The notes under the pieces are model-generated. The model was not told where the DNA came from and searched no databases. It saw only the letters and a list, made by a program, of their open reading frames with translations. A stretch of DNA of 64,000 bases, taken from the NCBI GenBank assembly GCA_025055675.1, contig JANWWT010000005.1, positions 62,001 to 126,000 of the forward strand. The letters are read 5' to 3'. Source of the DNA: Pseudanabaenaceae cyanobacterium SKYG29 (GTDB lineage: Bacteria > Cyanobacteriota > Cyanobacteriia > Pseudanabaenales > Pseudanabaenaceae). The translations under genes and the position numbers were made by a program. Positions 1 to 64,000 of this stretch are shown here, in pieces. Every line of letters begins with the position of its first letter. Within the stretch, counting starts at the first letter, position 1.

Positions 1-365
1 ATCCCCCACCGATCGGCAGGGATAATCCCCCTCGTCGTCACAACCGCCCCGATCGGTTGCCCGTGCACCAAGTTGGCAATTTCCTCCACCAGATAACTAG
101 TTCCCAACAGACTAATTACATAGCGGGCAGGCGTATCTATGACAATGACATTGGGGTGGGGTTCCGCACCCAGGTAGGGAGCAATCAATTTCACCACCTT
201 GTCCAGGGGCAAGCAAAACACAATCGTGGACTGACTCTGCCAGAATTTAGCCAACTCCTTTCTCAGGTCATCAATGGGGTCGTGGAGGGTAAGCCAAGGA
301 ATCTGGTCTAGAATCTCCCTCCCCTGCGCTGTCACTGCAATACCGATGACCTGGGTAGCTACCAC
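1..365 (-). CDS. CbiG-like cobalamin biosynthesis protein, 5' part only
   Basis: The gene runs off the left edge, so only about 121 N-terminal residues are visible. They hold the CbiG N-domain pattern: a stretch around FCLPLDKVVKLIAPYL, then a hydrophobic strand ending in IDTPARYVISLLG, then a region ending in PIGAVVTTRG. In cyanobacteria such a domain is often fused to CobJ (precorrin-3B C17-methyltransferase), so the full product may be CbiG-CobJ; the edge hides this. The GTG at 365 is chosen because AGGAG lies 8 nt upstream; the frame stays open further upstream but without another good start. It begins 18 nt after the BioY-like stop, so it is probably the last visible gene of the same operon. 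The family match is from motif memory, not a search. Confidence 0.6.
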   Translation of the reverse strand, partial: MVATQVIGIAVTAQGREILDQIPWLTLHDPIDDLRKELAKFWQSQSTIVFCLPLDKVVKLIAPYLGAEPHPNVIVIDTPARYVISLLGTSYLVEEIANLVHGQPIGAVVTTRGIIPADRWG

Positions 366-382
366 ATCTTTCTCTCCTAGAG

Positions 383-1075
383 TTAATACAATAACAGCAA
401 GCGCATCAGGTAGGCAATCACAGTACAAGTGCACACAATTGCCAGCTGAGACGGGAGGGGAACAAGCGTGTATTTCAGACAATACTCAGACAGCTGGCTA
501 GCAAAGCGCAACAGGAGGTAGCCCATGCCCATTAGGTGAATCACTAGCAATCCTAGGATGCCACTCCACAGGAAATTTGCCAAACTTTTAGGGCGGCTAA
601 AAGCTACAATACCAGCCAGGTAGGCAGCAGGAACGAAACCCACGAGGTAGCCAAAGGTAGGTTCTTGCCAATAATCTGGACCACCACCATTGCCGAAAAT
701 ACTAAGCTGATTCCAGCCCAGCAACCCCAGTCCCAGATATAGCACCTGGGATAAAAAAGCAGCTGTCTCCCCTCCCAAATACGCTGTGAGAAACACCCCC
801 CCCAGTTGTAAGCGGGCATTGAGAGTAAATAACTTTAGCTTCAGCCCCTGCTCCCACACAGGTAGATAAATTGCTCCCTGCATCTGGGTCAACACCACCA
901 TCAAGCATAAACCCACACCTGCCCAAAACAGTTCTGCTAAGCCCAGCTGCCATTTTCTATTGGACTGTGTGCCCAGTATTGGTGATGGCGGTGCGGAGGT
1001 CGTCGAGGGACGCGGTGGTCTGGACGGCGATGGTCTTGCGCTCAAGGTCAGCAGTAACCTCAGCTTGGGGGTCAA
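383..1075 (-). CDS. bioY: BioY-family membrane protein (biotin ECF transporter S component)
   Basis: A hydrophobic protein with about five or six membrane segments. It carries the BioY signature: GGGPDYWQEPTFGYLVGF followed by PAAYLAG, the substrate-binding loop and following helix of the S component of biotin ECF transporters. In cyanobacteria BioY often works without a dedicated energizing module nearby, and none is seen here. The start is uncertain. The ATG at 1075 would overlap larE by about 120 nt and give a proline/serine-rich leader unlike the family. Conserved sequence begins near 965 (KWQLGLAELFW), and a CTG at 976 or another weak start there is more plausible. It overlaps or abuts the larE stop (957), so the two are probably translationally coupled. 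Confidence 0.7.
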   Translation of the reverse strand: MTPKLRLLLTLSARPSPSRPPRPSTTSAPPSPILGTQSNRKWQLGLAELFWAGVGLCLMVVLTQMQGAIYLPVWEQGLKLKLFTLNARLQLGGVFLTAYLGGETAAFLSQVLYLGLGLLGWNQLSIFGNGGGPDYWQEPTFGYLVGFVPAAYLAGIVAFSRPKSLANFLWSGILGLLVIHLMGMGYLLLRFASQLSEYCLKYTLVPLPSQLAIVCTCTVIAYLMRLLLLY

Positions 1076-1976
1076 GATTCTTGATGGCTTTGGTGATTGT
1101 ATCTACACAGCCCTCACAGACAATGGAGGGAACGCTTAATTCCATGGTCACTTTTGGGGGCGGCTCCTGGGCTCGCCGAACGAGGACATCATTGAGTTTA
1201 CCACTGCGGAACCCCTCTAGGTCAAGGCTGATGTTGGTAAACCCCAATTGGCGCAATGCTGCGGTCAAGGCAGTCACATCGCGGGCAAGCAGTAGGGGAA
1301 ACAAATCTTTACTAATTTCAATGCGGGCACTGTCTCCGATGGAGCGCACGCGCAATTCCCTTGCTTCGGGGAGAAACTGACGCAGGATATACTCTGCTTT
1401 GCCCACCCGTTCTAGTTTTTGCGGAGTAATTGCCTCACCGTAGGGAAAGCGGGAGCTCAGGCAGGGTTGGGCGGGCTTGTCCCACCAGGGTAACCCTAAC
1501 CAGCGGGATATTGCTCTAACTTCTAGTTTGCTAATCCCCAGGTGGGCGAGGGGCGAGACTACCGACCGTTCCTTTGCCGCTCTTATGCCTGGACGATAGT
1601 CCCGCAGGTCATCGGCGTTCACACCATCACAAATCACCTCACAGTTCAACTGGGCTGCCAAAGGCAGGAGCTTGTCGTAGAGTGCACTTTTGCAAAAATA
1701 GCATCGATCGGGGGGATTGCTACTATAGCGGGGGTCTTCTATTTCCCTGGTTTCAATAATGAGGTGAGGAATGCCAATTGCTTGGGCCTGCTGTTTAGCT
1801 GCCTCCAGTTCTGCGGGAAACAGAGAAGGAGAATTAGCAGTAACAGCAACTGCCCGCTCTCCTAACACCCCGTAGGCAACTTGGGCAACTAGGGTGCTGT
1901 CCACTCCCCCCGAATAGGCAATTAGGACTCGATCGTACTGCCCTAGAAATTCCCGCAGTTGATAATACTTCTCCAT
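957..1976 (-). CDS. larE: LarE-type ATP-dependent sulfur transferase fused to an HMA domain
   Basis: 339 residues, longer than the usual ~270 of LarE. The N-terminal PP-loop SGGVDS (22-27) binds ATP; Cys92 and Cys95 sit in DRCYFCK; the PCLSSR motif supplies Cys172, equivalent to the cysteine that donates sulfur in Lactobacillus LarE. LarE converts a pyridinium biscarboxylate to the thiocarboxylate used in the nickel-pincer cofactor of lactate racemase. Residues about 275-339 add a heavy-metal-associated fold with CEGC (287-290), the site used by copper chaperones to bind a soft metal. No larA, larB or larC is visible, so the role in nickel cofactor making is inferred from the family only. It lies 3 nt after the pseudokinase gene and runs into bioY. 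Confidence 0.85.
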   Translation of the reverse strand: MEKYYQLREFLGQYDRVLIAYSGGVDSTLVAQVAYGVLGERAVAVTANSPSLFPAELEAAKQQAQAIGIPHLIIETREIEDPRYSSNPPDRCYFCKSALYDKLLPLAAQLNCEVICDGVNADDLRDYRPGIRAAKERSVVSPLAHLGISKLEVRAISRWLGLPWWDKPAQPCLSSRFPYGEAITPQKLERVGKAEYILRQFLPEARELRVRSIGDSARIEISKDLFPLLLARDVTALTAALRQLGFTNISLDLEGFRSGKLNDVLVRRAQEPPPKVTMELSVPSIVCEGCVDTITKAIKNLDPQAEVTADLERKTIAVQTTASLDDLRTAITNTGHTVQ

Positions 1977-1979
1977 AGG

Positions 1980-3533
1980 TTATTTGCGGTCTTGAATTGC
2001 CTGTTCAATTTCCTCTTGGGTAGGAGCATTGGGCAGGGGTTGAATAGAGGGAGTGAGAGCACGGCGGGGAGGGGGAACAACACTACTAGCAGCACCTGTG
2101 TTAGAACTGAAACCCAACAAAGTACTCGATCGGGACATGTAGTTAGCCCAACTAGCACCCATGGGGTCAGCCTGCCATTGCTCCCGCGTGACCCGGGCGG
2201 CAAAAATCGGTGCCGTGCGTCCCCTCCTCGTGGCTAGGACTAGCATACTTACTTCCTGGCGGTTGGGGTTGGTAAATTCCCCAGCAATAGTCACCAGAGC
2301 GCGTTCTCCCACCTGTTGCAATAACTGGGCGTGGTTGTTAACAAAGTTAGCATCGATCGTGGTAGCAATCTCCTTGACGGGTTCACTATCGGCAGCGGGG
2401 GGGACAAAGGGAACAGGGGGAGGCTTGATTTCTACCCTGGGGTTTGTCACAGGGGCAGGCAGGGGAGTAGGGGGTAGGAGTGGCGGCGGTGGCGGGGGGA
2501 CTACAGGTCTGGTAGAGCGAGGAATTGTAGGCTCAGGGGGCAGTGTCACTGCTGGTCTGGTAGAGGGAGGGGGTTCAGGGGGTGGGGTAGTGGGGAAATC
2601 AATACGATAGACCTGGGGTTCTCTAGGAGGCTGGGGCACGTACTTATAAACAGGGCGGGGAGGGGGAGAAACTGTAACAGGAGGAGGTATGTCAACAGTT
2701 GTAATAACCCCAGTGGCAACAGGTTGAGGACGGCGTTCGACAAGCCCTCGGCGAGCTAGGTCAAAAAGCAAAAAACCGATCGCTATAGCTACCACAGGCA
2801 ACATCACGAGGGAATACCACTTAAACCGCCTAGGTTGCAGTTTGAGCTGACATTGCCGCAAATCCGCTGCAATTTCTTTAGCGGTGGTGTAATTTTTTGC
2901 CCAGATAGGTTGGAATAGGCGGTGGGAGGTGGGCAGGAAACTTTTGAGGAGTAAAAGCAAATCCTGGACATCCTGGGCAGGGTAGAACTTGCCTTCCAAG
3001 AGCCAGAAGCGATACCAATCCCGCAGGATTAGTTTGTTACAATCGGGGTCGAGCCAGACACTCTGGTCAGACAGGTGCCCATGGGATAACTTAAGCTGCC
3101 CAATGATCTGCCCACTACGGGAGCGGAGGTAGGCACCACTGTGGAGATAGTGAACAGTTGTCACCAGTTTGATCGCCAAGCGCAAGGCAATTGCCAGAGG
3201 TAACTGAGGTGTCAGAGGAATACTAGGCGGTAAGGTGTCAGTGACAACATAAGGCACTTCTCGCAATATCTCAGACCCCACTGGAATAACTAGGATGCCT
3301 CCATCCACTACAGATAACAGACGATTATCCTGTATTTGCATCACTTCCTGTAACCGCTCCAGGAAATCCGCCTGCCCTCTGGCTAGGTCTACATCCCAGA
3401 CTTCCACTAATTTTGGGGATTCATCTAACCGATCGATCGCTTCGTACACAAACGATAAGCCCGATTGGAATAGGAGGGACTGTAGGTAATAACGCTTATC
3501 TTGACCAAGAGAAATTCCCGTCAGGTCATCCAT
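1980..3533 (-). CDS. Membrane-anchored protein kinase-like (probable pseudokinase) protein with proline-rich stalk
   Basis: 517 residues in four parts. Residues 1-235 look like a degenerate Ser/Thr kinase: a weak glycine-loop region (FQSGLSFVYEAID), a helix with TVHYLHS, then LSHGHLSDQSVWL where HxDxxxxN would be, and LRDW in place of DFG. The catalytic Asp and Asn are not recognisable, so I infer a pseudokinase. One membrane helix follows (about 243-262). Next is a long Pro-rich stretch (about 275-390) with repeated PPP and PEP, typical of a cell-wall-spanning stalk. The last ~120 residues form a folded domain of unknown type. Start ATG at 3533 has no obvious ribosome site. Upstream of larE in the same direction. 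Function unknown. Confidence 0.65.
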   Translation of the reverse strand: MDDLTGISLGQDKRYYLQSLLFQSGLSFVYEAIDRLDESPKLVEVWDVDLARGQADFLERLQEVMQIQDNRLLSVVDGGILVIPVGSEILREVPYVVTDTLPPSIPLTPQLPLAIALRLAIKLVTTVHYLHSGAYLRSRSGQIIGQLKLSHGHLSDQSVWLDPDCNKLILRDWYRFWLLEGKFYPAQDVQDLLLLLKSFLPTSHRLFQPIWAKNYTTAKEIAADLRQCQLKLQPRRFKWYSLVMLPVVAIAIGFLLFDLARRGLVERRPQPVATGVITTVDIPPPVTVSPPPRPVYKYVPQPPREPQVYRIDFPTTPPPEPPPSTRPAVTLPPEPTIPRSTRPVVPPPPPPLLPPTPLPAPVTNPRVEIKPPPVPFVPPAADSEPVKEIATTIDANFVNNHAQLLQQVGERALVTIAGEFTNPNRQEVSMLVLATRRGRTAPIFAARVTREQWQADPMGASWANYMSRSSTLLGFSSNTGAASSVVPPPRRALTPSIQPLPNAPTQEEIEQAIQDRK

Positions 3534-3600
3534 AGCTTTGTCTCACCACAGCCCCCCGCAGGATGCAAAAACAACCCTACCCCTCTCCCTTTCCTAAAAA

Positions 3601-3672
3601 CTGGGGTGCAAGGATTCGAACCTCGGAATGGCTGGACCAAAACCAGCTGCCTTACCACTTGGCGACACCCCA
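3601..3672 (-). tRNA. trnQ: tRNA-Gln (anticodon TTG)
   Basis: Read on the minus strand it folds as a 72-nt cloverleaf: acceptor stem TGGGGTG/CACCCCA with G as discriminator, D arm with GTGGTAAGGC, anticodon stem GCTGG/CCAGC around the loop TTTTGGT giving anticodon TTG, and T loop TTCGAAT. CCA is not encoded. It stands alone between the pseudokinase gene and the phosphoketolase-like gene, all on the minus strand. Confidence 0.95.
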
Positions 3673-3707
3673 ACTTGCGAATATCAGTATAGCAAACTTA
3701 ACAGAAG

Positions 3708-5876
3708 TTAGCCAAGAATTTTTAGGGCTTGCCCCACAATCCGATCGGCAGTCAGTCCGTTCAACTCCATCACTTGTTCAGGGGTAGCACAGGTTTCCCC
3801 CCGCTTCCAGGACAGAACAGCAAAGGGCAGTTTGTTCCTCAGGATTAAGGGTTCGAGCATAGCACTACTGCCCCCCGTAATTCCTATCAGTACATCGCCA
3901 CCAAACAGGCGCGCAAAATCTGCGTCACTGATGAAGTGGGTATCCGCCTGGGCACAGTTTTCCGTAGCTACATCCTCAGGACGGTACAGACGACGGGGAC
4001 TGACAATGCTCACCACCTTGACCCCCATGCCCTGCTCCACTAGGGTCGTCACTGCTTGCATTACGGGTAATAACACCATGTCGCCGAGGACAGCTAACAC
4101 GATCGTTTTCTGCCCCTCATATTGTTTGAGTATCACTGCTCCGTCTTGGAGAGCTTGTTCTGTCTGGGCAAAGGTACTGTGGACAGGCAAAGGGGTTTTG
4201 CTAGCGGTGATGGTGATGCCCTTATTAACCTGCTCTAATGCCCACCTGTAACAGACCTGGATACTGTTAGCATCGATGGGAAACAGGGGAAAGATATTGC
4301 CATTGCGCATCATGGCAGCAAAATAGTTTTCAATCTCTGGGCGTTGGTGGGTCCAGCCGTTGCGTCCCTGTTCCAAAGCTCCTGCTGTAAATAGACAGAT
4401 GGTAGCGGGAGTGGGGCGACGCAATTCCGCCATTGCCTGGGTGACGGTTTGCCAAATAGGCAGACCATTAATAGCGAAGGATTCATAGGAACACCAGAGG
4501 GAACGCGCTCCCAACAGGGCTTGTGCCGCTGCTAAACCTGCACAGGCATCTTCACTCAAAGGTTCGTAAACTTGTCCCTGGGGTTGTTGGTGGTAAGTTT
4601 CATCGGCTGTGGGGTGAATGATTTTCAGGGCTTGATTGATATTGTTGATCCCAGAGGCAGCATTACCATCGGCATTAGTGACCACAAAATGACTATCCTG
4701 TTGTCCCACTGCCGCTGCTAGCACTCCCATGGCTGTTGTGGCTACCTGTTTATCCCCCACAGCAAACTCTTTTAGGGGTAGTTCTGTCAGTTTGGCTAAG
4801 GGGAATTCCCGTTCTGTGACCACCACTTGGGCAGCCGGCCCCCCCGCCGATCGTTCCCAGTTAGTGCGCACTAATTGCCATGCCGCTGGGGAGAGAGCAC
4901 GCTGTTTCAGAGCAGAGACAATTTGGGGGTTGTCGAGGGTATGATGACCGTAGAGATTGTGGGATTTGGCACCTCTGTCGTGGACTCCCGCCCCCTTCAA
5001 CTGCTTGACAATCAGGACAGTGAGAGTGCCACTGAGGGCTGACTTAGCTGCTCGATCGGTAGCTTCTAAAACCGCTTGGGTAAAAGCCAGGCGATTCTTG
5101 CGGGAAAACAAAGTACTATCCACATAGTCCCCTGCCTGTTGGGCATCATCAAAATCCTTGGCATCCACTAAAATCACTTCCTGGAAGCCGTTCCCCCGCC
5201 AGTAGGTGACCATCTCGCCGTTGGATTTAGTGGAGTTCATGCTGTGGTGTTCCTGGGAAAACCCGTTCCACACCAAAATAGGCAGAAAATTCGTCACCTT
5301 GGGGTAAGCGGTGTGAAAATGCTGCATACTGCTAATCACATAGGGTTCGCCTAACCCCCCATCCCCAATCGTCACAGGAAATAACACCCCAGGGTATAGT
5401 TTCGCCGCCGCCATCGCAAAATGTTGTCCCTGCCCCAGGGGACCAGCGGGATTGAGTAAGCCAGGAATTTGCCCTGACAGGTGCCCCAATAAGCCGTGGG
5501 TTTCGCGGAAGCGTTGACAGAGTTCCTGGACAGTATAAATCCCCATAGCCTCCAGAGACCGATCGAGGAAGACATGACTGTAAAAGCCAGGGGCGTGATG
5601 ACCCACTTCCGTCATAATATTTTTGTACCCCAGCATTACTAGCGCTGCTATTGTGTCAGCGATACTGGCAAAGCCCCCTGGGTGTCCCGATGCCTTGGTG
5701 GCAGTCATTTGCAAAGTCAAGTACCGTAGGGCATCTGCCCCTAACATAGTCTGGTAGGCGCTGGTGGTATCAATGCTGTGGATTGCCTTGTCTTTGATTG
5801 CTGGTTTAGCACCGTAAGTATTAAACTCCTCCTCTAGGGGGCTAAAGTACAAAATTCCTTCCCAAAAGTTCGCCAT
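3708..5876 (-). CDS. Divergent phosphoketolase/transketolase-family TPP enzyme
   Basis: About 722 residues. Thiamine-diphosphate site: IGDGG, then WNGFS some 25-30 residues on, as in the GDG-X-N motif. The middle resembles phosphoketolase rather than transketolase: CSYESFAINGLPIW, NGWTHQRPE, then FPIDANSI and ITITASKTPLP parallel SCYEAF, NGFTHQDPG, PPDAN and VIVAGKQP of Xfp. The C-terminal domain is transketolase-like. It appears to be the second, divergent phosphoketolase-like family of cyanobacteria (cf. Synechocystis sll0529), which would split xylulose 5-phosphate or fructose 6-phosphate to acetyl phosphate; the activity is inferred. The ATG at 5876 is preferred to that at 5885 because AAGGG then sits at proper distance. 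Preceded by a 100-nt divergent promoter region shared with the P450 gene. Confidence 0.7.
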   Translation of the reverse strand: MANFWEGILYFSPLEEEFNTYGAKPAIKDKAIHSIDTTSAYQTMLGADALRYLTLQMTATKASGHPGGFASIADTIAALVMLGYKNIMTEVGHHAPGFYSHVFLDRSLEAMGIYTVQELCQRFRETHGLLGHLSGQIPGLLNPAGPLGQGQHFAMAAAKLYPGVLFPVTIGDGGLGEPYVISSMQHFHTAYPKVTNFLPILVWNGFSQEHHSMNSTKSNGEMVTYWRGNGFQEVILVDAKDFDDAQQAGDYVDSTLFSRKNRLAFTQAVLEATDRAAKSALSGTLTVLIVKQLKGAGVHDRGAKSHNLYGHHTLDNPQIVSALKQRALSPAAWQLVRTNWERSAGGPAAQVVVTEREFPLAKLTELPLKEFAVGDKQVATTAMGVLAAAVGQQDSHFVVTNADGNAASGINNINQALKIIHPTADETYHQQPQGQVYEPLSEDACAGLAAAQALLGARSLWCSYESFAINGLPIWQTVTQAMAELRRPTPATICLFTAGALEQGRNGWTHQRPEIENYFAAMMRNGNIFPLFPIDANSIQVCYRWALEQVNKGITITASKTPLPVHSTFAQTEQALQDGAVILKQYEGQKTIVLAVLGDMVLLPVMQAVTTLVEQGMGVKVVSIVSPRRLYRPEDVATENCAQADTHFISDADFARLFGGDVLIGITGGSSAMLEPLILRNKLPFAVLSWKRGETCATPEQVMELNGLTADRIVGQALKILG

Positions 5877-5980
5877 CGACAACATCCCTTATTTTTTACA
5901 ATCCTAGCCTAGAAGATGAACGCCCTCCCATTTTTGTCATTGAAAAGACTATATCATTTGAATAGTAAGAATCACTGCCT

Positions 5981-7309
5981 ATGACTTTGCCCCCCAGTTC
6001 TCCTACACCACCCCTGTGGCAACTGTGGCACTGGATTACTGACCCGATCGGTTACTTAGAAACCAATTTCCGCCGCTATGGGGATTTATTCAGTGTGCGC
6101 TGGCAATATTTTCAGCCCTTTGTGCTCGTCAACCATCCTGACTATGTGCAAAAGTTACTGGGTGCTGACCCCAGGTACTTTGATTCTGGCGTGGGCAGTA
6201 CTATCATGCGTCCGCTTTTGGGCAGTTATTCCCTCCTGTTACTAGACGGGGAACAGCACCAGCGGCAACGGAAGTTATTGCTGCCCCCCTTCCATGGCGA
6301 TCGGCTCCTTAGCTACGGCAATGTCATCCAAGGAATTGCCCACACCCTCTTTCTTGCCTACAGGGGTGCCCAGGTCAATGTCCGACGGCTGATGCAGAGA
6401 ATTTCCCTGGCGACTATTTTGCGAGTTGTCTTTGGCTTAAGGGTAGGGGATCGCTACGCCCAGGTGGAAAGCCTGATAACAGAAATGATTGAAACTGTAT
6501 CCTCTCCCCTAAAAGCTACTCCCATCTTCGTTGCCTGGCTACAGCAACCCTGGACAAATTGGGGTGAATTTCTCCAAAAACGCAGTCAGATTGATCAACT
6601 TCTCTTTGCCGAAATTAACGAAAAAAGACGGCAACAAGAGCTGGGCAGCGACATTTTAAGTCTATTAATTAGTGCCAAGGACCAAGAAGGCAAAGGCATG
6701 TCTGATCAAGAATTGCGGGATCAGCTGTTAACGCTCCTACTGGCAGGACACGAAACTACAGCCTCGGCCCTAGCTTGGTGTTTGTATTTGATTGATCTAC
6801 ATCCCTCTGTCAAAGCCAAACTACTGCAAGAGATAAAAGAATGGAATGGTAACCTAGCAACGATTGGGCAGTTGACATATCTCCACGCTGTCTGTCAGGA
6901 AACCTTGCGTCTTTATCCCATAGCCATTCTCACAGAACCCCGTATTCCCCACCAGGAGATAGGCCTAGGAGATTACACCATCCCTGCAGGCACTCTGTTA
7001 TTTCCCTGTATTTATCTGGTACAAAGAAGAGCGGACATCTATCCAGAACCCACAGAATTCCGACCCGATCGGTTCTTAGAACGACAATATACAGCCTATG
7101 AATATTTTCCTTTCGGTGGTGGGGGTAGAAGATGTATTGGTGCAGCTTTTGCTCTGTGGGAAATGAAGATTGTCTTACTGACTTTGCTAAGGGAATTCGC
7201 CTACAGGATTGTGCCTGACCCCCTAGGAAGACCAATCAAGCCCACTAGAAGAGGTGTCACTGTCGCTCCCTCTGCCTATCTCACTATGGAGATTGCCCAT
7301 AAAAAATGA
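5981..7309 (+). CDS. Cytochrome P450 monooxygenase
   Basis: 442 residues, normal P450 length. The I-helix oxygen motif AGHETTAS, the K-helix ETLR, the PERF-like FRPDRF and the heme loop FGGGGRRCIG with Cys385 as thiolate ligand are all present, so the protein should be active. It has no membrane anchor. The overall form (short N-terminus, PIGYLETNFRRYGDLFSV) is like cyanobacterial CYP110-type enzymes, several of which oxidise fatty acids or terpenes; the substrate here cannot be told. No dedicated ferredoxin or reductase gene is adjacent. It converges on the M48 protease gene with a 1-nt gap. Confidence 0.93.
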   Translation: MTLPPSSPTPPLWQLWHWITDPIGYLETNFRRYGDLFSVRWQYFQPFVLVNHPDYVQKLLGADPRYFDSGVGSTIMRPLLGSYSLLLLDGEQHQRQRKLLLPPFHGDRLLSYGNVIQGIAHTLFLAYRGAQVNVRRLMQRISLATILRVVFGLRVGDRYAQVESLITEMIETVSSPLKATPIFVAWLQQPWTNWGEFLQKRSQIDQLLFAEINEKRRQQELGSDILSLLISAKDQEGKGMSDQELRDQLLTLLLAGHETTASALAWCLYLIDLHPSVKAKLLQEIKEWNGNLATIGQLTYLHAVCQETLRLYPIAILTEPRIPHQEIGLGDYTIPAGTLLFPCIYLVQRRADIYPEPTEFRPDRFLERQYTAYEYFPFGGGGRRCIGAAFALWEMKIVLLTLLREFAYRIVPDPLGRPIKPTRRGVTVAPSAYLTMEIAHKK

Positions 7310-7310
7310 G

Positions 7311-8141
7311 TTATTTCCTGTCGTTGGTGGCAGACATTTGTAACTGGGGTGGCAAGGGCAGCACTGGTTGAGTAGAGTAACGCTGACGGCGGATAATTTG
7401 TTCTAATTGCTTTACCCTCGCTTGGGGATGGGGATGGGTAGAGAGAAAAGTCAAAACAGCAGGGGATTTTCCTGCCTTTGCTAAACGGGCGAAGAAGTCA
7501 ACAGCCCCACCAGCATGACCATAGACTTTTACTAACAAATCCAAACCCACCCGATCGGCTGCCAATTCCTGCCTCTGGGAAAAAGACGACTGCGTAATCG
7601 CAGAAGTAACAGAACCGATCGATTGTAAGATACTGTTATCACCGAAAAAGACAGCAAACACAATCTGCCAAGTCAAGCTTTGGGCAATGCCCCGCAGATG
7701 GTCGCGATTACGAAAGTGCCCAATTTCATGCCCCAATACCATCATCAACTCATTCTCAGATTTGACATAATCCAACAGACCTCGAAAGATAATAATGCGG
7801 TCTCCAGGCACAGCAAAAGCATTTACAGTTTCCTCAGGAATATAAATTACCTTGAGGTCTCGTCTTTCTTGGCTAGCTTGTTTAGCTTCCAGTCGGTCTT
7901 GTAGCTCATTGAGTTTATCTTGGATCAACCCTGGTTGGGCTTGTCTCTCAAACTCCTTAATCACTGCTGCACCAATCTGAGCCTCCAGCTGTGGGGGGAT
8001 TAACCAGACTAACAAAGCTGTAAGCAGACTGAACAAACCCCAAACAACCAGAGCAATAACTGTAATAAAACCCAAAAATAAAATCAACAGTTCTCGCAAA
8101 GATGGGGGGGGATTGCTAGGATGGGGACGATCGAGTAACAT
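7311..8141 (-). CDS. M48-family membrane zinc metalloprotease
   Basis: 276 residues. Zinc site HEIGH at 138-142, with the third ligand region in QELAADRVGLDLL. A strong membrane segment (about 18-48) precedes the catalytic domain. This is the HtpX/Oma1-like M48 arrangement: a membrane-anchored endopeptidase expected to act in quality control of membrane or exported proteins. Residues 70-95 form a short charged helix before the catalytic domain. The ATG at 8141 begins MLLDRPHPS. Single gene, convergent with the P450 gene. Confidence 0.9.
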   Translation of the reverse strand: MLLDRPHPSNPPPSLRELLILFLGFITVIALVVWGLFSLLTALLVWLIPPQLEAQIGAAVIKEFERQAQPGLIQDKLNELQDRLEAKQASQERRDLKVIYIPEETVNAFAVPGDRIIIFRGLLDYVKSENELMMVLGHEIGHFRNRDHLRGIAQSLTWQIVFAVFFGDNSILQSIGSVTSAITQSSFSQRQELAADRVGLDLLVKVYGHAGGAVDFFARLAKAGKSPAVLTFLSTHPHPQARVKQLEQIIRRQRYSTQPVLPLPPQLQMSATNDRK

Positions 8142-8249
8142 TACCCTTAGTCATGTGCTGCTGCCCTAATTCTACATCTGCCCGTGCAGGTCTGGCCAGC
8201 TTTCTGCTCTCTGTATACAGTAGGGTTTACAGGTCATCCAAATCATGTA
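8142..8249. other. Intergenic stretch between M48 gene and Rpn remnant
   Basis: No coding signal or clear hairpin seen. It holds the likely promoter of the minus-strand protease gene. The adjoining 8250-8334 segment is a remnant of a nuclease gene, described separately. Confidence 0.5.
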
Positions 8250-8334
8250 ACGACCGAGGTAAAACTGTAGCCTGCGATGTAGTCCCGATCGAGCATGGGA
8301 AATAACGGCTACAGAATGAAGTGTCGGTCTTCAA
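8250..8334 (-). pseudogene. 5' stub of a second Rpn-family nuclease gene
   Basis: On the minus strand this segment resembles the start of the neighbouring Rpn gene. 8265-8296 matches 9100-9131 at 31 of 32 bases, encoding LDRDYI-x-GY in both. The first codons (TTGAAGACCGACACT) match GTGAAAACTGACACT of the intact copy. About 20 codons between are shortened and out of frame, and the rest of the gene is absent. The stub's TTG overlaps the TGA stop of the intact copy (TTGA), so two copies once stood head to tail. Seen directly; no product expected. Confidence 0.8.
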
Positions 8335-9191
8335 GGAGAAGAGGTGAGTTGGTCGAGATAGCTGTAGAACTCGTCAATGGTAGCCAAATCTAGGAGTGCT
8401 TCACCCAGTAACTCTAACTGAGGAATGTCTAAGCCCTGTAGTTGCAACGATCGGTCTGGTGGTAATACCCCAAACTTTTTACTAATCTGTTTCTGTAGTA
8501 GCTGTAGTTCACCCACCTGTTGACCTTGCTGTAATCCTTCTCTCAATCCTTGCTCCCTTCCTCTCTGCAGGCTTTCCTGCTCCACCTCTTGCACTACCCT
8601 TGTTTTTCTGAGGTCATCCAAACTGAACATCTGCTCTATCTCCTTGCGACTCAATCTCGGAAATTTGTACAACAGTATCGTGCTCACAAAATCTAGTATA
8701 ACTTCATCCCTGGTCTTTGCCTGCAGGTCTCGTACCACCTCTTGCGCCCTACTCTCTGGACAAGTAATTAATTCCAACAACTGCCACTCTGGTGTTGACC
8801 TTTGCCACAACTCATCCAGATAAATGCGCCTTATCCTGCCACTACTAACCATCTCCTCCTCAACAGCAGATAACTGTTTCACATCTACAGCACGGGTGGG
8901 GAAAATAGGTACTGCTACCCAATCCTGACTAGTGTTCTGTTGGTTAAGGAAGAGAAAAATTTCACTCAAAAGTTGACGATAAAAGTTGGGATTGTATTGA
9001 AACTGCACCTCCACAAAATACAGAGGCAAATCATCAGTGGGCGGGGTGAAGATGCCATCAAAGCGAAATGCCTTTTCCTTGACTTCTACAGATGTGAATC
9101 TGTAGCCTGGGATGTAGTCCCGATCGAGCATTTGAAACAGCAGCTGTGGAAAGGTCTGCAGCAGGCGATAAAACAGAGTGTCAGTTTTCAC
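8331..9191 (-). CDS. Rpn-family (DUF2887) recombination-promoting nuclease/putative transposase
   Basis: 286 residues. It opens MKTDTLFYRLLQ and has FRFDGIFTPP and YFVEVQFQ, the PD-(D/E)XK core of the Rpn group (Asp, then ExQ). The C-terminal third is a Q/E-rich coiled coil (QRGREQGLREGLQQGQQ) as is usual in cyanobacterial DUF2887 proteins. E. coli RpnA-type relatives cut DNA and raise RecA-independent recombination; whether this one does is inferred. The GTG at 9191 is chosen because family members begin at exactly this motif. It starts 9 nt after the nrtD stop and so may be read through from the nitrate operon, in the place where narB often sits. Confidence 0.85.
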   Translation of the reverse strand: MKTDTLFYRLLQTFPQLLFQMLDRDYIPGYRFTSVEVKEKAFRFDGIFTPPTDDLPLYFVEVQFQYNPNFYRQLLSEIFLFLNQQNTSQDWVAVPIFPTRAVDVKQLSAVEEEMVSSGRIRRIYLDELWQRSTPEWQLLELITCPESRAQEVVRDLQAKTRDEVILDFVSTILLYKFPRLSRKEIEQMFSLDDLRKTRVVQEVEQESLQRGREQGLREGLQQGQQVGELQLLQKQISKKFGVLPPDRSLQLQGLDIPQLELLGEALLDLATIDEFYSYLDQLTSSP

Positions 9192-9200
9192 CCAGTCAGG

Positions 9201-10001
9201 TCATTCATGGTGGGCAAAGCGCTCATAGAGAAATTCTAAAATGTAGTTACGCAGACTGTAGTACTGAGGATTCTCCTGTAAACGGGCACGATTCCGTGGA
9301 CGACCGAAGGGAACAGTCAGAATTTCGCCAATTTGGGCAGCAGGTCCGTTAGTCATTAGCACAATCCGATCGCTCAAATACAAAGCCTCATCTATATCAT
9401 GGGTGATCATCATGACTGTAATTTGTTGGTTACGCCAGATTTTCAGTAGTTCATCCTGCAGTTCTTCTTTGGTAATGGCATCTAGGGCACCAAAGGGTTC
9501 ATCGAGAATGAGGACTTCGGGGCGAATAGCCAGAGCACGAGCGATCGCTACTCTTTGTTTCATACCCCCTGACAGTTGGGCCGGATATTTCTGGGCTGCT
9601 TCCTGTAGTCCCACTAGCTCTAGGTGTTCATAGACAATGCTCCGTCTTTTGTTTTTGGTGAGGTCAGGAAATACTGCTTTGACGGCAAGGTCGATGTTCT
9701 GATAGGCAGTCAGCCAAGGCAAGAGGGAATAGTTTTGGAAGACCACCATCCGATCGGGACCTGGAGCAGTGATGGGACGATCGTTGATATAAACTACCCC
9801 ACTAGTGGGTTGGGTAAACCCAGCTACCATGTTCAGCAGTGTTGTTTTGCCACAACCAGAGTGACCAACAATACAGAGAAATTCCCCTGTTTTGACTTCT
9901 AGGTTAATCTCAGCAAGAACTACGTTTTTACCATAGACTTTGGTGACATTTTCTATACGGATATGAGTGGTGGTGGCGGTAGGAATAGTGAGGGTTCGCA
10001 T
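9201..10001 (-). CDS. nrtD: Nitrate/nitrite ABC transporter ATPase NrtD
   Basis: About 266 residues. Walker A GHSGCGKTT, signature LSGGMKQRVAIARAL, Walker B VLILDEPFGALD, and the H-loop in THDIDEAL. It is the single-domain ATPase that pairs with NrtC to drive the NrtB channel. The ATG at 10001 is chosen over 10022 because AAAGGAG precedes it by 8 nt. Last transporter gene of nirA-nrtABCD, about 30 nt after nrtC. Confidence 0.93.
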   Translation of the reverse strand: MRTLTIPTATTTHIRIENVTKVYGKNVVLAEINLEVKTGEFLCIVGHSGCGKTTLLNMVAGFTQPTSGVVYINDRPITAPGPDRMVVFQNYSLLPWLTAYQNIDLAVKAVFPDLTKNKRRSIVYEHLELVGLQEAAQKYPAQLSGGMKQRVAIARALAIRPEVLILDEPFGALDAITKEELQDELLKIWRNQQITVMMITHDIDEALYLSDRIVLMTNGPAAQIGEILTVPFGRPRNRARLQENPQYYSLRNYILEFLYERFAHHE

Positions 10002-10030
10002 AATTATTTCTCCTTTAGACACAACAAAAA

Positions 10031-12007
10031 TTAGACAAGACTAACAGCCCGATAATCGATCGCCCGTCGAATGGGAAACTGCTCCAGATAACTGAGGGGT
10101 TCGTCAGCATTGAACTCAATGCCATCACTAAGGCTAAAACTACGCCGATCGGGTACGGTATCCGGTATTCCCAACTCCCTCGCTGCTTCAGCAAATACAT
10201 CAACTTGATAGGTCCGATGCACAACTTCCCACCAATTTTGGGGTAGGGGTGTAACTTCCCAGCGTGCCAGTTGCGTCAGCAGCCATACCCCTTCGCTGGG
10301 AGCAGGACAGTAGGATTGATCAACGTAGAATTGATGCAACCGATGGTAAATTTTTTCCGTCATTCGGCTAGGTGCAAGGGGCATTTTCAGAGGTTGAGTA
10401 AAGCCCTGGGCAAGCACCTCAGGAGCGACATCAAGGTAGGCTGTCAATAGAGTTAAGACTGTCTCCCGTTTTCTAACATCATCACAGTATTCACAAGCAG
10501 CGAGCAAAGCCTTTACCAAGGCAATTTGTTGTTCAGGTTGACTGACAGCCCAACCAGTATTCACTGCCAATACCTTCTCTGGATGACCATCCCAGATGTC
10601 TAAACTAGTACTCACGATCGTGCCCATACCTTCATGCACGGCATAGCTGTTCCAAGGTTGACCGACACAAAAACCATCAATATGCCCTGCCTGTAAGTGA
10701 TAAACCATTTGGGAGGGAGGAGCTACCACTAGTTCCACATCCCGATCGGGGTCAATGCCTGCCCTAGCTAGTTCGTAGCGCAACAACAGATTGTGCATAG
10801 ATGCTGTGTGGACTACACCAAAGACAAGACGGTGCTCCTTCCTGCGCTCAATGTATTCAGCTAAACTGAGGAAGTTCGTTACACCCTGGTCTATCAGTTT
10901 GTTACCAAAAGTGATGCCAATGCCGTTGCGACTGAGTACCAGGGGAACAGTTATGGAGGGCTGGGGCTGACCCGCTTGTAAACCAACCGCCAAGGCGATC
11001 GGTAAGGGTGCTAACATCTGTGCTGCCTGCAATCTGCCTGATGTGACTCCCTCGATGATCTCCGCCCAGCTATTCTCCCTAGACAATTCCACTTCTGCCA
11101 AGCCATATTTGGCAAACAACCCCAACTCCTTGGCTACCAACAGAGGAGCACAATCTGTCAAAGGAAGATAGCCGATCGTGACCTTCTCAGTTTCAACAGC
11201 AGGAGTCAAGACCACAGGGGCAGACCGCCGTTTTTGTTGGTGGAGAAAATCAACAATCTGTTGTCGTAAGGTGTAGTAGCTGGGGTGATTGACCACATCA
11301 TGACGATTGCGGGGACGGGGGAAAGGCACTCGCAAAATCTGCCCCACCCGTGCTGCCGGTCCATTGGTGAGCATGACCACCCGATCGGACAACAACAATG
11401 CCTCATCCACATCATGGGTGACCATCAGGCAAGTCATCTCGCTCTGCTGACAAACCGCCATCAACTCTTCTTGCAAACTCCCCCTAGTCAGAGCATCTAA
11501 TGCCCCGAAGGGTTCATCTAACAACAGAACTCTCGGTGTGATTGCCAAAGCCCGCGCGATCGCTACCCGCTGCTTCATCCCCCCTGATAACTGGATAGGG
11601 TACTTGTGGCGAGCTTCCCACAAATGCACGCTTTCTAAAGCTTTCTGGATACGTTGCCGGCGCTCTGTGGCAGAAATACGGGGAAAAACCGCCCTTACAG
11701 CCAACGCCACATTGCCATAGACCGTCTTCCACGGCAAGAGGGAGTAGTTTTGGAAAACCACCATCCGATCGGGACCTGGCTCCATCACCTGGCGACCTGC
11801 CATGACTACCCCCCCCACAGAAGGGCGCAGAAACCCTGCCACAATATTCAACAGCGTCGATTTACCACAGCCAGAGTGCCCCAACAGAGAAACGAATTCC
11901 CCTTCTCGCACTTCCAGATGAATATCCTTGAGGGCGGTGTAGGTCCTCCCATCCGGTAGAGGGAACACCATATCCACGTGGTCAATCTCAATCAACGGTT
12001 TTGTCAT
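10031..12007 (-). CDS. nrtC: Nitrate/nitrite ABC transporter ATPase fused to substrate-binding-like regulatory domain, NrtC
   Basis: 658 residues. The first ~255 form an ATPase (GHSGCGKST, LSGGMKQRVAIARAL, LLLDEPFGALD) very like NrtD. From about 280 on it resembles NrtA (TIGYLPLTDCAPLLVAKELGLF, then VVAPPSQMVYHLQAGHIDGFCVGQPW). In Synechococcus this cytoplasmic NrtA-like domain senses nitrogen status and allows ammonium to stop nitrate uptake; the same role is inferred here. The two-domain form is specific to nitrate (NrtC) and bicarbonate (CmpC) transporters; the nirA neighbour favours nitrate. Confidence 0.95.
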   Translation of the reverse strand: MTKPLIEIDHVDMVFPLPDGRTYTALKDIHLEVREGEFVSLLGHSGCGKSTLLNIVAGFLRPSVGGVVMAGRQVMEPGPDRMVVFQNYSLLPWKTVYGNVALAVRAVFPRISATERRQRIQKALESVHLWEARHKYPIQLSGGMKQRVAIARALAITPRVLLLDEPFGALDALTRGSLQEELMAVCQQSEMTCLMVTHDVDEALLLSDRVVMLTNGPAARVGQILRVPFPRPRNRHDVVNHPSYYTLRQQIVDFLHQQKRRSAPVVLTPAVETEKVTIGYLPLTDCAPLLVAKELGLFAKYGLAEVELSRENSWAEIIEGVTSGRLQAAQMLAPLPIALAVGLQAGQPQPSITVPLVLSRNGIGITFGNKLIDQGVTNFLSLAEYIERRKEHRLVFGVVHTASMHNLLLRYELARAGIDPDRDVELVVAPPSQMVYHLQAGHIDGFCVGQPWNSYAVHEGMGTIVSTSLDIWDGHPEKVLAVNTGWAVSQPEQQIALVKALLAACEYCDDVRKRETVLTLLTAYLDVAPEVLAQGFTQPLKMPLAPSRMTEKIYHRLHQFYVDQSYCPAPSEGVWLLTQLARWEVTPLPQNWWEVVHRTYQVDVFAEAARELGIPDTVPDRRSFSLSDGIEFNADEPLSYLEQFPIRRAIDYRAVSLV

Positions 12008-12016
12008 AGCTACCCC

Positions 12017-12856
12017 CTAGTTGTCAGCACCCTTAGTGAGCAATCTGGCTACCCAAGCGACCATCCGATCGAGGCACAAGCCCACCAACCCCACGTACAC
12101 CACCGCAATCACAATTTCACTAATTAGAGAACTATTCCAGGCATCCCAGATAAAGAAGCCAATGCCCACACCCCCAATCAACATCTCTGCCGCCACGATC
12201 GCTAGCCAGGACAAGCCAATACCAATCCGCAAACCCGTAAACACGTAGGGAATTGTTGCTGGGACAAGGATATGCAGGAAATAGTCCACCTTTGACAAAC
12301 GCAGCACCCTTGCCACATTGCGGTAATCCTGGGGCACCTGCTGCACACCCACGATCGTGTTGATGATGATGGGCCAAATCGCCGTGATAAAGATGACAAA
12401 AATAGCAGCAGGTTCATTATCTTTGAAAGCAGCCAGGGAAATCGGCAGCCAGGCGAGGGGGGGGACGGGACGCAAAACCTGCAGAATCGGATCAAACGCA
12501 TCGTAGAGGAGGGGGCTAGCCCCAACTACCATACCCACTGCCACGCCCACGATCGCCGCCAGGGAAAAGCCCATAGCTACCCGCTTCAAGCTGAACAAAA
12601 TTTGCCAGCCAATACCTGCATCATTACCAGTGCCGCGATAGAAGGGATTAAAAATCAGTTGCTTTGTCTCCTCAAACACGGTAGTGGGAGCAGGCAACTT
12701 AATGATGCCCGCGTTTGTCAACATTTGCCAAATCAGGAGAAAGAGAGCTACCCCCACCAAACCCAGGAATAACTTCCGTAACACCTGCACTGCTGCCAGT
12801 TGCTGCAACTTGCTCAGCCAAGGGTTCCCTCTCCTAGTCGTCAATGCTCTTGTCAT
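12017..12856 (-). CDS. nrtB: Nitrate/nitrite ABC transporter permease NrtB
   Basis: 279 residues with six membrane segments. It carries the EAA loop of the permease family near GVQQVPQDYRNVARVL, where the ATPases dock, and the conserved FDPILQVLRPVPPLAWLPISL stretch of the Ssu/Tau/Nrt permeases. It forms the inner-membrane channel for nitrate taken from NrtA. Start ATG 12856 lies 2 nt after the nrtA stop; the nrtC start is 9 nt downstream, so all are co-translated. Confidence 0.94.
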   Translation of the reverse strand: MTRALTTRRGNPWLSKLQQLAAVQVLRKLFLGLVGVALFLLIWQMLTNAGIIKLPAPTTVFEETKQLIFNPFYRGTGNDAGIGWQILFSLKRVAMGFSLAAIVGVAVGMVVGASPLLYDAFDPILQVLRPVPPLAWLPISLAAFKDNEPAAIFVIFITAIWPIIINTIVGVQQVPQDYRNVARVLRLSKVDYFLHILVPATIPYVFTGLRIGIGLSWLAIVAAEMLIGGVGIGFFIWDAWNSSLISEIVIAVVYVGLVGLCLDRMVAWVARLLTKGADN

Positions 12857-12858
12857 AG

Positions 12859-14157
12859 TTATGCCTTCAATTGCTTGATTTTCAACTTCGCTAAATATTC
12901 TTCTGGTTTCTCAGGATCAAACACCACGCCATCAAAGAATCTCTCCTTGCCACGGGAAGTGGAAGCCGGAATCTGTCCCTTGGGAATGTTGAGAGCCTTA
13001 GCTGCTTCCCGCCACAGGTCTTCCCTGTTAACTGCCTTTATCAAAGCTTTGGTGTCAGTGTCCGCTTTGAAGTAGCCCCAGCGAATGTTTTCTGTCAAAA
13101 ACCACAGTTCATGGGTGGGGAAGGGATAGGAAGCGAAATCTCGCCAGTACTTCTGCATGAGGTTTTTATCCTCAAAGACCCTACCATTGCCAAAATCGAA
13201 CTTGCCCAGGGAGCGATCGATAATATCTTCATAGGGTGCCTTCAACCAGTTTCTATCCGAGAGAATGCGGCACATCTCTGGTTTGTTCTCATCCTTATCA
13301 CACCACCTTTGGGCATCAAGGATCGCCATCAAGATTGCTTTGGTTGCCTTGGGATATTTGTCCACCCAATCAGCCCGCATGGTAAAGCTCTTTTCCGGAT
13401 GGTCTTTCCAGATTTCCCCTGTAGTAGCCACGTTGAACCCTACCTTCTGGTTTACTGTCTGCAGCGGCCAAGGCTCACCCACACAGAAAGCATCCATCGT
13501 GCCCGTCTTCACATTGGCAACCATCTGGGGCGGAGGCACAACGATCGTAGAAACTTCCTTAGTGGGATCAATGTCTGCTGCTGCCAACCAATAACGCACC
13601 CACATATCGTGGGTACCGCCTGGGAAAGTCATAGCCACCTTGACTTCTTTCCCCTGCGCCCGCTTCTTGGCAAATACCTCCTTGAGGGGTCTTGCGTTCA
13701 AACCTACCTTCAACCCCTTGTACTCGTTGGATAAACTGATTCCCTGCCCGTTGAGGTTCAATCTTGCCAAGATGTAGAGAGGTACTTTCTTGCCCCCCGT
13801 GACGATGCCAGCACTAATTAGGTAAGGCATGGGTGTGAGAATATGAGCCCCATCGATACCTCCTCCTTCTGAACCCAGCACCAGGTTGTCTCTGGTGACT
13901 CCCCAAGATGCCTGCTTGACTACCTCCACGTCGGGCATGCCGTATTTAGCAAAATAACCCTTAGCCTTGGCAATGATGAGGGGAGCGGCATCAGTGAGAG
14001 CAATGAACCCCAGCTTAGCCTTGGTGACTTCGGGGGTATCGGCTGAGGCGACAAACAGCGAGCTTTGGCTGAGGGCTTCCCCTCCTTTACCAGCTAGGAC
14101 AGTGACGGCGGTACTGCTAGCACCTAGGATAAATTGTCTTCTGGTTGTGTTTTTCAT
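12859..14157 (-). CDS. nrtA: Nitrate/nitrite-binding protein NrtA
   Basis: 432 residues, the periplasmic solute-binding protein of the nitrate transporter. It starts with a twin-arginine type leader (TTRRQFILG, Arg6-Arg7) followed by a hydrophobic stretch. Conserved binding-site regions seen: GFIALTDAAPLIIAKAKGYF, PGGTHDMWVRYWLAA, and MDAFCVGEPWP. Known cyanobacterial NrtA proteins are lipoproteins with a lipobox cysteine; none is present in the first 60 residues here, so it may be free in the periplasm or held by the uncut leader. Starts 28 nt after nirA with CAGTATG context and a GGAGGAACAGT ribosome site. Confidence 0.94.
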   Translation of the reverse strand: MKNTTRRQFILGASSTAVTVLAGKGGEALSQSSLFVASADTPEVTKAKLGFIALTDAAPLIIAKAKGYFAKYGMPDVEVVKQASWGVTRDNLVLGSEGGGIDGAHILTPMPYLISAGIVTGGKKVPLYILARLNLNGQGISLSNEYKGLKVGLNARPLKEVFAKKRAQGKEVKVAMTFPGGTHDMWVRYWLAAADIDPTKEVSTIVVPPPQMVANVKTGTMDAFCVGEPWPLQTVNQKVGFNVATTGEIWKDHPEKSFTMRADWVDKYPKATKAILMAILDAQRWCDKDENKPEMCRILSDRNWLKAPYEDIIDRSLGKFDFGNGRVFEDKNLMQKYWRDFASYPFPTHELWFLTENIRWGYFKADTDTKALIKAVNREDLWREAAKALNIPKGQIPASTSRGKERFFDGVVFDPEKPEEYLAKLKIKQLKA

Positions 14158-14185
14158 ACTGTTCCTCCTTCTCTAGTCTTGTGAG

Positions 14186-15718
14186 TTAAGCTACTTGTTC
14201 TACTGCTGTCACTCTGGGACGAGCACCAAACTGTTCAATCAAAATTTCTTTGAGTACCTCCAACAGGTCGTCACAGGGGATAGCTTTGCGAACACAGGTG
14301 CCTAGTTGAGCATCTTTGCCCACTTTGCCACCCATATATAGGTCAACGCCGTCTACCACCTGACCATTCTTTCTAGCTTTAGTCCCCATCAAGCCAATAT
14401 CAGCAACCTGAGGCTGCCCACAGGAGTTAGGGCAACCAGTCCAGTGAATCCGCACAGGACGGGGCAATTCCAGGAGGGCATCTAGTTGCCTGGCTAATTC
14501 TATCGCCCGTTGTTTGGTCTCGATGATAGCAAAGTTACAAAATTGTGCGCCTGTACAGGAAACTACGGCTCGTTCTAAGGGCAGAGGATTGATAGAAAAC
14601 TTCTGTAACAGCGGCTCAGCGAGGAAATCTGCTAGTTTTTCATCGGGGATATGGGGAATGATAGCGTTTTGTTCGACAGTGAAGCGCACCTCCCCCTGTC
14701 CATACACTTCTGCCAAGCGGGCAAATTCAAATAAATCCCTCGCTTGCAATCTGCCTACAGGGACATGCATGCCCACATAGTTCAATCCTGGCTGCTTTTG
14801 TTTGTAAACACCAATGTGATCCCGCTTTTCCCAATCGATCGCATCATGTTCTGCTGCTGTGAGCAAAGGAAATGAGAGTTTAGCTTGTACTGCTGCCCGA
14901 AACTTCTCAATCCCCCATTCATCAATCAGCCACATCAAACGTGCCTTCTGGCGATTTTCTCTGAGTCCGTGGTCACGAAATATTTCTACGACAGCGCGGG
15001 ATAGTTCTATCACCTGCCGATCGGGAGTCACCCAGGCATGCAAAGGAATTGCCGCTGCACATCTTTTAGAGGAGAAAAAGCCCCCCACTAAAACATTGAA
15101 CCCTAAAATCCCCTCTCTGTAGGCAGGCACAAAGGCTAAGTCATTGATTTCCGCATGCACGGAATTGTCTCTTCCCCCCTCGATCGCTATGTTGAATTTG
15201 CGGGGCAGGTTAGTAAATTCAGGATTACCCTGACCATTGTTGGTCAACATAGCCTGCAATTCGTACAGTAGGGGGCGGGTGTCAATTAGTTCGTCAGCAC
15301 AAATTCCTGCTACCGGTGACCCCGTTAGGTTACGCACATTGTCCATCCCCGACTGCACAGAAGTTAAACCACATCCCTCTAATTTAGAGAGAATTTCTGG
15401 CAAGTCTTCGATCACAATCCCCCTTAGCTGAATGTTTTGGCGGGTAGTAATATCAGCACTGCCTTCCTCACCATAACGATCGATGATTTCTGCCAGTGTG
15501 CGCAGCTGTTGACTAGTGGCAATACCATTAGGCAGTCGCAGCCGCATCATAAACCGACCAGGAGTAACAGGACGAAAAAACACCCCTAGCCACTTTAAAC
15601 GCACCTCTAGGTCATCTTTGGGAATCTGCTCCCAGCCCATCTGGGCAAACTGAGCAATCTCCTCCTTGACCTTCAGTCCGTCTTTCTCCTGTTTGATTTT
15701 TTCAAATTTATTGCTCAT
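14186..15718 (-). CDS. nirA: Ferredoxin-nitrite reductase NirA
   Basis: 510 residues. It reduces nitrite to ammonium with six electrons from ferredoxin, using siroheme and a [4Fe-4S] cluster. The cluster/siroheme cysteines appear as CTGAQFCNFA and CPNSCGQ. The substrate-side arginines lie in ITTRQNIQLRG and SGMDNVRNLTGSPVAGI. Length and order match plant and cyanobacterial NirA. First gene of the nitrate operon; its promoter has a perfect NtcA box (15776-15789), so it should be switched on by nitrogen limitation. The start codon ATG 15718 has only a weak ribosome site. Confidence 0.96.
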   Translation of the reverse strand: MSNKFEKIKQEKDGLKVKEEIAQFAQMGWEQIPKDDLEVRLKWLGVFFRPVTPGRFMMRLRLPNGIATSQQLRTLAEIIDRYGEEGSADITTRQNIQLRGIVIEDLPEILSKLEGCGLTSVQSGMDNVRNLTGSPVAGICADELIDTRPLLYELQAMLTNNGQGNPEFTNLPRKFNIAIEGGRDNSVHAEINDLAFVPAYREGILGFNVLVGGFFSSKRCAAAIPLHAWVTPDRQVIELSRAVVEIFRDHGLRENRQKARLMWLIDEWGIEKFRAAVQAKLSFPLLTAAEHDAIDWEKRDHIGVYKQKQPGLNYVGMHVPVGRLQARDLFEFARLAEVYGQGEVRFTVEQNAIIPHIPDEKLADFLAEPLLQKFSINPLPLERAVVSCTGAQFCNFAIIETKQRAIELARQLDALLELPRPVRIHWTGCPNSCGQPQVADIGLMGTKARKNGQVVDGVDLYMGGKVGKDAQLGTCVRKAIPCDDLLEVLKEILIEQFGARPRVTAVEQVA

Positions 15719-15747
15719 ACAAGACGCAACAGGAAACTATGCACACC

Positions 15748-15789
15748 ATTCTGGGCTTCGTCAATATTGCAATTTGTAAACTTAGCTAC
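15748..15789 (-). promoter_or_regulatory. NtcA-activated promoter of nirA-nrtABCD
   Basis: GTA-N8-TAC is perfect at 15776-15789 (palindromic, so readable on either strand). On the minus strand CAGAAT follows after exactly 22 nt (15748-15753), a fit to the -10 element of class II NtcA promoters, where the box is centred near -41.5. Transcription would begin near 15741 and leave a leader of about 20 nt before nirA. The box and spacing are seen; NtcA control is family knowledge. Confidence 0.85.
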
Positions 15790-15802
15790 TTTTTCTGAGT
15801 TC

Positions 15803-15843
15803 CTATACAGTTTTTGCATAGAAACAATTACTATCTTGTATAG
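15803..15843. promoter_or_regulatory. Inverted repeat upstream of the NtcA box (candidate LysR-type/NtcB site)
   Basis: CTATACAG (15803-15810) and TTGTATAG (15836-15843) are inverted with one mismatch, separated by 25 nt. They lie 14-54 bp upstream of the NtcA box relative to nirA. NtcB, a LysR-type regulator, acts upstream of NtcA at nirA in other cyanobacteria; assigning this repeat to it is inference. The rest of 15844-16019 is A/T-rich with no further feature recognised. Confidence 0.35.
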
Positions 15844-16025
15844 ACAGTAAAATTAACCCTAACCAACCAGTGGAGCAGCAACTTTAGGACTTCCTGGGCG
15901 ATTTTTCCACCGTTTGTCTATGCCTTTGTTGAATTAGTGAATTAGAGTGGATAGCAAAGGTAAAATTTCATATTTATATTTCTAGCCTTTGTGGTTTATC
16001 CTAGTTTTATGGGGAGACAGTGACT

Positions 16026-16582
16026 ATGACGATCGGGCATAAACAGATTAAGCCACTTACCCTAGAGGAGTTTTTAGCTCTACCTGAAACGGAGCCTGCT
16101 AGTGAATTTATTGCGGGTGAAATTTTTCTTAAACCCATGCCCAAGTTGCACCATAGCACTTTACAGATGCAAATTGCTACCGCTATCAATTGTATTGCTA
16201 AACCTGCTAAGTTAGCTTTGGCTTTTCCTGAGTTACGGTGCAACTTCGCTAATGTCTCGATCGTGCCTGACCTTGTTGTTCTACGATGGGAAAATATCCC
16301 TTTCCAGGCGGATGGTACAGTTGCTGATGTTGTCACCTCTGTACCCGATTGGTTGATTGAAATTCTAGCGCCAGAACAATCACCGCTAAGATTGATGAAC
16401 AAAATTGGCATTGCTATCACTAATGGGTCAGAGTTAGGCCAGCTAGTGATTCCCCATCGACTTATACGAGCGATGATATTTCAGAAATGAAGGCGGGTAA
16501 CGATCGTTTGCCTGTACTTGATGTATTATCAGATTGGCAGGTAACGGTAGCGGATATTTTTCAGTTTTTATTGTTGCAGTAG
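16026..16582 (+). pseudogene. Uma2-family putative endonuclease gene, frameshifted near the 3' end
   Basis: Uma2 (DUF820) proteins are PD-(D/E)XK-like and about 185-190 residues. This frame has the family pattern (LTLEEFLALPET, FIAGEIFLKPMPKLHHSTLQ, SIVPDLVVL, WLIEILAPEQS) but stops at 16490 after MIFQK. The expected tail, GNDRLPVLDVL to [13 protein letters not shown], continues in another frame to a stop at 16580-16582. So a one- or two-base indel lies around 16470-16495. ATG 16026 is preferred to GTG 16020 because GGGGAG then has good spacing. It may still make a truncated protein. Confidence 0.75.
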
Positions 16583-16592
16583 GAGGGAAATA

Positions 16593-17012
16593 ATGTTGTT
16601 TAGTCTGACAACAGAACCGATCGTGCCTGAGCAGTTAATGCCAAAACTGGAGCATCATGGGGCAGGAGCTTGTGTTACTTTTGCGGGGTGGGTACGCAAC
16701 CATAATGACGGCAAAGAAGTTTTAGCTCTGGAATACGAAGTTTATCGAGAATTAGCCCTCAAAGAAGGTGAAAGAATTGTACAGGAGGCAGTGGCTAAGT
16801 TTTCCTTGTATGGGGCTATTGCTTGTCATCGTTACGGCAGGTTAGAGCTAGGAGAAATAGCAGTGTGGGTAGGTGCTACATCCACCCATCGCAAGGAAGC
16901 TTTTCAAGGTGCTGCTTACATTATCGATGAAATTAAACATCGTCTGCCAATCTGGAAGAAAGAACATTATAAAAATGCTCCTGCCACTTGGGTATTATGC
17001 TGTCATCACTAA
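16593..17012 (+). CDS. moaE: Molybdopterin synthase large subunit MoaE
   Basis: 139 residues. MoaE holds the active site of molybdopterin synthase, which moves two sulfurs from MoaD thiocarboxylate to cyclic pyranopterin phosphate. Signatures seen: [16 protein letters not shown] near the start, [10 protein letters not shown], and PIWKKEHY with the catalytic lysines near the C-terminus. ATG follows AGGAGG by 7 nt. It converges on moaD with a 4-nt overlap, so the two subunits of one enzyme are made from opposite strands. Confidence 0.96.
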
Positions 17013-17260
17013 CCCCCCGCCACAGGTGGAATAAAAACAATGTGATCACCTGGCTTAATTGCATGAGTTAGGTCAGCAAATTCATCATTAACTGCTACTT
17101 TCAGTTGGCTAAGACATAGGGAAAACTGGTATTCCTGTTGCAACTCCTGATATAGCTCTTCACAAGTGCTTGCCTCTGTGATCCGACTTTCTTCAGAAAT
17201 GCCAGTCCGATCGCGCAGATGGGCAAAGTATGTCAATTTGATAGTTTTAGAGTTGGACAT
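17009..17260 (-). CDS. moaD: Molybdopterin synthase sulfur carrier subunit MoaD
   Basis: 83 residues with the beta-grasp fold of ThiS/MoaD and the required C-terminal Gly-Gly (PPVAGG). The terminal glycine is adenylated and thiocarboxylated before the sulfur passes to the pterin in MoaE. The start overlaps the end of moaC-mobA by 14 nt, so it should be translationally coupled as the last gene of the moeA operon. Confidence 0.92.
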
Positions 17261-18302
17261 TTACCTGCACCTCCTCATACTCAGCTAAGGTATTAATGTT
17301 AGCAGTAGTGTGGGGGGAAGGTGGCTCTAATAACTGACAGGGAGATTGGGCAAGAATCTGCACAGGACACATCACCCCCTCATTGTAGTACTTGTTAAAT
17401 ACAGAGAAAGCCTGGGGGGTATAAATAGCGCACAATGCTTCAGGAAATTTTTTCTGCGGATGGTAATAGCAATTAGCCACTACATCTTCACGGTATTTTT
17501 CTACTAGGGGAGCTAAATTCTGTTCATCTAAATAAGGTAAATCACAAGCCACTACTAACCAATTCACTTGGGGATAGGCTTGAAAAGCAGTCAGCATACC
17601 ACTAATCGGTCCATCGCTAGGAAAGCTATCATAAATAGTTGGTAAATCGGCTAAGGGGGTGTTTTGCCACTGACCCGATCGGGCTGATAGAAAAACACGG
17701 TCACAGAATTCCTGCAGTAACTCATAGAGGTACTGGGCATGGGGTTTACCACGATATTCTAGGAGGGCTTTATCTCTACCCATGCGCTTACTTTTACCCC
17801 CCGTCAGCACCAAACCATAGAGAGGATATTGCCCTAAAGTTTTCTTACCTCCACTTTTAGCCAGGAGCTTAATCTCCTGAATAACAATTTCCTGACTGAC
17901 AGACTTGCACATATCGTAAACAGTTAAGGCAGCTATAGTTACACCGTGCAAACTCTCCATTTCTACCCCCGTACGATCGCTGGTTTTTACTTCACAGCGG
18001 AGGTAAACTTCTACCCGATCGGTTTGTGGTAAAACTTCCGTGTGAAACTGGCAACTAGTAATAGGGATGGGATGACAGAAAGGAATGGCATCTGCCGTCC
18101 TTTTTACTGCCATGGTGCCTGCAATGATAGCTGTCTGCAGTACTGCTCCCTTTTTTGTCAGTATTTCCCCCCTCTCCATATGTTGGAGAAAGCCAGCGGG
18201 AAGTCTAATGATAGCCTGAGCTACAGCTCGCCGAGCGGTAATTTCTTTGTGACTAACATCCACCATCTGGGGTTGATTCTGGGAATTAATATGGGAAAAC
18301 AT
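17247..18302 (-). CDS. moaC-mobA: Bifunctional MoaC-MobA: cyclic pyranopterin synthase and molybdenum cofactor guanylyltransferase
   Basis: About 351 residues. The first ~155 are MoaC (MVDVSHKEITARRA, CHPIPITSCQ, GVEMESLHGVTIAALTVYDMCK, then KSGGK), which closes the pyranopterin ring after MoaA. The remaining ~195 are MobA: LVLTGGKSKRMGRDKALLEY for nucleotide binding, then VVACDLPYL with the metal-binding Asp. MobA adds GMP to molybdenum cofactor. The two act at opposite ends of the pathway, so fusion is not for channelling. ATG 18302 is chosen over 18329 because GGAGG lies just before it and it falls 1 nt after the moaA stop. Confidence 0.93.
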   Translation of the reverse strand: MFSHINSQNQPQMVDVSHKEITARRAVAQAIIRLPAGFLQHMERGEILTKKGAVLQTAIIAGTMAVKRTADAIPFCHPIPITSCQFHTEVLPQTDRVEVYLRCEVKTSDRTGVEMESLHGVTIAALTVYDMCKSVSQEIVIQEIKLLAKSGGKKTLGQYPLYGLVLTGGKSKRMGRDKALLEYRGKPHAQYLYELLQEFCDRVFLSARSGQWQNTPLADLPTIYDSFPSDGPISGMLTAFQAYPQVNWLVVACDLPYLDEQNLAPLVEKYREDVVANCYYHPQKKFPEALCAIYTPQAFSVFNKYYNEGVMCPVQILAQSPCQLLEPPSPHTTANINTLAEYEEVQVNVQL

Positions 18303-18303
18303 T

Positions 18304-19251
18304 TTAGCCTCCAATTTGGTACATGGCATGACTGACAGATTGCCCCCTCGTCGTTGGTTTCATACCTAAAAGTTGTCGATAGGCACTGTACCTTTGCTCC
18401 CTGCTCATACCCCTCAAGGCAATTCCCTCCTCCCGAAACAGACAAGCCCTTAAAATTCCATCTGCTGATAACCGCCAACGGGAACAATGTCCGCAAAAGG
18501 GCTGGGATTCAGAGGCAATAAAACCGATCGTTGCTCCACATTCTGTCTTAAAGCGAAAGGCAGTACTGTCTGGGGCACTAGTAATCGGTATGAATCGATA
18601 ATATCCTTGCAATTTATCAATCATTTCTTGTGCACTGACAAAGGTTTCCTGCGGTAAATGACAAGCATAACCAATCTGCATTAACTCCAGAAATCGTATC
18701 TCCACTTGCAGCCGTTTACTATACTCTACTATATCAACCAGTTCCCCATCGTTGTAATGGCGCATGACTACCATGTTTAGCTTGACCTGAAATCCCTTTG
18801 CTACTGCTGTTTCAATTGCTTGTTTGACTTTATCTAAAAATTGACCATAGGTAATCGATCGGAATGTATCAGCTTTAAGACTATCCAAACTAATATTTAG
18901 CTTCTTTACGTTATACAGCTGCAATAGTGGCAGGAACCGCTCCAAAAGAACCGCATTTGTGGTGAGACTTAGTTCCAAATTAGGTATGGTAGCTAGGCAA
19001 GCAATAATCTCAGGAAACTCTTTACGTAGTAGCGGCTCGCCCCCCGTTATTCTCACAGTAGTTATTCCCAGTTCAGCTAGCTCTCTTACAATTTCCGTGT
19101 ATTCCCAGGGCTGTAAATACTCATCTTTACTCATAAATTGAGCCTCTAGGGGCATACAGTAGCGACAGCGTAAATTACACCGATCGGTAATTGATAGCCG
19201 CAACTTGCGTATAATCCGCCCATATTTATCCACTAACTGCTCACTGCTCAT
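18304..19251 (-). CDS. moaA: GTP 3',8-cyclase MoaA
   Basis: 315 residues. Radical SAM cluster motif at Cys25, Cys29, Cys32 (CNLRCRYC) and the second cluster near CGHCSRWRLSADGILRACLF. The SAM-binding GGEP is at ITGGEPLLR, and the C-terminus ends in Gly-Gly as MoaA needs. It rearranges GTP to 3',8-cyclo-7,8-dihydro-GTP, the first step of molybdenum cofactor synthesis. Its 5' end overlaps the 3' end of the uma2 gene by 11 nt. Confidence 0.96.
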   Translation of the reverse strand: MSSEQLVDKYGRIIRKLRLSITDRCNLRCRYCMPLEAQFMSKDEYLQPWEYTEIVRELAELGITTVRITGGEPLLRKEFPEIIACLATIPNLELSLTTNAVLLERFLPLLQLYNVKKLNISLDSLKADTFRSITYGQFLDKVKQAIETAVAKGFQVKLNMVVMRHYNDGELVDIVEYSKRLQVEIRFLELMQIGYACHLPQETFVSAQEMIDKLQGYYRFIPITSAPDSTAFRFKTECGATIGFIASESQPFCGHCSRWRLSADGILRACLFREEGIALRGMSREQRYSAYRQLLGMKPTTRGQSVSHAMYQIGG

Positions 19252-19933
19252 TTTCTATGCCCATTTCCTTAAGCTTTTGTCTGAGGCTTTCTAGTTCCTT
19301 CTGCATTTTATCAGCCCTCTTTCTTTCTAAATTAGCCACTTCGTCAGGTGTAAGGTAGCGATCGCCTTCCTGATTAAACCATCCCAGCAGCTCATAAGGA
19401 GTAGCAGGGTATCTACCTAAGCCCAAACCTATTTCTGGCATCCAATAAGGCTCGCCTACCTGCAACACATATTCCCCTGCTATAAGCTTGTAAATTTCCA
19501 AAGGATTACGCCGATCGTGTTGGTAGAAAAAGGGATTGTAAATTACACAGTAAAGTACCCCTAGCCTGCGATAAATTTCTAGTTTCTCTGTGTATTCATT
19601 GTTATAGTTGTGGGAAACAATTTCTAGGACTAAGATGGGCGGAATATAATTTTCTTCCCACAGGACATAACTTCTGCGACCACCACTACCTTTGTAACGC
19701 GGTACACCAATGCTTAAGAAACCATCAGGGATAACAGGAATGCAGTGGTTACCGCCCGTTGTGTGATAAATTCCCATATCTGCCCCAAAGTACCAATCCT
19801 CCCGATCGCGCCAAATAAAATCTAGGGTAAACAACAATAGGTTGGGAATATAGTTCTGTAACTCATTATCCACAGGCGTTTCATCAGAATCAGGCAGTTC
19901 TTCACTAGTCGGCAGCCGATCGATTTCTAGCAT
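19241..19933 (-). CDS. Uma2-family protein (long form with C-terminal coiled coil)
   Basis: 230 residues. Family motifs: VIPDGFLSIGV, then PPILVLEIVSHNYNNEYTEKLEIYRRLGVLYCVIYNP, the Asp and Glu-x-x core of a PD-(D/E)XK fold. The last ~40 residues are Lys/Glu-rich and form a coiled coil (LERKRADKMQKELESLRQKLKEM). The molecular role of Uma2 proteins is not established. It sits inside the molybdenum cofactor operon between moeA (21 nt upstream) and moaA (11-nt overlap), so it is co-expressed with them whatever it does. Confidence 0.85.
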   Translation of the reverse strand: MLEIDRLPTSEELPDSDETPVDNELQNYIPNLLLFTLDFIWRDREDWYFGADMGIYHTTGGNHCIPVIPDGFLSIGVPRYKGSGGRRSYVLWEENYIPPILVLEIVSHNYNNEYTEKLEIYRRLGVLYCVIYNPFFYQHDRRNPLEIYKLIAGEYVLQVGEPYWMPEIGLGLGRYPATPYELLGWFNQEGDRYLTPDEVANLERKRADKMQKELESLRQKLKEMGIENEQ

Positions 19934-19954
19934 AGTCTTCCACTCACTTCCATA

Positions 19955-21133
19955 CTACCAATAATACAGGGGAAAACATTCTCCTGCGTTAAATTCATCC
20001 CGATCGCTAGGTAATTCTATAAAACCGTCTGTGTTAGCTAAGCTGAGGAAATCACCTGAGTTATTTACAGGCACGGGGGTAGCTAGGACTTCGGCAGTGG
20101 GACTGTAACTAATTCTAACTGGTAGAAAATAGGTGAGGGGTAGGGGAAAGACTACAGGAGTAGCTAACTTAGCCCAGCGGGGTGCAACAGACAGAACATA
20201 TCGATACAAACAAACCAAACTAGATACAGGATTACCCGGCAGTCCAAAAATAGCAGTTTTGTAGTTGTGGTCTACACCAAAATAAAAAGGTTTTCCTGGG
20301 CGTTGTTTGACACCGTGGACATAACAGGTTACTCCCACCTCTGACCAGATAGAAGGCAGAAAATCATACTTACCCTGAGAAACTCCCCCTGTATAAATCA
20401 ACTGTTCATAATTCTGGGTGGCTTTTTGGTAGTGCTCTTTTAGCATCTGATAATCATCTGGTAAAACAATAGTGTCTACATCTGCCGCTTGATACCCATG
20501 CTTAAGGAGTGCCGATCGTAGGGCATAAATGTTAGATTGTCGCAACTGATAGGGTTTGGGTGTTTGATGAGGTGGGATTAATTCATCTCCTGTTGTGACG
20601 ATAAGTGTGCGAGGCAACTTTTTTACTGTAATTTCTGTATAGCCCAGAGAGGCAAGAATACCCCACTGGGGTGGCTGCAGAGCTGTACCAGCTGCTAATA
20701 CTAATTGCCCAGCGCTCAAATCGGTTCCCTGGCGATGAATATTGGCATAGGGTGACCAGTTTTCCTCCTGTACAATGAATGCTGTCTTTGCCTGAATTCG
20801 CAAGTATTCGTAGGGAATTACTAGGTCGCAACCACCAGGTAAAGGTGCCCCTGTCATAACTTCTATACAACTATGGGGGTTAGTCAGTTGTAGGGGTGGT
20901 TTTCCTGGAGTGGCAGTAGCAATGATAGGAAATTCCCTTTGTCCTTTATGGTACTGTTCCCATGCTAGGCTAATTCCATCCATCATCACGCGATCGATCG
21001 GTGGATAGTCCCGATCGGTTGTGATATTTATAGCCAGTATGCTGTCCCTTGGGTGAGCTAAGCTTAGGTCAGTTGTACCCCAGTTTGGTAGATTATCTCT
21101 AACTAAATTTGTAGCCACCTCAGGTTTTAGCAT
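19955..21133 (-). CDS. moeA: Molybdopterin molybdenumtransferase MoeA
   Basis: 392 residues, normal length. MoeA puts molybdate into adenylylated molybdopterin. Seen: the N-terminal VMMDGISLA and VMTGAPLPGGCD, the central domain TTGDELI, TGGVSQGKYDF, and GKPFYFG with GLPGNPVS. It is the first gene of moeA-uma2-moaA-moaC/mobA-moaD. A sigma70-like promoter is found 36-64 nt upstream. Confidence 0.94.
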   Translation of the reverse strand: MLKPEVATNLVRDNLPNWGTTDLSLAHPRDSILAINITTDRDYPPIDRVMMDGISLAWEQYHKGQREFPIIATATPGKPPLQLTNPHSCIEVMTGAPLPGGCDLVIPYEYLRIQAKTAFIVQEENWSPYANIHRQGTDLSAGQLVLAAGTALQPPQWGILASLGYTEITVKKLPRTLIVTTGDELIPPHQTPKPYQLRQSNIYALRSALLKHGYQAADVDTIVLPDDYQMLKEHYQKATQNYEQLIYTGGVSQGKYDFLPSIWSEVGVTCYVHGVKQRPGKPFYFGVDHNYKTAIFGLPGNPVSSLVCLYRYVLSVAPRWAKLATPVVFPLPLTYFLPVRISYSPTAEVLATPVPVNNSGDFLSLANTDGFIELPSDRDEFNAGECFPLYYW

Positions 21134-21398
21134 AACGTGATAGTTGGCTGTAACTAAAATGATGATTTATTGTATGACTCGTCCATTGCCAGCGCAAGTA
21201 TCTTCTTCTTGTTATTAAAACATAAATACAAAATAAGGATAGACAAATCACTCACTACTCATGAACTTCATCCCCTGCGGCAAAACTAAATTGACTCTCT
21301 CAACTCCACTATCGTAGGAATTTTTCTATTAGTCCTGATCACTCCTGCATGTTCCTTTTTTTGTAATCCTGTTACTTCGGATTAATAGTAACTCTTTT
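21134..21398. promoter_or_regulatory. moeA upstream region with sigma70-like promoter at 21169-21197
   Basis: On the minus strand TTGCGC (21192-21197) and TACAAT (21169-21174) are 17 nt apart, 36 nt before the moeA start. No GTA-N8-TAC box is present, so NtcA does not obviously control this operon. The rest (21200-21398) is A/T-rich, with no gene or repeat recognised. Confidence 0.5.
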
Positions 21399-21947
21399 TC
21401 AGTTCTTAAAAACGGTGAGAGTGCCAAACAAAGGGGACACGATCGCTTCTCCTAGGCTATATTCTTGCAGGTCATACCACCGATCGGTGTTCACCAGAAC
21501 AGAAATTTTGTTGTCCAGAGGGTCAACAAGCCAGTATTCAGGAATATCACGGACGGCATATTCACTGCGTTTGGTGCGATAGTCAATGTTTTGGGTGGAG
21601 GGGCTAACAACTTCCACAACTAGTAAGGGATAGCGATCGAGGTCAAGTACGGCTGGTTTGTCCTGTAGATATTCCCAGTCTGATAGTTGCATCACAATCA
21701 AATCAGGGATCCTCACTGTGTCCGACCCACAACGTACGCCCACATCCCACACAGCAATGTATGGTAAGTTAGCTTTCTCAATTTCAGCATCCAACAGTTT
21801 CTCTAGCAGCTTAATTAGCCTGCCGTGATTACCAGTGGGCAACGCCATCGGGAATAATTCTCCCTCCACTAGTTCGTAATGGGTATCTGTGCCATCACTG
21901 TAGTCTAGGTATTCGGCGAAAGATAGGCGCTTGCTAGTGGTAACCAT
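21399..21947 (-). CDS. Uma2-family putative endonuclease
   Basis: 182 residues, standard family length. Motifs: LSFAEYLDY, YELVEGELFPMALP, VRIPDLIVM, LLVVEVVSPSTQNIDYRTKRSEYAVRDIPEYWLVDP, covering the Asp and Glu of the putative nuclease core. Complete, unlike the copy at 16 kb. Its ATG is 1 nt after the stop of the coiled-coil membrane gene, so it belongs to the VWA operon. Confidence 0.88.
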   Translation of the reverse strand: MVTTSKRLSFAEYLDYSDGTDTHYELVEGELFPMALPTGNHGRLIKLLEKLLDAEIEKANLPYIAVWDVGVRCGSDTVRIPDLIVMQLSDWEYLQDKPAVLDLDRYPLLVVEVVSPSTQNIDYRTKRSEYAVRDIPEYWLVDPLDNKISVLVNTDRWYDLQEYSLGEAIVSPLFGTLTVFKN

Positions 21948-21948
21948 T

Positions 21949-22677
21949 TCAATTCATTAGCATTGTCACATTCTCTTGGCAGGAGTTAAGTTGATCACTA
22001 AGTTCTCGTAATTCTAGTAGCTCAGAAGTGCTTTTGGTACCGATCGTGCGAATTTTATTCTGCATTTTCTGCAATAGACCTCCTGATTCCGTTACCCATT
22101 CCATTAAGTTGGCAATTTGAATTTGGCGGGAATCTTGCCCTTCTCTAGCTAATTCTAGATTGTGGCGCAGTGTTCTTTCTAGGCTAGCTAATTTTGCTCT
22201 CCCTGCTTCTGATGTGACAGTATTTTGCTTAGCTATCACCTGCCGTAGTTGCTCTTCTATCTCGGCTACCGATAACATAACCTCGTTTTTGCCCAACCGC
22301 CGCGCAATTTCATCAATCTTGTAGGGCAATTCCATCACCCGATCGCAGGCTGCCTGAATCGCTACTAGTAAATCTATCTGGTCAGGTTCAGTTAGCAGAG
22401 TAGCCGCTTCCCGCCGCATAGATTCTGCCCTCTGCACCAAGGCAACTGCCGATCGTTTGATTGCCATTACTTCCTGCTCTAGTTTGGGGTCACCCAAGTT
22501 CAATCGTTCTGGCTCCCTAGCTTTGAGAAAGCCAGCTCCCCCCGTAGCCACAAGGGCAGCGATCGGGATCATCACTACTGGTGGTATACGCCCAAATCTT
22601 CCTCCCAGTACTAATAGAATCCCTGCCGCCAGTACTACCAGAGGGTATTCCAGGGGATTAGCTAGCTTCCATCTCAT
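21949..22677 (-). CDS. Membrane-anchored coiled-coil protein of unknown function
   Basis: 242 residues. Two membrane helices lie at about 12-27 and 33-50 with a very short loop. The remaining ~190 residues are helical and charged with heptad-like spacing (VMAIKRSAVALVQRAESMRREAATLL, LASLERTLRHNLELAREG), so a cytoplasmic coiled coil is likely. No enzyme motif is seen. It starts 3 nt after the stop of the SBP-VWA lipoprotein gene and ends 1 nt before uma2, so it is tightly coupled to both. I do not recognise a characterised family. Confidence 0.75.
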   Translation of the reverse strand: MRWKLANPLEYPLVVLAAGILLVLGGRFGRIPPVVMIPIAALVATGGAGFLKAREPERLNLGDPKLEQEVMAIKRSAVALVQRAESMRREAATLLTEPDQIDLLVAIQAACDRVMELPYKIDEIARRLGKNEVMLSVAEIEEQLRQVIAKQNTVTSEAGRAKLASLERTLRHNLELAREGQDSRQIQIANLMEWVTESGGLLQKMQNKIRTIGTKSTSELLELRELSDQLNSCQENVTMLMN

Positions 22678-22680
22678 AGC

Positions 22681-24378
22681 TTAGAACTCCGTCTGTAAGT
22701 TCGCCATAACTTGATTGATGGTTTCAGGGTCCCCCTTGGAGTAATAGCCATTACCTACGCTAGCAATTTTTTGTAGCACATTGGGGTTAAATTCCCCTTC
22801 AGCACCAAAACCAACCGTAAACAAAGAAATACGGTCATCAGTGGTGAATCCACTCTTTTGAATTTCTGCTATCAAACTGTTCAAACTGATCTTAGAACCA
22901 TTATCTTCACCGTCAGTCATCACAATTACAGCATTAATCGCATCGGGACGGCGGTTCTGACGCAGCCATTTCAACCCTTCTATGGTGGCGTCGTAGAGTT
23001 TTGTCCCTCCATCTACCTTGATTTGATTGATAAATTCTATGCCTTTGGCTTTCCCTGCAGGTGTGCCATCAATGAGGACAGGCGGACGAACTTCTGAATC
23101 AAAGTCAATGAAGGCGAGTTTGTCTTTGGGGGAAAGAGAATTTATGTAGCTTTGCAGAGCAGCTTGCACACTGGGCATCTTGTTCCCTGCCATGGAGCCA
23201 GAACTGTCAATTACTGCCACTACCATAGAAGGCTTTTTCGCTACCTCTACCCAGGCTTTGATCATGGCATCTACCACCTCAGGACGGGGCGATCGTAGGG
23301 AGTCGTAATTAGGCTGGGTCTCTACACCATTAGCAGGTGTGAATTGTGTGCCTAGGCTGATTCCAGGAACACCGGGACGTAGTCCTTTCTGGGCAGCTAT
23401 CTCTTGCATGGGAGCGGAACGTAAAAATTCAATTACCTTCTCTGCCGCTTGGCGTTCTTCCTCACTCACCCAGGGTGCTTTGGGTAGAACTACCCGCATA
23501 TTGGAGCTGTAGGTCGCTTTGGGATAGATGGCTTTGAATTTAGGCTGCCCAGGGGGAAGAATTTTATTAGCTTCAATGACCGAAGATTCATAGACTGCCC
23601 CTAGAGCTGCCCAGAACGGTCCATTGGTAGCCATGGCTTTTGCCAGTGCCCCTGTAGAAGTGCCGTAGCGCGTAACTTTGCTCTGAATTTTGGCAACTTG
23701 ACTTTGATATTTTTTCACATCATCAACTGTCAACTGTTCGGGGCGTTTGCCTGATACTTCCACAAATTGGGCAACTAGAGCTTGCAGGCCGGAATTCGAT
23801 CGGGTAGGAGCTGTATGGACAAAGTTGATGGCTTGGGGGGGAGCATTAGGGTCTAGGTCTCTGAAAGTCCTGGCATTGACGAGGGCACGGTAGGGAGCAT
23901 CAGCTATTTTCTCAATCGGAGCAGCAAGGTTTTCCGGCACCATCAAGACCATGGGGGAATTGACCACTAGAGGTGCTTCTGTGACATCAGGGATATAGTT
24001 TTGTCCAGGGAAGATTTGATTGATTTGGTAAGCCAGTTGGGAGAGATAAATTTCCCCGTCAGTAGATATGAGGGTGGGAAATCTAGGGTCATCAGGGCTG
24101 ATTCCTCCTTGTTTCAGTTGCTTAGCTAATCCCACCACTTCGTTGACTACATCCCCCGATCCCTTAATATCACAGGTAATCCCGATCGGTTTGCCGTTGT
24201 CTAGCTTGAGGGGTTGTTGTTGTAATTTTTGTTGGGCTTCGGTGCAAAATTCTTTGAGGGCACTGCCAAAGAGGAGCTGGATTTTAATCCCTGGCTGCTG
24301 TCCTCCGCCACCTGGATTACATCCCCAGAGTAAAGTCGTCAGCAGAGATAGCCCCAGCAACCACCGCCTGCAGGTCAT
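22681..24378 (-). CDS. Lipoprotein with extracellular solute-binding domain fused to a VWA domain
   Basis: 565 residues. Signal peptide with lipobox LLWGC (Cys20). Residues about 30-375 look like an ABC-type solute-binding protein of the molybdate/phosphate type (LLFGSALKEFCTEAQQ, AINFVHTAPTRSNSGLQALVAQF, LRSAPMQEIAAQKGLRPGVPG). From about 385 a von Willebrand A domain follows with the metal site VAVIDSSGSMAG (DxSxS), then VIVMTDGEDNGS. No ABC permease or ATPase is adjacent, so transport is not the obvious job; metal-dependent binding at the membrane surface is inferred. GGGGGAGG lies 6 nt before the ATG at 24378. First gene of the operon with the coiled-coil and Uma2 genes. Confidence 0.85.
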   Translation of the reverse strand: MTCRRWLLGLSLLTTLLWGCNPGGGGQQPGIKIQLLFGSALKEFCTEAQQKLQQQPLKLDNGKPIGITCDIKGSGDVVNEVVGLAKQLKQGGISPDDPRFPTLISTDGEIYLSQLAYQINQIFPGQNYIPDVTEAPLVVNSPMVLMVPENLAAPIEKIADAPYRALVNARTFRDLDPNAPPQAINFVHTAPTRSNSGLQALVAQFVEVSGKRPEQLTVDDVKKYQSQVAKIQSKVTRYGTSTGALAKAMATNGPFWAALGAVYESSVIEANKILPPGQPKFKAIYPKATYSSNMRVVLPKAPWVSEEERQAAEKVIEFLRSAPMQEIAAQKGLRPGVPGISLGTQFTPANGVETQPNYDSLRSPRPEVVDAMIKAWVEVAKKPSMVVAVIDSSGSMAGNKMPSVQAALQSYINSLSPKDKLAFIDFDSEVRPPVLIDGTPAGKAKGIEFINQIKVDGGTKLYDATIEGLKWLRQNRRPDAINAVIVMTDGEDNGSKISLNSLIAEIQKSGFTTDDRISLFTVGFGAEGEFNPNVLQKIASVGNGYYSKGDPETINQVMANLQTEF

Positions 24379-24422
24379 AAAAATTCCTCCCCCTTACCAC
24401 TCCGATATTACCTTACAGGGGA

Positions 24423-26228
24423 TCACTTGGCTAGGGCTGCTCTTATTGCCTCCCGTAACCAATCCACAACCCGATCGATGGCTACATTCTCTGTCTTGCC
24501 GGTTTTGCGAGTAAATATTTCTACCTCTCCTTGAGCAATAGATTTGCCAGGCACAAGGCGATAGGGAATGCCCACTAGGTCAGCATCTTTGAACTTCACG
24601 CCTGCTCGCTCATCCCGATCGTCTAGGAGCACTTCCATCCCTGCCTGCTGCAATGCTTGATAGAGTTTTTCTGCTACCGCCATCTGCTCAGGGTTGGTGA
24701 TATTGGGGACAGCAATGATTACCTGATAGGGAGCGATCGCTACATCCCAGATAATGCCATTTTGGTCGTGGGACTGTTCCACCGCCGCTTGGGCAAGGCG
24801 AGATACCCCCAGTCCATAGCAGCCCATCACCAGGGGAATTTCTGCCCCGGTTTCGTCCGTAAAGGTAGCACCCATAGCCTGGGAATACTTGGTACCCAGT
24901 TGAAAGATGTGCCCAACTTCAATCCCCCGTGCTACTTTCAAGGTTTGGCTGGGGTCATGTACTGCCCGATCGCCTGCCTGGGCTAGCCGAATGTCAACCA
25001 CTTCAGGCAGGACATACTCTTTCCCCCAGTTAGCCCCTACCACATGGAAATCTGTCGCATTGCTGCCAGTAGCAAAACTGTGTAGGTCAACTACTGTTCG
25101 ATCGGCTAGCCGCAGGAACTTGGCTATCACTGCAGGGTGCTTAGCAATGTAGTCATCACTCAGGTCAGGGGCGATGTAACCCACAGGTAAAGGCTGACTC
25201 TGCCACTGCTTTTGGGATTCCGCGTCAGCTACTTTCAAAGACAGGAGAGTTTTAGCACCGTAGTTGTTGGCACGTTTGGTAATTTCGTTGGCTAGTTTGA
25301 CTTCGTTGACGGTTTGATCCCCGCGAATGCTGACCAAGACCAACAGGGTTTTGCCATTATCCAAGACAGCTTGATAGACAACTTGTTTGACAATTTGGGT
25401 GGGATGTACCTGCAAAAAAGCAGCCATGGTCTCGATCGTGGCGGTGTTGGGTGCTGCCACTCGGCGGAATTCTACCGGTGAACTCACCACAGGATCGGGT
25501 GGTAAAGACACAGCTTTTTCCACATTGGCAGCGTACTGTCCATCTTCGGTGTATAGGACTTGGTCTTCCCCCGCCTCTGCCAGAATCATAAACTCTTGGG
25601 AGCCTGAGCCACCGATCGCCCCTGAATCTGCCTCCACTGCCCGAAATTCCAGCCCGCACCGTCTGAGGATACGGCTGTAGCAGTTGTACATCTCCTGATA
25701 GGTCTCTTTGAGGCTGGCTTCGTTGGTGTGGAAGGAATAGCCGTCTTTCATGATAAATTCTCTGCCCCGCAGCAAGCCAAACCTGGGGCGAATCTCATCA
25801 CGGAATTTGGTCTGAATTTGATAAAGATGGAGGGGTAACTGGCGATAGGAGCGGATCATGTCCTTGGCAATGGCGGTGATCACTTCTTCGTGGGTCGGTC
25901 CTAAACCCAGCTGCCGCTCCGCCCGATCGGTTAGAGAGAACATAATCCCTTCCGCCTTGGTGTAAGTATCCCAACGGCCTGAGGTCTGCCACAGCTCGGC
26001 TGGTTGTAACTGGGGTAGTAGGCACTCCTGGGCACCCGATCGGTGCATTTCTTCCCGCACAATATCACTGATTTTCTGTAAAACTCGCCACATCAAGGGC
26101 AAGTAGGCATAAATCCCGTTAGCAATCCGACGGATATAGCCAGCGCGCACCAGCAATTTGTGGCTAGGGAGTTCCGCATCCGCAGGGTCTTCCCGCAGCG
26201 TTACCCACAGCATTTGCGACAGACGCAT
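24423..26228 (-). CDS. proS: Prolyl-tRNA synthetase
   Basis: 602 residues from ATG 26228 (an ATG 48 nt earlier gives an atypical Cys-rich leader). Class II synthetase with motif 2 [27 protein letters not shown] (split around R), motif 3 [10 protein letters not shown], and the long insertion (about 230-390) that hydrolyses Ala-tRNA-Pro between motifs 2 and 3, as in the bacterial-type ProS. The anticodon-binding domain is at the C-terminus. It shares a 100-nt divergent region with argH. Confidence 0.96.
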
Positions 26229-26328
26229 ACCGATTGATTGTGTGAAACAGCAGTGGCAACATCTTACCCTACGCATTGAATTTGGGATCAGGATAAGTTA
26301 AATTTAGGTAATTTCACTGAGTAATGAT
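26229..26328. promoter_or_regulatory. Divergent intergenic region proS/argH
   Basis: The only space for both promoters. It is A/T-rich on the argH side (AAATTTAGGTAATTTC). No operator or NtcA box is seen. Short, so the two promoters probably lie back to back. Confidence 0.4.
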
Positions 26329-27714
26329 ATGTCTGCCCCCTGGAGTCAACGGTTTGAGTTAGCTTTGCACCCCGCCATTGCGGAATTTAACGCCAGCATC
26401 CCCTTTGACATTGCTTTGTTGGAATATGACATCACAGGCTCCCAAGCCCACGCCCAAATGTTGGCGCACCAGGGCATCCTCACCCCCGAGGAAGCAGACA
26501 CAATTGTCAAGGGTTTAGAACAAATCCGCCAGGAATACCGATCGGGTGCCTTTCAACCAGGCATAGAGGCAGAGGACGTGCATTTTGCGGTGGAAAGACG
26601 GCTGACAGAACTGATTGGTGACCTGGGTAAAAAACTGCACACTGCCCGCTCTCGCAATGACCAAGTAGCTACTGATGTCCGCCTGTACTTGCGGGAACAA
26701 ATTCAGCTCATTAAATCTGACCTCCACAACTGGCAGCAAACTTTAGTGAACCTGGCAGAACACCACCTAGATACCCTCATTCCTGGCTATACGCACCTGC
26801 AACGGGCACAACCCATTAGCCTTGCCCATCATTTGCTAGCCTACTTTGAAATGGCAGAACGGGACTACCAACGCCTCACAGAAATCTACCAACGGGTAAA
26901 CATCTGTCCTTTGGGGGCAGGCGCACTGGCAGGCACCACTTTCCCCATCGATCGGGCTTATACTGCCCAGCTACTCAACTTCCAAGGAGTGACCCGCAAC
27001 AGCCTAGATAGTGTCAGCGATCGGGATTTTGTGGTGGAGTTTTGTTGTGCCAGTAGCCTGATCATGGTGCATTTGAGTCGACTGGCGGAAGAAGTAATTC
27101 TCTGGTCATCCCAGGAATTTCAGTTTGTCCTGCTGAGCGATCGGGTCAGCACAGGTTCCAGCATCATGCCCCAAAAGAAAAACCCCGATGTGCCAGAGTT
27201 AGTGCGGGGCAAAGCAGGGCGCGTCTTTGGGCATTTACAAGCCATATTAACTGTCCTCAAGGGCTTACCCCTTGCCTACAACAAAGATATGCAGGAAGAC
27301 AAAGAACCTCTCTTTGATACTGTTAAAACTGTGCGTGCCTGTCTGCAGGCGATGACCATCCTGCTGCAAGAGGGTTTATCTTTTCGGGTTGATTCCCTCT
27401 ATCGAGCGGTACACAGTGACTTTTCCAATGCTACGGATGTGGCTGACTACCTAGCTGCCAAGGGCATCCCCTTCCGGGAGGCTTACAACATTGTCGGACG
27501 CATCGTCAAAACTTGCATTGAAGAAGATATTTTGTTAGAACAACTCCCCCTCGATCGGTGGCAAGCATTTCATCCTCTTTTTGGTGAGGACATTTACGAC
27601 GCTATCACTCCTGAACATGTAGTAGCTGCCCGCCGCAGTTACGGTGGTACTGCCCTAGAACAGGTGAAACTACAACTAGAGGAAGCAAAGAGAATCCTAC
27701 AGGAGAGAGGTTAA
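26329..27714 (+). CDS. argH: Argininosuccinate lyase
   Basis: 461 residues, standard length. Splits argininosuccinate to arginine and fumarate, the last step of arginine synthesis. Motifs: [42 protein letters not shown], and the catalytic-serine loop [12 protein letters not shown]. All present with normal spacing. Confidence 0.97.
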
Positions 27715-27761
27715 ACCAACCAAGCAGCATTGATAGAATGGGGGCAGTTTAGGTGAAACTT

Positions 27762-28046
27762 ATGGCGAAAGCAATTTGGAATGGGGCAGTGATTGCTGAG
27801 TCCGATCGGTGTGAGATTGTAGAAAACAACTACTACTTTCCCCCCGAAGCGGTAAAAAAAGAATACTTACAACCATCCGACCATCACACCACCTGTGGCT
27901 GGAAGGGAGTAGCTAGTTACTACAACGTAGTTGTGGATGGCAAAGTCAATCCCAACGCTGCCTGGTACTACCCCGACCCCAAACCCGCTGCCCAAAATAT
28001 CAAAGGCTACATTGCTTTTTGGAAAGGAGTACAAGTTCAACCCTGA
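27762..28046 (+). CDS. DUF427 family protein
   Basis: 94 residues from ATG 27762 (a GTG 9 nt upstream is also possible). The compact DUF427 pattern is seen: AIWNGAVIAES, VENNYYFPPEAV, TTCGWKGVASYYNV, and AAWYYPDPKPAAQNIKGYIAFW. It is a single beta-rich domain; the function is not known. AGG lies 8 nt before the start. Between argH and ycf4, same direction. Confidence 0.9.
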   Translation: MAKAIWNGAVIAESDRCEIVENNYYFPPEAVKKEYLQPSDHHTTCGWKGVASYYNVVVDGKVNPNAAWYYPDPKPAAQNIKGYIAFWKGVQVQP

Positions 28047-28101
28047 CATACCTCATTGCGCCCAGGGCTGGCAGAATGGAATCGTAGATTAAAACGACTG
28101 T

Positions 28102-28647
28102 ATGACTACTGAAGTTCTGCGCTATAGTATTCTTGGTTCCCGTCGCTTCAGTAACTACTTTTTCGCTGTGGTGGTAGCGATCGGCGGCATTGGTTTTACC
28201 TTGGGAGGACTATCTAGCTTTTTCCAGGTTGACCTGCTTCCCACCGCCGACCTCAAGGATTTGCAATTTATTCCCCAGGGGCTGGCACTTAGTTTCTATG
28301 GCATTGCGGGCATTTTGTTAGACATTTACCTCTGGCTGGTGATTATTCTAGACGTAGGGGGTGGTTACAACGAATTCGATCGGAGCAAGGGCATTGTCAC
28401 CATTCATCGGCGGGGCTTTTGGGGCAAAAATCGCGTAATTCATTTAGAATACCCCTTACAGGATGTGCTGGCTGTGCGGGTAGAAATTAGGGGTGGCTTA
28501 AATCCGCGGCGAGAACTGTATTTGAAAGTGAAAGGCAAACGGGACATCCCCCTAACGGAGGTGCGTGACCCCCTCCCTCTATCTGTCTTAGAAGAACGGG
28601 CGGCAGAGTTGGCAAAATTCCTGGGTGTTCCCCTAGAGGGTTTGTAA
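28102..28647 (+). CDS. ycf4: Photosystem I assembly protein Ycf4
   Basis: 181 residues. Two membrane helices (about 22-44 and 65-87) near the N-terminus and a stromal-side C-domain. Recognised motifs: ILGSRRFSNYFFA, SFYGIAGILLDIYLWLVI, VGGGYNEFDR, FWGKNR, and DIPLTEVRDPLPL. Ycf4 helps assemble the photosystem I core in the thylakoid membrane; it is needed in algae and lowers efficiency when lost in cyanobacteria. Confirms a phototrophic host. Confidence 0.95.
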   Translation: MTTEVLRYSILGSRRFSNYFFAVVVAIGGIGFTLGGLSSFFQVDLLPTADLKDLQFIPQGLALSFYGIAGILLDIYLWLVIILDVGGGYNEFDRSKGIVTIHRRGFWGKNRVIHLEYPLQDVLAVRVEIRGGLNPRRELYLKVKGKRDIPLTEVRDPLPLSVLEERAAELAKFLGVPLEGL

Positions 28648-28770
28648 GAGCTTTTTTATAGAAATACAAGAAAGTTCACAAAAACCTGAGTAAAAGCTAA
28701 GGTTCATTACAGGCAGTTTTCGTCTGTTGTGTCTGTGGGTTAACTTAACCCCAGAGAGTTGCTACTGTCC

Positions 28771-29820
28771 ATGCAAATCACAGACAATACGGTTTACTAT
28801 TTACGTCGCTCTGGCGTTCCCCTGGTGCCTGTTATGGTGTTTATCTTCTGTTTATGTTTGGGGATGGGTTTTGCCACAATCTTTGGTGCCTATCATCAAC
28901 CGCGCTGGGTGGGAGCAGAAACTTTGGTGCAGGTGCAATCTTTACATCTCAAGATCAGAGAAGTCAGGAGTTTTATCGCCCATCCCACCAGTGTGACTAG
29001 TGTTAGCTTCAGTCCCGATGGCAACAGCCTACTAACCACTTCCTCTGATGGACAGATACGGTGGTGGGACAACCAGGGGAACATGACCCGATCGCTACGG
29101 AGGGATGACAGTATTTTGTGGTCAGGGAGCTTCAGTCCCGATGGTAGTTTAGTAGTGATTGGCAAGCAGGATGGCACAGCGGAGGTATGGAACCAGGGGG
29201 GGCAACTTGTCACTGTCTTGAAGGGGCACAAAGACTGGGTAAACCAGGCTCAGTTCAGTCCCCAGGGCGATCGGATTTTGACGGCTAGTTCTGACGGTAC
29301 GGCACGGTTATGGAATTTGCAGGGACAGTTGCTTATGACGTTAACGGGGCATCAGGGAGCAGTGTGGAGTGCCAGTTTCAGCCCCAATGGCAGATTTATT
29401 GCTACGGGGGGCAGTGACAACACCGTGAGGCTCTGGGATGGGCAGGGGCGATTAGTCAATCAGTTTCGCGGTCACACCCAGTGGGTGAGGGATGTGGTGT
29501 TTAGTCCCGATGGCAAAACGATCGCTTCCGCCAGCAATGACGGCACCATTAGGTTGTGGAGTTTAAGTGGCAAGTCCGTAGTTTTACAGGGGCATGGCAA
29601 CGTAGTACGGCGGGTGCGATTTGCCCCTAATGGGAGGTTTTTAGCTTCAGCGGGGCAGGATGGCACCGTGCGTATCTGGGATAACCAGGGCAATGAAATC
29701 AGCAAACTCAACGCCCACAAAGATTGGGTCATTGGTCTCAGTTTTAGTCCCGATGGTCGTTATTTGGCTTCCAGTGCCGCTGACTTGACAGTCAAATTGT
29801 GGGACTTGGGGGGTAGCTAA
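28771..29820 (+). CDS. Membrane-anchored WD40-repeat protein
   Basis: About 349 residues. A signal-anchor helix at about 17-40 precedes seven WD40 repeats, each with the pattern SFSPDGxxLLTxSxDGxIRxWD (first at about 75, last ending ...SSAADLTVKLWDL). Seven repeats make one closed propeller, probably on the outer side of the cytoplasmic membrane or in the lumen. ATG 28771 is chosen; a TTG 12 nt upstream is possible. It lies 35 nt before a CheA-type kinase gene, so joint expression is likely. Binding partner unknown. Confidence 0.85.
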   Translation: MQITDNTVYYLRRSGVPLVPVMVFIFCLCLGMGFATIFGAYHQPRWVGAETLVQVQSLHLKIREVRSFIAHPTSVTSVSFSPDGNSLLTTSSDGQIRWWDNQGNMTRSLRRDDSILWSGSFSPDGSLVVIGKQDGTAEVWNQGGQLVTVLKGHKDWVNQAQFSPQGDRILTASSDGTARLWNLQGQLLMTLTGHQGAVWSASFSPNGRFIATGGSDNTVRLWDGQGRLVNQFRGHTQWVRDVVFSPDGKTIASASNDGTIRLWSLSGKSVVLQGHGNVVRRVRFAPNGRFLASAGQDGTVRIWDNQGNEISKLNAHKDWVIGLSFSPDGRYLASSAADLTVKLWDLGGS

Positions 29821-29855
29821 GCTAAAATTGTGGCAGTACAGGCAGACAATGAGCG

Positions 29856-32800
29856 ATGGCTATCAATCCCGAAATTCGCGACCAGGCGTACCAGTTCTTC
29901 TGTCAAGAGGCAACAGAGTTTTTACATACGATCGAGGAAGGTTTACTTACCCTCAGAAACGATCGGAGCACTGCCAATGTCCATAGAATCATGCGGGCAG
30001 CCCATTCCATCAAGGGGGGAGCAGCTAGTGTCGAACTAGAAGGGATTAAGAAAATTGCTCACAAATTGGAAGATGTCTTTCGTGCTCTTTACAACTGGGA
30101 GGGGGAAATCGATCGGGACATGGAAGAACTTCTCCTGCATGCCTTTGATGCCCTGCGTACTCCCTTAATGGCACAAATCCAAACGGGCACATACAATGAA
30201 GCCGATGCTCTTGCCCATGCCCAACCCATCTTTGAGACCCTAGAAGCCCTCCTAGGCGAAAGTCTGCATCAGGTAGACAAAGCTCTGCCGACGGCGGCAG
30301 AATTGGGAGTAGATATTGCGGCAGTAGTCTTTAGTGGGGATGTGCAACAGGGCATTGAGCACCTAGAGAGTGTGTTGCAAGACCCCCAAGCAGAGGTAGT
30401 AGGCGAATTTCGGGCAGAAGCAGAGGTATTTGCTGGCATTGGCGAGTTGTTGAATCTACCAGGGTTTACCGCCATTGCCCGGGCGGTCTTAGCAGCTATC
30501 AATCAACATCCCCAGCACATCCGAGAGATTGCCCCCATTGCTATTGCTAATTTCCGTGCTGCCCAAGCCCAAGTTTTAGCAGGAGACCGCCAAGAGGGGG
30601 GAAAGCCCAGCCCTGACCTACTGCGATGGACGGAATCACCAGCAGCCCTCCAGACGGAAAAAAAAGACCGCCTCCTGCCCTCGGAAGAATTAAACTTTGA
30701 CAGTTGGCTAGAAGAAGACTTTACCCTACCGATCGAGCCTATGGAGGACAATCTGGTGGCGGATTTGGGGGAGTGGCTGACAGAAGAAGAAGAATCAACT
30801 GTCTTGCAGGATTTGACAGAGATTACTAGCGACATAGAGGACTGGCTACCAGAGGGGGGAGAGGAGGAAGAAGTCACCATCATTCAAGTAGCTTCTACCA
30901 GCAGTGATGCAGAGAATTGGCTGACAGAAGAAAAAGCAAGGACAGCGCCTATAGCAAGGCGAGAACCTGCTCCCCAGATAGAACCCCAGAGAGCTGAAAA
31001 AACTGCCCCCGATCGTACACCTGCCCAGATGACAGAAGTGATCAGGGTAGATTTGCAGAGGTTAGAGCGGTTGAACAACTTAGTAGGGGAATTAGTGACA
31101 GCGGAAAATGGCACAGAACTACAGCTACAACAATTACAGAGTGCCATCAAACAACTCCAAGAACGCTTTACTATTTTTGAACGACTGAATCGCAATCTGC
31201 AAACCTGGTTAGACCAAAGTCAGAAAATTCAGGTGAGAAATGCCCTGCGCACTCAGGATCAAGAATTTGACCCCCTGCAAATGGACTACTATAGTCCCCT
31301 GTACACCATGATTCAGGAATCTATCGAAGAGATTGCCCAGATGGGGGAAAAGGTACAGGACATTACCCTGGTTGCTCAGGAGGCAAGAAACATTCAACGG
31401 AAAAAGCAACAGACCCTACGGCAGTTAAGAAATGACTTACTATGGGCACGCATGTTGCCTCTGGGGGATATATTGAATCGCTTCCCCCGCATGGTAAGGG
31501 ATTTATCGTTGAAATATCAGAAGGCAGTTAGTTGTCGAGTAGTGGGGGCAAACACCCTAGTGGACAAACAGATGCTCGAAAAACTCTATGACCCCCTGGT
31601 ACATTTAGTGCGCAATGCTTTTGATCACGGTATTGAAAATTCTCCTGCGGAGAGAGCGTCCCTGGGCAAAGCAGAGGAGGGCATGATTGAAATTCGCGCC
31701 TATCACCAGGGTAACCAAACGTTTATTGTAGTACAGGATGACGGCAGAGGAATTGACCCCCAAAAGGTAGTCAGCAAGGCGATTGAAAAGGGAATTATCA
31801 CCCCTGACCAAGCCCAGAGTTTAAGTCAGCAGCAGATTTATGAATTACTCTTTGCCCCTGGCTTTTCCACAGCGGATAAAGTTACCGACCTGTCGGGGCG
31901 AGGGATGGGTATGGATGCTGTCTTGTCCCAAGTGCAGGCCCTCAAAGGTAGTATCACGATCGAGTCGGAGGTAGGGAAAGGAACAGTCTTTACCTTGCGC
32001 TTCCCCCTTACCCTGACGATTAGTAAGTTGTTGATTGCGCGGGTACAGGGTCGCCCGTTGGCAGTGCCCGTGGATTCTCTAGTATCTGTCATTTCCACCG
32101 ACCGATCGGCAATTGAGACAATATGGGGGAAAGAATTCTACCGCTATGACAGAATCTTGGTGCCCATATATCCCAGCCATTTTTTGGGAAGTCATTATCC
32201 GCTCCCCGCTGTTGTCAGTAAAGTGCAGGCAGGTTTAGATTTGCCTGAAGACACTGTACCGTTACTGTTGATTGCCCTGGGCAACAGAACGATCGCCTTG
32301 CTGGCAGAACAGATCATTACCGAACAGGAACTGGTGATCAAGCCCTTTAGTCCCCTCATTCCCCATCCCAGTTATTTTTATGGTTGTACGATTTTGGGGG
32401 ATGGTTCACTGGTACCTGTCCTGGATACTGCTGCCCTCATCAGTCAGTGGTTAGAAACCCAGGGCAGTGCTCCCGCGGTTACGCCAGTTACTGTTCCTAC
32501 TGTGAGCTTTGCGGTTGGCGAGTCTCACCGAGCGGCTGTGCCCACGATTTTAGTGGTTGATGATTCTCTCACTGCCAGACAAACTTTGGCTCTAACCCTA
32601 GAACGGGCAGGTTATGAGGTGGTGCAAGCGGGGGATGGACAAGAGGCGCTGGACAAGTTGAAAAAACACAACATCAAAGCTGTCTTTTGCGATGTGGAAA
32701 TGCCTGTGATGAATGGATTTGAATTTTTAACTAACTGTCGCAAAGAATACAGTGCCGATCGGTTACCTGTAATCATGCTCACCTCCAGGGCGGGGGAACG

Positions 32801-32921
32801 CCATCGGGGCATTGCCAAGTTACTAGGGGCTAATCACTACCTGACCAAACCATTTTTGGAAGGAGATTTGTTGCAAACTCTACAGAATTGTCTGTCCCAA
32901 ACTGCCCTAGTCTCTACCTAG
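29856..32921 (+). CDS. CheA-type hybrid histidine kinase (Hpt-HATPase-CheW-REC)
   Basis: 1021 residues. Order: Hpt domain with phosphorylated His50 in AHSIKGGAAS; an acidic low-complexity linker (about 255-385); dimerisation and HATPase domains with the N box LVHLVRNAFDHGIE and G boxes DDGRGID and GRGMGMD; CheW-like domain; C-terminal receiver VVDDSLTARQ with the acceptor Asp in FCDVEMPVMNG. This is the architecture of cyanobacterial PixL/PilL-type kinases that steer phototaxis or type IV pili. It lies outside the chemosensory locus at 35-48 kb and on the other strand. The 3' end overlaps the convergent livG-type gene by 15 nt. Confidence 0.92.
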   Translation: MAINPEIRDQAYQFFCQEATEFLHTIEEGLLTLRNDRSTANVHRIMRAAHSIKGGAASVELEGIKKIAHKLEDVFRALYNWEGEIDRDMEELLLHAFDALRTPLMAQIQTGTYNEADALAHAQPIFETLEALLGESLHQVDKALPTAAELGVDIAAVVFSGDVQQGIEHLESVLQDPQAEVVGEFRAEAEVFAGIGELLNLPGFTAIARAVLAAINQHPQHIREIAPIAIANFRAAQAQVLAGDRQEGGKPSPDLLRWTESPAALQTEKKDRLLPSEELNFDSWLEEDFTLPIEPMEDNLVADLGEWLTEEEESTVLQDLTEITSDIEDWLPEGGEEEEVTIIQVASTSSDAENWLTEEKARTAPIARREPAPQIEPQRAEKTAPDRTPAQMTEVIRVDLQRLERLNNLVGELVTAENGTELQLQQLQSAIKQLQERFTIFERLNRNLQTWLDQSQKIQVRNALRTQDQEFDPLQMDYYSPLYTMIQESIEEIAQMGEKVQDITLVAQEARNIQRKKQQTLRQLRNDLLWARMLPLGDILNRFPRMVRDLSLKYQKAVSCRVVGANTLVDKQMLEKLYDPLVHLVRNAFDHGIENSPAERASLGKAEEGMIEIRAYHQGNQTFIVVQDDGRGIDPQKVVSKAIEKGIITPDQAQSLSQQQIYELLFAPGFSTADKVTDLSGRGMGMDAVLSQVQALKGSITIESEVGKGTVFTLRFPLTLTISKLLIARVQGRPLAVPVDSLVSVISTDRSAIETIWGKEFYRYDRILVPIYPSHFLGSHYPLPAVVSKVQAGLDLPEDTVPLLLIALGNRTIALLAEQIITEQELVIKPFSPLIPHPSYFYGCTILGDGSLVPVLDTAALISQWLETQGSAPAVTPVTVPTVSFAVGESHRAAVPTILVVDDSLTARQTLALTLERAGYEVVQAGDGQEALDKLKKHNIKAVFCDVEMPVMNGFEFLTNCRKEYSADRLPVIMLTSRAGERHRGIAKLLGANHYLTKPFLEGDLLQTLQNCLSQTALVST

Positions 32922-33677
32922 GTAGGCTTCTAGGACCCGATCGTTGTGCATAATCTCCTGGGGAGTACCATCGGCAAGGTTTTGTCCTTCTGCCAAGACC
33001 CAAATGTGACTGCACAGAGACATGATCACATCCATGTTATGTTCAATAATGAGGAAACTGATGCCATCTCTATTCCAGGTTTGAATGTAATCACAGATAC
33101 TTTCTAGCAGAGCGGGATTGACACCAGCGGCTGGTTCATCTAGGAGGATTAACTTGGGTCTGGTCATCAAGGTTCTAGCTAATTCCAGGAGTTTGCGCTG
33201 TCCCCCCGACAGACTACCAGCATATTGGTCTTTCATCTCCTCTAAACCAACGGAAGCTAAAAACTCCCTGGCTTCTTCCCGCCGTTGTCTTTCTTCCTGG
33301 GCAATTTTTTTACCCCGTAACCATACATTCCAGAACTTCTCCCCTGTCTGATTGGGGGCACCCAGTAGCATGTTTTCCATGACCGTCAAACGGGCGAGCA
33401 CTCGTGGTACTTGGAATGTGCGGACCATGCCCAGCTGGGCGATTTGGTGGGGGGACTTGTTCCCGATGGGATAGCCGTCAAAATAGACACGCCCCCGATC
33501 GGGGGGAATAAAATTACAGAGCAAATTAAAAAACGTCGTCTTGCCGGCACCGTTGGGACCAATCAAGCCCGTGATACTACCCCGCGGTACCTCGATACCC
33601 GCTTCATAAACCGCCTGGACACCACCAAAGCGTTTGCAGAGATTTTCCGCTTTGAGAATCGGTACTGTTTGAGTCAT
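32907..33677 (-). CDS. Branched-chain/neutral amino acid-type ABC transporter ATPase (LivG/NatA-like)
   Basis: 256 residues. Walker A GPNGAGKTT, signature LSGGQRKLLELARTL, Walker B LILLDEPAAGVNP, H-loop in IIEHNMD. The form RTFQVPRVLARLTVMENMLLG and the C-terminal GQNLADGTPQEIMHNDRVLEAYLG are typical of LivG-like subunits. Cyanobacterial members include NatA of the neutral amino acid transporter and UrtD of the urea transporter. No permease or binding protein gene is adjacent, as is common for scattered nat genes. Convergent with the hybrid kinase gene. Confidence 0.85.
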   Translation of the reverse strand: MTQTVPILKAENLCKRFGGVQAVYEAGIEVPRGSITGLIGPNGAGKTTFFNLLCNFIPPDRGRVYFDGYPIGNKSPHQIAQLGMVRTFQVPRVLARLTVMENMLLGAPNQTGEKFWNVWLRGKKIAQEERQRREEAREFLASVGLEEMKDQYAGSLSGGQRKLLELARTLMTRPKLILLDEPAAGVNPALLESICDYIQTWNRDGISFLIIEHNMDVIMSLCSHIWVLAEGQNLADGTPQEIMHNDRVLEAYLGRD

Positions 33678-33699
33678 GGCAATTTCCCCCTTTGCACAC

Positions 33700-34530
33700 C
33701 TAAATCTGTTTTAACAGCCAAAATCCCGCTAACTTTTCCTCCGCTGGTGTTCTCTGCAGACAGAGAAAATGGACACCCCCTGCCTCCTGTTTGGCAGTTT
33801 CAAACTGGGCAGCCACCTCTAGGTCAGGAATATCTGCCACGATCCAACTACTATCGGCACCAGCGTCTAGGCGTAACTGTACTCGATCGTTACGGGGATA
33901 GAAGCGCAGAAACACAGGGTCAACCCCCGACATCCAGGCGGCAATAGCAGTAGCTCTGGGGGAAACCAGCAGCACCCCTGGGATAATCTGCTCAGGCGGG
34001 AGGGGACAGGGGAACAACTCACCAAAATCCATATCCCATTCCTCTGCCCTCTGCAACTCCGCCCCTGGGAGGGAAAGTACCTGCCAGCGATCGGCAACAA
34101 GGGCCGCGGGAAGGGGTTGGGGCACGATTTGACCAGGGGGGGTCAAGGGGAGGGGATTGGGGTCAGGAGCTTGGAAACCGGATTCCTGGGGATAGACAGT
34201 TGCCATTCGTTCCTGCAACCAGTCCGCCATAGCAAAGAGTCGCCGCGAAGCCTGGGGTAATAATCCCGCCTGTTGACAACCTCTAGTGATAATGTTGGTC
34301 ATGCTAGAGCGAAAAAAACGCACCTTGAGGGGAGTTACGCCTGTTTGCTGCAGGAGTTGACTCAGTTCTTGCCCTAGCCAGGCAGAGTTAACAGTATCTG
34401 GGGGACAGCGTTGCACATAAGTAAAAGACCGATCGGGATTGCAAATCAACAACTCCCATATCTTTCTACCATTTTCATCTAGGACAGGGCGGGAATAGAA
34501 ATCCAGTTCCCACCGCACAGGGTTTGCCAT
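33700..34530 (-). CDS. Tab2/Atab2-family RNA-binding protein
   Basis: 276 residues matching the DUF1092/Tab2 family: WELDFYSRPVLDENGRKIWELLIC at the start (split here), VRFFRSSMTNIITRGCQ in the middle, and the C-terminal DPVFLRFYPRNDRVQLRLDAG with FLCLQRTPAEEKLAGFWLL. Tab2 in Chlamydomonas binds psaB mRNA for photosystem I translation, and Atab2 in plants acts on both photosystems. The cyanobacterial homologues are presumed to act on photosystem mRNA; that is inference. It lies 22 nt upstream of the livG-type gene. Confidence 0.85.
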   Translation of the reverse strand: MANPVRWELDFYSRPVLDENGRKIWELLICNPDRSFTYVQRCPPDTVNSAWLGQELSQLLQQTGVTPLKVRFFRSSMTNIITRGCQQAGLLPQASRRLFAMADWLQERMATVYPQESGFQAPDPNPLPLTPPGQIVPQPLPAALVADRWQVLSLPGAELQRAEEWDMDFGELFPCPLPPEQIIPGVLLVSPRATAIAAWMSGVDPVFLRFYPRNDRVQLRLDAGADSSWIVADIPDLEVAAQFETAKQEAGGVHFLCLQRTPAEEKLAGFWLLKQI

Positions 34531-34568
34531 TGATACCTCAACTACTGCCGCCCTCTATTTTATACAGA

Positions 34569-34700
34569 TTGACATACCCCCGCCCTAAAGGGCAGAGATT
34601 CTTGCCCTTGGTTTATCGACAACACTTACAAGTTCTAGTGTTCGGCGAGCTCACTCGAGCCGAGGTGTTTATCTCCCCATCAGTCGGCGAGGCAGTTCCC
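34569..34700 (-). mobile_element. Right-end remnant of an IS605/IS1341-type element, with hairpins
   Basis: Minus strand 34605-34569 reads GAATCTCTGCCC-TTTA-GGGC, then GTATGTCAA, the usual right end of IS605/IS1341 elements (hairpin, then TGTCAA). The intact element at 61413 ends the same way. At 34643-34662 is a hairpin (CGGCGAGCTC/GAGCCG) shared with the intact element's far end at 62653-62672. This is a decayed element, continuous with the tnpB fragment next to it. Confidence 0.7.
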
Positions 34701-35002
34701 TTTTGCCTAAAAGTACTCAATCCCCTCTTTCCAGAGAAAAGCAGACTAGGTAAATTTACACTACCACCATACTGTTTTTTCTTGAAGACTGGATAAACTG
34801 AAGGCGCCTAATTGTCTGTTGTAACAGCACGCAACCTACCTCTCAGTGAGCATGGCTCTGTTCTTGTCGTTCCCACCATGCTTCAGTCCCTATAGCTAGA
34901 GCACGATTATAGACCAATCGGGTACAACTAATAGCCTTCTTGAGCAATACTGCTCGCTCTGGAGTCAGGTAAAAGTGGTACTGGTAGCTTTTTGTGCTAT
35001 GG
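34700..35002 (-). pseudogene. Decayed tnpB (RNA-guided nuclease of IS605/IS1341 group), N-terminal remnant
   Basis: Minus-strand translation from about 34995 gives SYQYHFYLTPERAVLL, then KKAISCTRLVYNRALAIG and EAWWERQEQ, matching residues 5-48 of the intact TnpB at 61454-62611 before a stop. A second piece near 34755-34800 gives PVFKKKQYGGS, matching residues 100-110. The start codon, about 50 residues between the pieces, and the whole RuvC and zinc-finger half are missing. Nothing functional remains. 35003-35059 shows no feature. Confidence 0.85.
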
Positions 35003-35059
35003 TCGACATCGACCCTAATTTTTTCAATGACAAGATGCTGGTTTTGGAGGATGGTTATC

Positions 35060-36103
35060 CTACAAGTAGTTCATAATAAATTGACTGATGGCTTCTATTT
35101 TCAGAGTATGTTGCACTACCCCCAAATCTATAGCTGCTTTGGGCATACCAAAAACCGCACAGCCCTCTTCATCCTGGGCTACTGTAACGCCTCCCGCCAA
35201 GGCAATTGTTTGTAATCCCTGTGCACCGTCATCTCCCATTCCCGTTAATAAAATACCCATGCATGCACTGCCATAATTCAATGCCACCGATCGAAACATG
35301 ACATTTACGGAAGGACAGTGTCTCTCCATTTCATAGGGGGGTGACAGTATAATTTTTCCATATTTAGAAACCTCTAAGTTAAACTGATCGGGAGCATAGT
35401 AAACTATGCCTGGTTGTAATTCTTCCCCCACTTCAGCAATTTTTACTCGTAACTGACACTCCTGATTCATCCAGTTAACTAAGCCATCCAAAAAGCCAAT
35501 GCTAATGTGTTGCGTGCAGAGAATTGGTAAGGGGAAGTCTTTGGGTAATTGGCAAAGAATCTTCCCTACTGCTTGCGGTCCACCTGTAGAAGCGCCGATG
35601 GCAATAATCTTTATTGAGTCATGTTTTTCTGTCTGAATTTTAGGCTGGACTGCCTGTCTAGGAAGAGCACTAGAAGTAGGAGATGGTCGGAGGGGACGGG
35701 TAAAAACTTTCACCCCTGCTAAGATGCGAATTTTTTGCACAATTTCCGATCGATCGTAGTCCTCTAATAACCCTGTTTCTGGTTTAGCTACAACATCAAT
35801 TGCTCCTGCTTCCAATAGCTGAAATACATTTTGTTCTTGCCCTTTACCCACTCCCACACTGATAACTAAAATTGGCTTGGGATAGCGGGACATGAGTTGT
35901 CTAGTTAACTCTAACCCATCCATCCCTTTCATATACAAATCAGTACAAACTACGTCAGGGTTGACCTTAGGGATTTGCAGCAGAGCGTCTATACCGTTAG
36001 TGGCAGTTCCCACTAATTTAATGTCAGGAGCAGAGTCAATGATATTACTAAGAACCTGCAGAGCGATCGGTGAATCTTCTACAACAAAAACCCCGATCGT
36101 CAT
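35060..36103 (-). CDS. cheB: Chemoreceptor glutamate methylesterase CheB
   Basis: 347 residues. The N-terminal receiver has acceptor Asp55 (VVCTDLYMKGMDG) and Lys in VAKPETG. A linker leads to the methylesterase domain with the full catalytic triad: Ser172 (GASTGG), His199 (CTQHI), Asp291 (LTGMGDDG). It removes methyl groups from receptor glutamates when phosphorylated by CheA. Last gene of the chemosensory locus; its start overlaps the stop of the receiver gene by 4 nt (ATGA). Confidence 0.95.
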   Translation of the reverse strand: MTIGVFVVEDSPIALQVLSNIIDSAPDIKLVGTATNGIDALLQIPKVNPDVVCTDLYMKGMDGLELTRQLMSRYPKPILVISVGVGKGQEQNVFQLLEAGAIDVVAKPETGLLEDYDRSEIVQKIRILAGVKVFTRPLRPSPTSSALPRQAVQPKIQTEKHDSIKIIAIGASTGGPQAVGKILCQLPKDFPLPILCTQHISIGFLDGLVNWMNQECQLRVKIAEVGEELQPGIVYYAPDQFNLEVSKYGKIILSPPYEMERHCPSVNVMFRSVALNYGSACMGILLTGMGDDGAQGLQTIALAGGVTVAQDEEGCAVFGMPKAAIDLGVVQHTLKIEAISQFIMNYL

Positions 36104-36510
36104 ACTCTCTTACTAGCTAATACTTTAATTTTAGTGATTAAGGTATCCCGCAATCTTTCGTAGTCCGTAGCTGTACCACTGGTAGGCTTGGGGAAGAAGT
36201 CTAGTGCCCCTGCTTGCATTAAATTGAAGATATTATCAACATCTGTGGGATGCACAGCATTGCTGATGACTAATACTGGACGGGGAAACTGTTGCATCAC
36301 TGCCTTAGTGAACTCTAAACCATCCATATTAGGCATTTGCAAATCTGTACAAATTACATCGGGATTCGTACGGGCAATTACCTGCAATCCCTCTACCCCA
36401 TCTGTTGCTGTACCTACTACTTCCACCTCCCCTGAAGAATTAATCAGCCGTTGGAGAATCTCCAAAGCCACGATCGAGTCTTCAATCAGCACTACCCTAA
36501 TCTTACTCAT
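36100..36510 (-). CDS. Stand-alone CheB-type receiver domain protein
   Basis: 136 residues, one receiver domain with acceptor Asp56 (VICTDLQMPNMDG) and Lys in FFPKPTSG. Its closest visible relative is the receiver of the adjacent CheB (both ...VVGTATDGV/NGI... and DVVCTD/DVICTD), not a CheY. It overlaps cheA upstream and cheB downstream by 4 nt each. It could be a phosphate sink, a competitor for CheB phosphorylation, or an output regulator; no evidence separates these. Confidence 0.9.
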   Translation of the reverse strand: MSKIRVVLIEDSIVALEILQRLINSSGEVEVVGTATDGVEGLQVIARTNPDVICTDLQMPNMDGLEFTKAVMQQFPRPVLVISNAVHPTDVDNIFNLMQAGALDFFPKPTSGTATDYERLRDTLITKIKVLASKRV

Positions 36511-38705
36511 GCAGCTAACCTCCTAATCGTACTTAACAACACACTTTGATCAAAATCACCTTTAGTAATGTAAGCATTAGCACCAGCTTTGAGTCCCCTT
36601 TCTCGGTCTTGGGCTTTAGCAAGGGTGGTGACAAGGATGATAGGAATTCTTGTGTTAGCTGACCTAATTCTTTGGGTCATTTCTATACCGTTGAGGTTAG
36701 GCATTTCTACGTCGGAAACCACCACATCAAATTTGTCCTGCTGAAACTTTTGCAGCCCATCCAACCCATCCACAGCAACAGTCACAAGATAACCTTCCTT
36801 TTCCAAGATACGTCTTAACTGAGTGCGAATCGGCAGAGAATCTTCTACTAGCAAAACTTTGAGGGGTGGCCTCTCTGGTGCTGTAAAACTATCTATGGAA
36901 GAGCAAGACTTACCGCTTAGCAATGCAGATACATTTAGGACATAACAAATACTGCCGTCACTGAGAAGAGTTGACCCTAACAGTTGTGGTGCCTTAACCA
37001 AGCTCACTTCCCGCAGTTGCACTTCTTGATAATCAGTAATGGCTTCTACAATTAAACCCTGCTTACTCTCGTTTGTCTGGACAATGACACAGGGGTAGAC
37101 CTTATGCCTACCGCTACGATGTTGCTGCAAAATATCTGCTAAAAAGCTAACAGGCAGATTCTGCCCTTGCCAAATAATCTGGGGTCGATCGGCTACCATT
37201 ACTACCTCCTCTGGTCGCACTAATAGGGAGGTTACTACATAATCGATCGGTATCCCATAGAAAACTCCGCTGCTCCTGACAACCAAGGTAGGAACAACAC
37301 TGCGGTTAGCTCTTAAAATTAGGCGGAATACACATCCAACTCCCACTTGGGATTCTAATCGAATTTGACCCTGTAAACGATTGATTGCATCCTTTACTAC
37401 GTCTAAACCAACACCTCTGCCAGAAATTTCACTGACCTCTGTTTTAGTAGAAAAGCCTGGACGAAATATGAGACTTTGTATCTCCTCCTTAGACATTAAA
37501 GCGAGTTCAGCAGGAGTAATAATACCTTTTTCTACAGCAGCCCGTCCAATTTTTTCTGTGTCCAGTCCCCGACCATCATCTGTTACCTCAATCAGGATTT
37601 CATTACCCTGCACCTTACCTACCAGGGATATATTGCCTGTAGCAGGCTTACCAAGAGCAACTCTTTCAGCAGGAGACTCTATACCGTGATCAATGGCATT
37701 GCGTAACAGATGGCTGAGGGGAGCTTTGATCTCCTCCAAAATCTTCCGATCGACGAGATTTTCTGCCCCTGTAATGGTGAAATTCACTTCTTTATTTTGA
37801 CTCTTGGCAATGTCTCTGACTGTGCGGGGGAACAAATTGAAAATAGTAGAAAATGGTAGTAGTTGTAACTCTCTAATGTCCTGAGCTAGTTGTTCTGCAA
37901 CCACCCTTAGACGAGTGCTATCATTTTCCAAGTTGGTCTGCAATTTGGGGAGAATTTCCCCTATACGGTTAAGAACAATCTCCTTCTGCTCACTTCTGCC
38001 AAGTATTACTTCTTCCCACAGCTGACTCAGACTACGCACTAGCTCTAATTGTCGACTCAAACGTTGCTGGGTAACTGCTATTTCTCCCGTGTATTGTAAA
38101 AGTGCATCTAGTTCAGATAACTCAACCCGTACTGTATCTAGTTGCTCAGGTTTAACTTCAATTTCAGGGGCAGTAGCAATCGGTTTAGTGTCTTTCTCTT
38201 CTTGGATTACCCTTTCCCTCTCCTGCGCTAATGCCAGAAGCGCTGCAAGGTCATCCTCACCTTCCTGAGATAGTTCTGGGACAGGAATTTCTGCTAGGGG
38301 AATCGGAGGAGTTGCTTCACTTTCTCCTAGAACTGCCATCATTTCCGCTGCAATGTGGAACGCACTGACATTGGCTGGTTCACCCGTTACTGCTTCCTGG
38401 GCGATTTTTTTGATAGCATCTAAACCTGTGAACAAGGTCTCAAATACACTAGGAGAAAATCGATGCGTACCTTGCTTAATACCACTGAGAATGTCTTCTA
38501 GGTGATGGGTAAGAGTCTCTGCATCTTTGACTCCCAACATCCGTGAGTCACCCTTCAGGGAGTGGGCGTGTCTTAGCAACTCCTCCAGCTTCTTTTGATC
38601 CTGAGGATTCCTTTCTAGGTGTAATAAGCCCTCCTCCAGCTTAGCTATATGCTCAGCACTAGCTACTTTGTAGAGGGATCGTAATTCCTCATCTTCTATC
38701 ATCAT
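36507..38705 (-). CDS. cheA: Chemotaxis histidine kinase CheA with C-terminal receiver
   Basis: 732 residues. Hpt domain with His48 (RHAHSLKGDSRMLG); dimerisation helices (about 195-280); HATPase with LSHLLRNAIDHGIE, DDGRGLD and GRGVGLDVV; CheW-like domain; C-terminal receiver VEDSLPIRTQ with Asp in VVSDVEMPNLNG. No separate CheY-binding P2 domain is evident; an acidic linker (about 140-195) takes that place. It starts 2 nt after the stop of the third MCP and overlaps the receiver gene by 4 nt. It should phosphorylate its own receiver, CheB, the small receiver and the PatA-like proteins. Confidence 0.94.
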   Translation of the reverse strand: MMIEDEELRSLYKVASAEHIAKLEEGLLHLERNPQDQKKLEELLRHAHSLKGDSRMLGVKDAETLTHHLEDILSGIKQGTHRFSPSVFETLFTGLDAIKKIAQEAVTGEPANVSAFHIAAEMMAVLGESEATPPIPLAEIPVPELSQEGEDDLAALLALAQERERVIQEEKDTKPIATAPEIEVKPEQLDTVRVELSELDALLQYTGEIAVTQQRLSRQLELVRSLSQLWEEVILGRSEQKEIVLNRIGEILPKLQTNLENDSTRLRVVAEQLAQDIRELQLLPFSTIFNLFPRTVRDIAKSQNKEVNFTITGAENLVDRKILEEIKAPLSHLLRNAIDHGIESPAERVALGKPATGNISLVGKVQGNEILIEVTDDGRGLDTEKIGRAAVEKGIITPAELALMSKEEIQSLIFRPGFSTKTEVSEISGRGVGLDVVKDAINRLQGQIRLESQVGVGCVFRLILRANRSVVPTLVVRSSGVFYGIPIDYVVTSLLVRPEEVVMVADRPQIIWQGQNLPVSFLADILQQHRSGRHKVYPCVIVQTNESKQGLIVEAITDYQEVQLREVSLVKAPQLLGSTLLSDGSICYVLNVSALLSGKSCSSIDSFTAPERPPLKVLLVEDSLPIRTQLRRILEKEGYLVTVAVDGLDGLQKFQQDKFDVVVSDVEMPNLNGIEMTQRIRSANTRIPIILVTTLAKAQDRERGLKAGANAYITKGDFDQSVLLSTIRRLAA

Positions 38706-38707
38706 AA

Positions 38708-40063
38708 TTAAATTTGCTCCTTCAATAACGATATGGAATCTGATAACTGCCCCAGAGCTAGTTTTACTTGATTAACACCACTAGCAGACTCCTGTGCCCC
38801 TAGATTAATCGCATTCATTGCTGATACTGCCTGCTGTACTCCTACTGCTTGCTGCTTAGCACTGAGGGTAATCTGTTGGACATTCATAGATATTGTTTGG
38901 GCAGCACTGACGATATTATGGAAAAATTCTAGCGTAATTTGGGCTAGCTGCATGCTCTCTGCCGCTGTTTTTGTTCCCTGGTCTGTAACCATCACAGTTG
39001 AGTTGATGGAGGCTTGAATGTCTTTAACTAAGTCACCAATTTTTTCTGCTGAGGCTTTACTTTGGTCAGCTAGTTTGCGCACCTCCTGGGCTACAACTGT
39101 AAAACCTTTCCCCTGCTCCCCTGCCCTTGCTGCTTCTACCGCGGCATTGAGCGCCAGTATGTTTGTTTGATTGGCAATGTCTGCTACAAGTTGGGAGACC
39201 GCAGAAATCTGGGCTGTTTGCTCACTAAGGTGCACAATTTTTTCTGCAATGGCGGTAACATTGTCCTTAACCAGGCTAATTCCCTGGATAGTTTTCTGAA
39301 CTGACTCACTTCCCGCCTGACACAATTCTAAACTCTTCTGGGCACTACTAGAAGCGGTAACTGCCTGCTCAGCTGATTGACGGGAAGATGCCCCTAGCTC
39401 CTCCATTGTGATGGTGGTTTGGTTAACAGAAACTGCTTGCTGGGAAATTACTTTTTCCTGCTCTACCATAGAACTGGAAATCTGGGCTGCTGTACTCGCA
39501 ATTTCAGCGGTTGTACGCACTAACAACTGTATAATTCCCCTGACAAGCACGATCGTTAAAATTATTGCCCCAAAGACCAAAACTGTGGAGATCAGTTCAA
39601 ATAGCCTCAATCTATTCTCCCGCTTTTTCGCCAAGTCCTCTGCTACTTTCACCGCCCGATCGGTGGTTTCAAAAAAGGACTCACTCAGGGCAAATAATTC
39701 TTTTGGATCAGGGTTAGGTTGGCTAACTAGCTCATCAATGGGACGAAATTCCCTCTGTACCTGTGTCATGATTTCTTGATAGCCTCGATCGTTAATTTTA
39801 GGCAAGCCAAGTTCCCGATCGCCGTTCAGCAATCCGTTGATTCTTTTGTTGGTTCTGTCCTTAAGTTTAGCAATCGTTTCAGGGTTACCACCAAACAACT
39901 TCAACTTGACTAACCTCTGTGTTCCCCCTCGCACTAAGCCTGACTGATTAACTACAGGTGCAATCTCTGTGATACTGTTAGCCAGAATGGTGACAATAAT
40001 TTCAATAATCCCAACAGCTACAATACTACCAACAACTACTGCCCCTTTAGTCTGAACTTTCAT
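38708..40063 (-). CDS. Methyl-accepting chemotaxis protein, PilJ-like sensor, no HAMP
   Basis: 451 residues. First membrane helix about 9-30, second about 155-180. The short periplasmic part begins [18 protein letters not shown], similar to the PilJ/NIT-type sensor of pilus receptors. After the second helix it passes straight into the signalling coiled coil ([22 protein letters not shown]) with no HAMP domain. The CheA-binding tip reads [20 protein letters not shown]. It differs from the other two MCPs mainly in its sensor. A 76-nt gap separates it from the MCP upstream. Confidence 0.92.
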
Positions 40064-40139
40064 ATCTCCCAGAACCTCCTAGCATTGTAGTTATTGTTTC
40101 TAACATCTGTTGTAGGTTACAAAAGTAGTGAAGATAACA

Positions 40140-41618
40140 TTAAATTTGCTCCTTCAGCAATTGTGCCGACTCCGATAGTTGCTGGATAGCTGATTTGACT
40201 TGCGCCACACTGGCACTAGCTTCTTTCGCTCCCAAGTTAATCGCATTCATCGCCGACACTGCTTGTTGGACTCCCACCGCCTGTTGTTTGGCACTAAGGG
40301 CTATTTGCTGGGTACTGACCGCAATCGTTTCTACTGCCTTTACCAAGTTTTCAAACGCCCGCAAAGTCTCCTGGGCTAGTCGCATACTCTCATTGGCTGT
40401 CTTTGTCCCTTGATCAGTCACCATTACAGACGAATTGATCGAAGATTGGATTTCTCTGATGAGATTGCTGATTTTCTCGGCGGATGCCTTACTCTGGTCT
40501 GCCAGTTTACGTACTTCTTGAGCTACAACACCAAAACCCTTACCCTGCTCCCCTGCTCTAGCGGCTTCTACTGCAGCATTCAAAGCGAGAATGTTGGTCT
40601 GATTGGCAATGTCGGCCACCAGGTCAGATACTGTGGAGATCTGGGCAGTTTGTTCACTCAGTTGCACAATCTTCTCAGCGATCGATGTCACCGTATCTTT
40701 GACTGCAATGATACCTTGTAGTGTCCTCTGTACTGATTCGCTACCTGTATTACACAACTCCAAGCTTTTCTGAGCAGTGGAAGAAGAGGCAATGGCTTGT
40801 TCAGCAGACTGACGGGAAGAAGCTCCCAACTCCTCCATTGTAGTTGTAGTCTGATTGACAGAGACAGCCTGTTGTGAGATGACTTTTTCCTGCTCTGCCA
40901 TAGAAGCAGCAATCTGGGAAGTAATGCTGGCAAATTCTGCCACTGTTTTGTTGGTACCTTGGGCAATCGACTGAACTATAAGAACAGCCATCACTACACC
41001 AATCAGGATAGTTAGTATGAGGGCTGACAGTGCGTAATAAATAGTAAGATTAGCACTACGCACTACTAAATTTCGCTTAGATGTGTAGTTTTCTCGCGCT
41101 AGATTGGCAAGTTCGTCTGCAACTCTTCTAGTATCAGCTGCCAAGCTTTCCCTCTCATCTGAGTACCATAAATTTTCTGCTTCTGCCTTTTTACCAGTGG
41201 TTAATAGTTGGATGAACCGATCGTTAAGTTCCTGATTTTTGGCAAGTAGATTCTCTAGCTCCCTATACTTAGTTTCTATCACGGTGAAGTTCAGCAAGTT
41301 AGGTCTTGAGTCGACAATCTGTTGTATCTTAGCTAGATGGTCTCGTTGAACTTTGTTAAATTGGTCAATCCTTTCCACAGAAGTTGTTCGTTTGCCAGCC
41401 GCTAATAATAACTCAGCTAACTCGTAGTTAATAGCAGTGCCAGTTACTTGTGTCGCAAGTGACTCCTCAACCAACTGTTTACTCTGGTCTCTTTCCTGCC
41501 GATACCTGTTAGTATTCCTTGTTTCGTAAAAAACTAGGACTGTTGCAACTATAGATATAGCAATAGGGATAGAGTAGGCTACCAGAAATTTGCCCCTCAA
41601 TTTGAGACGATTAAGCAT
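40140..41618 (-). CDS. Methyl-accepting chemotaxis protein, four-helix sensor, no HAMP
   Basis: 492 residues. Membrane helices at about 10-28 and 192-215 enclose a helical periplasmic domain of ~160 residues (4HB/CHASE3-like by pattern: [28 protein letters not shown]). The signalling domain follows directly, without HAMP, and is nearly identical to that of the two neighbours ([33 protein letters not shown]). It ends LLKEQI like the next MCP, with no NWETF-type tether for CheR. Ligand unknown. Confidence 0.93.
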
Positions 41619-41649
41619 AGGCTATTGTTGTAACTCCCTTCATCAACAC

Positions 41650-43128
41650 CTAAATCTGATCCCTGAGAAATTGAGCTGATTCTGACAGTTGTTGGATAGC
41701 TGCCTTGACCTGGGCTACACTGGCACTGGCTTCTTTCGCCGCCAAATTGATGGCATTCATGGCAGACACTGCTTGCTGCACTCCCACTGCCTGTTGCTTC
41801 GAACTCAAGGCTATCTGCTGCGTGTTCATTGCGATCGTCTCCACTGCCTTCACTATGCTCTCAAACGCCTGCAACGTCTCCTGGGCTAGTCTCATACTTT
41901 CATTGGCTGTCTTTGTCCCCTCATCCGTCACCATCACTGTCGAGTTGATGGAAGACTGTATTTCTCTAATCAGATGGCTAATTTTGTCTGCGGATGCCTT
42001 GCTCTGGTCTGCCAGTTTGCGTACTTCCTGGGCTACGACAGCAAAGCCTTTGCCTTGCTCCCCTGCTCTGGCGGCTTCTACTGCTGCATTCAAAGCGAGA
42101 ATATTGGTCTGATTGGCGATGTCGGCTACCAGGTCAGATACTGTGGAGATCTGGGCGGTTTGCTCGCTCAGGTGGACAATTTTGTCTGCGATTGCCGTGA
42201 CCTTATCTTTGACTGTGCTGATGCCCTGGAGGGTTTTGTTGACGGAATCACTGCCTGTGTGGCAGAGTTCCAAGCTCTTTTGGGCGTTGGTAGAGGAGGC
42301 GATAGCTTGTTCAGCAGACTGACGGGAAGAGGCTCCCAACTCCTCCATCGTGGTTGTGGTTTGGTTGACAGATACAGCTTGCTGAGAGATAACTTTCTCC
42401 TGCTCTGCCATAGAAGCAGCAATCTCAGAGGTGATACTAGCAAGTTCTGTGGTGGTTTTACTAATGCTCCTGGTGACTAACCGAGTAATAAATACACCAG
42501 CTGCAGGGGAAACAAGTACCGTTAGTAACAAACCTAGTAGGGAGAATGTAATGCTGCGATTAAGCGCATTAGTCGTTAGCTGCCGCTTGAACGTTGAAGT
42601 TTCTCGAACTAATTTGTTAATCTCCTCAGTTAAGGATATAATCTGATCAATCAATTGTTGATGTTCAGAAGAAAACCACAACTTAGTTGCTTCTGCGAGT
42701 TTGCCATTGGTAGCTAAATCTAAAGTCCTTTGGCTAACCTGCTTATTCTTCAATATTAGTTCTTCCAAGCTGCGAATTTTATCCTTAACTTGATCAAAAT
42801 TAAGAAGATCAGGTTTAGCTCCAATTATCTCATTCTTCTTGCTTAGTAGTTCTTGTTGCCGTTTTCGTAGTTCATCCACCCGCCTTAGGTTGTCAGACTG
42901 TCGAGCGTTAGACAATAAATACTCGGTGACTTTGTGGTCAATGCTAGTTGTCACAAAACCATCCTCTAGCAGGAGAAACAAGAGATTGTTAGCAGTACGG
43001 CTATCTGTCAGGTACTTACGGGTATTCCTTATCTCCGCAAAAATTAACAGAGTAGAAAGGAAAGCAATAACGATCGGTATGGCATAGCCACTCAAAATTT
43101 TACCCCGTAACTTCAGTCGATCAAACAT
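41650..43128 (-). CDS. Methyl-accepting chemotaxis protein, four-helix sensor, no HAMP (paralogue)
   Basis: 492 residues, the same length and plan as the MCP at 40140: helix about 10-28, helical periplasmic domain, helix about 195-220, then the coiled-coil signalling domain without HAMP. The sensor shares the plan but little sequence ([20 protein letters not shown]...), while the signalling domain is almost the same residue for residue. This points to duplication followed by sensor divergence. It ends FLRDQI. It starts 16 nt after the double-CheW gene stop. Confidence 0.93.
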
Positions 43129-43144
43129 AAGCTACCTCCCTCCA

Positions 43145-44122
43145 CTAGAGCTTACTGAGTACTTCCTGCAAGTTAACAATCGTAATTAATTCGCCTCCAA
43201 GTATAGCGGTACCCATAATTCCCTGTCTAGCTTCTTTGGCAATGTTCACTACTGTTTTATCCACATCAATATCAACTATGCCCCTAATCTCGTCTGTGGC
43301 AACGCCCACGTTTACCTTGTCAGAATGTACCACGATCGCTTTGTTTTTGTTTCGCTCAGTAGTCTTCAGACCCAAGAAGTTACGGATGTTGATAATGGTG
43401 AGGATTTCACTCCGCACATTGACTGTGCCCATCACAAATGGGGGGCTAAATGGAGTAGGGACAGGCTGTTCTAGGACTATAAATTCTCGCACCTCTTCTA
43501 TGGGAAACCCCATCAGTTCATTGTCTATTTCAGCAATAGCAAGGGGAAATTGTTCTCGGCTCTCTTCTATTTTCTGTTGGCTTAGGTTAATGCGCCGTTG
43601 ATAGAATACTGCTTGCTCTTGGGGGGTAGCAGTAGGAGCAAATCGGTTGTAAAAATCCCCTAAATCGTGGCTAACATCGACTGTGGCAACCTCACTCACA
43701 GCCAAAGGCGATCGGATGAGGGTAGCAGGATTGACTAGGGGCAAAACTGTATCACCTACTCTCCCCACACCCATTAGAAAGTTGCTCAGAGGAGGGCTAA
43801 ATGCCTCGCTAAGTTCCTCCGTCCGATCGGGGGTTATCTCCAGAATTTCCGCCACCCGCTCGACAATTACCCCGACAGCCACCCCTTCCACACTAACTAC
43901 TACCAGGTTATCCGTAACTTTACAGCTTGGCTCACCTACCCCCAACCGCTTAGCTAGATGTATTACTGGCAAAGTTTGCCCCCGCCGATCGACTATTCCT
44001 ATAACATCACCAGGAGCATCAGGTAGGGGTGTAATTTCTGGCAGCAGGAGAATTTCTTCCACTATTTCTAGGGGTAATCCATAGGTCTGGGCATGTAACC
44101 CTATTTGTAAATAACTAAACAT
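43145..44122 (-). CDS. Double CheW-domain adaptor protein
   Basis: 325 residues with two CheW-like domains. The first (1-150) has GLPLEIVEEIL, DVIGIVDRRGQTLPVIHL and VVVSVEGVAVGVIVERV. The second (195-325) has FPIEEVREFIVL, FVMGTVNVRSEILTIINI and NVGVATDEIRGIVDID. It should couple the MCPs to CheA; two domains could bridge neighbouring kinase units in an array. It overlaps the 3' end of the PatA-like gene at 44115 by 8 nt. Confidence 0.88.
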   Translation of the reverse strand: MFSYLQIGLHAQTYGLPLEIVEEILLLPEITPLPDAPGDVIGIVDRRGQTLPVIHLAKRLGVGEPSCKVTDNLVVVSVEGVAVGVIVERVAEILEITPDRTEELSEAFSPPLSNFLMGVGRVGDTVLPLVNPATLIRSPLAVSEVATVDVSHDLGDFYNRFAPTATPQEQAVFYQRRINLSQQKIEESREQFPLAIAEIDNELMGFPIEEVREFIVLEQPVPTPFSPPFVMGTVNVRSEILTIINIRNFLGLKTTERNKNKAIVVHSDKVNVGVATDEIRGIVDIDVDKTVVNIAKEARQGIMGTAILGGELITIVNLQEVLSKL

Positions 44123-45212
44123 ATGACCGAATTGCTTCCAGTAGCTCCTCTGGATTAACTGGCTTAGTCAGGTAGCGATTTGTGCCTGCTAAATGCCCCC
44201 TTGCCCGATCGATTAATCCATCTTTTGCTGTCAACATAATCACTGGGGTGTCCTTAAATTTGTTGATCTTGCGAATAGTACGACAGAACTCAAACCCATC
44301 AATTTCAGGCATGGTCACGTCCAGTAAAATCAGGTCAACCTGGGTACGATTGAGAATGCCCAATGCCTCCATGGCATTGGCAGTAGCAATAACTTCATAA
44401 TTTGGGGCAAGGGCTTTACTAAGCATTGAGCGGACGATCGGGCTATCATCTACAACTAAGATTACTGGAAGTGTTTTCAGGGAAACCTGCTTGGTGGCAT
44501 TACAAGTCTCTAGCCAATTTTGCTTGAACCAGAGATGGTATAGGGGAGCTAGGGTAAGTGGGTCTTGGTCTAGGGCTTCAGCAATGTCACCGATCGAGCG
44601 GATACCATCTACCCACCTTTGCAGGTGGCTAAGGGCAGTTTTATTGTCAATTGTTTCTAGTGCACCTGGGCGAACCCTGACTACGGTTTCAGGAGAACTT
44701 ATGACAGGGGCATATTTTTTCCATTTTTCTTGCCGTTGTTTTAGTTGAGTAATTATCTCGGTAATGGCGAAGCCATGGCGATCAACACTGTAAGCAATGT
44801 CTAGGTGCATCTGTGGCTCTGGATAAGCTGTGCAACGATACGGCAATAACCTCTCTAGGACAAGTATAACTTTGGTAAGGATAATTTTCTCTATGTTGTC
44901 CCAGGTGGTAGCACCAGTTTTGACAACCTCCGCTAAGCTTGCGTAAATTGAACCTCCATCCTCTGAAAAATTACCAAAACTAAACTTAATCGACTTACCC
45001 AAAATTTGGTACAGCCGCTTTGGGGTCAGCCTGTCATAATCAGCAAGTGTGAGCTGTCCTTCCTGCCAACTTAAAAAACATTGCCTGTCTATACCCTTAG
45101 CAATTACCCTAGTTGTGCCCGTGTAAGCGCAGGACTGTAGAGCTGATAGTATATCTACTAGGGTGCCAGTCTCTATATACTTTTCCATTTTGTTAGTTAT
45201 TACGTTATACAA
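44115..45212 (-). CDS. PatA-type response regulator (DUF4388-like domain + receiver)
   Basis: 365 residues. The N-terminal part (GTLVDILSALQSCAYTGTTRV, GQLTLADYDRL) is the PATAN/DUF4388-type domain of PatA and PixG. A helical middle follows, then a receiver from about 240: VVDDSPIVRSML, Asp in LILLDVTMPEIDGFEFC, Lys in YLTKPVNP. In the Synechocystis phototaxis (tax1/pix) operon a PatA-type protein is also the first gene. A 92-bp stretch of the receiver (44281-44372) is identical to 45443-45534 in the neighbouring paralogue. Confidence 0.9.
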   Translation of the reverse strand: MYNVITNKMEKYIETGTLVDILSALQSCAYTGTTRVIAKGIDRQCFLSWQEGQLTLADYDRLTPKRLYQILGKSIKFSFGNFSEDGGSIYASLAEVVKTGATTWDNIEKIILTKVILVLERLLPYRCTAYPEPQMHLDIAYSVDRHGFAITEIITQLKQRQEKWKKYAPVISSPETVVRVRPGALETIDNKTALSHLQRWVDGIRSIGDIAEALDQDPLTLAPLYHLWFKQNWLETCNATKQVSLKTLPVILVVDDSPIVRSMLSKALAPNYEVIATANAMEALGILNRTQVDLILLDVTMPEIDGFEFCRTIRKINKFKDTPVIMLTAKDGLIDRARGHLAGTNRYLTKPVNPEELLEAIRSYV

Positions 45213-45270
45213 CCCTCACTGTAATCCTTCCCACCCCACCCCCTCTCAACACACTATACAATGAGAAACG

Positions 45271-46407
45271 TTAATCTTGCAAGTGCTCCCGAATAGCAGC
45301 TAGCAGCTCATCTTGATTGATTGGCTTGGTCAGGTAGCGATTTGTGCCTGCTAAATGCCCCCTTGCCCGATCGATTAACCCATCTTTCGCCGTTAGCATA
45401 ATTACGGGTGTGTCTTTGAACTTGCTGATCTTGCGAATAGTGCGACAGAACTCAAACCCATCAATTTCAGGCATGGTCACGTCCAGTAAAATCAGGTCAA
45501 CCTGGGTACGATTGAGAATGCCCAATGCCTCCATCGCACTACTGGCACAAATCACCTCGTAGTCACTACTGAGAGTCTTGCGTAGCATCGATTGCACGAT
45601 CGGGCTGTCATCTACACTTAGAATCACAGGAACAGTCTTGGTTTTGGTTTCGCTAGGACTAGAGGCGTGGCGAATTTCGATCAAACCTTCCTCCACCCAG
45701 TGGTAGTAGAGGGGAGCTAGTACGAGGGGGTCTTGTTCCAAAGCTTCAGCAATGTCAGCGATCGTGCGCTGTCCGTCTACCCATTTTTCCAGATGTACGA
45801 GCGTAGCTTTGTGGGTAACTGCTTGTAACACACTGTCATGGACAACAGGAATGTCTTCCAGGGAGCGAATCACAGGGGCATACTGTCGCCATTTTTTCTG
45901 CCGCTGGGCTAGTTGCTGCAAGACCTCCTTACAGCTAAAGCGATGTTGACTATCACCAAAACCCAAGTTGATCCTCACGTTGGCTAGCACATCAATAGTA
46001 CAGGCATGAGGCAACAATCTCTCCAGGATAACTAGTACCCGTTGTAAGCAAAATTTCTCTATGTCTTCCCAGGTAATGGCTTTGGTGGACACGATCGTGT
46101 TAAGCACCTCGTAGGTGGAACCTCTGTCCAAGTCAACACGGCGAGACACAAAATCTAAGAGGGAATCAACATAGCCTAGCTTCAGGCTCTTGCCTAGGAT
46201 ATTAACCAAATCTCTGTTTGTGGGGATGTATTGATTGGCAAAGGTTAGATCACCATCCTGCAAGAAACAAAAATAGTGCAAATATTTACTCCCTGTGCAT
46301 TTGCTACTTACCTTGACTGCCCCTGTATACCCACCTTTCTGCAGCTCCAGCAGGGACTTGGTCAGGTTGTTTTCCTTGTGTACCACACTGTTCTCTGCCT
46401 TCGTCAC
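45271..46407 (-). CDS. PatA-type response regulator (paralogue)
   Basis: 378 residues with the same plan as the gene at 44115: DUF4388-like N-terminal domain (KSLLELQKGGYTGAVKV, GDLTFANQYIPT), helical middle (VDGQRTIADIAEALEQDPLVLAPLYYHW) and receiver with Asp in LILLDVTMPEIDGFEFC. The ORF begins with GTG at 46407; the first ATG lies further in. The N-terminal halves of the two paralogues differ much more than the receivers. It is the first gene after a 152-nt gap that holds the candidate promoter of the chemosensory operon. Confidence 0.9.
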   Translation of the reverse strand: MTKAENSVVHKENNLTKSLLELQKGGYTGAVKVSSKCTGSKYLHYFCFLQDGDLTFANQYIPTNRDLVNILGKSLKLGYVDSLLDFVSRRVDLDRGSTYEVLNTIVSTKAITWEDIEKFCLQRVLVILERLLPHACTIDVLANVRINLGFGDSQHRFSCKEVLQQLAQRQKKWRQYAPVIRSLEDIPVVHDSVLQAVTHKATLVHLEKWVDGQRTIADIAEALEQDPLVLAPLYYHWVEEGLIEIRHASSPSETKTKTVPVILSVDDSPIVQSMLRKTLSSDYEVICASSAMEALGILNRTQVDLILLDVTMPEIDGFEFCRTIRKISKFKDTPVIMLTAKDGLIDRARGHLAGTNRYLTKPINQDELLAAIREHLQD

Positions 46408-46462
46408 GAATTTACCCCTAATGATCCTTGTACTCTACACCTTAGAAACTATTCCTAACATT

Positions 46463-46484
46463 TGTCAAGTATATTTGTATACTT
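46463..46484 (-). promoter_or_regulatory. 18-bp perfect palindrome overlapping a TTGACA box, upstream of the patA/che operon
   Basis: AAGTATA-N4-TATACTT at 46467-46484 is a perfect inverted repeat. On the minus strand its last bases run into TTGACA (46463-46468), a consensus -35, about 55 nt before the PatA-like start. No good -10 at 16-18 nt is seen. A repressor bound here would cover the -35. In addition TAAGGGGAAAA occurs twice in the same gap, once just after the cheR stop and once about 45 nt on. Confidence 0.45.
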
Positions 46485-46559
46485 TTTGTAGTCTTATTAC
46501 TCTGTTATTTTCCCCTTATATCTGTTTGACTTAGTTTTATAATTATTTGACTTTTCCCC

Positions 46560-47903
46560 TTAAATTTTACTCTCAGTGATTTGTTGTAGAATAATAAGTT
46601 TAGCTTGCTGTTCGATAGTCACGGTTTTGGCGATGGGGATGATAGCCTGGATAAGGCGTTCTGCTTGGGATTGTTCCCCGTCTTGGAGATGTAGATCAAT
46701 TAAATCAAAGTAGGGGGGAATGTAGTTGGGGTCGATAAAAATCATACGGCGCAGGTATTCTTTGGCTTGCTCCCGATCGCTTTGTTCTTCGGCAATTTGG
46801 GCAAGGAGATGGAGAGCCTCTAGGCAGGCGTGGTCTTCCGCCAAGATTTGTTGACAGATTTTTTGGCTAGCTTGGTATTGACCCTGGTTGGCATAGGCTG
46901 TAGCAACTAGTAGTAATGCTTCTGAGTCTTGGGGGTGGGAAGCTAACCACTCCTGCAGCTGCTCAATTGCCCCTAGATAGTTACCATCTTTTACCATTTG
47001 TTTACCTTTTTGTTTATGATTTTCCGGCAAAACTGGGACAAAAGGTATAGACTGAGTTAATTCATGGGAAATTTTAGTTGTTGGCATGCGGTAAGTGAGG
47101 GATTCGGCATGATTAATTAACTCTAAGGGAGCAATGGCTTGGGCTTGCAATTCTGTGTGTCCTGTGACTAGATATCCCCCTGGTTGCAGTAGATCAATGA
47201 ATTTCTGGACAACAACCTGAATCTTATCGACATCAAAATAAATAAAGACATTACGACAGATGATCAAATCAACATTGCCTCTAGTAAAGAGAGCTAGTTC
47301 ATCTTCTACAAGATTGCACTGGTAAAATTGCACGCCCTGCTTCAAAGATGGCACAACTTCCCACCCCTCCAGGTGCCGACGGAAATATAACGATCGGTAG
47401 TGGTTTTCTACGCCCCTAAATGACCATTCGGAGTAGATACCCCGTTTGGCCTTCTCGATCGCTTGCTGATTGATGTCAACTCCCACTAGGTTTATCTGCC
47501 AGTCCTGTAACTGATAGGGAATTTCTTGCAAAAGAATAGCGAGGGAGTAGACTTCTTCTCCTGTGGAACAACCTGCACTGAGAATGGTCAGTTGTTTTGC
47601 CTGTGCTTTGTTTTGCAGTAGGTCGGGTAGGATTTTTTCTCGTAACAAATTGATTTGTCCTCGATCCCGTAAAAAGTAACTTTCCCCTGTGGTAATTAGA
47701 GTAGCTAATTGGTCCCATTCTGCTTTTGCCTGATTCGATCGCAGTAGGTTGGCGTATTCTTTTTCATCTGTTAGTCCCAGATTTTTGATTCTTTGTCTAA
47801 TCTTTTGCTGCAGGTTGGTTTGGTCTTCCTGACGAATTCTGATGCCTGTCTTTTCCCGAATCAGTTCGACAATCGTGTGCCAACTAGGAGAATTAGGTGC
47901 CAT
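46560..47903 (-). CDS. cheR: Chemoreceptor methyltransferase CheR with C-terminal TPR
   Basis: 447 residues. N-terminal helical domain, then the SAM-binding methyltransferase: TTGESYFLRD, LSAGCSTGEEVYSLAI, VGVDINQQAIEKAKRGIYSEWSFRG, and DLIICRNVFIYFD. From about 305 two to three TPR units follow (YLGAIEQLQEWLASHPQDSEALLLVATAYANQGQY). TPR-tailed CheR proteins are known in systems whose receptors lack the NWETF tether, which fits the MCPs here. It transfers methyl groups to receptor glutamates. It lies upstream of the operon promoter, same strand. Confidence 0.93.
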   Translation of the reverse strand: MAPNSPSWHTIVELIREKTGIRIRQEDQTNLQQKIRQRIKNLGLTDEKEYANLLRSNQAKAEWDQLATLITTGESYFLRDRGQINLLREKILPDLLQNKAQAKQLTILSAGCSTGEEVYSLAILLQEIPYQLQDWQINLVGVDINQQAIEKAKRGIYSEWSFRGVENHYRSLYFRRHLEGWEVVPSLKQGVQFYQCNLVEDELALFTRGNVDLIICRNVFIYFDVDKIQVVVQKFIDLLQPGGYLVTGHTELQAQAIAPLELINHAESLTYRMPTTKISHELTQSIPFVPVLPENHKQKGKQMVKDGNYLGAIEQLQEWLASHPQDSEALLLVATAYANQGQYQASQKICQQILAEDHACLEALHLLAQIAEEQSDREQAKEYLRRMIFIDPNYIPPYFDLIDLHLQDGEQSQAERLIQAIIPIAKTVTIEQQAKLIILQQITESKI

Positions 47904-47949
47904 TAGTTACTGTTCTGTGTTAGCCTAGACTCGATTATAGCTTGGGGCT

Positions 47950-48810
47950 ATGGTGCAAAAAACGATCGGGGCAGCGGTCTCTCTGACAGGTGTTGGTCTG
48001 CATAGTGGTAAAGTAACTACAGTCACGCTTGCACCTGCTCCTGCCAATACAGGTAGATATTTTGTGATAAACGGTCACACTGTGCCTGCCAGGGTTACAG
48101 AAGTGAAAGGGACTGTCCTATCCACGGAAATAGGTGGGGTGCGCACGGTGGAACATCTCCTCAGCGCTCTGTGGGGAATGGGCATCGACAATGTGGCTAT
48201 TGAGGTGGAGGGGGAAGAGATACCGATCGGGGATGGCTCCGCTCTACCCTGGGTAGAACTAATTGCCCAAGCAGGAATTGTTACTCAAGCAGAAAGGAAT
48301 CCACCTCCAGTTTTGTCACGTCCTGTCTGGGTGCAAGAGGGCGATCGATTTGTGGTGGCGCTGCCTGCCCCCCAACTGCAATTCACCTACGGTATTGATT
48401 TTCCCACCAGGGCGATCGGGGTACAGTGGTTCACTTGGATGCCTGCATTGACAAGCTCTGGTTCGACAAGCTCTGGTTCGACAAGCTCTGGTTCGACAAG
48501 CTCACCAGACAGAAGGAATAGTTATGTCACAGAAGTTGCGCCTGCGCGTACCTTCACAATGGCTGATCAGGTGGAAAAATTACGGTCTCAGGGTCTAATT
48601 CAGGGGGGCAGTTTGGAGAATGCGATCGTGTGTGACCAGGAAAAATGGCTGAATCCACCCCTGCGCTTTCCCGATGAACCCTGCCGTCATAAATTGCTGG
48701 ATTTAATTGGTGATTTGAGTTTGGTGCCCCACCTGCCCGTCGCTCATTACATAGCCTACAAAGCTAGTCACAATTTACACATACAGCTAGCCCGATCGTT
48801 GTCTGAGTAG
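47950..48810 (+). CDS. lpxC: UDP-3-O-acyl-N-acetylglucosamine deacetylase LpxC, with in-frame tandem repeat
   Basis: 286 residues. Zinc metalloenzyme that commits UDP-GlcNAc to lipid A synthesis. Motifs: GVGLHSGK, RTVEHLLSALWGMGIDN (zinc His), VAPARTF, CRHKLLDLIGDL (second His and Asp), and the C-terminal VAHYIAYKASHNLH with the catalytic His. Between residues about 167 and 186 a Ser/Thr/Gly insert (TSSGS repeated) comes from a 15-bp DNA repeat; the frame is kept and all catalytic motifs remain. Divergent from cheR with a 46-nt gap. Confidence 0.94.
   Translation: MVQKTIGAAVSLTGVGLHSGKVTTVTLAPAPANTGRYFVINGHTVPARVTEVKGTVLSTEIGGVRTVEHLLSALWGMGIDNVAIEVEGEEIPIGDGSALPWVELIAQAGIVTQAERNPPPVLSRPVWVQEGDRFVVALPAPQLQFTYGIDFPTRAIGVQWFTWMPALTSSGSTSSGSTSSGSTSSPDRRNSYVTEVAPARTFTMADQVEKLRSQGLIQGGSLENAIVCDQEKWLNPPLRFPDEPCRHKLLDLIGDLSLVPHLPVAHYIAYKASHNLHIQLARSLSE
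48450..48503 (+). repeat. 15-bp tandem repeat inside lpxC, 3.6 copies
   Basis: The unit GACAAGCTCTGGTTC occurs three times exactly (48450-48464, 48465-48479, 48480-48494), followed by a 9-bp partial copy. Being a multiple of three it adds five residues per copy without breaking the frame. The copies are identical, so expansion looks recent. Confidence 0.95.
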
Positions 48811-48871
48811 GGGGAACCTGGCGGTTAAACTAGCTGTCTGTACAGTCATCCACTGCGGGAAAGAAAAAGAT

Positions 48872-49522
48872 ATGACCAAACAATTTTTAGTCGGTGTGCT
48901 GGGTGTACTGCTAGCTAGTCCTGTGGTTGCCCAAGGGACTATTATGCGTCGATCGCCTTCCTTCCGTAATTTACCCAGTGCTACTCCCCCTAGCTCCACT
49001 ACCATCAGTCAACGGTTCACTTTAAGCCCTGGGCAGCGGTTGGTGACTCGCTACGCGGGCAAAGAGACTCTCTACATCTCCACGGGACAGACTTTAGCCG
49101 CAGAGCTGGTAGTAGCTCAACCTGTGGTAGCGGAAAATGGTACAACCCTGATTCCGACGGGGGCAATTGTGCGGGGGGAATTTGTTCCTGCCCCTGGCGG
49201 TTCCCGCTTCATTGCTAAAGAACTCACTACCAGGGGTGTAACGGTCACTTTGGGGGCAGAGTCGGAATTAATCAACGATGTCAAAGACCCTAGAGAAACT
49301 ACAACGGGCAGTATCGTTGGGGATGCTGCCTTGGGAGCTGCCGCCGCTGCTATTTTGGCAGGAATTACGGGCGATCGTGCCATTGCTACCGAGGAGGTTT
49401 TAGCAGGAGCTGCCGCTGGTGTGATTATTGGTAACGTCACGGCTCCCCAGGTCGTAGTGATTCCCCCTGATAGCATTGTCAACTTGACAACTACCCGTAA
49501 CCTTGTCTTCGGTACGCCCTAG
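48872..49522 (+). CDS. Secreted protein of unknown function
   Basis: 216 residues. Signal peptide with cleavage likely after SPVVAQ (about residue 21). The mature part has a Ser/Thr/Pro-rich start, a beta-rich middle ([27 protein letters not shown]) and an Ala/Gly-rich hydrophobic stretch (about 150-190, [19 protein letters not shown]... AAAGVIIGN) that could be a glycine-zipper membrane segment. The end ([18 protein letters not shown]) resembles the C-terminus of glycine-zipper secreted proteins. The 3' end overlaps clpP by 4 nt, convergent. I do not recognise a characterised family. Confidence 0.75.
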
Positions 49523-50112
49523 GCTGGTCCTTCAATCACCCGATCGATTAACCCATACTCTTTTGCCTCGTAGGCAGACATGTAGTAATCGCGGTTCATG
49601 TCCCGTTCGATTTTTTCCAGGGGTTGTCCTGTGCGTTTGGCGTATTCTTCGTTGAGGCGGCGGCGCAGACGCAAAATCTCCTTGGCTTCGATGGCAATAT
49701 CGGAGGCTTGACCGCGAATTCCCCCAGAGGGCTGGTGAATCATGATGCGGGAGTGGGGAAGCGCAAACCGTTTACCTTTGGTGCCCGCCATCAGCAAAAA
49801 TGACCCCATAGAGGCTGCCAAACCAATGCAAATGGTGCAGACATCGGCTTTGATGTGTTGCATAGTGTCAAAAATGGCAAGACCTGCACTGACGGAACCA
49901 CCAGGGGAATTGATGTAGATGTAAATGTCTTTGTCCTTATCTTCGGAGTCCATGTACAAAAGACGGGCAATGACAGAATTAGCTAAACCATCGGTCACTT
50001 CCCCACTGATGAAAATGATCCGTTCTAAAGACAGGCGTTCGTAAATGCTAATCCACTGGGTGAATGAGTCGCCAGGGTAACGGTAGGGAACTTTGGGAAT
50101 TCCAATCGGCAT
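49519..50112 (-). CDS. clpP: ATP-dependent Clp protease proteolytic subunit ClpP (catalytic)
   Basis: 197 residues. Full catalytic triad by pattern: Ser in GLAASMGSF, His in IMIHQPSGG, Asp in MNRDYYMS. Third gene of clpR-clpP-clpP. It resembles the cyanobacterial ClpP that partners ClpR ([26 protein letters not shown] start, split here). It starts 2 nt after the middle clpP stop. Confidence 0.93.
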
Positions 50113-50114
50113 AT

Positions 50115-50708
50115 CTACTCCTTCGGTTCTAGTACTTTGTCGATCAATCCATATTCCTTCGCCGCCTGGGCGGTGAGATAAAAATCCCGCTGTTGGTCTT
50201 TCTCCAGTTTCTCCATCGGTTGTCCTGTATGCAGATGGAGGATTTCGTTAATACGGCGATCGAGGCGGAGGATTTCCTCTGCTTCAATCTCAATGTCGCT
50301 CGCCTGGCCTTCCACACTGCCTGAGGATTGGTGCAACATGATTTCCGCATTGGGGAGGGCAAACCGCTTACCCTTGGTGCCCGCTGCCAAAATCACCGCT
50401 GCCATGGACATCGCCATACCCACTGCGATCGTGCAAACATCGGCTTTGATGCACTGCATTGTGTCATAGATGGCTAAGCCCGCCCGCACCGAACCGCCAG
50501 GGGAATTGATGTAGATGTAGATGTCTTTGTCTTTATCTTCCGAGTCCATGTAGAGGAGACGGGCAACGACGGAATTAGCTAGACCATCGGAGATTCTGCC
50601 CCCCAAAAAGATAATTCGCTCTAGGGACAGACGTTCGTAGATGGAAATCCACTGGGTGTAGTTACTTTGGGGGAAACGATAGGGGACACGGGGGGTGTAC
50701 ACTGCCAT
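50115..50708 (-). CDS. clpP: ATP-dependent Clp protease proteolytic subunit ClpP (second catalytic copy)
   Basis: 197 residues, close to the downstream copy (shared [37 protein letters not shown]). The active-site region is [15 protein letters not shown]: the Ser aligns with the catalytic one but its neighbours differ (AMSMA for AASMG). His is in IMLHQSSG and Asp in QQRDFYLT. Probably active, but the altered oxyanion neighbourhood is worth note. Middle gene of the three. Confidence 0.9.
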
Positions 50709-50711
50709 ATT

Positions 50712-51401
50712 TTAGGCTCCTACCGCGGCAGGAATGGCTTTGGGCAAGTCTTTGGGACTTTCCAGCACTTTGTCGATGATGCCGTACTCCTTAGCTTCCT
50801 GGGGAGTCATGTAGAACATTCTGTCCATGTCCTTGGCAATTTTTTCAGGGGGTTGCCCTGTGTTCTTTGCTAAAATGTCGATCATTGCCTGCTTGTTAGC
50901 CAGGACTTCCTGAGCTTGAATTTGAATATCGGTAGCTTGTCCCCTAGCTTGCCGCTTGGCTTGGTGGAGAATAATGGTAGCGTTAGGCAGACTTGCCCGA
51001 TAACCCTTTGTGCCTGCTGAAAGAATCATCGCCGCCGTTCCCATCGCCTGCCCGATGCAAATGGTGTGGACGGGGGGTTTGATGTAGTTCATGGTGTCGC
51101 AAATAGCGAAAGCTTCCGTTTCGTAACCGATCGCGTCCCCTGTGTACCAGGAAGTACCTGTGGAGTTGATGTAGAGATAGATGGGCTTTTCCTTATCTTC
51201 GTACTGCAAATAGAGCAGCTGCGCCACAATTAGTTCTGTGACATCTACCCCTAGCTGGTCTTTGTACTCATCGGGGGATACCAGGGGCAGACCGAAATAA
51301 ATAATCCGTTCTTTCAACAACAGAGAAGGCAGGTCAGGGGGCGGCGTGCGGTAATAGGCATCGCCGTAGTAGTACGCAGATTGGACAGCTTGTGGTTGCA
51401 T
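50712..51401 (-). CDS. clpR: Clp protease subunit ClpR (non-catalytic)
   Basis: About 229 residues from ATG 51401; an upstream TTG at 51440 is less likely because AGGTG lies just before the ATG and known ClpR proteins begin near [20 protein letters not shown]. The site that holds the catalytic Ser in ClpP reads [15 protein letters not shown], so no Ser is in place, as in ClpR. ClpR joins ClpP in mixed rings of the essential cyanobacterial ClpCP3/R protease. First gene of the tandem; spacing to the next is 3 nt. Confidence 0.92.
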
Positions 51402-51485
51402 AGCACCTGGTTGTGAGATGGTATTGCTAGGGTAACACAAGGGTAAAGAGGGTTGTTATCCGCCCCTGTGGGGGAAACCGTCCGC

Positions 51486-52865
51486 TCATTGACTATGGAT
51501 AACTTGCTTGTAAGCCTCGTCCAGGACTTCGCTGAGGGTAGGATGGGCGTGTACTTGAAAAGCTAGCTGGTCAATGGTGACACGGTTGGCGATCGCTTGG
51601 GCGGCTTCGTGAATGAGATCGGAAGCATGGAGTCCGAAAATATGCACCCCCAGAAGTGTCCGATCGTCTTGGCGGTAAATTACTTTGGCTATCCCCTCTG
51701 TCTCCCCTTCGGCAATTGCCTTGGAATTCCCCTTGAAGGAGGAACGCGTGACTCCAATGGTAAACCCTTCTGCTTCTGCCTTTGCCTGAGCCTGGGGTTC
51801 TGTCAGTCCCACAAAGCCTATTTCAGGATGGGTAAACACAGCTGCGGGAATACTCAAATAGTCCACCGTGCGGTTCCTCCCGCAAATATTCTCTACGACG
51901 GCAATGCCCTGGGCAGAGGCGGCATGGGCTAACATCATCTTGCCTGTCACATCCCCGATCGCCCACAGGTGATCCACTCCCGTTGCCATCCGATCGTCTA
52001 CTTCAATGAATCCCCGCTTGTTGGGAGATAGCCCTACATTCTCTAAGCCCAAATCGGCACTGAGGGGTACTCGCCCCGTCGCTACTAGACAGGCATCTAC
52101 TTCCAAAATTTCGCCGTTGGAGAGTTCGATCGTGACAGGACTGCCTGGGATGACTTTTTTGGCCAGTACCCCCGTGTAGGTCTCAATATCCCTGGGTTTG
52201 ATGAGGACCCGTTCGGCGAGTTTGGCAATATCGGGGTCAAAGCCAGGCATGAGGGTATCGAGGGCTTCGATCATAGTGATTTCACAGCCCAAGGCGGTGT
52301 AGATGTCGGAAAACTCCAAACCGATGTAGCCACTGCCGATAATCGCTACCCATTGGGGTAACCAATCTAACTTGATGCCTTCATCGCTGGTGAAGACTGT
52401 CTTGCCATCTACCTGAATTCCTGGGGGCACAAAGGGCTGGGAACCTGTGGCAATGATAATGTCCTGGGCAGTGTATAACCGATCGTTGACCTGCACCTTC
52501 TGCACCCCAGCAATTTTGCCCCTACCGTAAATCACATCTACCCCCAGTTGCTTAAGGCTGTTGGTGAGGGCAGTGCGCAGTTTTTCGACAGTGGTCTTGG
52601 CATGGTGGGCAATCTGAGCACGATCGAACTGTAGTTCTCCCACGTTGATCCCCAGTGCCCGCAGATGTTCTTTGGCTTGCAGTTCCCGCACTTTTCCCGC
52701 TGCTGCCAACAACGCCTTGGAGGGAATACACCCCCGATTGACGCAAGTACCACCCATATCCTGGGCTTCCACGATTGCTGTTTTTAAGCCCTGGGCCCTG
52801 GCATGGAGAGCGGCGGCATGCCCCCCCACCCCAGCACCAATGATGATTAAATCGTAGTCAAACAC
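51486..52865 (-). CDS. lpdA: Dihydrolipoamide dehydrogenase (E3)
   Basis: 459 residues. FAD site [16 protein letters not shown], redox disulfide [19 protein letters not shown] site [15 protein letters not shown], second FAD motif WAIGDVTG, and the C-terminal HAHPTLSE with the catalytic His-Glu pair. It reoxidises lipoamide in pyruvate dehydrogenase (and glycine cleavage) using NAD. Class I pyridine nucleotide disulfide oxidoreductase with all residues in place. About 85 nt upstream of clpR, same direction. Confidence 0.94.
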
Positions 52866-52902
52866 TGCCTTCTTTTACCATTATGTGGAATAACTGGCTA
52901 TT

Positions 52903-53445
52903 TTACTGGGATTTTTTCCCGTCAAACCAGCGACCCCACCAATTTTTTGTTGTCTGGGGATAGTAGGGATAGCGAAAGTCCAGAAGCAGGACTATCCGTG
53001 TCTCCTGTCCGCGATGCCAGACCTCATGTTCCGTGGTGTCATCAAACACCAGACATTTACCCTCTTGCCAGGTTCTGATTTCTTCGCCAACGCGGATACT
53101 ACACCCTGCACAGCCCACTAACCCCAAGTGACAGCGTAAAACCCCATCGGCATAACCAGTGTGGGGGGCAATGTGAGTACCTGGTCTTAAAGCGGAAAAG
53201 CCCGCCGTGACTAGCCCTGGTATTTCTCTGACTAGTGCTGTTGTCTGGGGACAGAGTTGGGTATTGCCTGCAATTTCCACGCCGAAGGCAATCAAACCAA
53301 ATACAGCCCACCCCTCTTGGTATAAATGCCGCTCGGGCCAAGCTAAGAACCGTTCCTGCTTGACCGCCAGGGCTTCATCTCTGATGATCTGCCAGTTGGC
53401 TTCCAGGTCAGTCGTGAAGGGGAAATCCCGTTTGTCTTTGAGCAT
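52903..53445 (-). CDS. Aspartyl/asparaginyl beta-hydroxylase family protein
   Basis: 180 residues, one 2-oxoglutarate/Fe(II) dioxygenase domain of the AspH type. Iron ligands His95 (HIAPHTGYADGVLRCHLGL) and His140 (HEVW) match those of AspH; the 2-oxoglutarate-binding Arg is in RCHLGL or RIVLLLDF. No membrane segment or extra domain, so a soluble hydroxylase. The substrate is unknown. Its ATG overlaps the stop of a 52-codon ORF in TAATG, so its translation depends on that ORF. Confidence 0.85.
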   Translation of the reverse strand: MLKDKRDFPFTTDLEANWQIIRDEALAVKQERFLAWPERHLYQEGWAVFGLIAFGVEIAGNTQLCPQTTALVREIPGLVTAGFSALRPGTHIAPHTGYADGVLRCHLGLVGCAGCSIRVGEEIRTWQEGKCLVFDDTTEHEVWHRGQETRIVLLLDFRYPYYPQTTKNWWGRWFDGKKSQ

Positions 53446-53603
53446 TAGGCAAATGCCCGCTTGACCAGAATGGCAATCGTCTTACCGAGAGCTTGCAGGA
53501 TGCCCCTGATGCCCCCCATCTGCTGTAGGAGCCTAAACATAAATACAACCCAATGCCATGCCTTGATTAGTTCTCCTTGCCATGCTTTCTGTCTTGTATC
53601 CAT
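53445..53603 (-). CDS. Small cationic protein, 52 residues, coupled to the hydroxylase gene
   Basis: Not recognised in any family. It begins MDTRQKAWQGELIKAW and ends GKTIAILVKRAFA. It is basic, has one amphipathic/hydrophobic helix (about 14-27, HWVVFMFRLLQQ) and a second near 38-52. Support for a real gene: the stop overlaps the next ATG (TAATG), and a sigma70-like promoter lies 39 nt upstream with nothing else to serve. Against: no good ribosome site before the ATG at 53603. It could be a leader peptide controlling the hydroxylase or the hydroxylase's substrate; both are guesses. Confidence 0.5.
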   Translation of the reverse strand: MDTRQKAWQGELIKAWHWVVFMFRLLQQMGGIRGILQALGKTIAILVKRAFA

Positions 53604-53641
53604 GCGTGTATCAGTATTGTTTGTTACTAACGGACGCTTTT

Positions 53642-53670
53642 ATTTTAGGTTAGTAGTAGTAAACCTGCAA
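53642..53670 (-). promoter_or_regulatory. Sigma70-like promoter for the small ORF and hydroxylase
   Basis: Minus strand TTGCAG (53665-53670) and TAAAAT (53642-53647) are 17 nt apart, upstream of the ORF at 53445-53603. It overlaps the short divergent gap to the TPR gene starting at 53679. Confidence 0.55.
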
Positions 53671-53678
53671 AACTAACC

Positions 53679-55136
53679 ATGCAGAGAGCGATCGGTTTGT
53701 TGTTTGCCTTTCTCCTATCCCCTGTTCTCCTTGCCCAAGAGAACCCCATTTTGTTGTTGCAGCAGGCTAATACCCTTAGGGAGCAAAATAAACTGGAGGA
53801 GGCGGAAAAGGTCTATCGCCAAGTCATCAGCCTTAATCCCCAGTTGGTGCTCGCCTACTACGGGCTGGGGGTAACTCTGAGGCAGAGGGGTGACCTCAAC
53901 GGTGCTGTCAATGCCCAGCGGGAAGCTCTCAAACTTGACCCCAATTATGTTCCTGCCCACTACAGTTTAGGTCTAGCTCTCTTCCAGAAGGGGGACATCA
54001 CAGGTGCCATTAGCGCTTACCAAAAAGTCATCCAGCTCAGTAAACCAGAACCTAGCTTGGCTCCCACTTACTACAATTTGGGTCTAGCGGAGGAAAAACG
54101 GCAAAATTGGACGGGAGCGATCGAGGCATTCCAGGCGGCTATTAAACTGGACCCCAATTACGGGCTTGCCTACACTGGCTTGGGTATGGCGCTGCGGAAA
54201 CAGGGGAAACGCCAGGAAGCGATCGAGACACTGCGCAAGGCTGTTTCCATGCAACCTGACAATGTCACGGCTCAGTTTGCTCTAGGGGTTGCTCTCCATG
54301 AGGAGAAAGATTATAAGGGGGCAGTAACTGCCTACCGATCGGTTTTGGCGCAGCGACCTGACTTCCCCAATGCCCACTACAATTTAGCGATCGCTCTCAC
54401 TGCTGCGGGGGATGTAGAAGGGGCGGCAGCTGCCTACGGAGAAGCAATTAAACGGGATGACCGCAATCCCGACCTCTACAACGCCTGGGGTAATACCCTC
54501 CTGCAGATTGGTAAAATTACAGAAGCTCAAGCCGCTTTTAGCCGCAGTCTGGTACTGCAAGCCCGTAATCCCGTTGCCCTCAATGGTATTGGTCTCAGCT
54601 ACCGGCGGCAGGGGAATCTGGAAAAAGCGATCGAGTCCTACCGTAAAGCTATTCAAATTAGCCCCCAGTATGCCGCTGCCCACAACAATTTGGGGAGAGC
54701 TTACGCCGATCGCAAGGAATATGACCAAGCTATTGCTGCCTTTCGCGAGGCGATTAAAGTTGACCCCCAAAATGCTATTGCCTACAGCAATCTCGGCAAT
54801 CTTTTACGGACACAGGGGGATATAGAGGGAGCCATCAAAGCCCTGCAACAAGCCATCAGTTTGGGGAAAGAGGAAATTTGGGTGGATTACACTAGCCTAG
54901 GGCTAGCCCTGGTAGAACAAAACAAACTGGAGGAAGCACTGCAAGCCTACCAGCAATCCCTCAAGGAAAACCCCAACTATGCTCTTACCCATTGGGCAGT
55001 GGGAGCACTCTATAGCCGCAGGGGGGATAAACAACAGGCACTTACCCACTACCAAACTGCCCTCAAACTGTATGAGTCAGTGGGGGACAAAGAATGGATC
55101 GAGCGGGTGCAACAGTCAATCAAAGCCTTACAGTGA
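53679..55136 (+). CDS. Exported tetratricopeptide-repeat protein
   Basis: 485 residues. Signal peptide ending near LLAQE (about residue 20). The rest is an unbroken run of about 12-13 TPR units, each with the 34-residue A/Y/A pattern (for example PNYVPAHYSLGLALFQKGDITGAISAYQKVIQL). TPR solenoids bind peptides and assemble complexes; in the periplasm such proteins often serve the cell envelope or secretion. No enzyme domain. The 3' end overlaps the RND pump gene by 9 nt, convergent. Confidence 0.9.
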   Translation: MQRAIGLLFAFLLSPVLLAQENPILLLQQANTLREQNKLEEAEKVYRQVISLNPQLVLAYYGLGVTLRQRGDLNGAVNAQREALKLDPNYVPAHYSLGLALFQKGDITGAISAYQKVIQLSKPEPSLAPTYYNLGLAEEKRQNWTGAIEAFQAAIKLDPNYGLAYTGLGMALRKQGKRQEAIETLRKAVSMQPDNVTAQFALGVALHEEKDYKGAVTAYRSVLAQRPDFPNAHYNLAIALTAAGDVEGAAAAYGEAIKRDDRNPDLYNAWGNTLLQIGKITEAQAAFSRSLVLQARNPVALNGIGLSYRRQGNLEKAIESYRKAIQISPQYAAAHNNLGRAYADRKEYDQAIAAFREAIKVDPQNAIAYSNLGNLLRTQGDIEGAIKALQQAISLGKEEIWVDYTSLGLALVEQNKLEEALQAYQQSLKENPNYALTHWAVGALYSRRGDKQQALTHYQTALKLYESVGDKEWIERVQQSIKALQ

Positions 55137-58100
55137 TGGTTTGTCGATCGTAGTGACATCCTGCTGCCGCTTGGGTCTGAGGTTCTTGGCTCTGAAGGTT
55201 GGTGTGGGTATTTCGTGTAGGAGCAGATAAAAACAGGGAATAATAAACAAAGTCAAGAGAGTAGCAAAAGAAAGACCAGAGAAAACAACAATTCCCAAGG
55301 GGCGTAGAAACTCGCTCCCTTCTCCCAACCCCAATGCCAGAGGAAACAGTCCCAGGACTGTGGTAATCGTAGTCATCAAAATCGGTCTCAATCTCTGCGG
55401 TGCTGCCTGGGTAATAGCTGTCAACCGATCGCAGCCTGTCTCTTCTTTGATCTGATTTGCCAGTTCCACCATGATAATGGCGTTGTTGACCACAATCCCC
55501 ACCAGTAACACTGCTCCCACCACCACTGTAGCACCGATCGCTGTTTTTGTGACAAACAGACCAAGGATACCGCCCGCCAAAGCCAGGGGGACTGTGAACA
55601 TGATGACTAGGGGATCGATGAGGGAGTTGTATTGCACTGCCATCACCACAAAGACGAGAAAGGTCGCCAGCAGACCAAGCACCTGTAGAGATTGTTGCAG
55701 TTGGCGATTTGCTTCTGCCGCGCTGCTAGGCAGGATGGTAATACCAGGAGGTAATTCCGTTTCTTTGAGCGTTTGTTCCACCTCTTGGATGGCTTGACTG
55801 AGACTGGCTCCCCGATTGAGATTGCCACTGATGACAAATACATTCTTTTGATTGACCCGCAGAATTTCCCCAGGCGCTGTGCCACTCTTGATCTGGGCAA
55901 CATCGCATAAGCGCACTGTCTGCCCCTCTCTGGTAAACAAAGGGAGTTGTTCTAATTGCGATGGTTCGCTGATCTCAGCCCGATCGAGTCTGACTCTGAC
56001 ATCGACTAAGCGATTCCCTCTTTGCAGCTGGGTTGGTACACTGCCGATAATTGCGGTTGTGATAGTTTGTCCCAGGTCAGCTACTGTCAGCCCTAGCCTT
56101 TCTAGCCTTTCCCAGTTGGGATTGATTTGAATTTCTGGTTGTCTGGCATCCGTTTCTGGTCTAAAGTTTGCCCCTGTGACTTTCTCTTCTAGTGTTCTCA
56201 GTATTTGTCTGCCTGTCCGCTCCAGGGTAAGCAAATCATTGCCCTGCAATAGGACATCTATTTCTGTACCTGGGGTGGGGGAGTTATTGAGAATAATCCC
56301 TCGCACTCTCCCTGGGTTGACCCGCAGGCGAATACCAGCCAGATTTAATTTGTTGAGTTTTTGTTTGACTTTCTCTACATACCTGAAAACATCACTGCCA
56401 GGTTTAAGGGTGATTGTAGTAGAACTGCGTAGAGGATTAGCCGTGGCATTATTGCCAAATACTACCCCCCCTATGGTGGCAAAAATGTATTGAGTCTCTG
56501 GTTCTTGCCGCAGAATATCTTCTACCATTGTCATTACTTGTTGATTGGTGTTTAGGGTTGTACCAGCAGGGAATTGGGCGATGATATTAACTAAGCCTGT
56601 GTTGATGGGGGGGAGAATCTCTTGGGGTACCTGTCTTGCCATCCACCAGGAACTCACACCGCAAATTATAAATGTCAAACTAAGGACTAATAATCGCCAT
56701 CGCAGTAAATGTTTGAGTAGCCAACCATAGCCATCGGTTGCTGCCGTAAACCAATCGTGAAACTGCCTGAATAACCACCATCTGCCTATGCCACTGCTGG
56801 CTCTCACTGCTAATAGCCGAGAGGCTAAAGCGGGTACAACGGTCACTGCTACTACAATGGAGGCAGCAACGGCAAACACGATCGTTAACACCAATTCATT
56901 GAACAACAGAGAAATAAAACCGCCGATCAACAAAAATGGTAAAACAGCGACTATATTCGTAGCCGTAGAAGCAACTAAAGCCGATTCCACTTTTTGACTA
57001 CTGATAATCGCCCGCTCGATCGTGTCTTTCCAGCCCAAACTACTGGCACTCTGCCCTACCGCCATGCCCGTACCAACCGCAATGCTCTCTAACATCACGA
57101 TCGAGTTGTCCACGACAATTCCCACCCCCAAAGCCAAGCCCCCCAGACTAAAAAGATTGAGGGAAAAGTTACATAACGCCATGACAATCACAGCGGCGAG
57201 AATGGACAGGGGAATGGAAATCAGAATGATCAAAGTCTGGCGCAGGGAACCTAAAAATAACAACACAGCGAGCGCTGCTAAAATTGCCCCCGTCACCCCT
57301 GCCTGTACCACGGATTTAATCGCACTGCGGATGAAACGGGAGTCATCTAATGTCACTGTCAAAACCGCATCAGGGGGAATCAGCCCCTGTTGTTTTAACT
57401 GCTCTAGCTTCTGTTTAACACCGTCAACTACAACGATCGTGTTAGCATCAGGTTGTTTCTGGACTGTCACTTTGACCGCTGGTTCGCCATTGAGGGTGAC
57501 AAATAGGCGCTGTTCAGCACTGCCATCGGTGACGGTAGCAAAATCTCGCAGATAAACCTGTTTGCCATTGACAGTCAAAGAGAGTTCTTCTATCTCCTGC
57601 ACTGAGGCAAAACGACCGATCGTTCTTGTCAAAGGCTCAAATATTTTGCCTGCCAATCTACCCCCAGAGATGTCTTGATTTCGTTTCTGTAGGGCTGTTA
57701 AAACATCTGCCACCGTCAGACCTTGAGCCTGTAGACGGGCAAAATCCAGTTTGACAGTCACTTCCTCTGTCTGCCCACCGACGACATCTACCGCTGCTAC
57801 ACCAGGGACTACACTCAGTTCCCTTGCCAGTTCTTCTTCGGCAAAAATTCGCAAAGTCAAGGGGGAAAGACTAGGAGAAGTCAGGGCAAATTCATAGACG
57901 GGTAATTGGGAGGGGTCAAACTTGAAAATCCGCGCATCTTCGATATTGTCAGGCAGACGGCTGCGCCCCCGATTGTAGGTAGCTGTGACATCATTCAGGG
58001 CTTGGTCTAAATTGCTACCAGGGGCAAAGAATAAATCTACCCTTACTCGCCCTTCTTGGGTGCGAGAAAATATCTGGGTTACGCCTTCTGTGGCAGCTAG

Positions 58101-58325
58101 GGAGGCTTCTAGGGGTTTGGTCACTTCGTCTACAGCTACTTCAGGGGCAATGCCAGGGATGTTCAACTGCACAGCAATACGGGGATAGGTAATCCCAGGT
58201 AGGAGATCGACTTGTAATCTCGTGACAGCAAATAGCCCCAACACTACTACCGCTAGACTGAGGACAAGGGTGCCAATGTGACGGCGAATAGCCAGTCTGC
58301 TAATACTAATTCCCTGGTCTGTCAT
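55128..58325 (-). CDS. RND-family efflux pump permease (HAE1/AcrB type)
   Basis: About 1065 residues from ATG 58325; a start 30 nt earlier adds an odd leader and overlaps the fusion-protein gene more. Twelve membrane helices in two repeats, each with a large periplasmic loop. Motifs: VNIPGIAPEVAVDEVTKPLE-type opening (LQVDLLPGITYPRIAVQL), GVGIVVDNSIVMLES in helix 4, and the second-half GIVVNNAIIMVE. The proton-relay Asp of TM4 is at VDNSIV. It exports hydrophobic compounds with the adjacent fusion protein; an outer-membrane channel gene is not nearby. Confidence 0.93.
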   Translation of the reverse strand: MTDQGISISRLAIRRHIGTLVLSLAVVVLGLFAVTRLQVDLLPGITYPRIAVQLNIPGIAPEVAVDEVTKPLEASLAATEGVTQIFSRTQEGRVRVDLFFAPGSNLDQALNDVTATYNRGRSRLPDNIEDARIFKFDPSQLPVYEFALTSPSLSPLTLRIFAEEELARELSVVPGVAAVDVVGGQTEEVTVKLDFARLQAQGLTVADVLTALQKRNQDISGGRLAGKIFEPLTRTIGRFASVQEIEELSLTVNGKQVYLRDFATVTDGSAEQRLFVTLNGEPAVKVTVQKQPDANTIVVVDGVKQKLEQLKQQGLIPPDAVLTVTLDDSRFIRSAIKSVVQAGVTGAILAALAVLLFLGSLRQTLIILISIPLSILAAVIVMALCNFSLNLFSLGGLALGVGIVVDNSIVMLESIAVGTGMAVGQSASSLGWKDTIERAIISSQKVESALVASTATNIVAVLPFLLIGGFISLLFNELVLTIVFAVAASIVVAVTVVPALASRLLAVRASSGIGRWWLFRQFHDWFTAATDGYGWLLKHLLRWRLLVLSLTFIICGVSSWWMARQVPQEILPPINTGLVNIIAQFPAGTTLNTNQQVMTMVEDILRQEPETQYIFATIGGVVFGNNATANPLRSSTTITLKPGSDVFRYVEKVKQKLNKLNLAGIRLRVNPGRVRGIILNNSPTPGTEIDVLLQGNDLLTLERTGRQILRTLEEKVTGANFRPETDARQPEIQINPNWERLERLGLTVADLGQTITTAIIGSVPTQLQRGNRLVDVRVRLDRAEISEPSQLEQLPLFTREGQTVRLCDVAQIKSGTAPGEILRVNQKNVFVISGNLNRGASLSQAIQEVEQTLKETELPPGITILPSSAAEANRQLQQSLQVLGLLATFLVFVVMAVQYNSLIDPLVIMFTVPLALAGGILGLFVTKTAIGATVVVGAVLLVGIVVNNAIIMVELANQIKEETGCDRLTAITQAAPQRLRPILMTTITTVLGLFPLALGLGEGSEFLRPLGIVVFSGLSFATLLTLFIIPCFYLLLHEIPTPTFRAKNLRPKRQQDVTTIDKPSL

Positions 58326-59601
58326 GCTTTTCTCCCTTCCTTTGTGATAGGACACTCACTGCCACTTTGTCCCCATCTTTTAGGGGTCTGCCACTCCTAA
58401 CGACGTATTCTTCCCCCGGGGCTAACCCCGATCGAATCACCACTTTGCCATCTATTTCTTTGCCGATTTTGACAGGGCGTGATTCTACAGTGATTGTCTC
58501 CCCCGATCGTTTGACAACAAAAATCTTACTCTCTTTATCATTGGGTCTGCCCGCTGTACGCAGGGCAGTAGCAGGGGCTGTCACGACTTTCTTGCTCTTC
58601 TGAGGCACAAAGGTGACTCTGGCTAAGAGACCACTGCCAATTGTCTGTTGCTCATTGTTTAACTCCACCTCTACGGGAATCAGGCGGGAACGGGGGTCAG
58701 CAGTGGGAGAAATACGGGTGATCTGCCCTACAAATTCCTGGTTGGGTAAGGCATCTAGCTTGACCGTGGCACTCTGACCGAGGGAGAGATTAGCCCGATC
58801 GAGTTCTGACACCTCCACTACAACTTTGACTGTGGCAAAATCGGCAATTTTAACAATCTCATTGCCCCCTTGGAGTAGATTGCCCGCTTCTGCGGTTTTG
58901 GCTGTCACAATGCCTGTAATAGGAGAACGAATGACCGTATAAGCCAGTCTTTCCTCTGCCTGTTGCAAAATTGCCCTTTGCGCTTCCACCCGTTTTTGAG
59001 CAGTAGCTACCTCCGCCTGCTGGGATTGTAACTGCGCCTCTGTCGCTTTGAGGGTTTGCCGCGCCGTGTTTGCCTTGGTCTCTGCCTGTTCTGCCTGCTG
59101 GGGAGTGATTGCCCCTGCTTTTGCTAGTTGGTTTAGTCGGCGGGCATCCGCCTGTGCCTGTTGTAACTCCAGTCGGGCACGCTCTACCTGGGCTTTGGCA
59201 TTGGCTACTAGGGTTTGGATGCGGGCTAGCTCGGCTTCCCGGGCTGCCAGCTCCGCTGCTGACTGCAACACATTGGCTTTTAACACACCGTCATCCTGGC
59301 GACCAATAATCTGCCCCTGTTGTACTAGGTCTCCCCGATCGACCGCTAGTTCTAGTAGCTGTCCCTCTACTCTGGCTCTGAGGGTCACTTCTCGGTTGGG
59401 GTTGGTTGTCCCTGTATACTGACGGGGTTGGTCGATCGTTTCCAGCTTCGCTACCGCTACATCGACATTGACAGTACTTTGTGCCCCTAAGCGAGCAGGG
59501 GGAGGAGTTTGTGCCTGGGTGGAAGGGGAATTAGTCCGGCAGCTACTGAGCCATAACCCCCCAATGCCCGCTACTATCACCAGACCGATCCTGCGCCCCA
59601 T
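58306..59601 (-). CDS. RND efflux periplasmic adaptor (membrane fusion protein)
   Basis: 431 residues. Lipoprotein-type signal with LWLSSC (about residue 22). Lipoyl-like halves (LRARVEGQLLELAVDRGDLVQQGQII and YTVIRSPITGIVTAKTAEAGNLLQGG) flank a long Ala/Gln/Glu-rich hairpin coiled coil (about 115-215). A beta-barrel and a membrane-proximal domain follow (GLAPGEEYVVRSGRPLKDGDKVAV). It bridges the RND permease to an outer-membrane channel. It overlaps the permease start by 20 nt, so both are translated together. Confidence 0.93.
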   Translation of the reverse strand: MGRRIGLVIVAGIGGLWLSSCRTNSPSTQAQTPPPARLGAQSTVNVDVAVAKLETIDQPRQYTGTTNPNREVTLRARVEGQLLELAVDRGDLVQQGQIIGRQDDGVLKANVLQSAAELAAREAELARIQTLVANAKAQVERARLELQQAQADARRLNQLAKAGAITPQQAEQAETKANTARQTLKATEAQLQSQQAEVATAQKRVEAQRAILQQAEERLAYTVIRSPITGIVTAKTAEAGNLLQGGNEIVKIADFATVKVVVEVSELDRANLSLGQSATVKLDALPNQEFVGQITRISPTADPRSRLIPVEVELNNEQQTIGSGLLARVTFVPQKSKKVVTAPATALRTAGRPNDKESKIFVVKRSGETITVESRPVKIGKEIDGKVVIRSGLAPGEEYVVRSGRPLKDGDKVAVSVLSQRKGEKHDRPGN

Positions 59602-59674
59602 AGTGCCACCCGTTTGCCAAACCTAGCTTAAATCTTAAGACTTGCTAAAGCAAGATGGCGTTCACCATATCCCC

Positions 59675-60169
59675 CTACAGTTCTAGGAGCATAAGCCATA
59701 GATGCTTTGCCCCTGCCTTGGCACTGCAAAAAAACAAATCCACTAGCAGTTTGAGAGCCAATTTTTCCACTTGGGGAGCAGCACTTTTGTCCGCTAACCG
59801 CTCGTTATACAAATGGTAGAAGCGATCGAGATAATCCCCCAAAACAGGTTCACGGTGGGGAGACAGGCGCTGGTGTTGACAGAAACTCAATTTTTCCACT
59901 GCCTGGCGCAATTCCTGGTGATACTTACTAGCGAGATAGGCACTCACCCGCACTAAAGCCAGTGCTTCTTCAATATCCAGCTTCTTTCTTCCCCCCTTGC
60001 TGCGGCGTAGCGGACTAGCCTGCCGTAATCGCCACAGGGCAATCCGATCGGTAATAATCGTATGCACTTGCAAAAACTTTGCCCCCTCTAGCATTTCTTC
60101 TGAACTCATGCCCGTAAAGGCTTCCAGTGCCAGCAGAATCAGGTCAAGGTAGGCTTTAGTGTCTGCCAT
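59675..60169 (-). CDS. DUF3038-family cyanobacterial protein
   Basis: 164 residues, all-helical by pattern. Family features: LDLILLALEAF near the start, ALWRLRQASPLRR, RKKLDIEEALALVRVSAYLA, and YLDRFYHLYNER. It is a cyanobacteria-specific family of unknown function. No membrane helix or motif suggests an activity. Divergent from the CysQ-like gene, 32 nt apart. Confidence 0.75.
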   Translation of the reverse strand: MADTKAYLDLILLALEAFTGMSSEEMLEGAKFLQVHTIITDRIALWRLRQASPLRRSKGGRKKLDIEEALALVRVSAYLASKYHQELRQAVEKLSFCQHQRLSPHREPVLGDYLDRFYHLYNERLADKSAAPQVEKLALKLLVDLFFCSAKAGAKHLWLMLLEL

Positions 60170-60201
60170 GGGGTACTATAGGGGGAGCTAGACAAGCAAT
60201 T

Positions 60202-61056
60202 ATGCACCAACAACTATCAGAATGGTTACCCCTAGTGAAGTCGATCGCTTGGCAGGCAGCAGCGGTCATCCTTGCCTACTATCAACAGCAGAGTGATTTA
60301 GACATTCAAGATAAAGGTGGGGAGGAAGGACCAGTAACCAAAGCCGATATTGCCAGCAATGAGGTAATTTTACAGGGCTTACAAAAACAATTTGGCACTG
60401 CCCAATTTGCCTATCTCAGTGAAGAGACGGATGACGACCTAAGCAGACTCGATCGGGACTGGGTATGGATTATTGACCCCCTAGATGGCACCCATGAATT
60501 TGTCGAACGCAAAGGAGAATTTGCCATACATATAGGGCTGGCGTATCAGCAGCGACCCGTTTTGGGGATAGTGGCATTACCCGCCTTGGGCAAACTCTAT
60601 AGCGCAGCGGCAGGGCAAGGGGCATACGTAGAAGACAGAGAGGGAAATGTGAGCAAATTGCAGGTATCCGATCGGACAGACCCCGCCACTATGGTAGTCA
60701 TTGCCAGTCGGAGCCACCGTGGTCCTAAACTGAACCACATTCTCAGTCACGTACCCAAGGCGCAGGAATATGCCGTAGGCAGTATTGGGGGGAAATTTGC
60801 GGCTCTAGCAGAAGGCAAGGCTGACTACTATATCTCTGTGTCGGGGCAATCCGCACCGAAGGACTGGGATTATTGTGCCCCAGAATTAATCCTCCAGGAA
60901 GCAGGGGGCAGACTCACTCGTTTTGATGGTTCTGTGCTTACCTACAACAATCCTGATATAGTGCAATGGGGAGATATTATTGCCAGTAATGGGCACAATC
61001 ACGACTATTTGTGTCAACTTTGTCAAAGGGCAGCGCAGCAATTTGCTCAACTCTAA
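60202..61056 (+). CDS. cysQ: CysQ-like inositol monophosphatase-family phosphatase
   Basis: 284 residues. Metal-binding motifs of the lithium-sensitive phosphatases: GPVTKADIASN, LSEETDDD, WIIDPLDGTHEF (DPxDGT), and the C-terminal DWDYCAPELILQEAGGRLTRFDG (WDxxAxxLI). The form is closest to 3'(2'),5'-bisphosphate nucleotidase, which recycles PAP from sulfate assimilation; inositol or fructose bisphosphates remain possible. The 3' end overlaps the CHASE2 gene in another frame. Confidence 0.88.
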   Translation: MHQQLSEWLPLVKSIAWQAAAVILAYYQQQSDLDIQDKGGEEGPVTKADIASNEVILQGLQKQFGTAQFAYLSEETDDDLSRLDRDWVWIIDPLDGTHEFVERKGEFAIHIGLAYQQRPVLGIVALPALGKLYSAAAGQGAYVEDREGNVSKLQVSDRTDPATMVVIASRSHRGPKLNHILSHVPKAQEYAVGSIGGKFAALAEGKADYYISVSGQSAPKDWDYCAPELILQEAGGRLTRFDGSVLTYNNPDIVQWGDIIASNGHNHDYLCQLCQRAAQQFAQL

Positions 61057-61450
61057 ATGGCAGATTCTCACTTTTCTAGTATGGCTATTGGTAGGACTAG
61101 GGTTAAATAAAGTTTTCCCCCTGTTAGAACTACAAATCCAAGCCCTATTTTTCCGTTGGCGACCGCCACAGTTGCCCCCCCCAGAAATAGTCATCATTGC
61201 CATCGATGAATTGAGTCTAGCTCAAACAGAAAAATTCCCCTGGCAGCGGAGTGTTTATGCCTTTGCCATCGATCGGTTGATGCAAGCAGGAGCGCAAGTA
61301 GTAGCCCTAGATTTACTGTTTGTCAGTCCCAGCATTTACGGAGCAAAAGATGACCAGAGATTTTTTACCACACTACAGCGCTATCAAGGCCGTTTAGTAT
61401 TAGCCAGTAGTTTTGACATCCACACTGTCCTAAAGGACAGTGATTCCTAA
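61043..61450 (+). pseudogene. CHASE2-domain sensor gene, 3' part lost at a tnpB element
   Basis: From TTG 61043 the product starts with a membrane helix (WQILTFLVWLLVGLGLNKVF) then the CHASE2 extracytoplasmic domain: EIVIIAIDELSLAQ, FPWQRSVYAFAIDRLMQAGAQVVALDLLF, then RLVLASSF. The genuine sequence ends at 61412; the following codons (DIHTVLKDSDS) are the right end of the mobile element, with a stop at 61450. CHASE2 proteins normally carry 400 or more residues and end in a cyclase, kinase or phosphatase domain; none is found beyond the element. So the gene is broken. The start is uncertain (other in-frame starts lie within cysQ). Confidence 0.85.
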
Positions 61451-61500
61451 GCCTCACGACTTAGATTTCTGCTTCATCGCACCAGCCCTTGCGGGTCTTA
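61413..61500 (-). ncRNA. Candidate right-end guide RNA (omega/reRNA) of the tnpB element
   Basis: In this element group the guide RNA covers the 3' end of tnpB through the right end, and the guide is the flanking DNA just after TGTCAA. Here the scaffold would end with the hairpin at 61419-61445 and the guide would start with AACTACTGGC (minus strand, below 61413), that is, the CHASE2 gene sequence. Position inferred from the family; the 5' end is not known. Confidence 0.45.
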
Positions 61501-62611
61501 CGGTTGCTCCACAGACTGCCACGGCGAGTCCCGCCGCCAAAATGTTTCTAGCCGCATTCACATCTCTGTCATGGTGTGCATGGCACATGGGACATTCCCA
61601 CTCCCTGATGTGAAGGGGCATTGTCTCTGCAATATGCCCACAGTTGCTGCACTGCTTGCTACTGGGAAACCAGCGGTCTATCTTGACCAACTGTCTCCCA
61701 TACCACTCGCACTTGTACTGCAACTGTCTAACTAGCTCCCCCCAGCCAGCATCGCTAATACTGCATGCTAACTTGTGGTTTTGAATCATGTTCCGCACCG
61801 CTAAGTCCTCAACCGCTATCAGTTGGTTTTCCTTCACCAGTTGAGTGGTTAGCTTGTGCAGAAAATCCTTGCGTGCATCGGCAATTTGGGCATGTATTTT
61901 GGCTACCCGCATTCTTGCCTTTGCCCGATTCTTTGACCCCTTCTGCTTCCGACTAAGTGCTCTCTGCGCCCTACGCAGTTGACGCAACTTTGCCTTCAAT
62001 CGCTTAGGTGGCTTCACCTTCACACCATTGCTCAGGGTGACTAGACTATCCAGTCCTAAGTCAATACCAACCTTGTTTTCTGTTGGGGGCAATGGTGCAA
62101 TTTCTTCCTCCACCAAGATAGAGACCATCCACCTACCAGATGGAGTGAGAGTGATAATGACGGTAGAAGGTTCACTGCCCTGTGGTAACTCTCTACTCCA
62201 CACAATCGGCAGTGGTTCATTGCACTTGGCAAGAAATAGCTGTCCATTTTTCCACCTAAATGCAGACTTTGTGTACTCAGCACTACCGCCATGCTGTTTC
62301 TTCTTGAACACTGGATACTTTGCCCGCCCAGCAAAGAAGTTGGTAAACGCAGATTGCAGATGTCTGAGAGATTGTTGCAAAGGCACACAGCTAACTTCAT
62401 TGAGAAACTGCAAGTCTTCTTGCCTTTTCCACTCAGTGAGTAAGGCAGATGTTGCTCCATACCCTACCTGCTCTTGTCTGTGTTCCCATGCTTCTTTCCT
62501 AACTGCTAAAGCACGGTTGTAAACCAGCCTTGCACAGCCGATCGTTTTTCGTAAGAGCACCTCCTGCTCTGGTGTCGGGTAAAAGCGGTATGTGTAAGCT
62601 CTATGTGCCAT
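61454..62611 (-). CDS. tnpB: TnpB, RNA-guided RuvC-type nuclease
   Basis: 385 residues, intact. RuvC catalytic residues: Asp184 (GIDLGLDS), Glu268 (IAVEDL), Asp in DRDVNAARN (348-355). Zinc finger Cys321, Cys324, Cys340, Cys343 (CSNCGH, CPMC). The N-terminal YRFYPTPEQEVLL and LVYNRALAVRKEA begin the recognition domain. Characterised TnpB proteins use an RNA from the element's right end to cut DNA at the empty site, which helps keep the element. All active-site residues are kept, so activity is plausible. Confidence 0.95.
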   Translation of the reverse strand: MAHRAYTYRFYPTPEQEVLLRKTIGCARLVYNRALAVRKEAWEHRQEQVGYGATSALLTEWKRQEDLQFLNEVSCVPLQQSLRHLQSAFTNFFAGRAKYPVFKKKQHGGSAEYTKSAFRWKNGQLFLAKCNEPLPIVWSRELPQGSEPSTVIITLTPSGRWMVSILVEEEIAPLPPTENKVGIDLGLDSLVTLSNGVKVKPPKRLKAKLRQLRRAQRALSRKQKGSKNRAKARMRVAKIHAQIADARKDFLHKLTTQLVKENQLIAVEDLAVRNMIQNHKLACSISDAGWGELVRQLQYKCEWYGRQLVKIDRWFPSSKQCSNCGHIAETMPLHIREWECPMCHAHHDRDVNAARNILAAGLAVAVCGATVRPARAGAMKQKSKS

Positions 62612-62712
62612 AATTCTATTGTACGATAGTAATCCAAAGCCGTCCTATCGGTCGGCGAGCTCCCACGAGCCGCTCCCAAGTCGAAGGACGGGGTTTCAAA
62701 CCCATTTTTTTG

Positions 62713-63384
62713 ATGAGTCCAGTTGCTGATTTATTCAATAAAATTGCCCCTGTTTATGATAACCTCAACGATGCCCTGAGCCTAGGCTTACACCGCGTTT
62801 GGAAAAAGATGGTACTGGGCTGGGCGGCACCAAAACCAGGGGAATTGTGGTTAGATTTATGCTGCGGGAGTGGCGATATGGCAATCCTATTAGCCCGATC
62901 GGGGGCAACTGTAATTGGGGTAGATTTTGCCCCTTGCCAGCTAGCAATTGCCCAACGGAAAGGGAGAAATTTGCCCAATTTAAGTTGGGAAGAGGGAGAT
63001 GTTTTACATTTGCGCTTTCCTGATAGGAGCGTTGATGGTGTGACTATGACCTACGGGTTGAGAAATTTAGCTGATGTCAGGCAAGGTTTACAGGAAATTT
63101 ATCGCGTCTTAAACACCCCAGGTAGGGCAGTAATTTTAGATTTCCACCGTCCCTATAACCCAGTCCTAGCAGGATTCCAGAGGTGGTACCTAAGAACAAT
63201 CGTTGTCCCTACTGCCCGCCAATTTCACCTAGAAAGTGAATATGCCTACCTAGAACCCAGTCTGCAAAAGTTCCCCCAGGGAAGGGAACAAATCCAGCTA
63301 GCTCAGCAGGTCGGCTTTCGTGACATCAAGCACTACCCCATTGTGGGGGGGATGATGGGCATTTTATATCTCAACAAAACCTAG
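62713..63384 (+). CDS. menG: Demethylphylloquinone/ubiquinone-type methyltransferase MenG (UbiE family)
   Basis: About 223 residues. SAM site LWLDLCCGSGDMAILLA, then GVDFAPCQLAIAQ; family motifs DLFNKIAPVYDNLNDALSLGLHRVWK at the start (split) and TMTYGLRNLADVRQGLQEIYRVL. In cyanobacteria this enzyme makes phylloquinone, the photosystem I electron carrier. ATG 62713 is chosen (a TTG precedes it). The tnpB element sits directly upstream, so its native promoter may have been replaced; the left-end hairpins now form its leader. Confidence 0.93.
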   Translation: MSPVADLFNKIAPVYDNLNDALSLGLHRVWKKMVLGWAAPKPGELWLDLCCGSGDMAILLARSGATVIGVDFAPCQLAIAQRKGRNLPNLSWEEGDVLHLRFPDRSVDGVTMTYGLRNLADVRQGLQEIYRVLNTPGRAVILDFHRPYNPVLAGFQRWYLRTIVVPTARQFHLESEYAYLEPSLQKFPQGREQIQLAQQVGFRDIKHYPIVGGMMGILYLNKT

Positions 63385-63436
63385 TCCGCCTGGCACTTGT
63401 GCTAAAGTGGCGATACAGATTTTTCCCACTGGTTCT

Positions 63437-63958
63437 ATGGCACTTTCTCGTTTTGTCCTCCCTTTGCTGTTGTGGGGGAGCAGCGCCTTAGCTCTACTAG
63501 CACAGGATGCTGAGTGCTTCATCCAGGATGCCAAGGGGCGTAAAATCGACCTCAGCAATATCTGTGGCAAGACACCACCTCCCTCTCCCCGCTTTGTCAG
63601 CGTACCCATCAAAGACCGCCGCGGCAATACCCCTGTCATTGCTGTAACTTTTAACGGTAAGCAAACCTTTGATATGATCCTCGACACAGGGGCAACGGGT
63701 ACAGTCATCACGCAAGAAATGGCTAATCTCCTCAATGTCCGTCCCTTTACCGCTGTCAAAGCCCAGGTAGCAGATGGGTCAACAGTGGTCTTTCCTATTG
63801 GCTTCGTCCAGTCCATCAGTGTCAGTGGTGCTACTGTCAACAACGTCCCCGTCGCTATTGCTCCCCAAATGCAACTAGGGCTATTGGGTAACGACTTCCT
63901 CAGCAGTTACGATGTCAAAATTAAGCGCGACACGATCGAGCTCTACCAGCGCCCCTAG
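63437..63958 (+). CDS. Secreted retropepsin-like aspartyl protease
   Basis: 173 residues from ATG 63437. Signal peptide (MALSRFVLPLLLWGSSALALLAQ). Active-site DTGAT at 83-87 with preceding FDMILDTG and later LLGNDFLSSYDVKIKRD, the pattern of bacterial single-domain retropepsins (TIGR02281-like), which act as dimers. A short Cys pair (Cys27, Cys43) lies before the fold. The role is unknown; it is probably periplasmic. Confidence 0.85.
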   Translation: MALSRFVLPLLLWGSSALALLAQDAECFIQDAKGRKIDLSNICGKTPPPSPRFVSVPIKDRRGNTPVIAVTFNGKQTFDMILDTGATGTVITQEMANLLNVRPFTAVKAQVADGSTVVFPIGFVQSISVSGATVNNVPVAIAPQMQLGLLGNDFLSSYDVKIKRDTIELYQRP

Positions 63959-64000
63959 CTGCCGATGATGTATTTTTTCCACTCCTGATTGCTGCCACCG
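63955..64000 (-). CDS. Possible C-terminal end of a gene running off the right edge
   Basis: On the minus strand an open frame enters at the edge and ends GGSNQEWKKYIIGS at a TAG (63955-63957), overlapping the last bases of the protease gene. Convergent 1-15 nt overlaps of this kind are common in this window, which favours a real gene, but 14 residues do not identify it. Confidence 0.3.
   Translation of the reverse strand, partial: GGSNQEWKKYIIGS

Follow-up and report, generated by a model that had tools for sequence, protein, structure and literature searches.

A chemosensory locus that encodes both the receptor methyltransferase CheR and the methylesterase CheB raises, in a cyanobacterium, the question of where this pair comes from and what it would do there. 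Receptor methylation usually has no place in explanations of cyanobacterial taxis, since neither enzyme is present in the model strain (PMC4758948). An earlier note on the present DNA started from this premise, which is documented for Synechocystis and with which the control genome of Synechococcus elongatus agrees, giving no match to CheR or CheB while MCP and CheW do match. It took the locus for a Tax operon and predicted receptor methylation and adaptation.

The locus lies in a window of 64,000 nucleotides (the whole stretch of DNA that was analysed), which belongs to a 2.56-Mb genome in 18 contigs. Between positions 35060 and 47903, the list of open reading frames holds ten consecutive ones on the minus strand, leading from CheR-TPR to CheB, and the ten genes that had been placed on one strand in 12.8 kb are all found there. 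Their proposed domain content is likewise recovered by Pfam, namely CheR with TPR, two CheW domains in one protein, three MCPsignal proteins, Hpt/HATPase/CheW/REC, a lone REC, and REC-CheB. In the order from cheR to cheB, and including the left neighbour, the features are as follows.

46560..47903, minus strand: cheR-TPR, the first gene (447 aa), a receptor methyltransferase fused to TPR repeats (Pfam CheR 1.1e-47, and TPR)
45271..46407, minus strand: PatA1, PATAN-receiver response regulator 1 (378 aa, GTG start; REC 8.5e-27)
44115..45212, minus strand: PatA2, PATAN-receiver response regulator 2 (365 aa, TTG start, an internal ATG also being possible; REC 5e-28)
43145..44122, minus strand: double CheW coupling protein (325 aa; Pfam CheW 4e-49, in two stretches)
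41650..43128, minus strand: MCP3, transmembrane chemoreceptor without HAMP (492 aa; MCPsignal 4e-39; alignment to Tsr)
40140..41618, minus strand: MCP2, transmembrane chemoreceptor designed as MCP3 (492 aa)
38708..40063, minus strand: MCP1, transmembrane chemoreceptor designed as MCP3, with a different and shorter periplasmic half (451 aa)
36507..38705, minus strand: cheA-REC, hybrid kinase (732 aa; Hpt, dimerisation, ATPase, CheW, and receiver domains)
36100..36510, minus strand: stand-alone CheB-type receiver (136 aa), with a 4-bp overlap with cheA and with cheB
35060..36103, minus strand: cheB, the last gene (347 aa), receiver and methylesterase (CheB_methylest 3e-58)
34531..35059, minus strand: degenerate IS605-type TnpB N-terminal remnant with stops (HTH_OrfB_IS605 1.5e-11 on a frame fragment), outside the signalling system

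Within the locus, genes overlap by 4-8 bp or are separated by 2-152 bp, and the divergent lpxC starts 46 bp upstream of cheR. Transcription from cheR to cheB as a single unit is likely; since promoter and terminator scans of the locus gave no sites above those of shuffled sequence, the limits of the operon rest on the overlaps and short gaps. A P2 domain was not found in the 732-aa CheA-REC by domain search. The description of the lone 136-aa receiver as CheB-type is borne out by the NCBIfam models, of which those for CheB match at 4e-33 and those for CheY merely at 4e-10, and orthologues of this receiver are present at the related loci L039, L050, L191, L203, and L207. The ten genes are a seven-gene core enlarged by lineage duplications, because the same-genus relatives G001 and G002 carry one PATAN-REC gene each at the locus, in G001 together with one receptor gene. 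G002 also has a 77% identical copy of cheR, likewise adjoining lpxC, and an orthologue of PatA1 (84%).

Catalytic and phosphotransfer residues were checked by alignment to the E. coli proteins from NC_000913. CheB residues D55, S172, H199, and D292 align with D56, S164, H190, and D286 of E. coli, and by this alignment a phosphorylatable receiver and the Ser-His-Asp residues of a methylesterase are both present. R79, D143, and the SAM motif AGCSTGEE of CheR align with R98, D154, and AAASTGEE of E. coli CheR. H48, N336, D376, and the receiver residue D665 are conserved in CheA, as are the phospho-Asp D309, T339, and K361 in PatA1, D298, T328, and K350 in PatA2, and D56 and K108 in the lone receiver. 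The residues examined for phosphotransfer, the ATP site, CheB catalysis, and the SAM motif of CheR are all intact, and no sign of decay is seen in them.

The reading favoured here, with a probability of roughly 0.6, is that the locus encodes a self-contained chemosensory array of ACF-like descent, with a methylation-based adaptation loop of its own and with PATAN-receiver proteins as phosphorylated outputs. Three HAMP-less transmembrane receptors, coupled via the double CheW, would control CheA-REC. The phosphorylated kinase would transfer phosphate to PatA1 and PatA2, whose near-identical receivers and differing PATAN halves would direct one signal to two effectors, most likely motor proteins of the type IV pilus. 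It would also phosphorylate CheB, leading to demethylation and deamidation of the receptors, while CheR-TPR would re-methylate them, this methylation being expected in vivo, and a short-term memory would result from the action of both enzymes. Two further receivers, the lone CheB-type one and that on CheA, would probably serve as phosphate sinks or as competitors of CheB. Among these steps, adaptation by methylation appears well supported, and better so than any other, while the coupling to pili is suggested by the PATAN domains. That CheR and CheB would serve their own array is argued from the fact that CheR, CheB, receptors, and CheA stay together across many families. Gene content, intact catalytic residues, methylation-site positions, receptor design, and descent are those parts of the scheme that the sequence itself indicates.

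The output is considered first. The two genes had been called patA-like, which stands as to their relation to PATAN but not as to the Pfam PATAN model: the N-terminal halves of PatA1 and PatA2 remain below the cut-off of DUF4388 (PF14332), whereas profile-profile comparison by hhalign with a DUF4388-positive PATAN-REC set gave a probability of 94.7% (E 6e-8; negative control, 0.5%). Two locus-linked homologues, at L193 (30.1 bits) and L176 (25.8), exceed the DUF4388 cut-off of 25, and six more matched more weakly. The receivers of PatA1 and PatA2 are 98.5% identical over PatA1 residues 295-362 (dS 0.34), and the PATAN halves are 41% identical (dS 1.9); since dS falls locally in the receivers, local gene conversion between the tandem paralogues (44115-46407) is suggested. 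The two regulators would be read by the same CheA and would have different partners. In Synechocystis, PATAN regulators bind PilB1 or PilC, and the phosphorylated PATAN-REC protein PixG interacts with PilB1 and PilC, with a second receiver, PixH, opposing it (PMC12288463). A role in motility is plausible, given the PATAN-REC output of the locus and the PilB/PilT-type motors of the genome, which encodes two ATPases like PilB and two like PilT. Genome size, kin, and a survey of thermophiles (PMC9953108) suggest that the source organism is nearer to a small unicellular thermophile than to a filamentous glider.

The main rival explanation, unlikely as we consider it, keeps adaptation by methylation and has the array control a non-motility output (for instance exopolysaccharide, aggregation, or gene expression), in the manner of Wsp and other ACF systems, with PATAN binding a partner outside the pilus. 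Although CheR-TPR, CheA-REC, and CheB make up the ACF gene set, in agreement with the CheA tree described below, and CheR-TPR clusters mostly serve alternative functions (PMC3447774), those PATAN regulators for which one review names partners act on the type IV pilus motor (PMC12288463), and such a gene set can control motility too, as is seen with Frz in Myxococcus (PMC3447774). The Frz system of Myxococcus xanthus resembles the locus in that a CheR-TPR methyltransferase, FrzF, acts on the receptor and in that non-flagellar surface motility is controlled (PMC3447774). It differs from the locus, in which the receptors are membrane proteins and the output is PATAN-REC. FrzCD is cytoplasmic, and the output protein FrzZ is of the REC-REC type.

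Coming back to the favoured array with its own adaptation loop, the receptors should offer sites for methylation. The Tsr sites 297, 304, 311, and 493 correspond by alignment to the positions at which methylation is predicted in MCP3, which are Q249/Q250 (Q249 is the aligned residue and Q250 its neighbour), Q256, E263, and Q473. All three window receptors have Glu or Gln at all four positions. Among 47 receptors from related loci, Glx is found there in 83, 94, 91, and 100%, and in 100% at the position of Q250, versus a mean background of 18% over both arms of the same helices. A strict consensus scan, which in the positive control recovered the four known sites of Tsr and the four of Tar and no others, found E263 in MCP2 and MCP3. 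The receptor glutamate sites that the earlier note had proposed to check are conserved Glx positions, which is positional evidence, and its claim of receptor methylation with adaptation receives support at the sequence level from these frequencies together with the retained key residues of CheR and CheB. At three of the four sites the window has Gln, which CheB would have to deamidate. Since some of these positions are Glx in PixJ-like receptors of the window genome too, the presence of sites has little power to tell receptors with linked CheR/CheB from those without; for the same reason, and because Glx-rich coiled coils may be conserved for packing, site conservation alone is no proof of methylation. 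An experimental demonstration of methylation in any cyanobacterial receptor was not found in the literature.

The design of the receptors is uniform. Relative to Tsr, each arm is extended by two heptads (14 residues), which calls for a 40H-like class with 20 heptads per arm; by this naming, we take Tsr to be of the 36H class and the window receptors to be of the 40H class. From TM2 to the tip, 114-139 residues are counted in 47/47 receptors, compared with 153 in Tsr, whose arms are shorter and which includes a HAMP domain; because the distance is that short despite the longer arms, there is no room for HAMP in any of the 47. Pfam gave no HAMP match in the three window receptors; among other receptors of the same genome, two have a clear HAMP domain, one stays just below the cut-off, and the GAF-rich receptor of 1488 aa gives no match. 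AlphaFold models of MCP3 and PatA1, computed from the window sequences alone, are poor (mean pLDDT 54), and that of MCP3 has, at this low confidence, one continuous helix over residues 154-288, in keeping with the absence of HAMP. As many as 43 of the 47 receptors end exactly 151 residues past the tip, without a pentapeptide tail. MCP2 and MCP3 are 85% identical in their signalling halves and 36% in their periplasmic halves. Nothing suggests light as the input, because the periplasmic region of the three window receptors is short and helical only and Pfam finds no GAF or other photoreceptor domain in them. Compared with the CheRB-Tsr/Tar system of E. coli, the locus has the CheB active-site and phosphorylation residues, the CheR SAM motif, and Glx at the four Tsr sites in common, whereas its receptors are two heptads longer per arm and have neither HAMP nor an NWETF tail, its CheA is a hybrid, and its CheR carries TPR.

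A second rival holds that CheR and CheB act without classical adaptation, either in a long-term setting of receptor activity or mainly by modifying the receptors of other arrays. It would be compatible with receptors that have no C-terminal pentapeptide tether, with the methylation of extra sites by FrzF, a CheR-TPR protein, once its TPR is removed, so that TPR may restrain activity (PMC3447774), and with a second CheR/CheB pair in the genome, but is made improbable by the mentioned cohesion of CheR, CheB, receptors, and CheA. The second CheR/CheB locus is situated elsewhere in the window genome. It is composed of CheR-TPR, CheW, and CheB, with a response regulator of the receiver-SpoIIE (PP2C phosphatase) type (G000:C1:979934-983790 (L036) and L215:4649-9746); in the window genome, a distance of about 850 kb separates the MCP, CheW, and CheA of this system from it, whereas in G002 they are contiguous with it (L048:6828-15853). 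A solo CheA-REC of 1021 aa, which is of the Tax lineage, is encoded at 29856-32921 on the plus strand, 2 kb from the locus, with no chemosensory genes adjoining; it probably has its partners at another place, of which the group of PATAN-REC, REC, and CheW in L219 is an example.

As regards descent, a tree of the CheA core from 51 proteins places the locus CheAs in one clade (99/98) inside an ACF-like group (98/91), while the Tax-type CheAs of the window genome fall into another group, together with the second system (98/93). The Tax lineage in this tree is represented by three CheAs, all from the window genome, and the ACF-like comparison CheAs were labelled by gene content, that is, by CheR-TPR/CheB clusters of other phyla. 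In a wider CheA tree, the Tax CheAs are on long branches, which makes the exact root less sure. CheR-TPR/CheB clusters with the same core order and with other response regulators at the end occur in Syntrophales, Nitrospirota, Nitrosospira, Desulfomonile, Chloroflexota, and others. Such clusters have been assigned to the ACF class on the basis of a CheR-TPR accompanied by multidomain response regulators (PMC3447774), and this combination is present at the locus. The arrangement of CheR-TPR, a CheW pair, transmembrane MCP, CheA-REC, and CheB, with multidomain response regulators, is that of Wsp-like ACF clusters (PMC3447774), albeit with the CheW pair fused, PATAN-REC instead of GGDEF and the like as output, and receptors without HAMP.

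The Tax/Pix gene set of PATAN-REC, CheW, MCP, and CheA-REC is present at the locus as well. The Tax1/Pix system of Synechocystis (PixG-PixH-PixI-PixJ-PixL) is like the locus in CheW, receptor, CheA-REC, PATAN-receiver regulator, and a second receiver possibly opposing the first (PMC12288463, PMC5812497). It differs in having no CheR/CheB (PMC4758948) and in that PixJ is a photoreceptor-MCP, and the locus CheA is of another lineage than the GAF-MCP-linked CheA of the same genome. An ordinary Tax/Pix-type operon that retained an ancestral CheR and CheB, lost in Synechocystis, as implied by the term Tax operon in the earlier note, would explain the shared PATAN-REC output and CheA-REC architecture, but with the locus CheA in the ACF-like lineage, apart from the Tax-type CheAs of its own genome, it is disfavoured by the CheA trees, with the reservation as to their root, and is regarded as highly improbable.

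A concatenated tree of CheA and CheB rejects a single clade for the family of the window genome (p-AU 1.7e-73) and joins its genus with genomes of two other families. At 0.448, the GC content of the locus is below that of the remaining window (0.495); GC3 is low as well, and the transitions at the edges are sharp. At the left border of this GC-poor block lies the TnpB remnant (34531-35059), possibly a scar of mobility; a search of plasmids with the left-border DNA gave no match. Because the tree rejects vertical descent within the family, and because of the sharp-edged GC-poor block and the TnpB remnant, lateral acquisition is favoured, and lateral spread appears likely; it would have occurred before the genus split, since the lpxC junction is common to the window genome and G002. 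Ancient paralogy with subsequent losses may account for the distribution instead. Another GC-poor stretch (0.44) is found in the window at 16001-22000.

The distribution of the locus was surveyed with a CheB profile against 386 sampled genomes of the phylum at a threshold of 490 bits. CheB of the locus type was found in 41/386 genomes from 19 families, each above 490 bits, the next class reaching at most 331 bits. At the 47 loci inspected, CheA-REC is nearby in 41, MCP in 33, CheW in 31, and CheR in 26; CheW has at least 300 aa, i.e., double length, in 29, and the full set of CheR, CheB, CheA-REC, CheW, and MCP is found in 25, several loci being cut by contig ends. The exact order cheR-TPR, PATAN-REC, CheWW, MCP, cheA-REC, receiver, cheB recurs at L191 and L203, and at L207 it matches from PATAN-REC through cheB, with CheR elsewhere in that genome. 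Uniqueness of the locus is ruled out by the 41 genomes with related CheB and the 25 complete loci. A Magnetococcales MAG scaffold (L064) carries a locus of cyanobacterial type (CheB 48%, double CheW, 486-aa receptor), which may be a misbinned contig or a transfer.

Whether identical loci have already been described has to be answered in two parts. A survey of 2012 covered CheR-TPR clusters of cyanobacteria (PMC3447774), and the CheB of one strain has been tabulated (PMC9953108); the operon and its function are undescribed in the literature found. In that table, which covers 17 thermophilic cyanobacteria, CheB is listed only for PCC 6715 (Thermosynechococcaceae) and Leptothermofonsia E412 (PMC9953108, Table 5), and the window genome would, judging from size and kin, be of the same general kind as PCC 6715. 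Searches of an open-access library gave no description of the operon, its separate lineage, PATAN output, receptor design, or function.

As this locus shows, the model systems do not stand for every cyanobacterial lineage. The adaptation of prokaryotic light responses to the background intensity has been described as little understood (PMC5812497). The locus supplies genes, receptors, and residues for testing temporal sensing and adaptation in a cyanobacterium, and its family offers consistent HAMP-less transmembrane receptors with sites that can be probed. A wider proposal, tentative and in its entirety rather doubtful, is that a laterally spread module which descends from ACF systems, and which combines HAMP-less receptors with a complete CheR/CheB memory, is wired to type IV pili via PATAN in about one-tenth of cyanobacteria. 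If this were true, such cells could orient themselves by a temporal comparison of signals, whereas Synechocystis, which does without CheR and CheB, is established to sense the direction of light directly.
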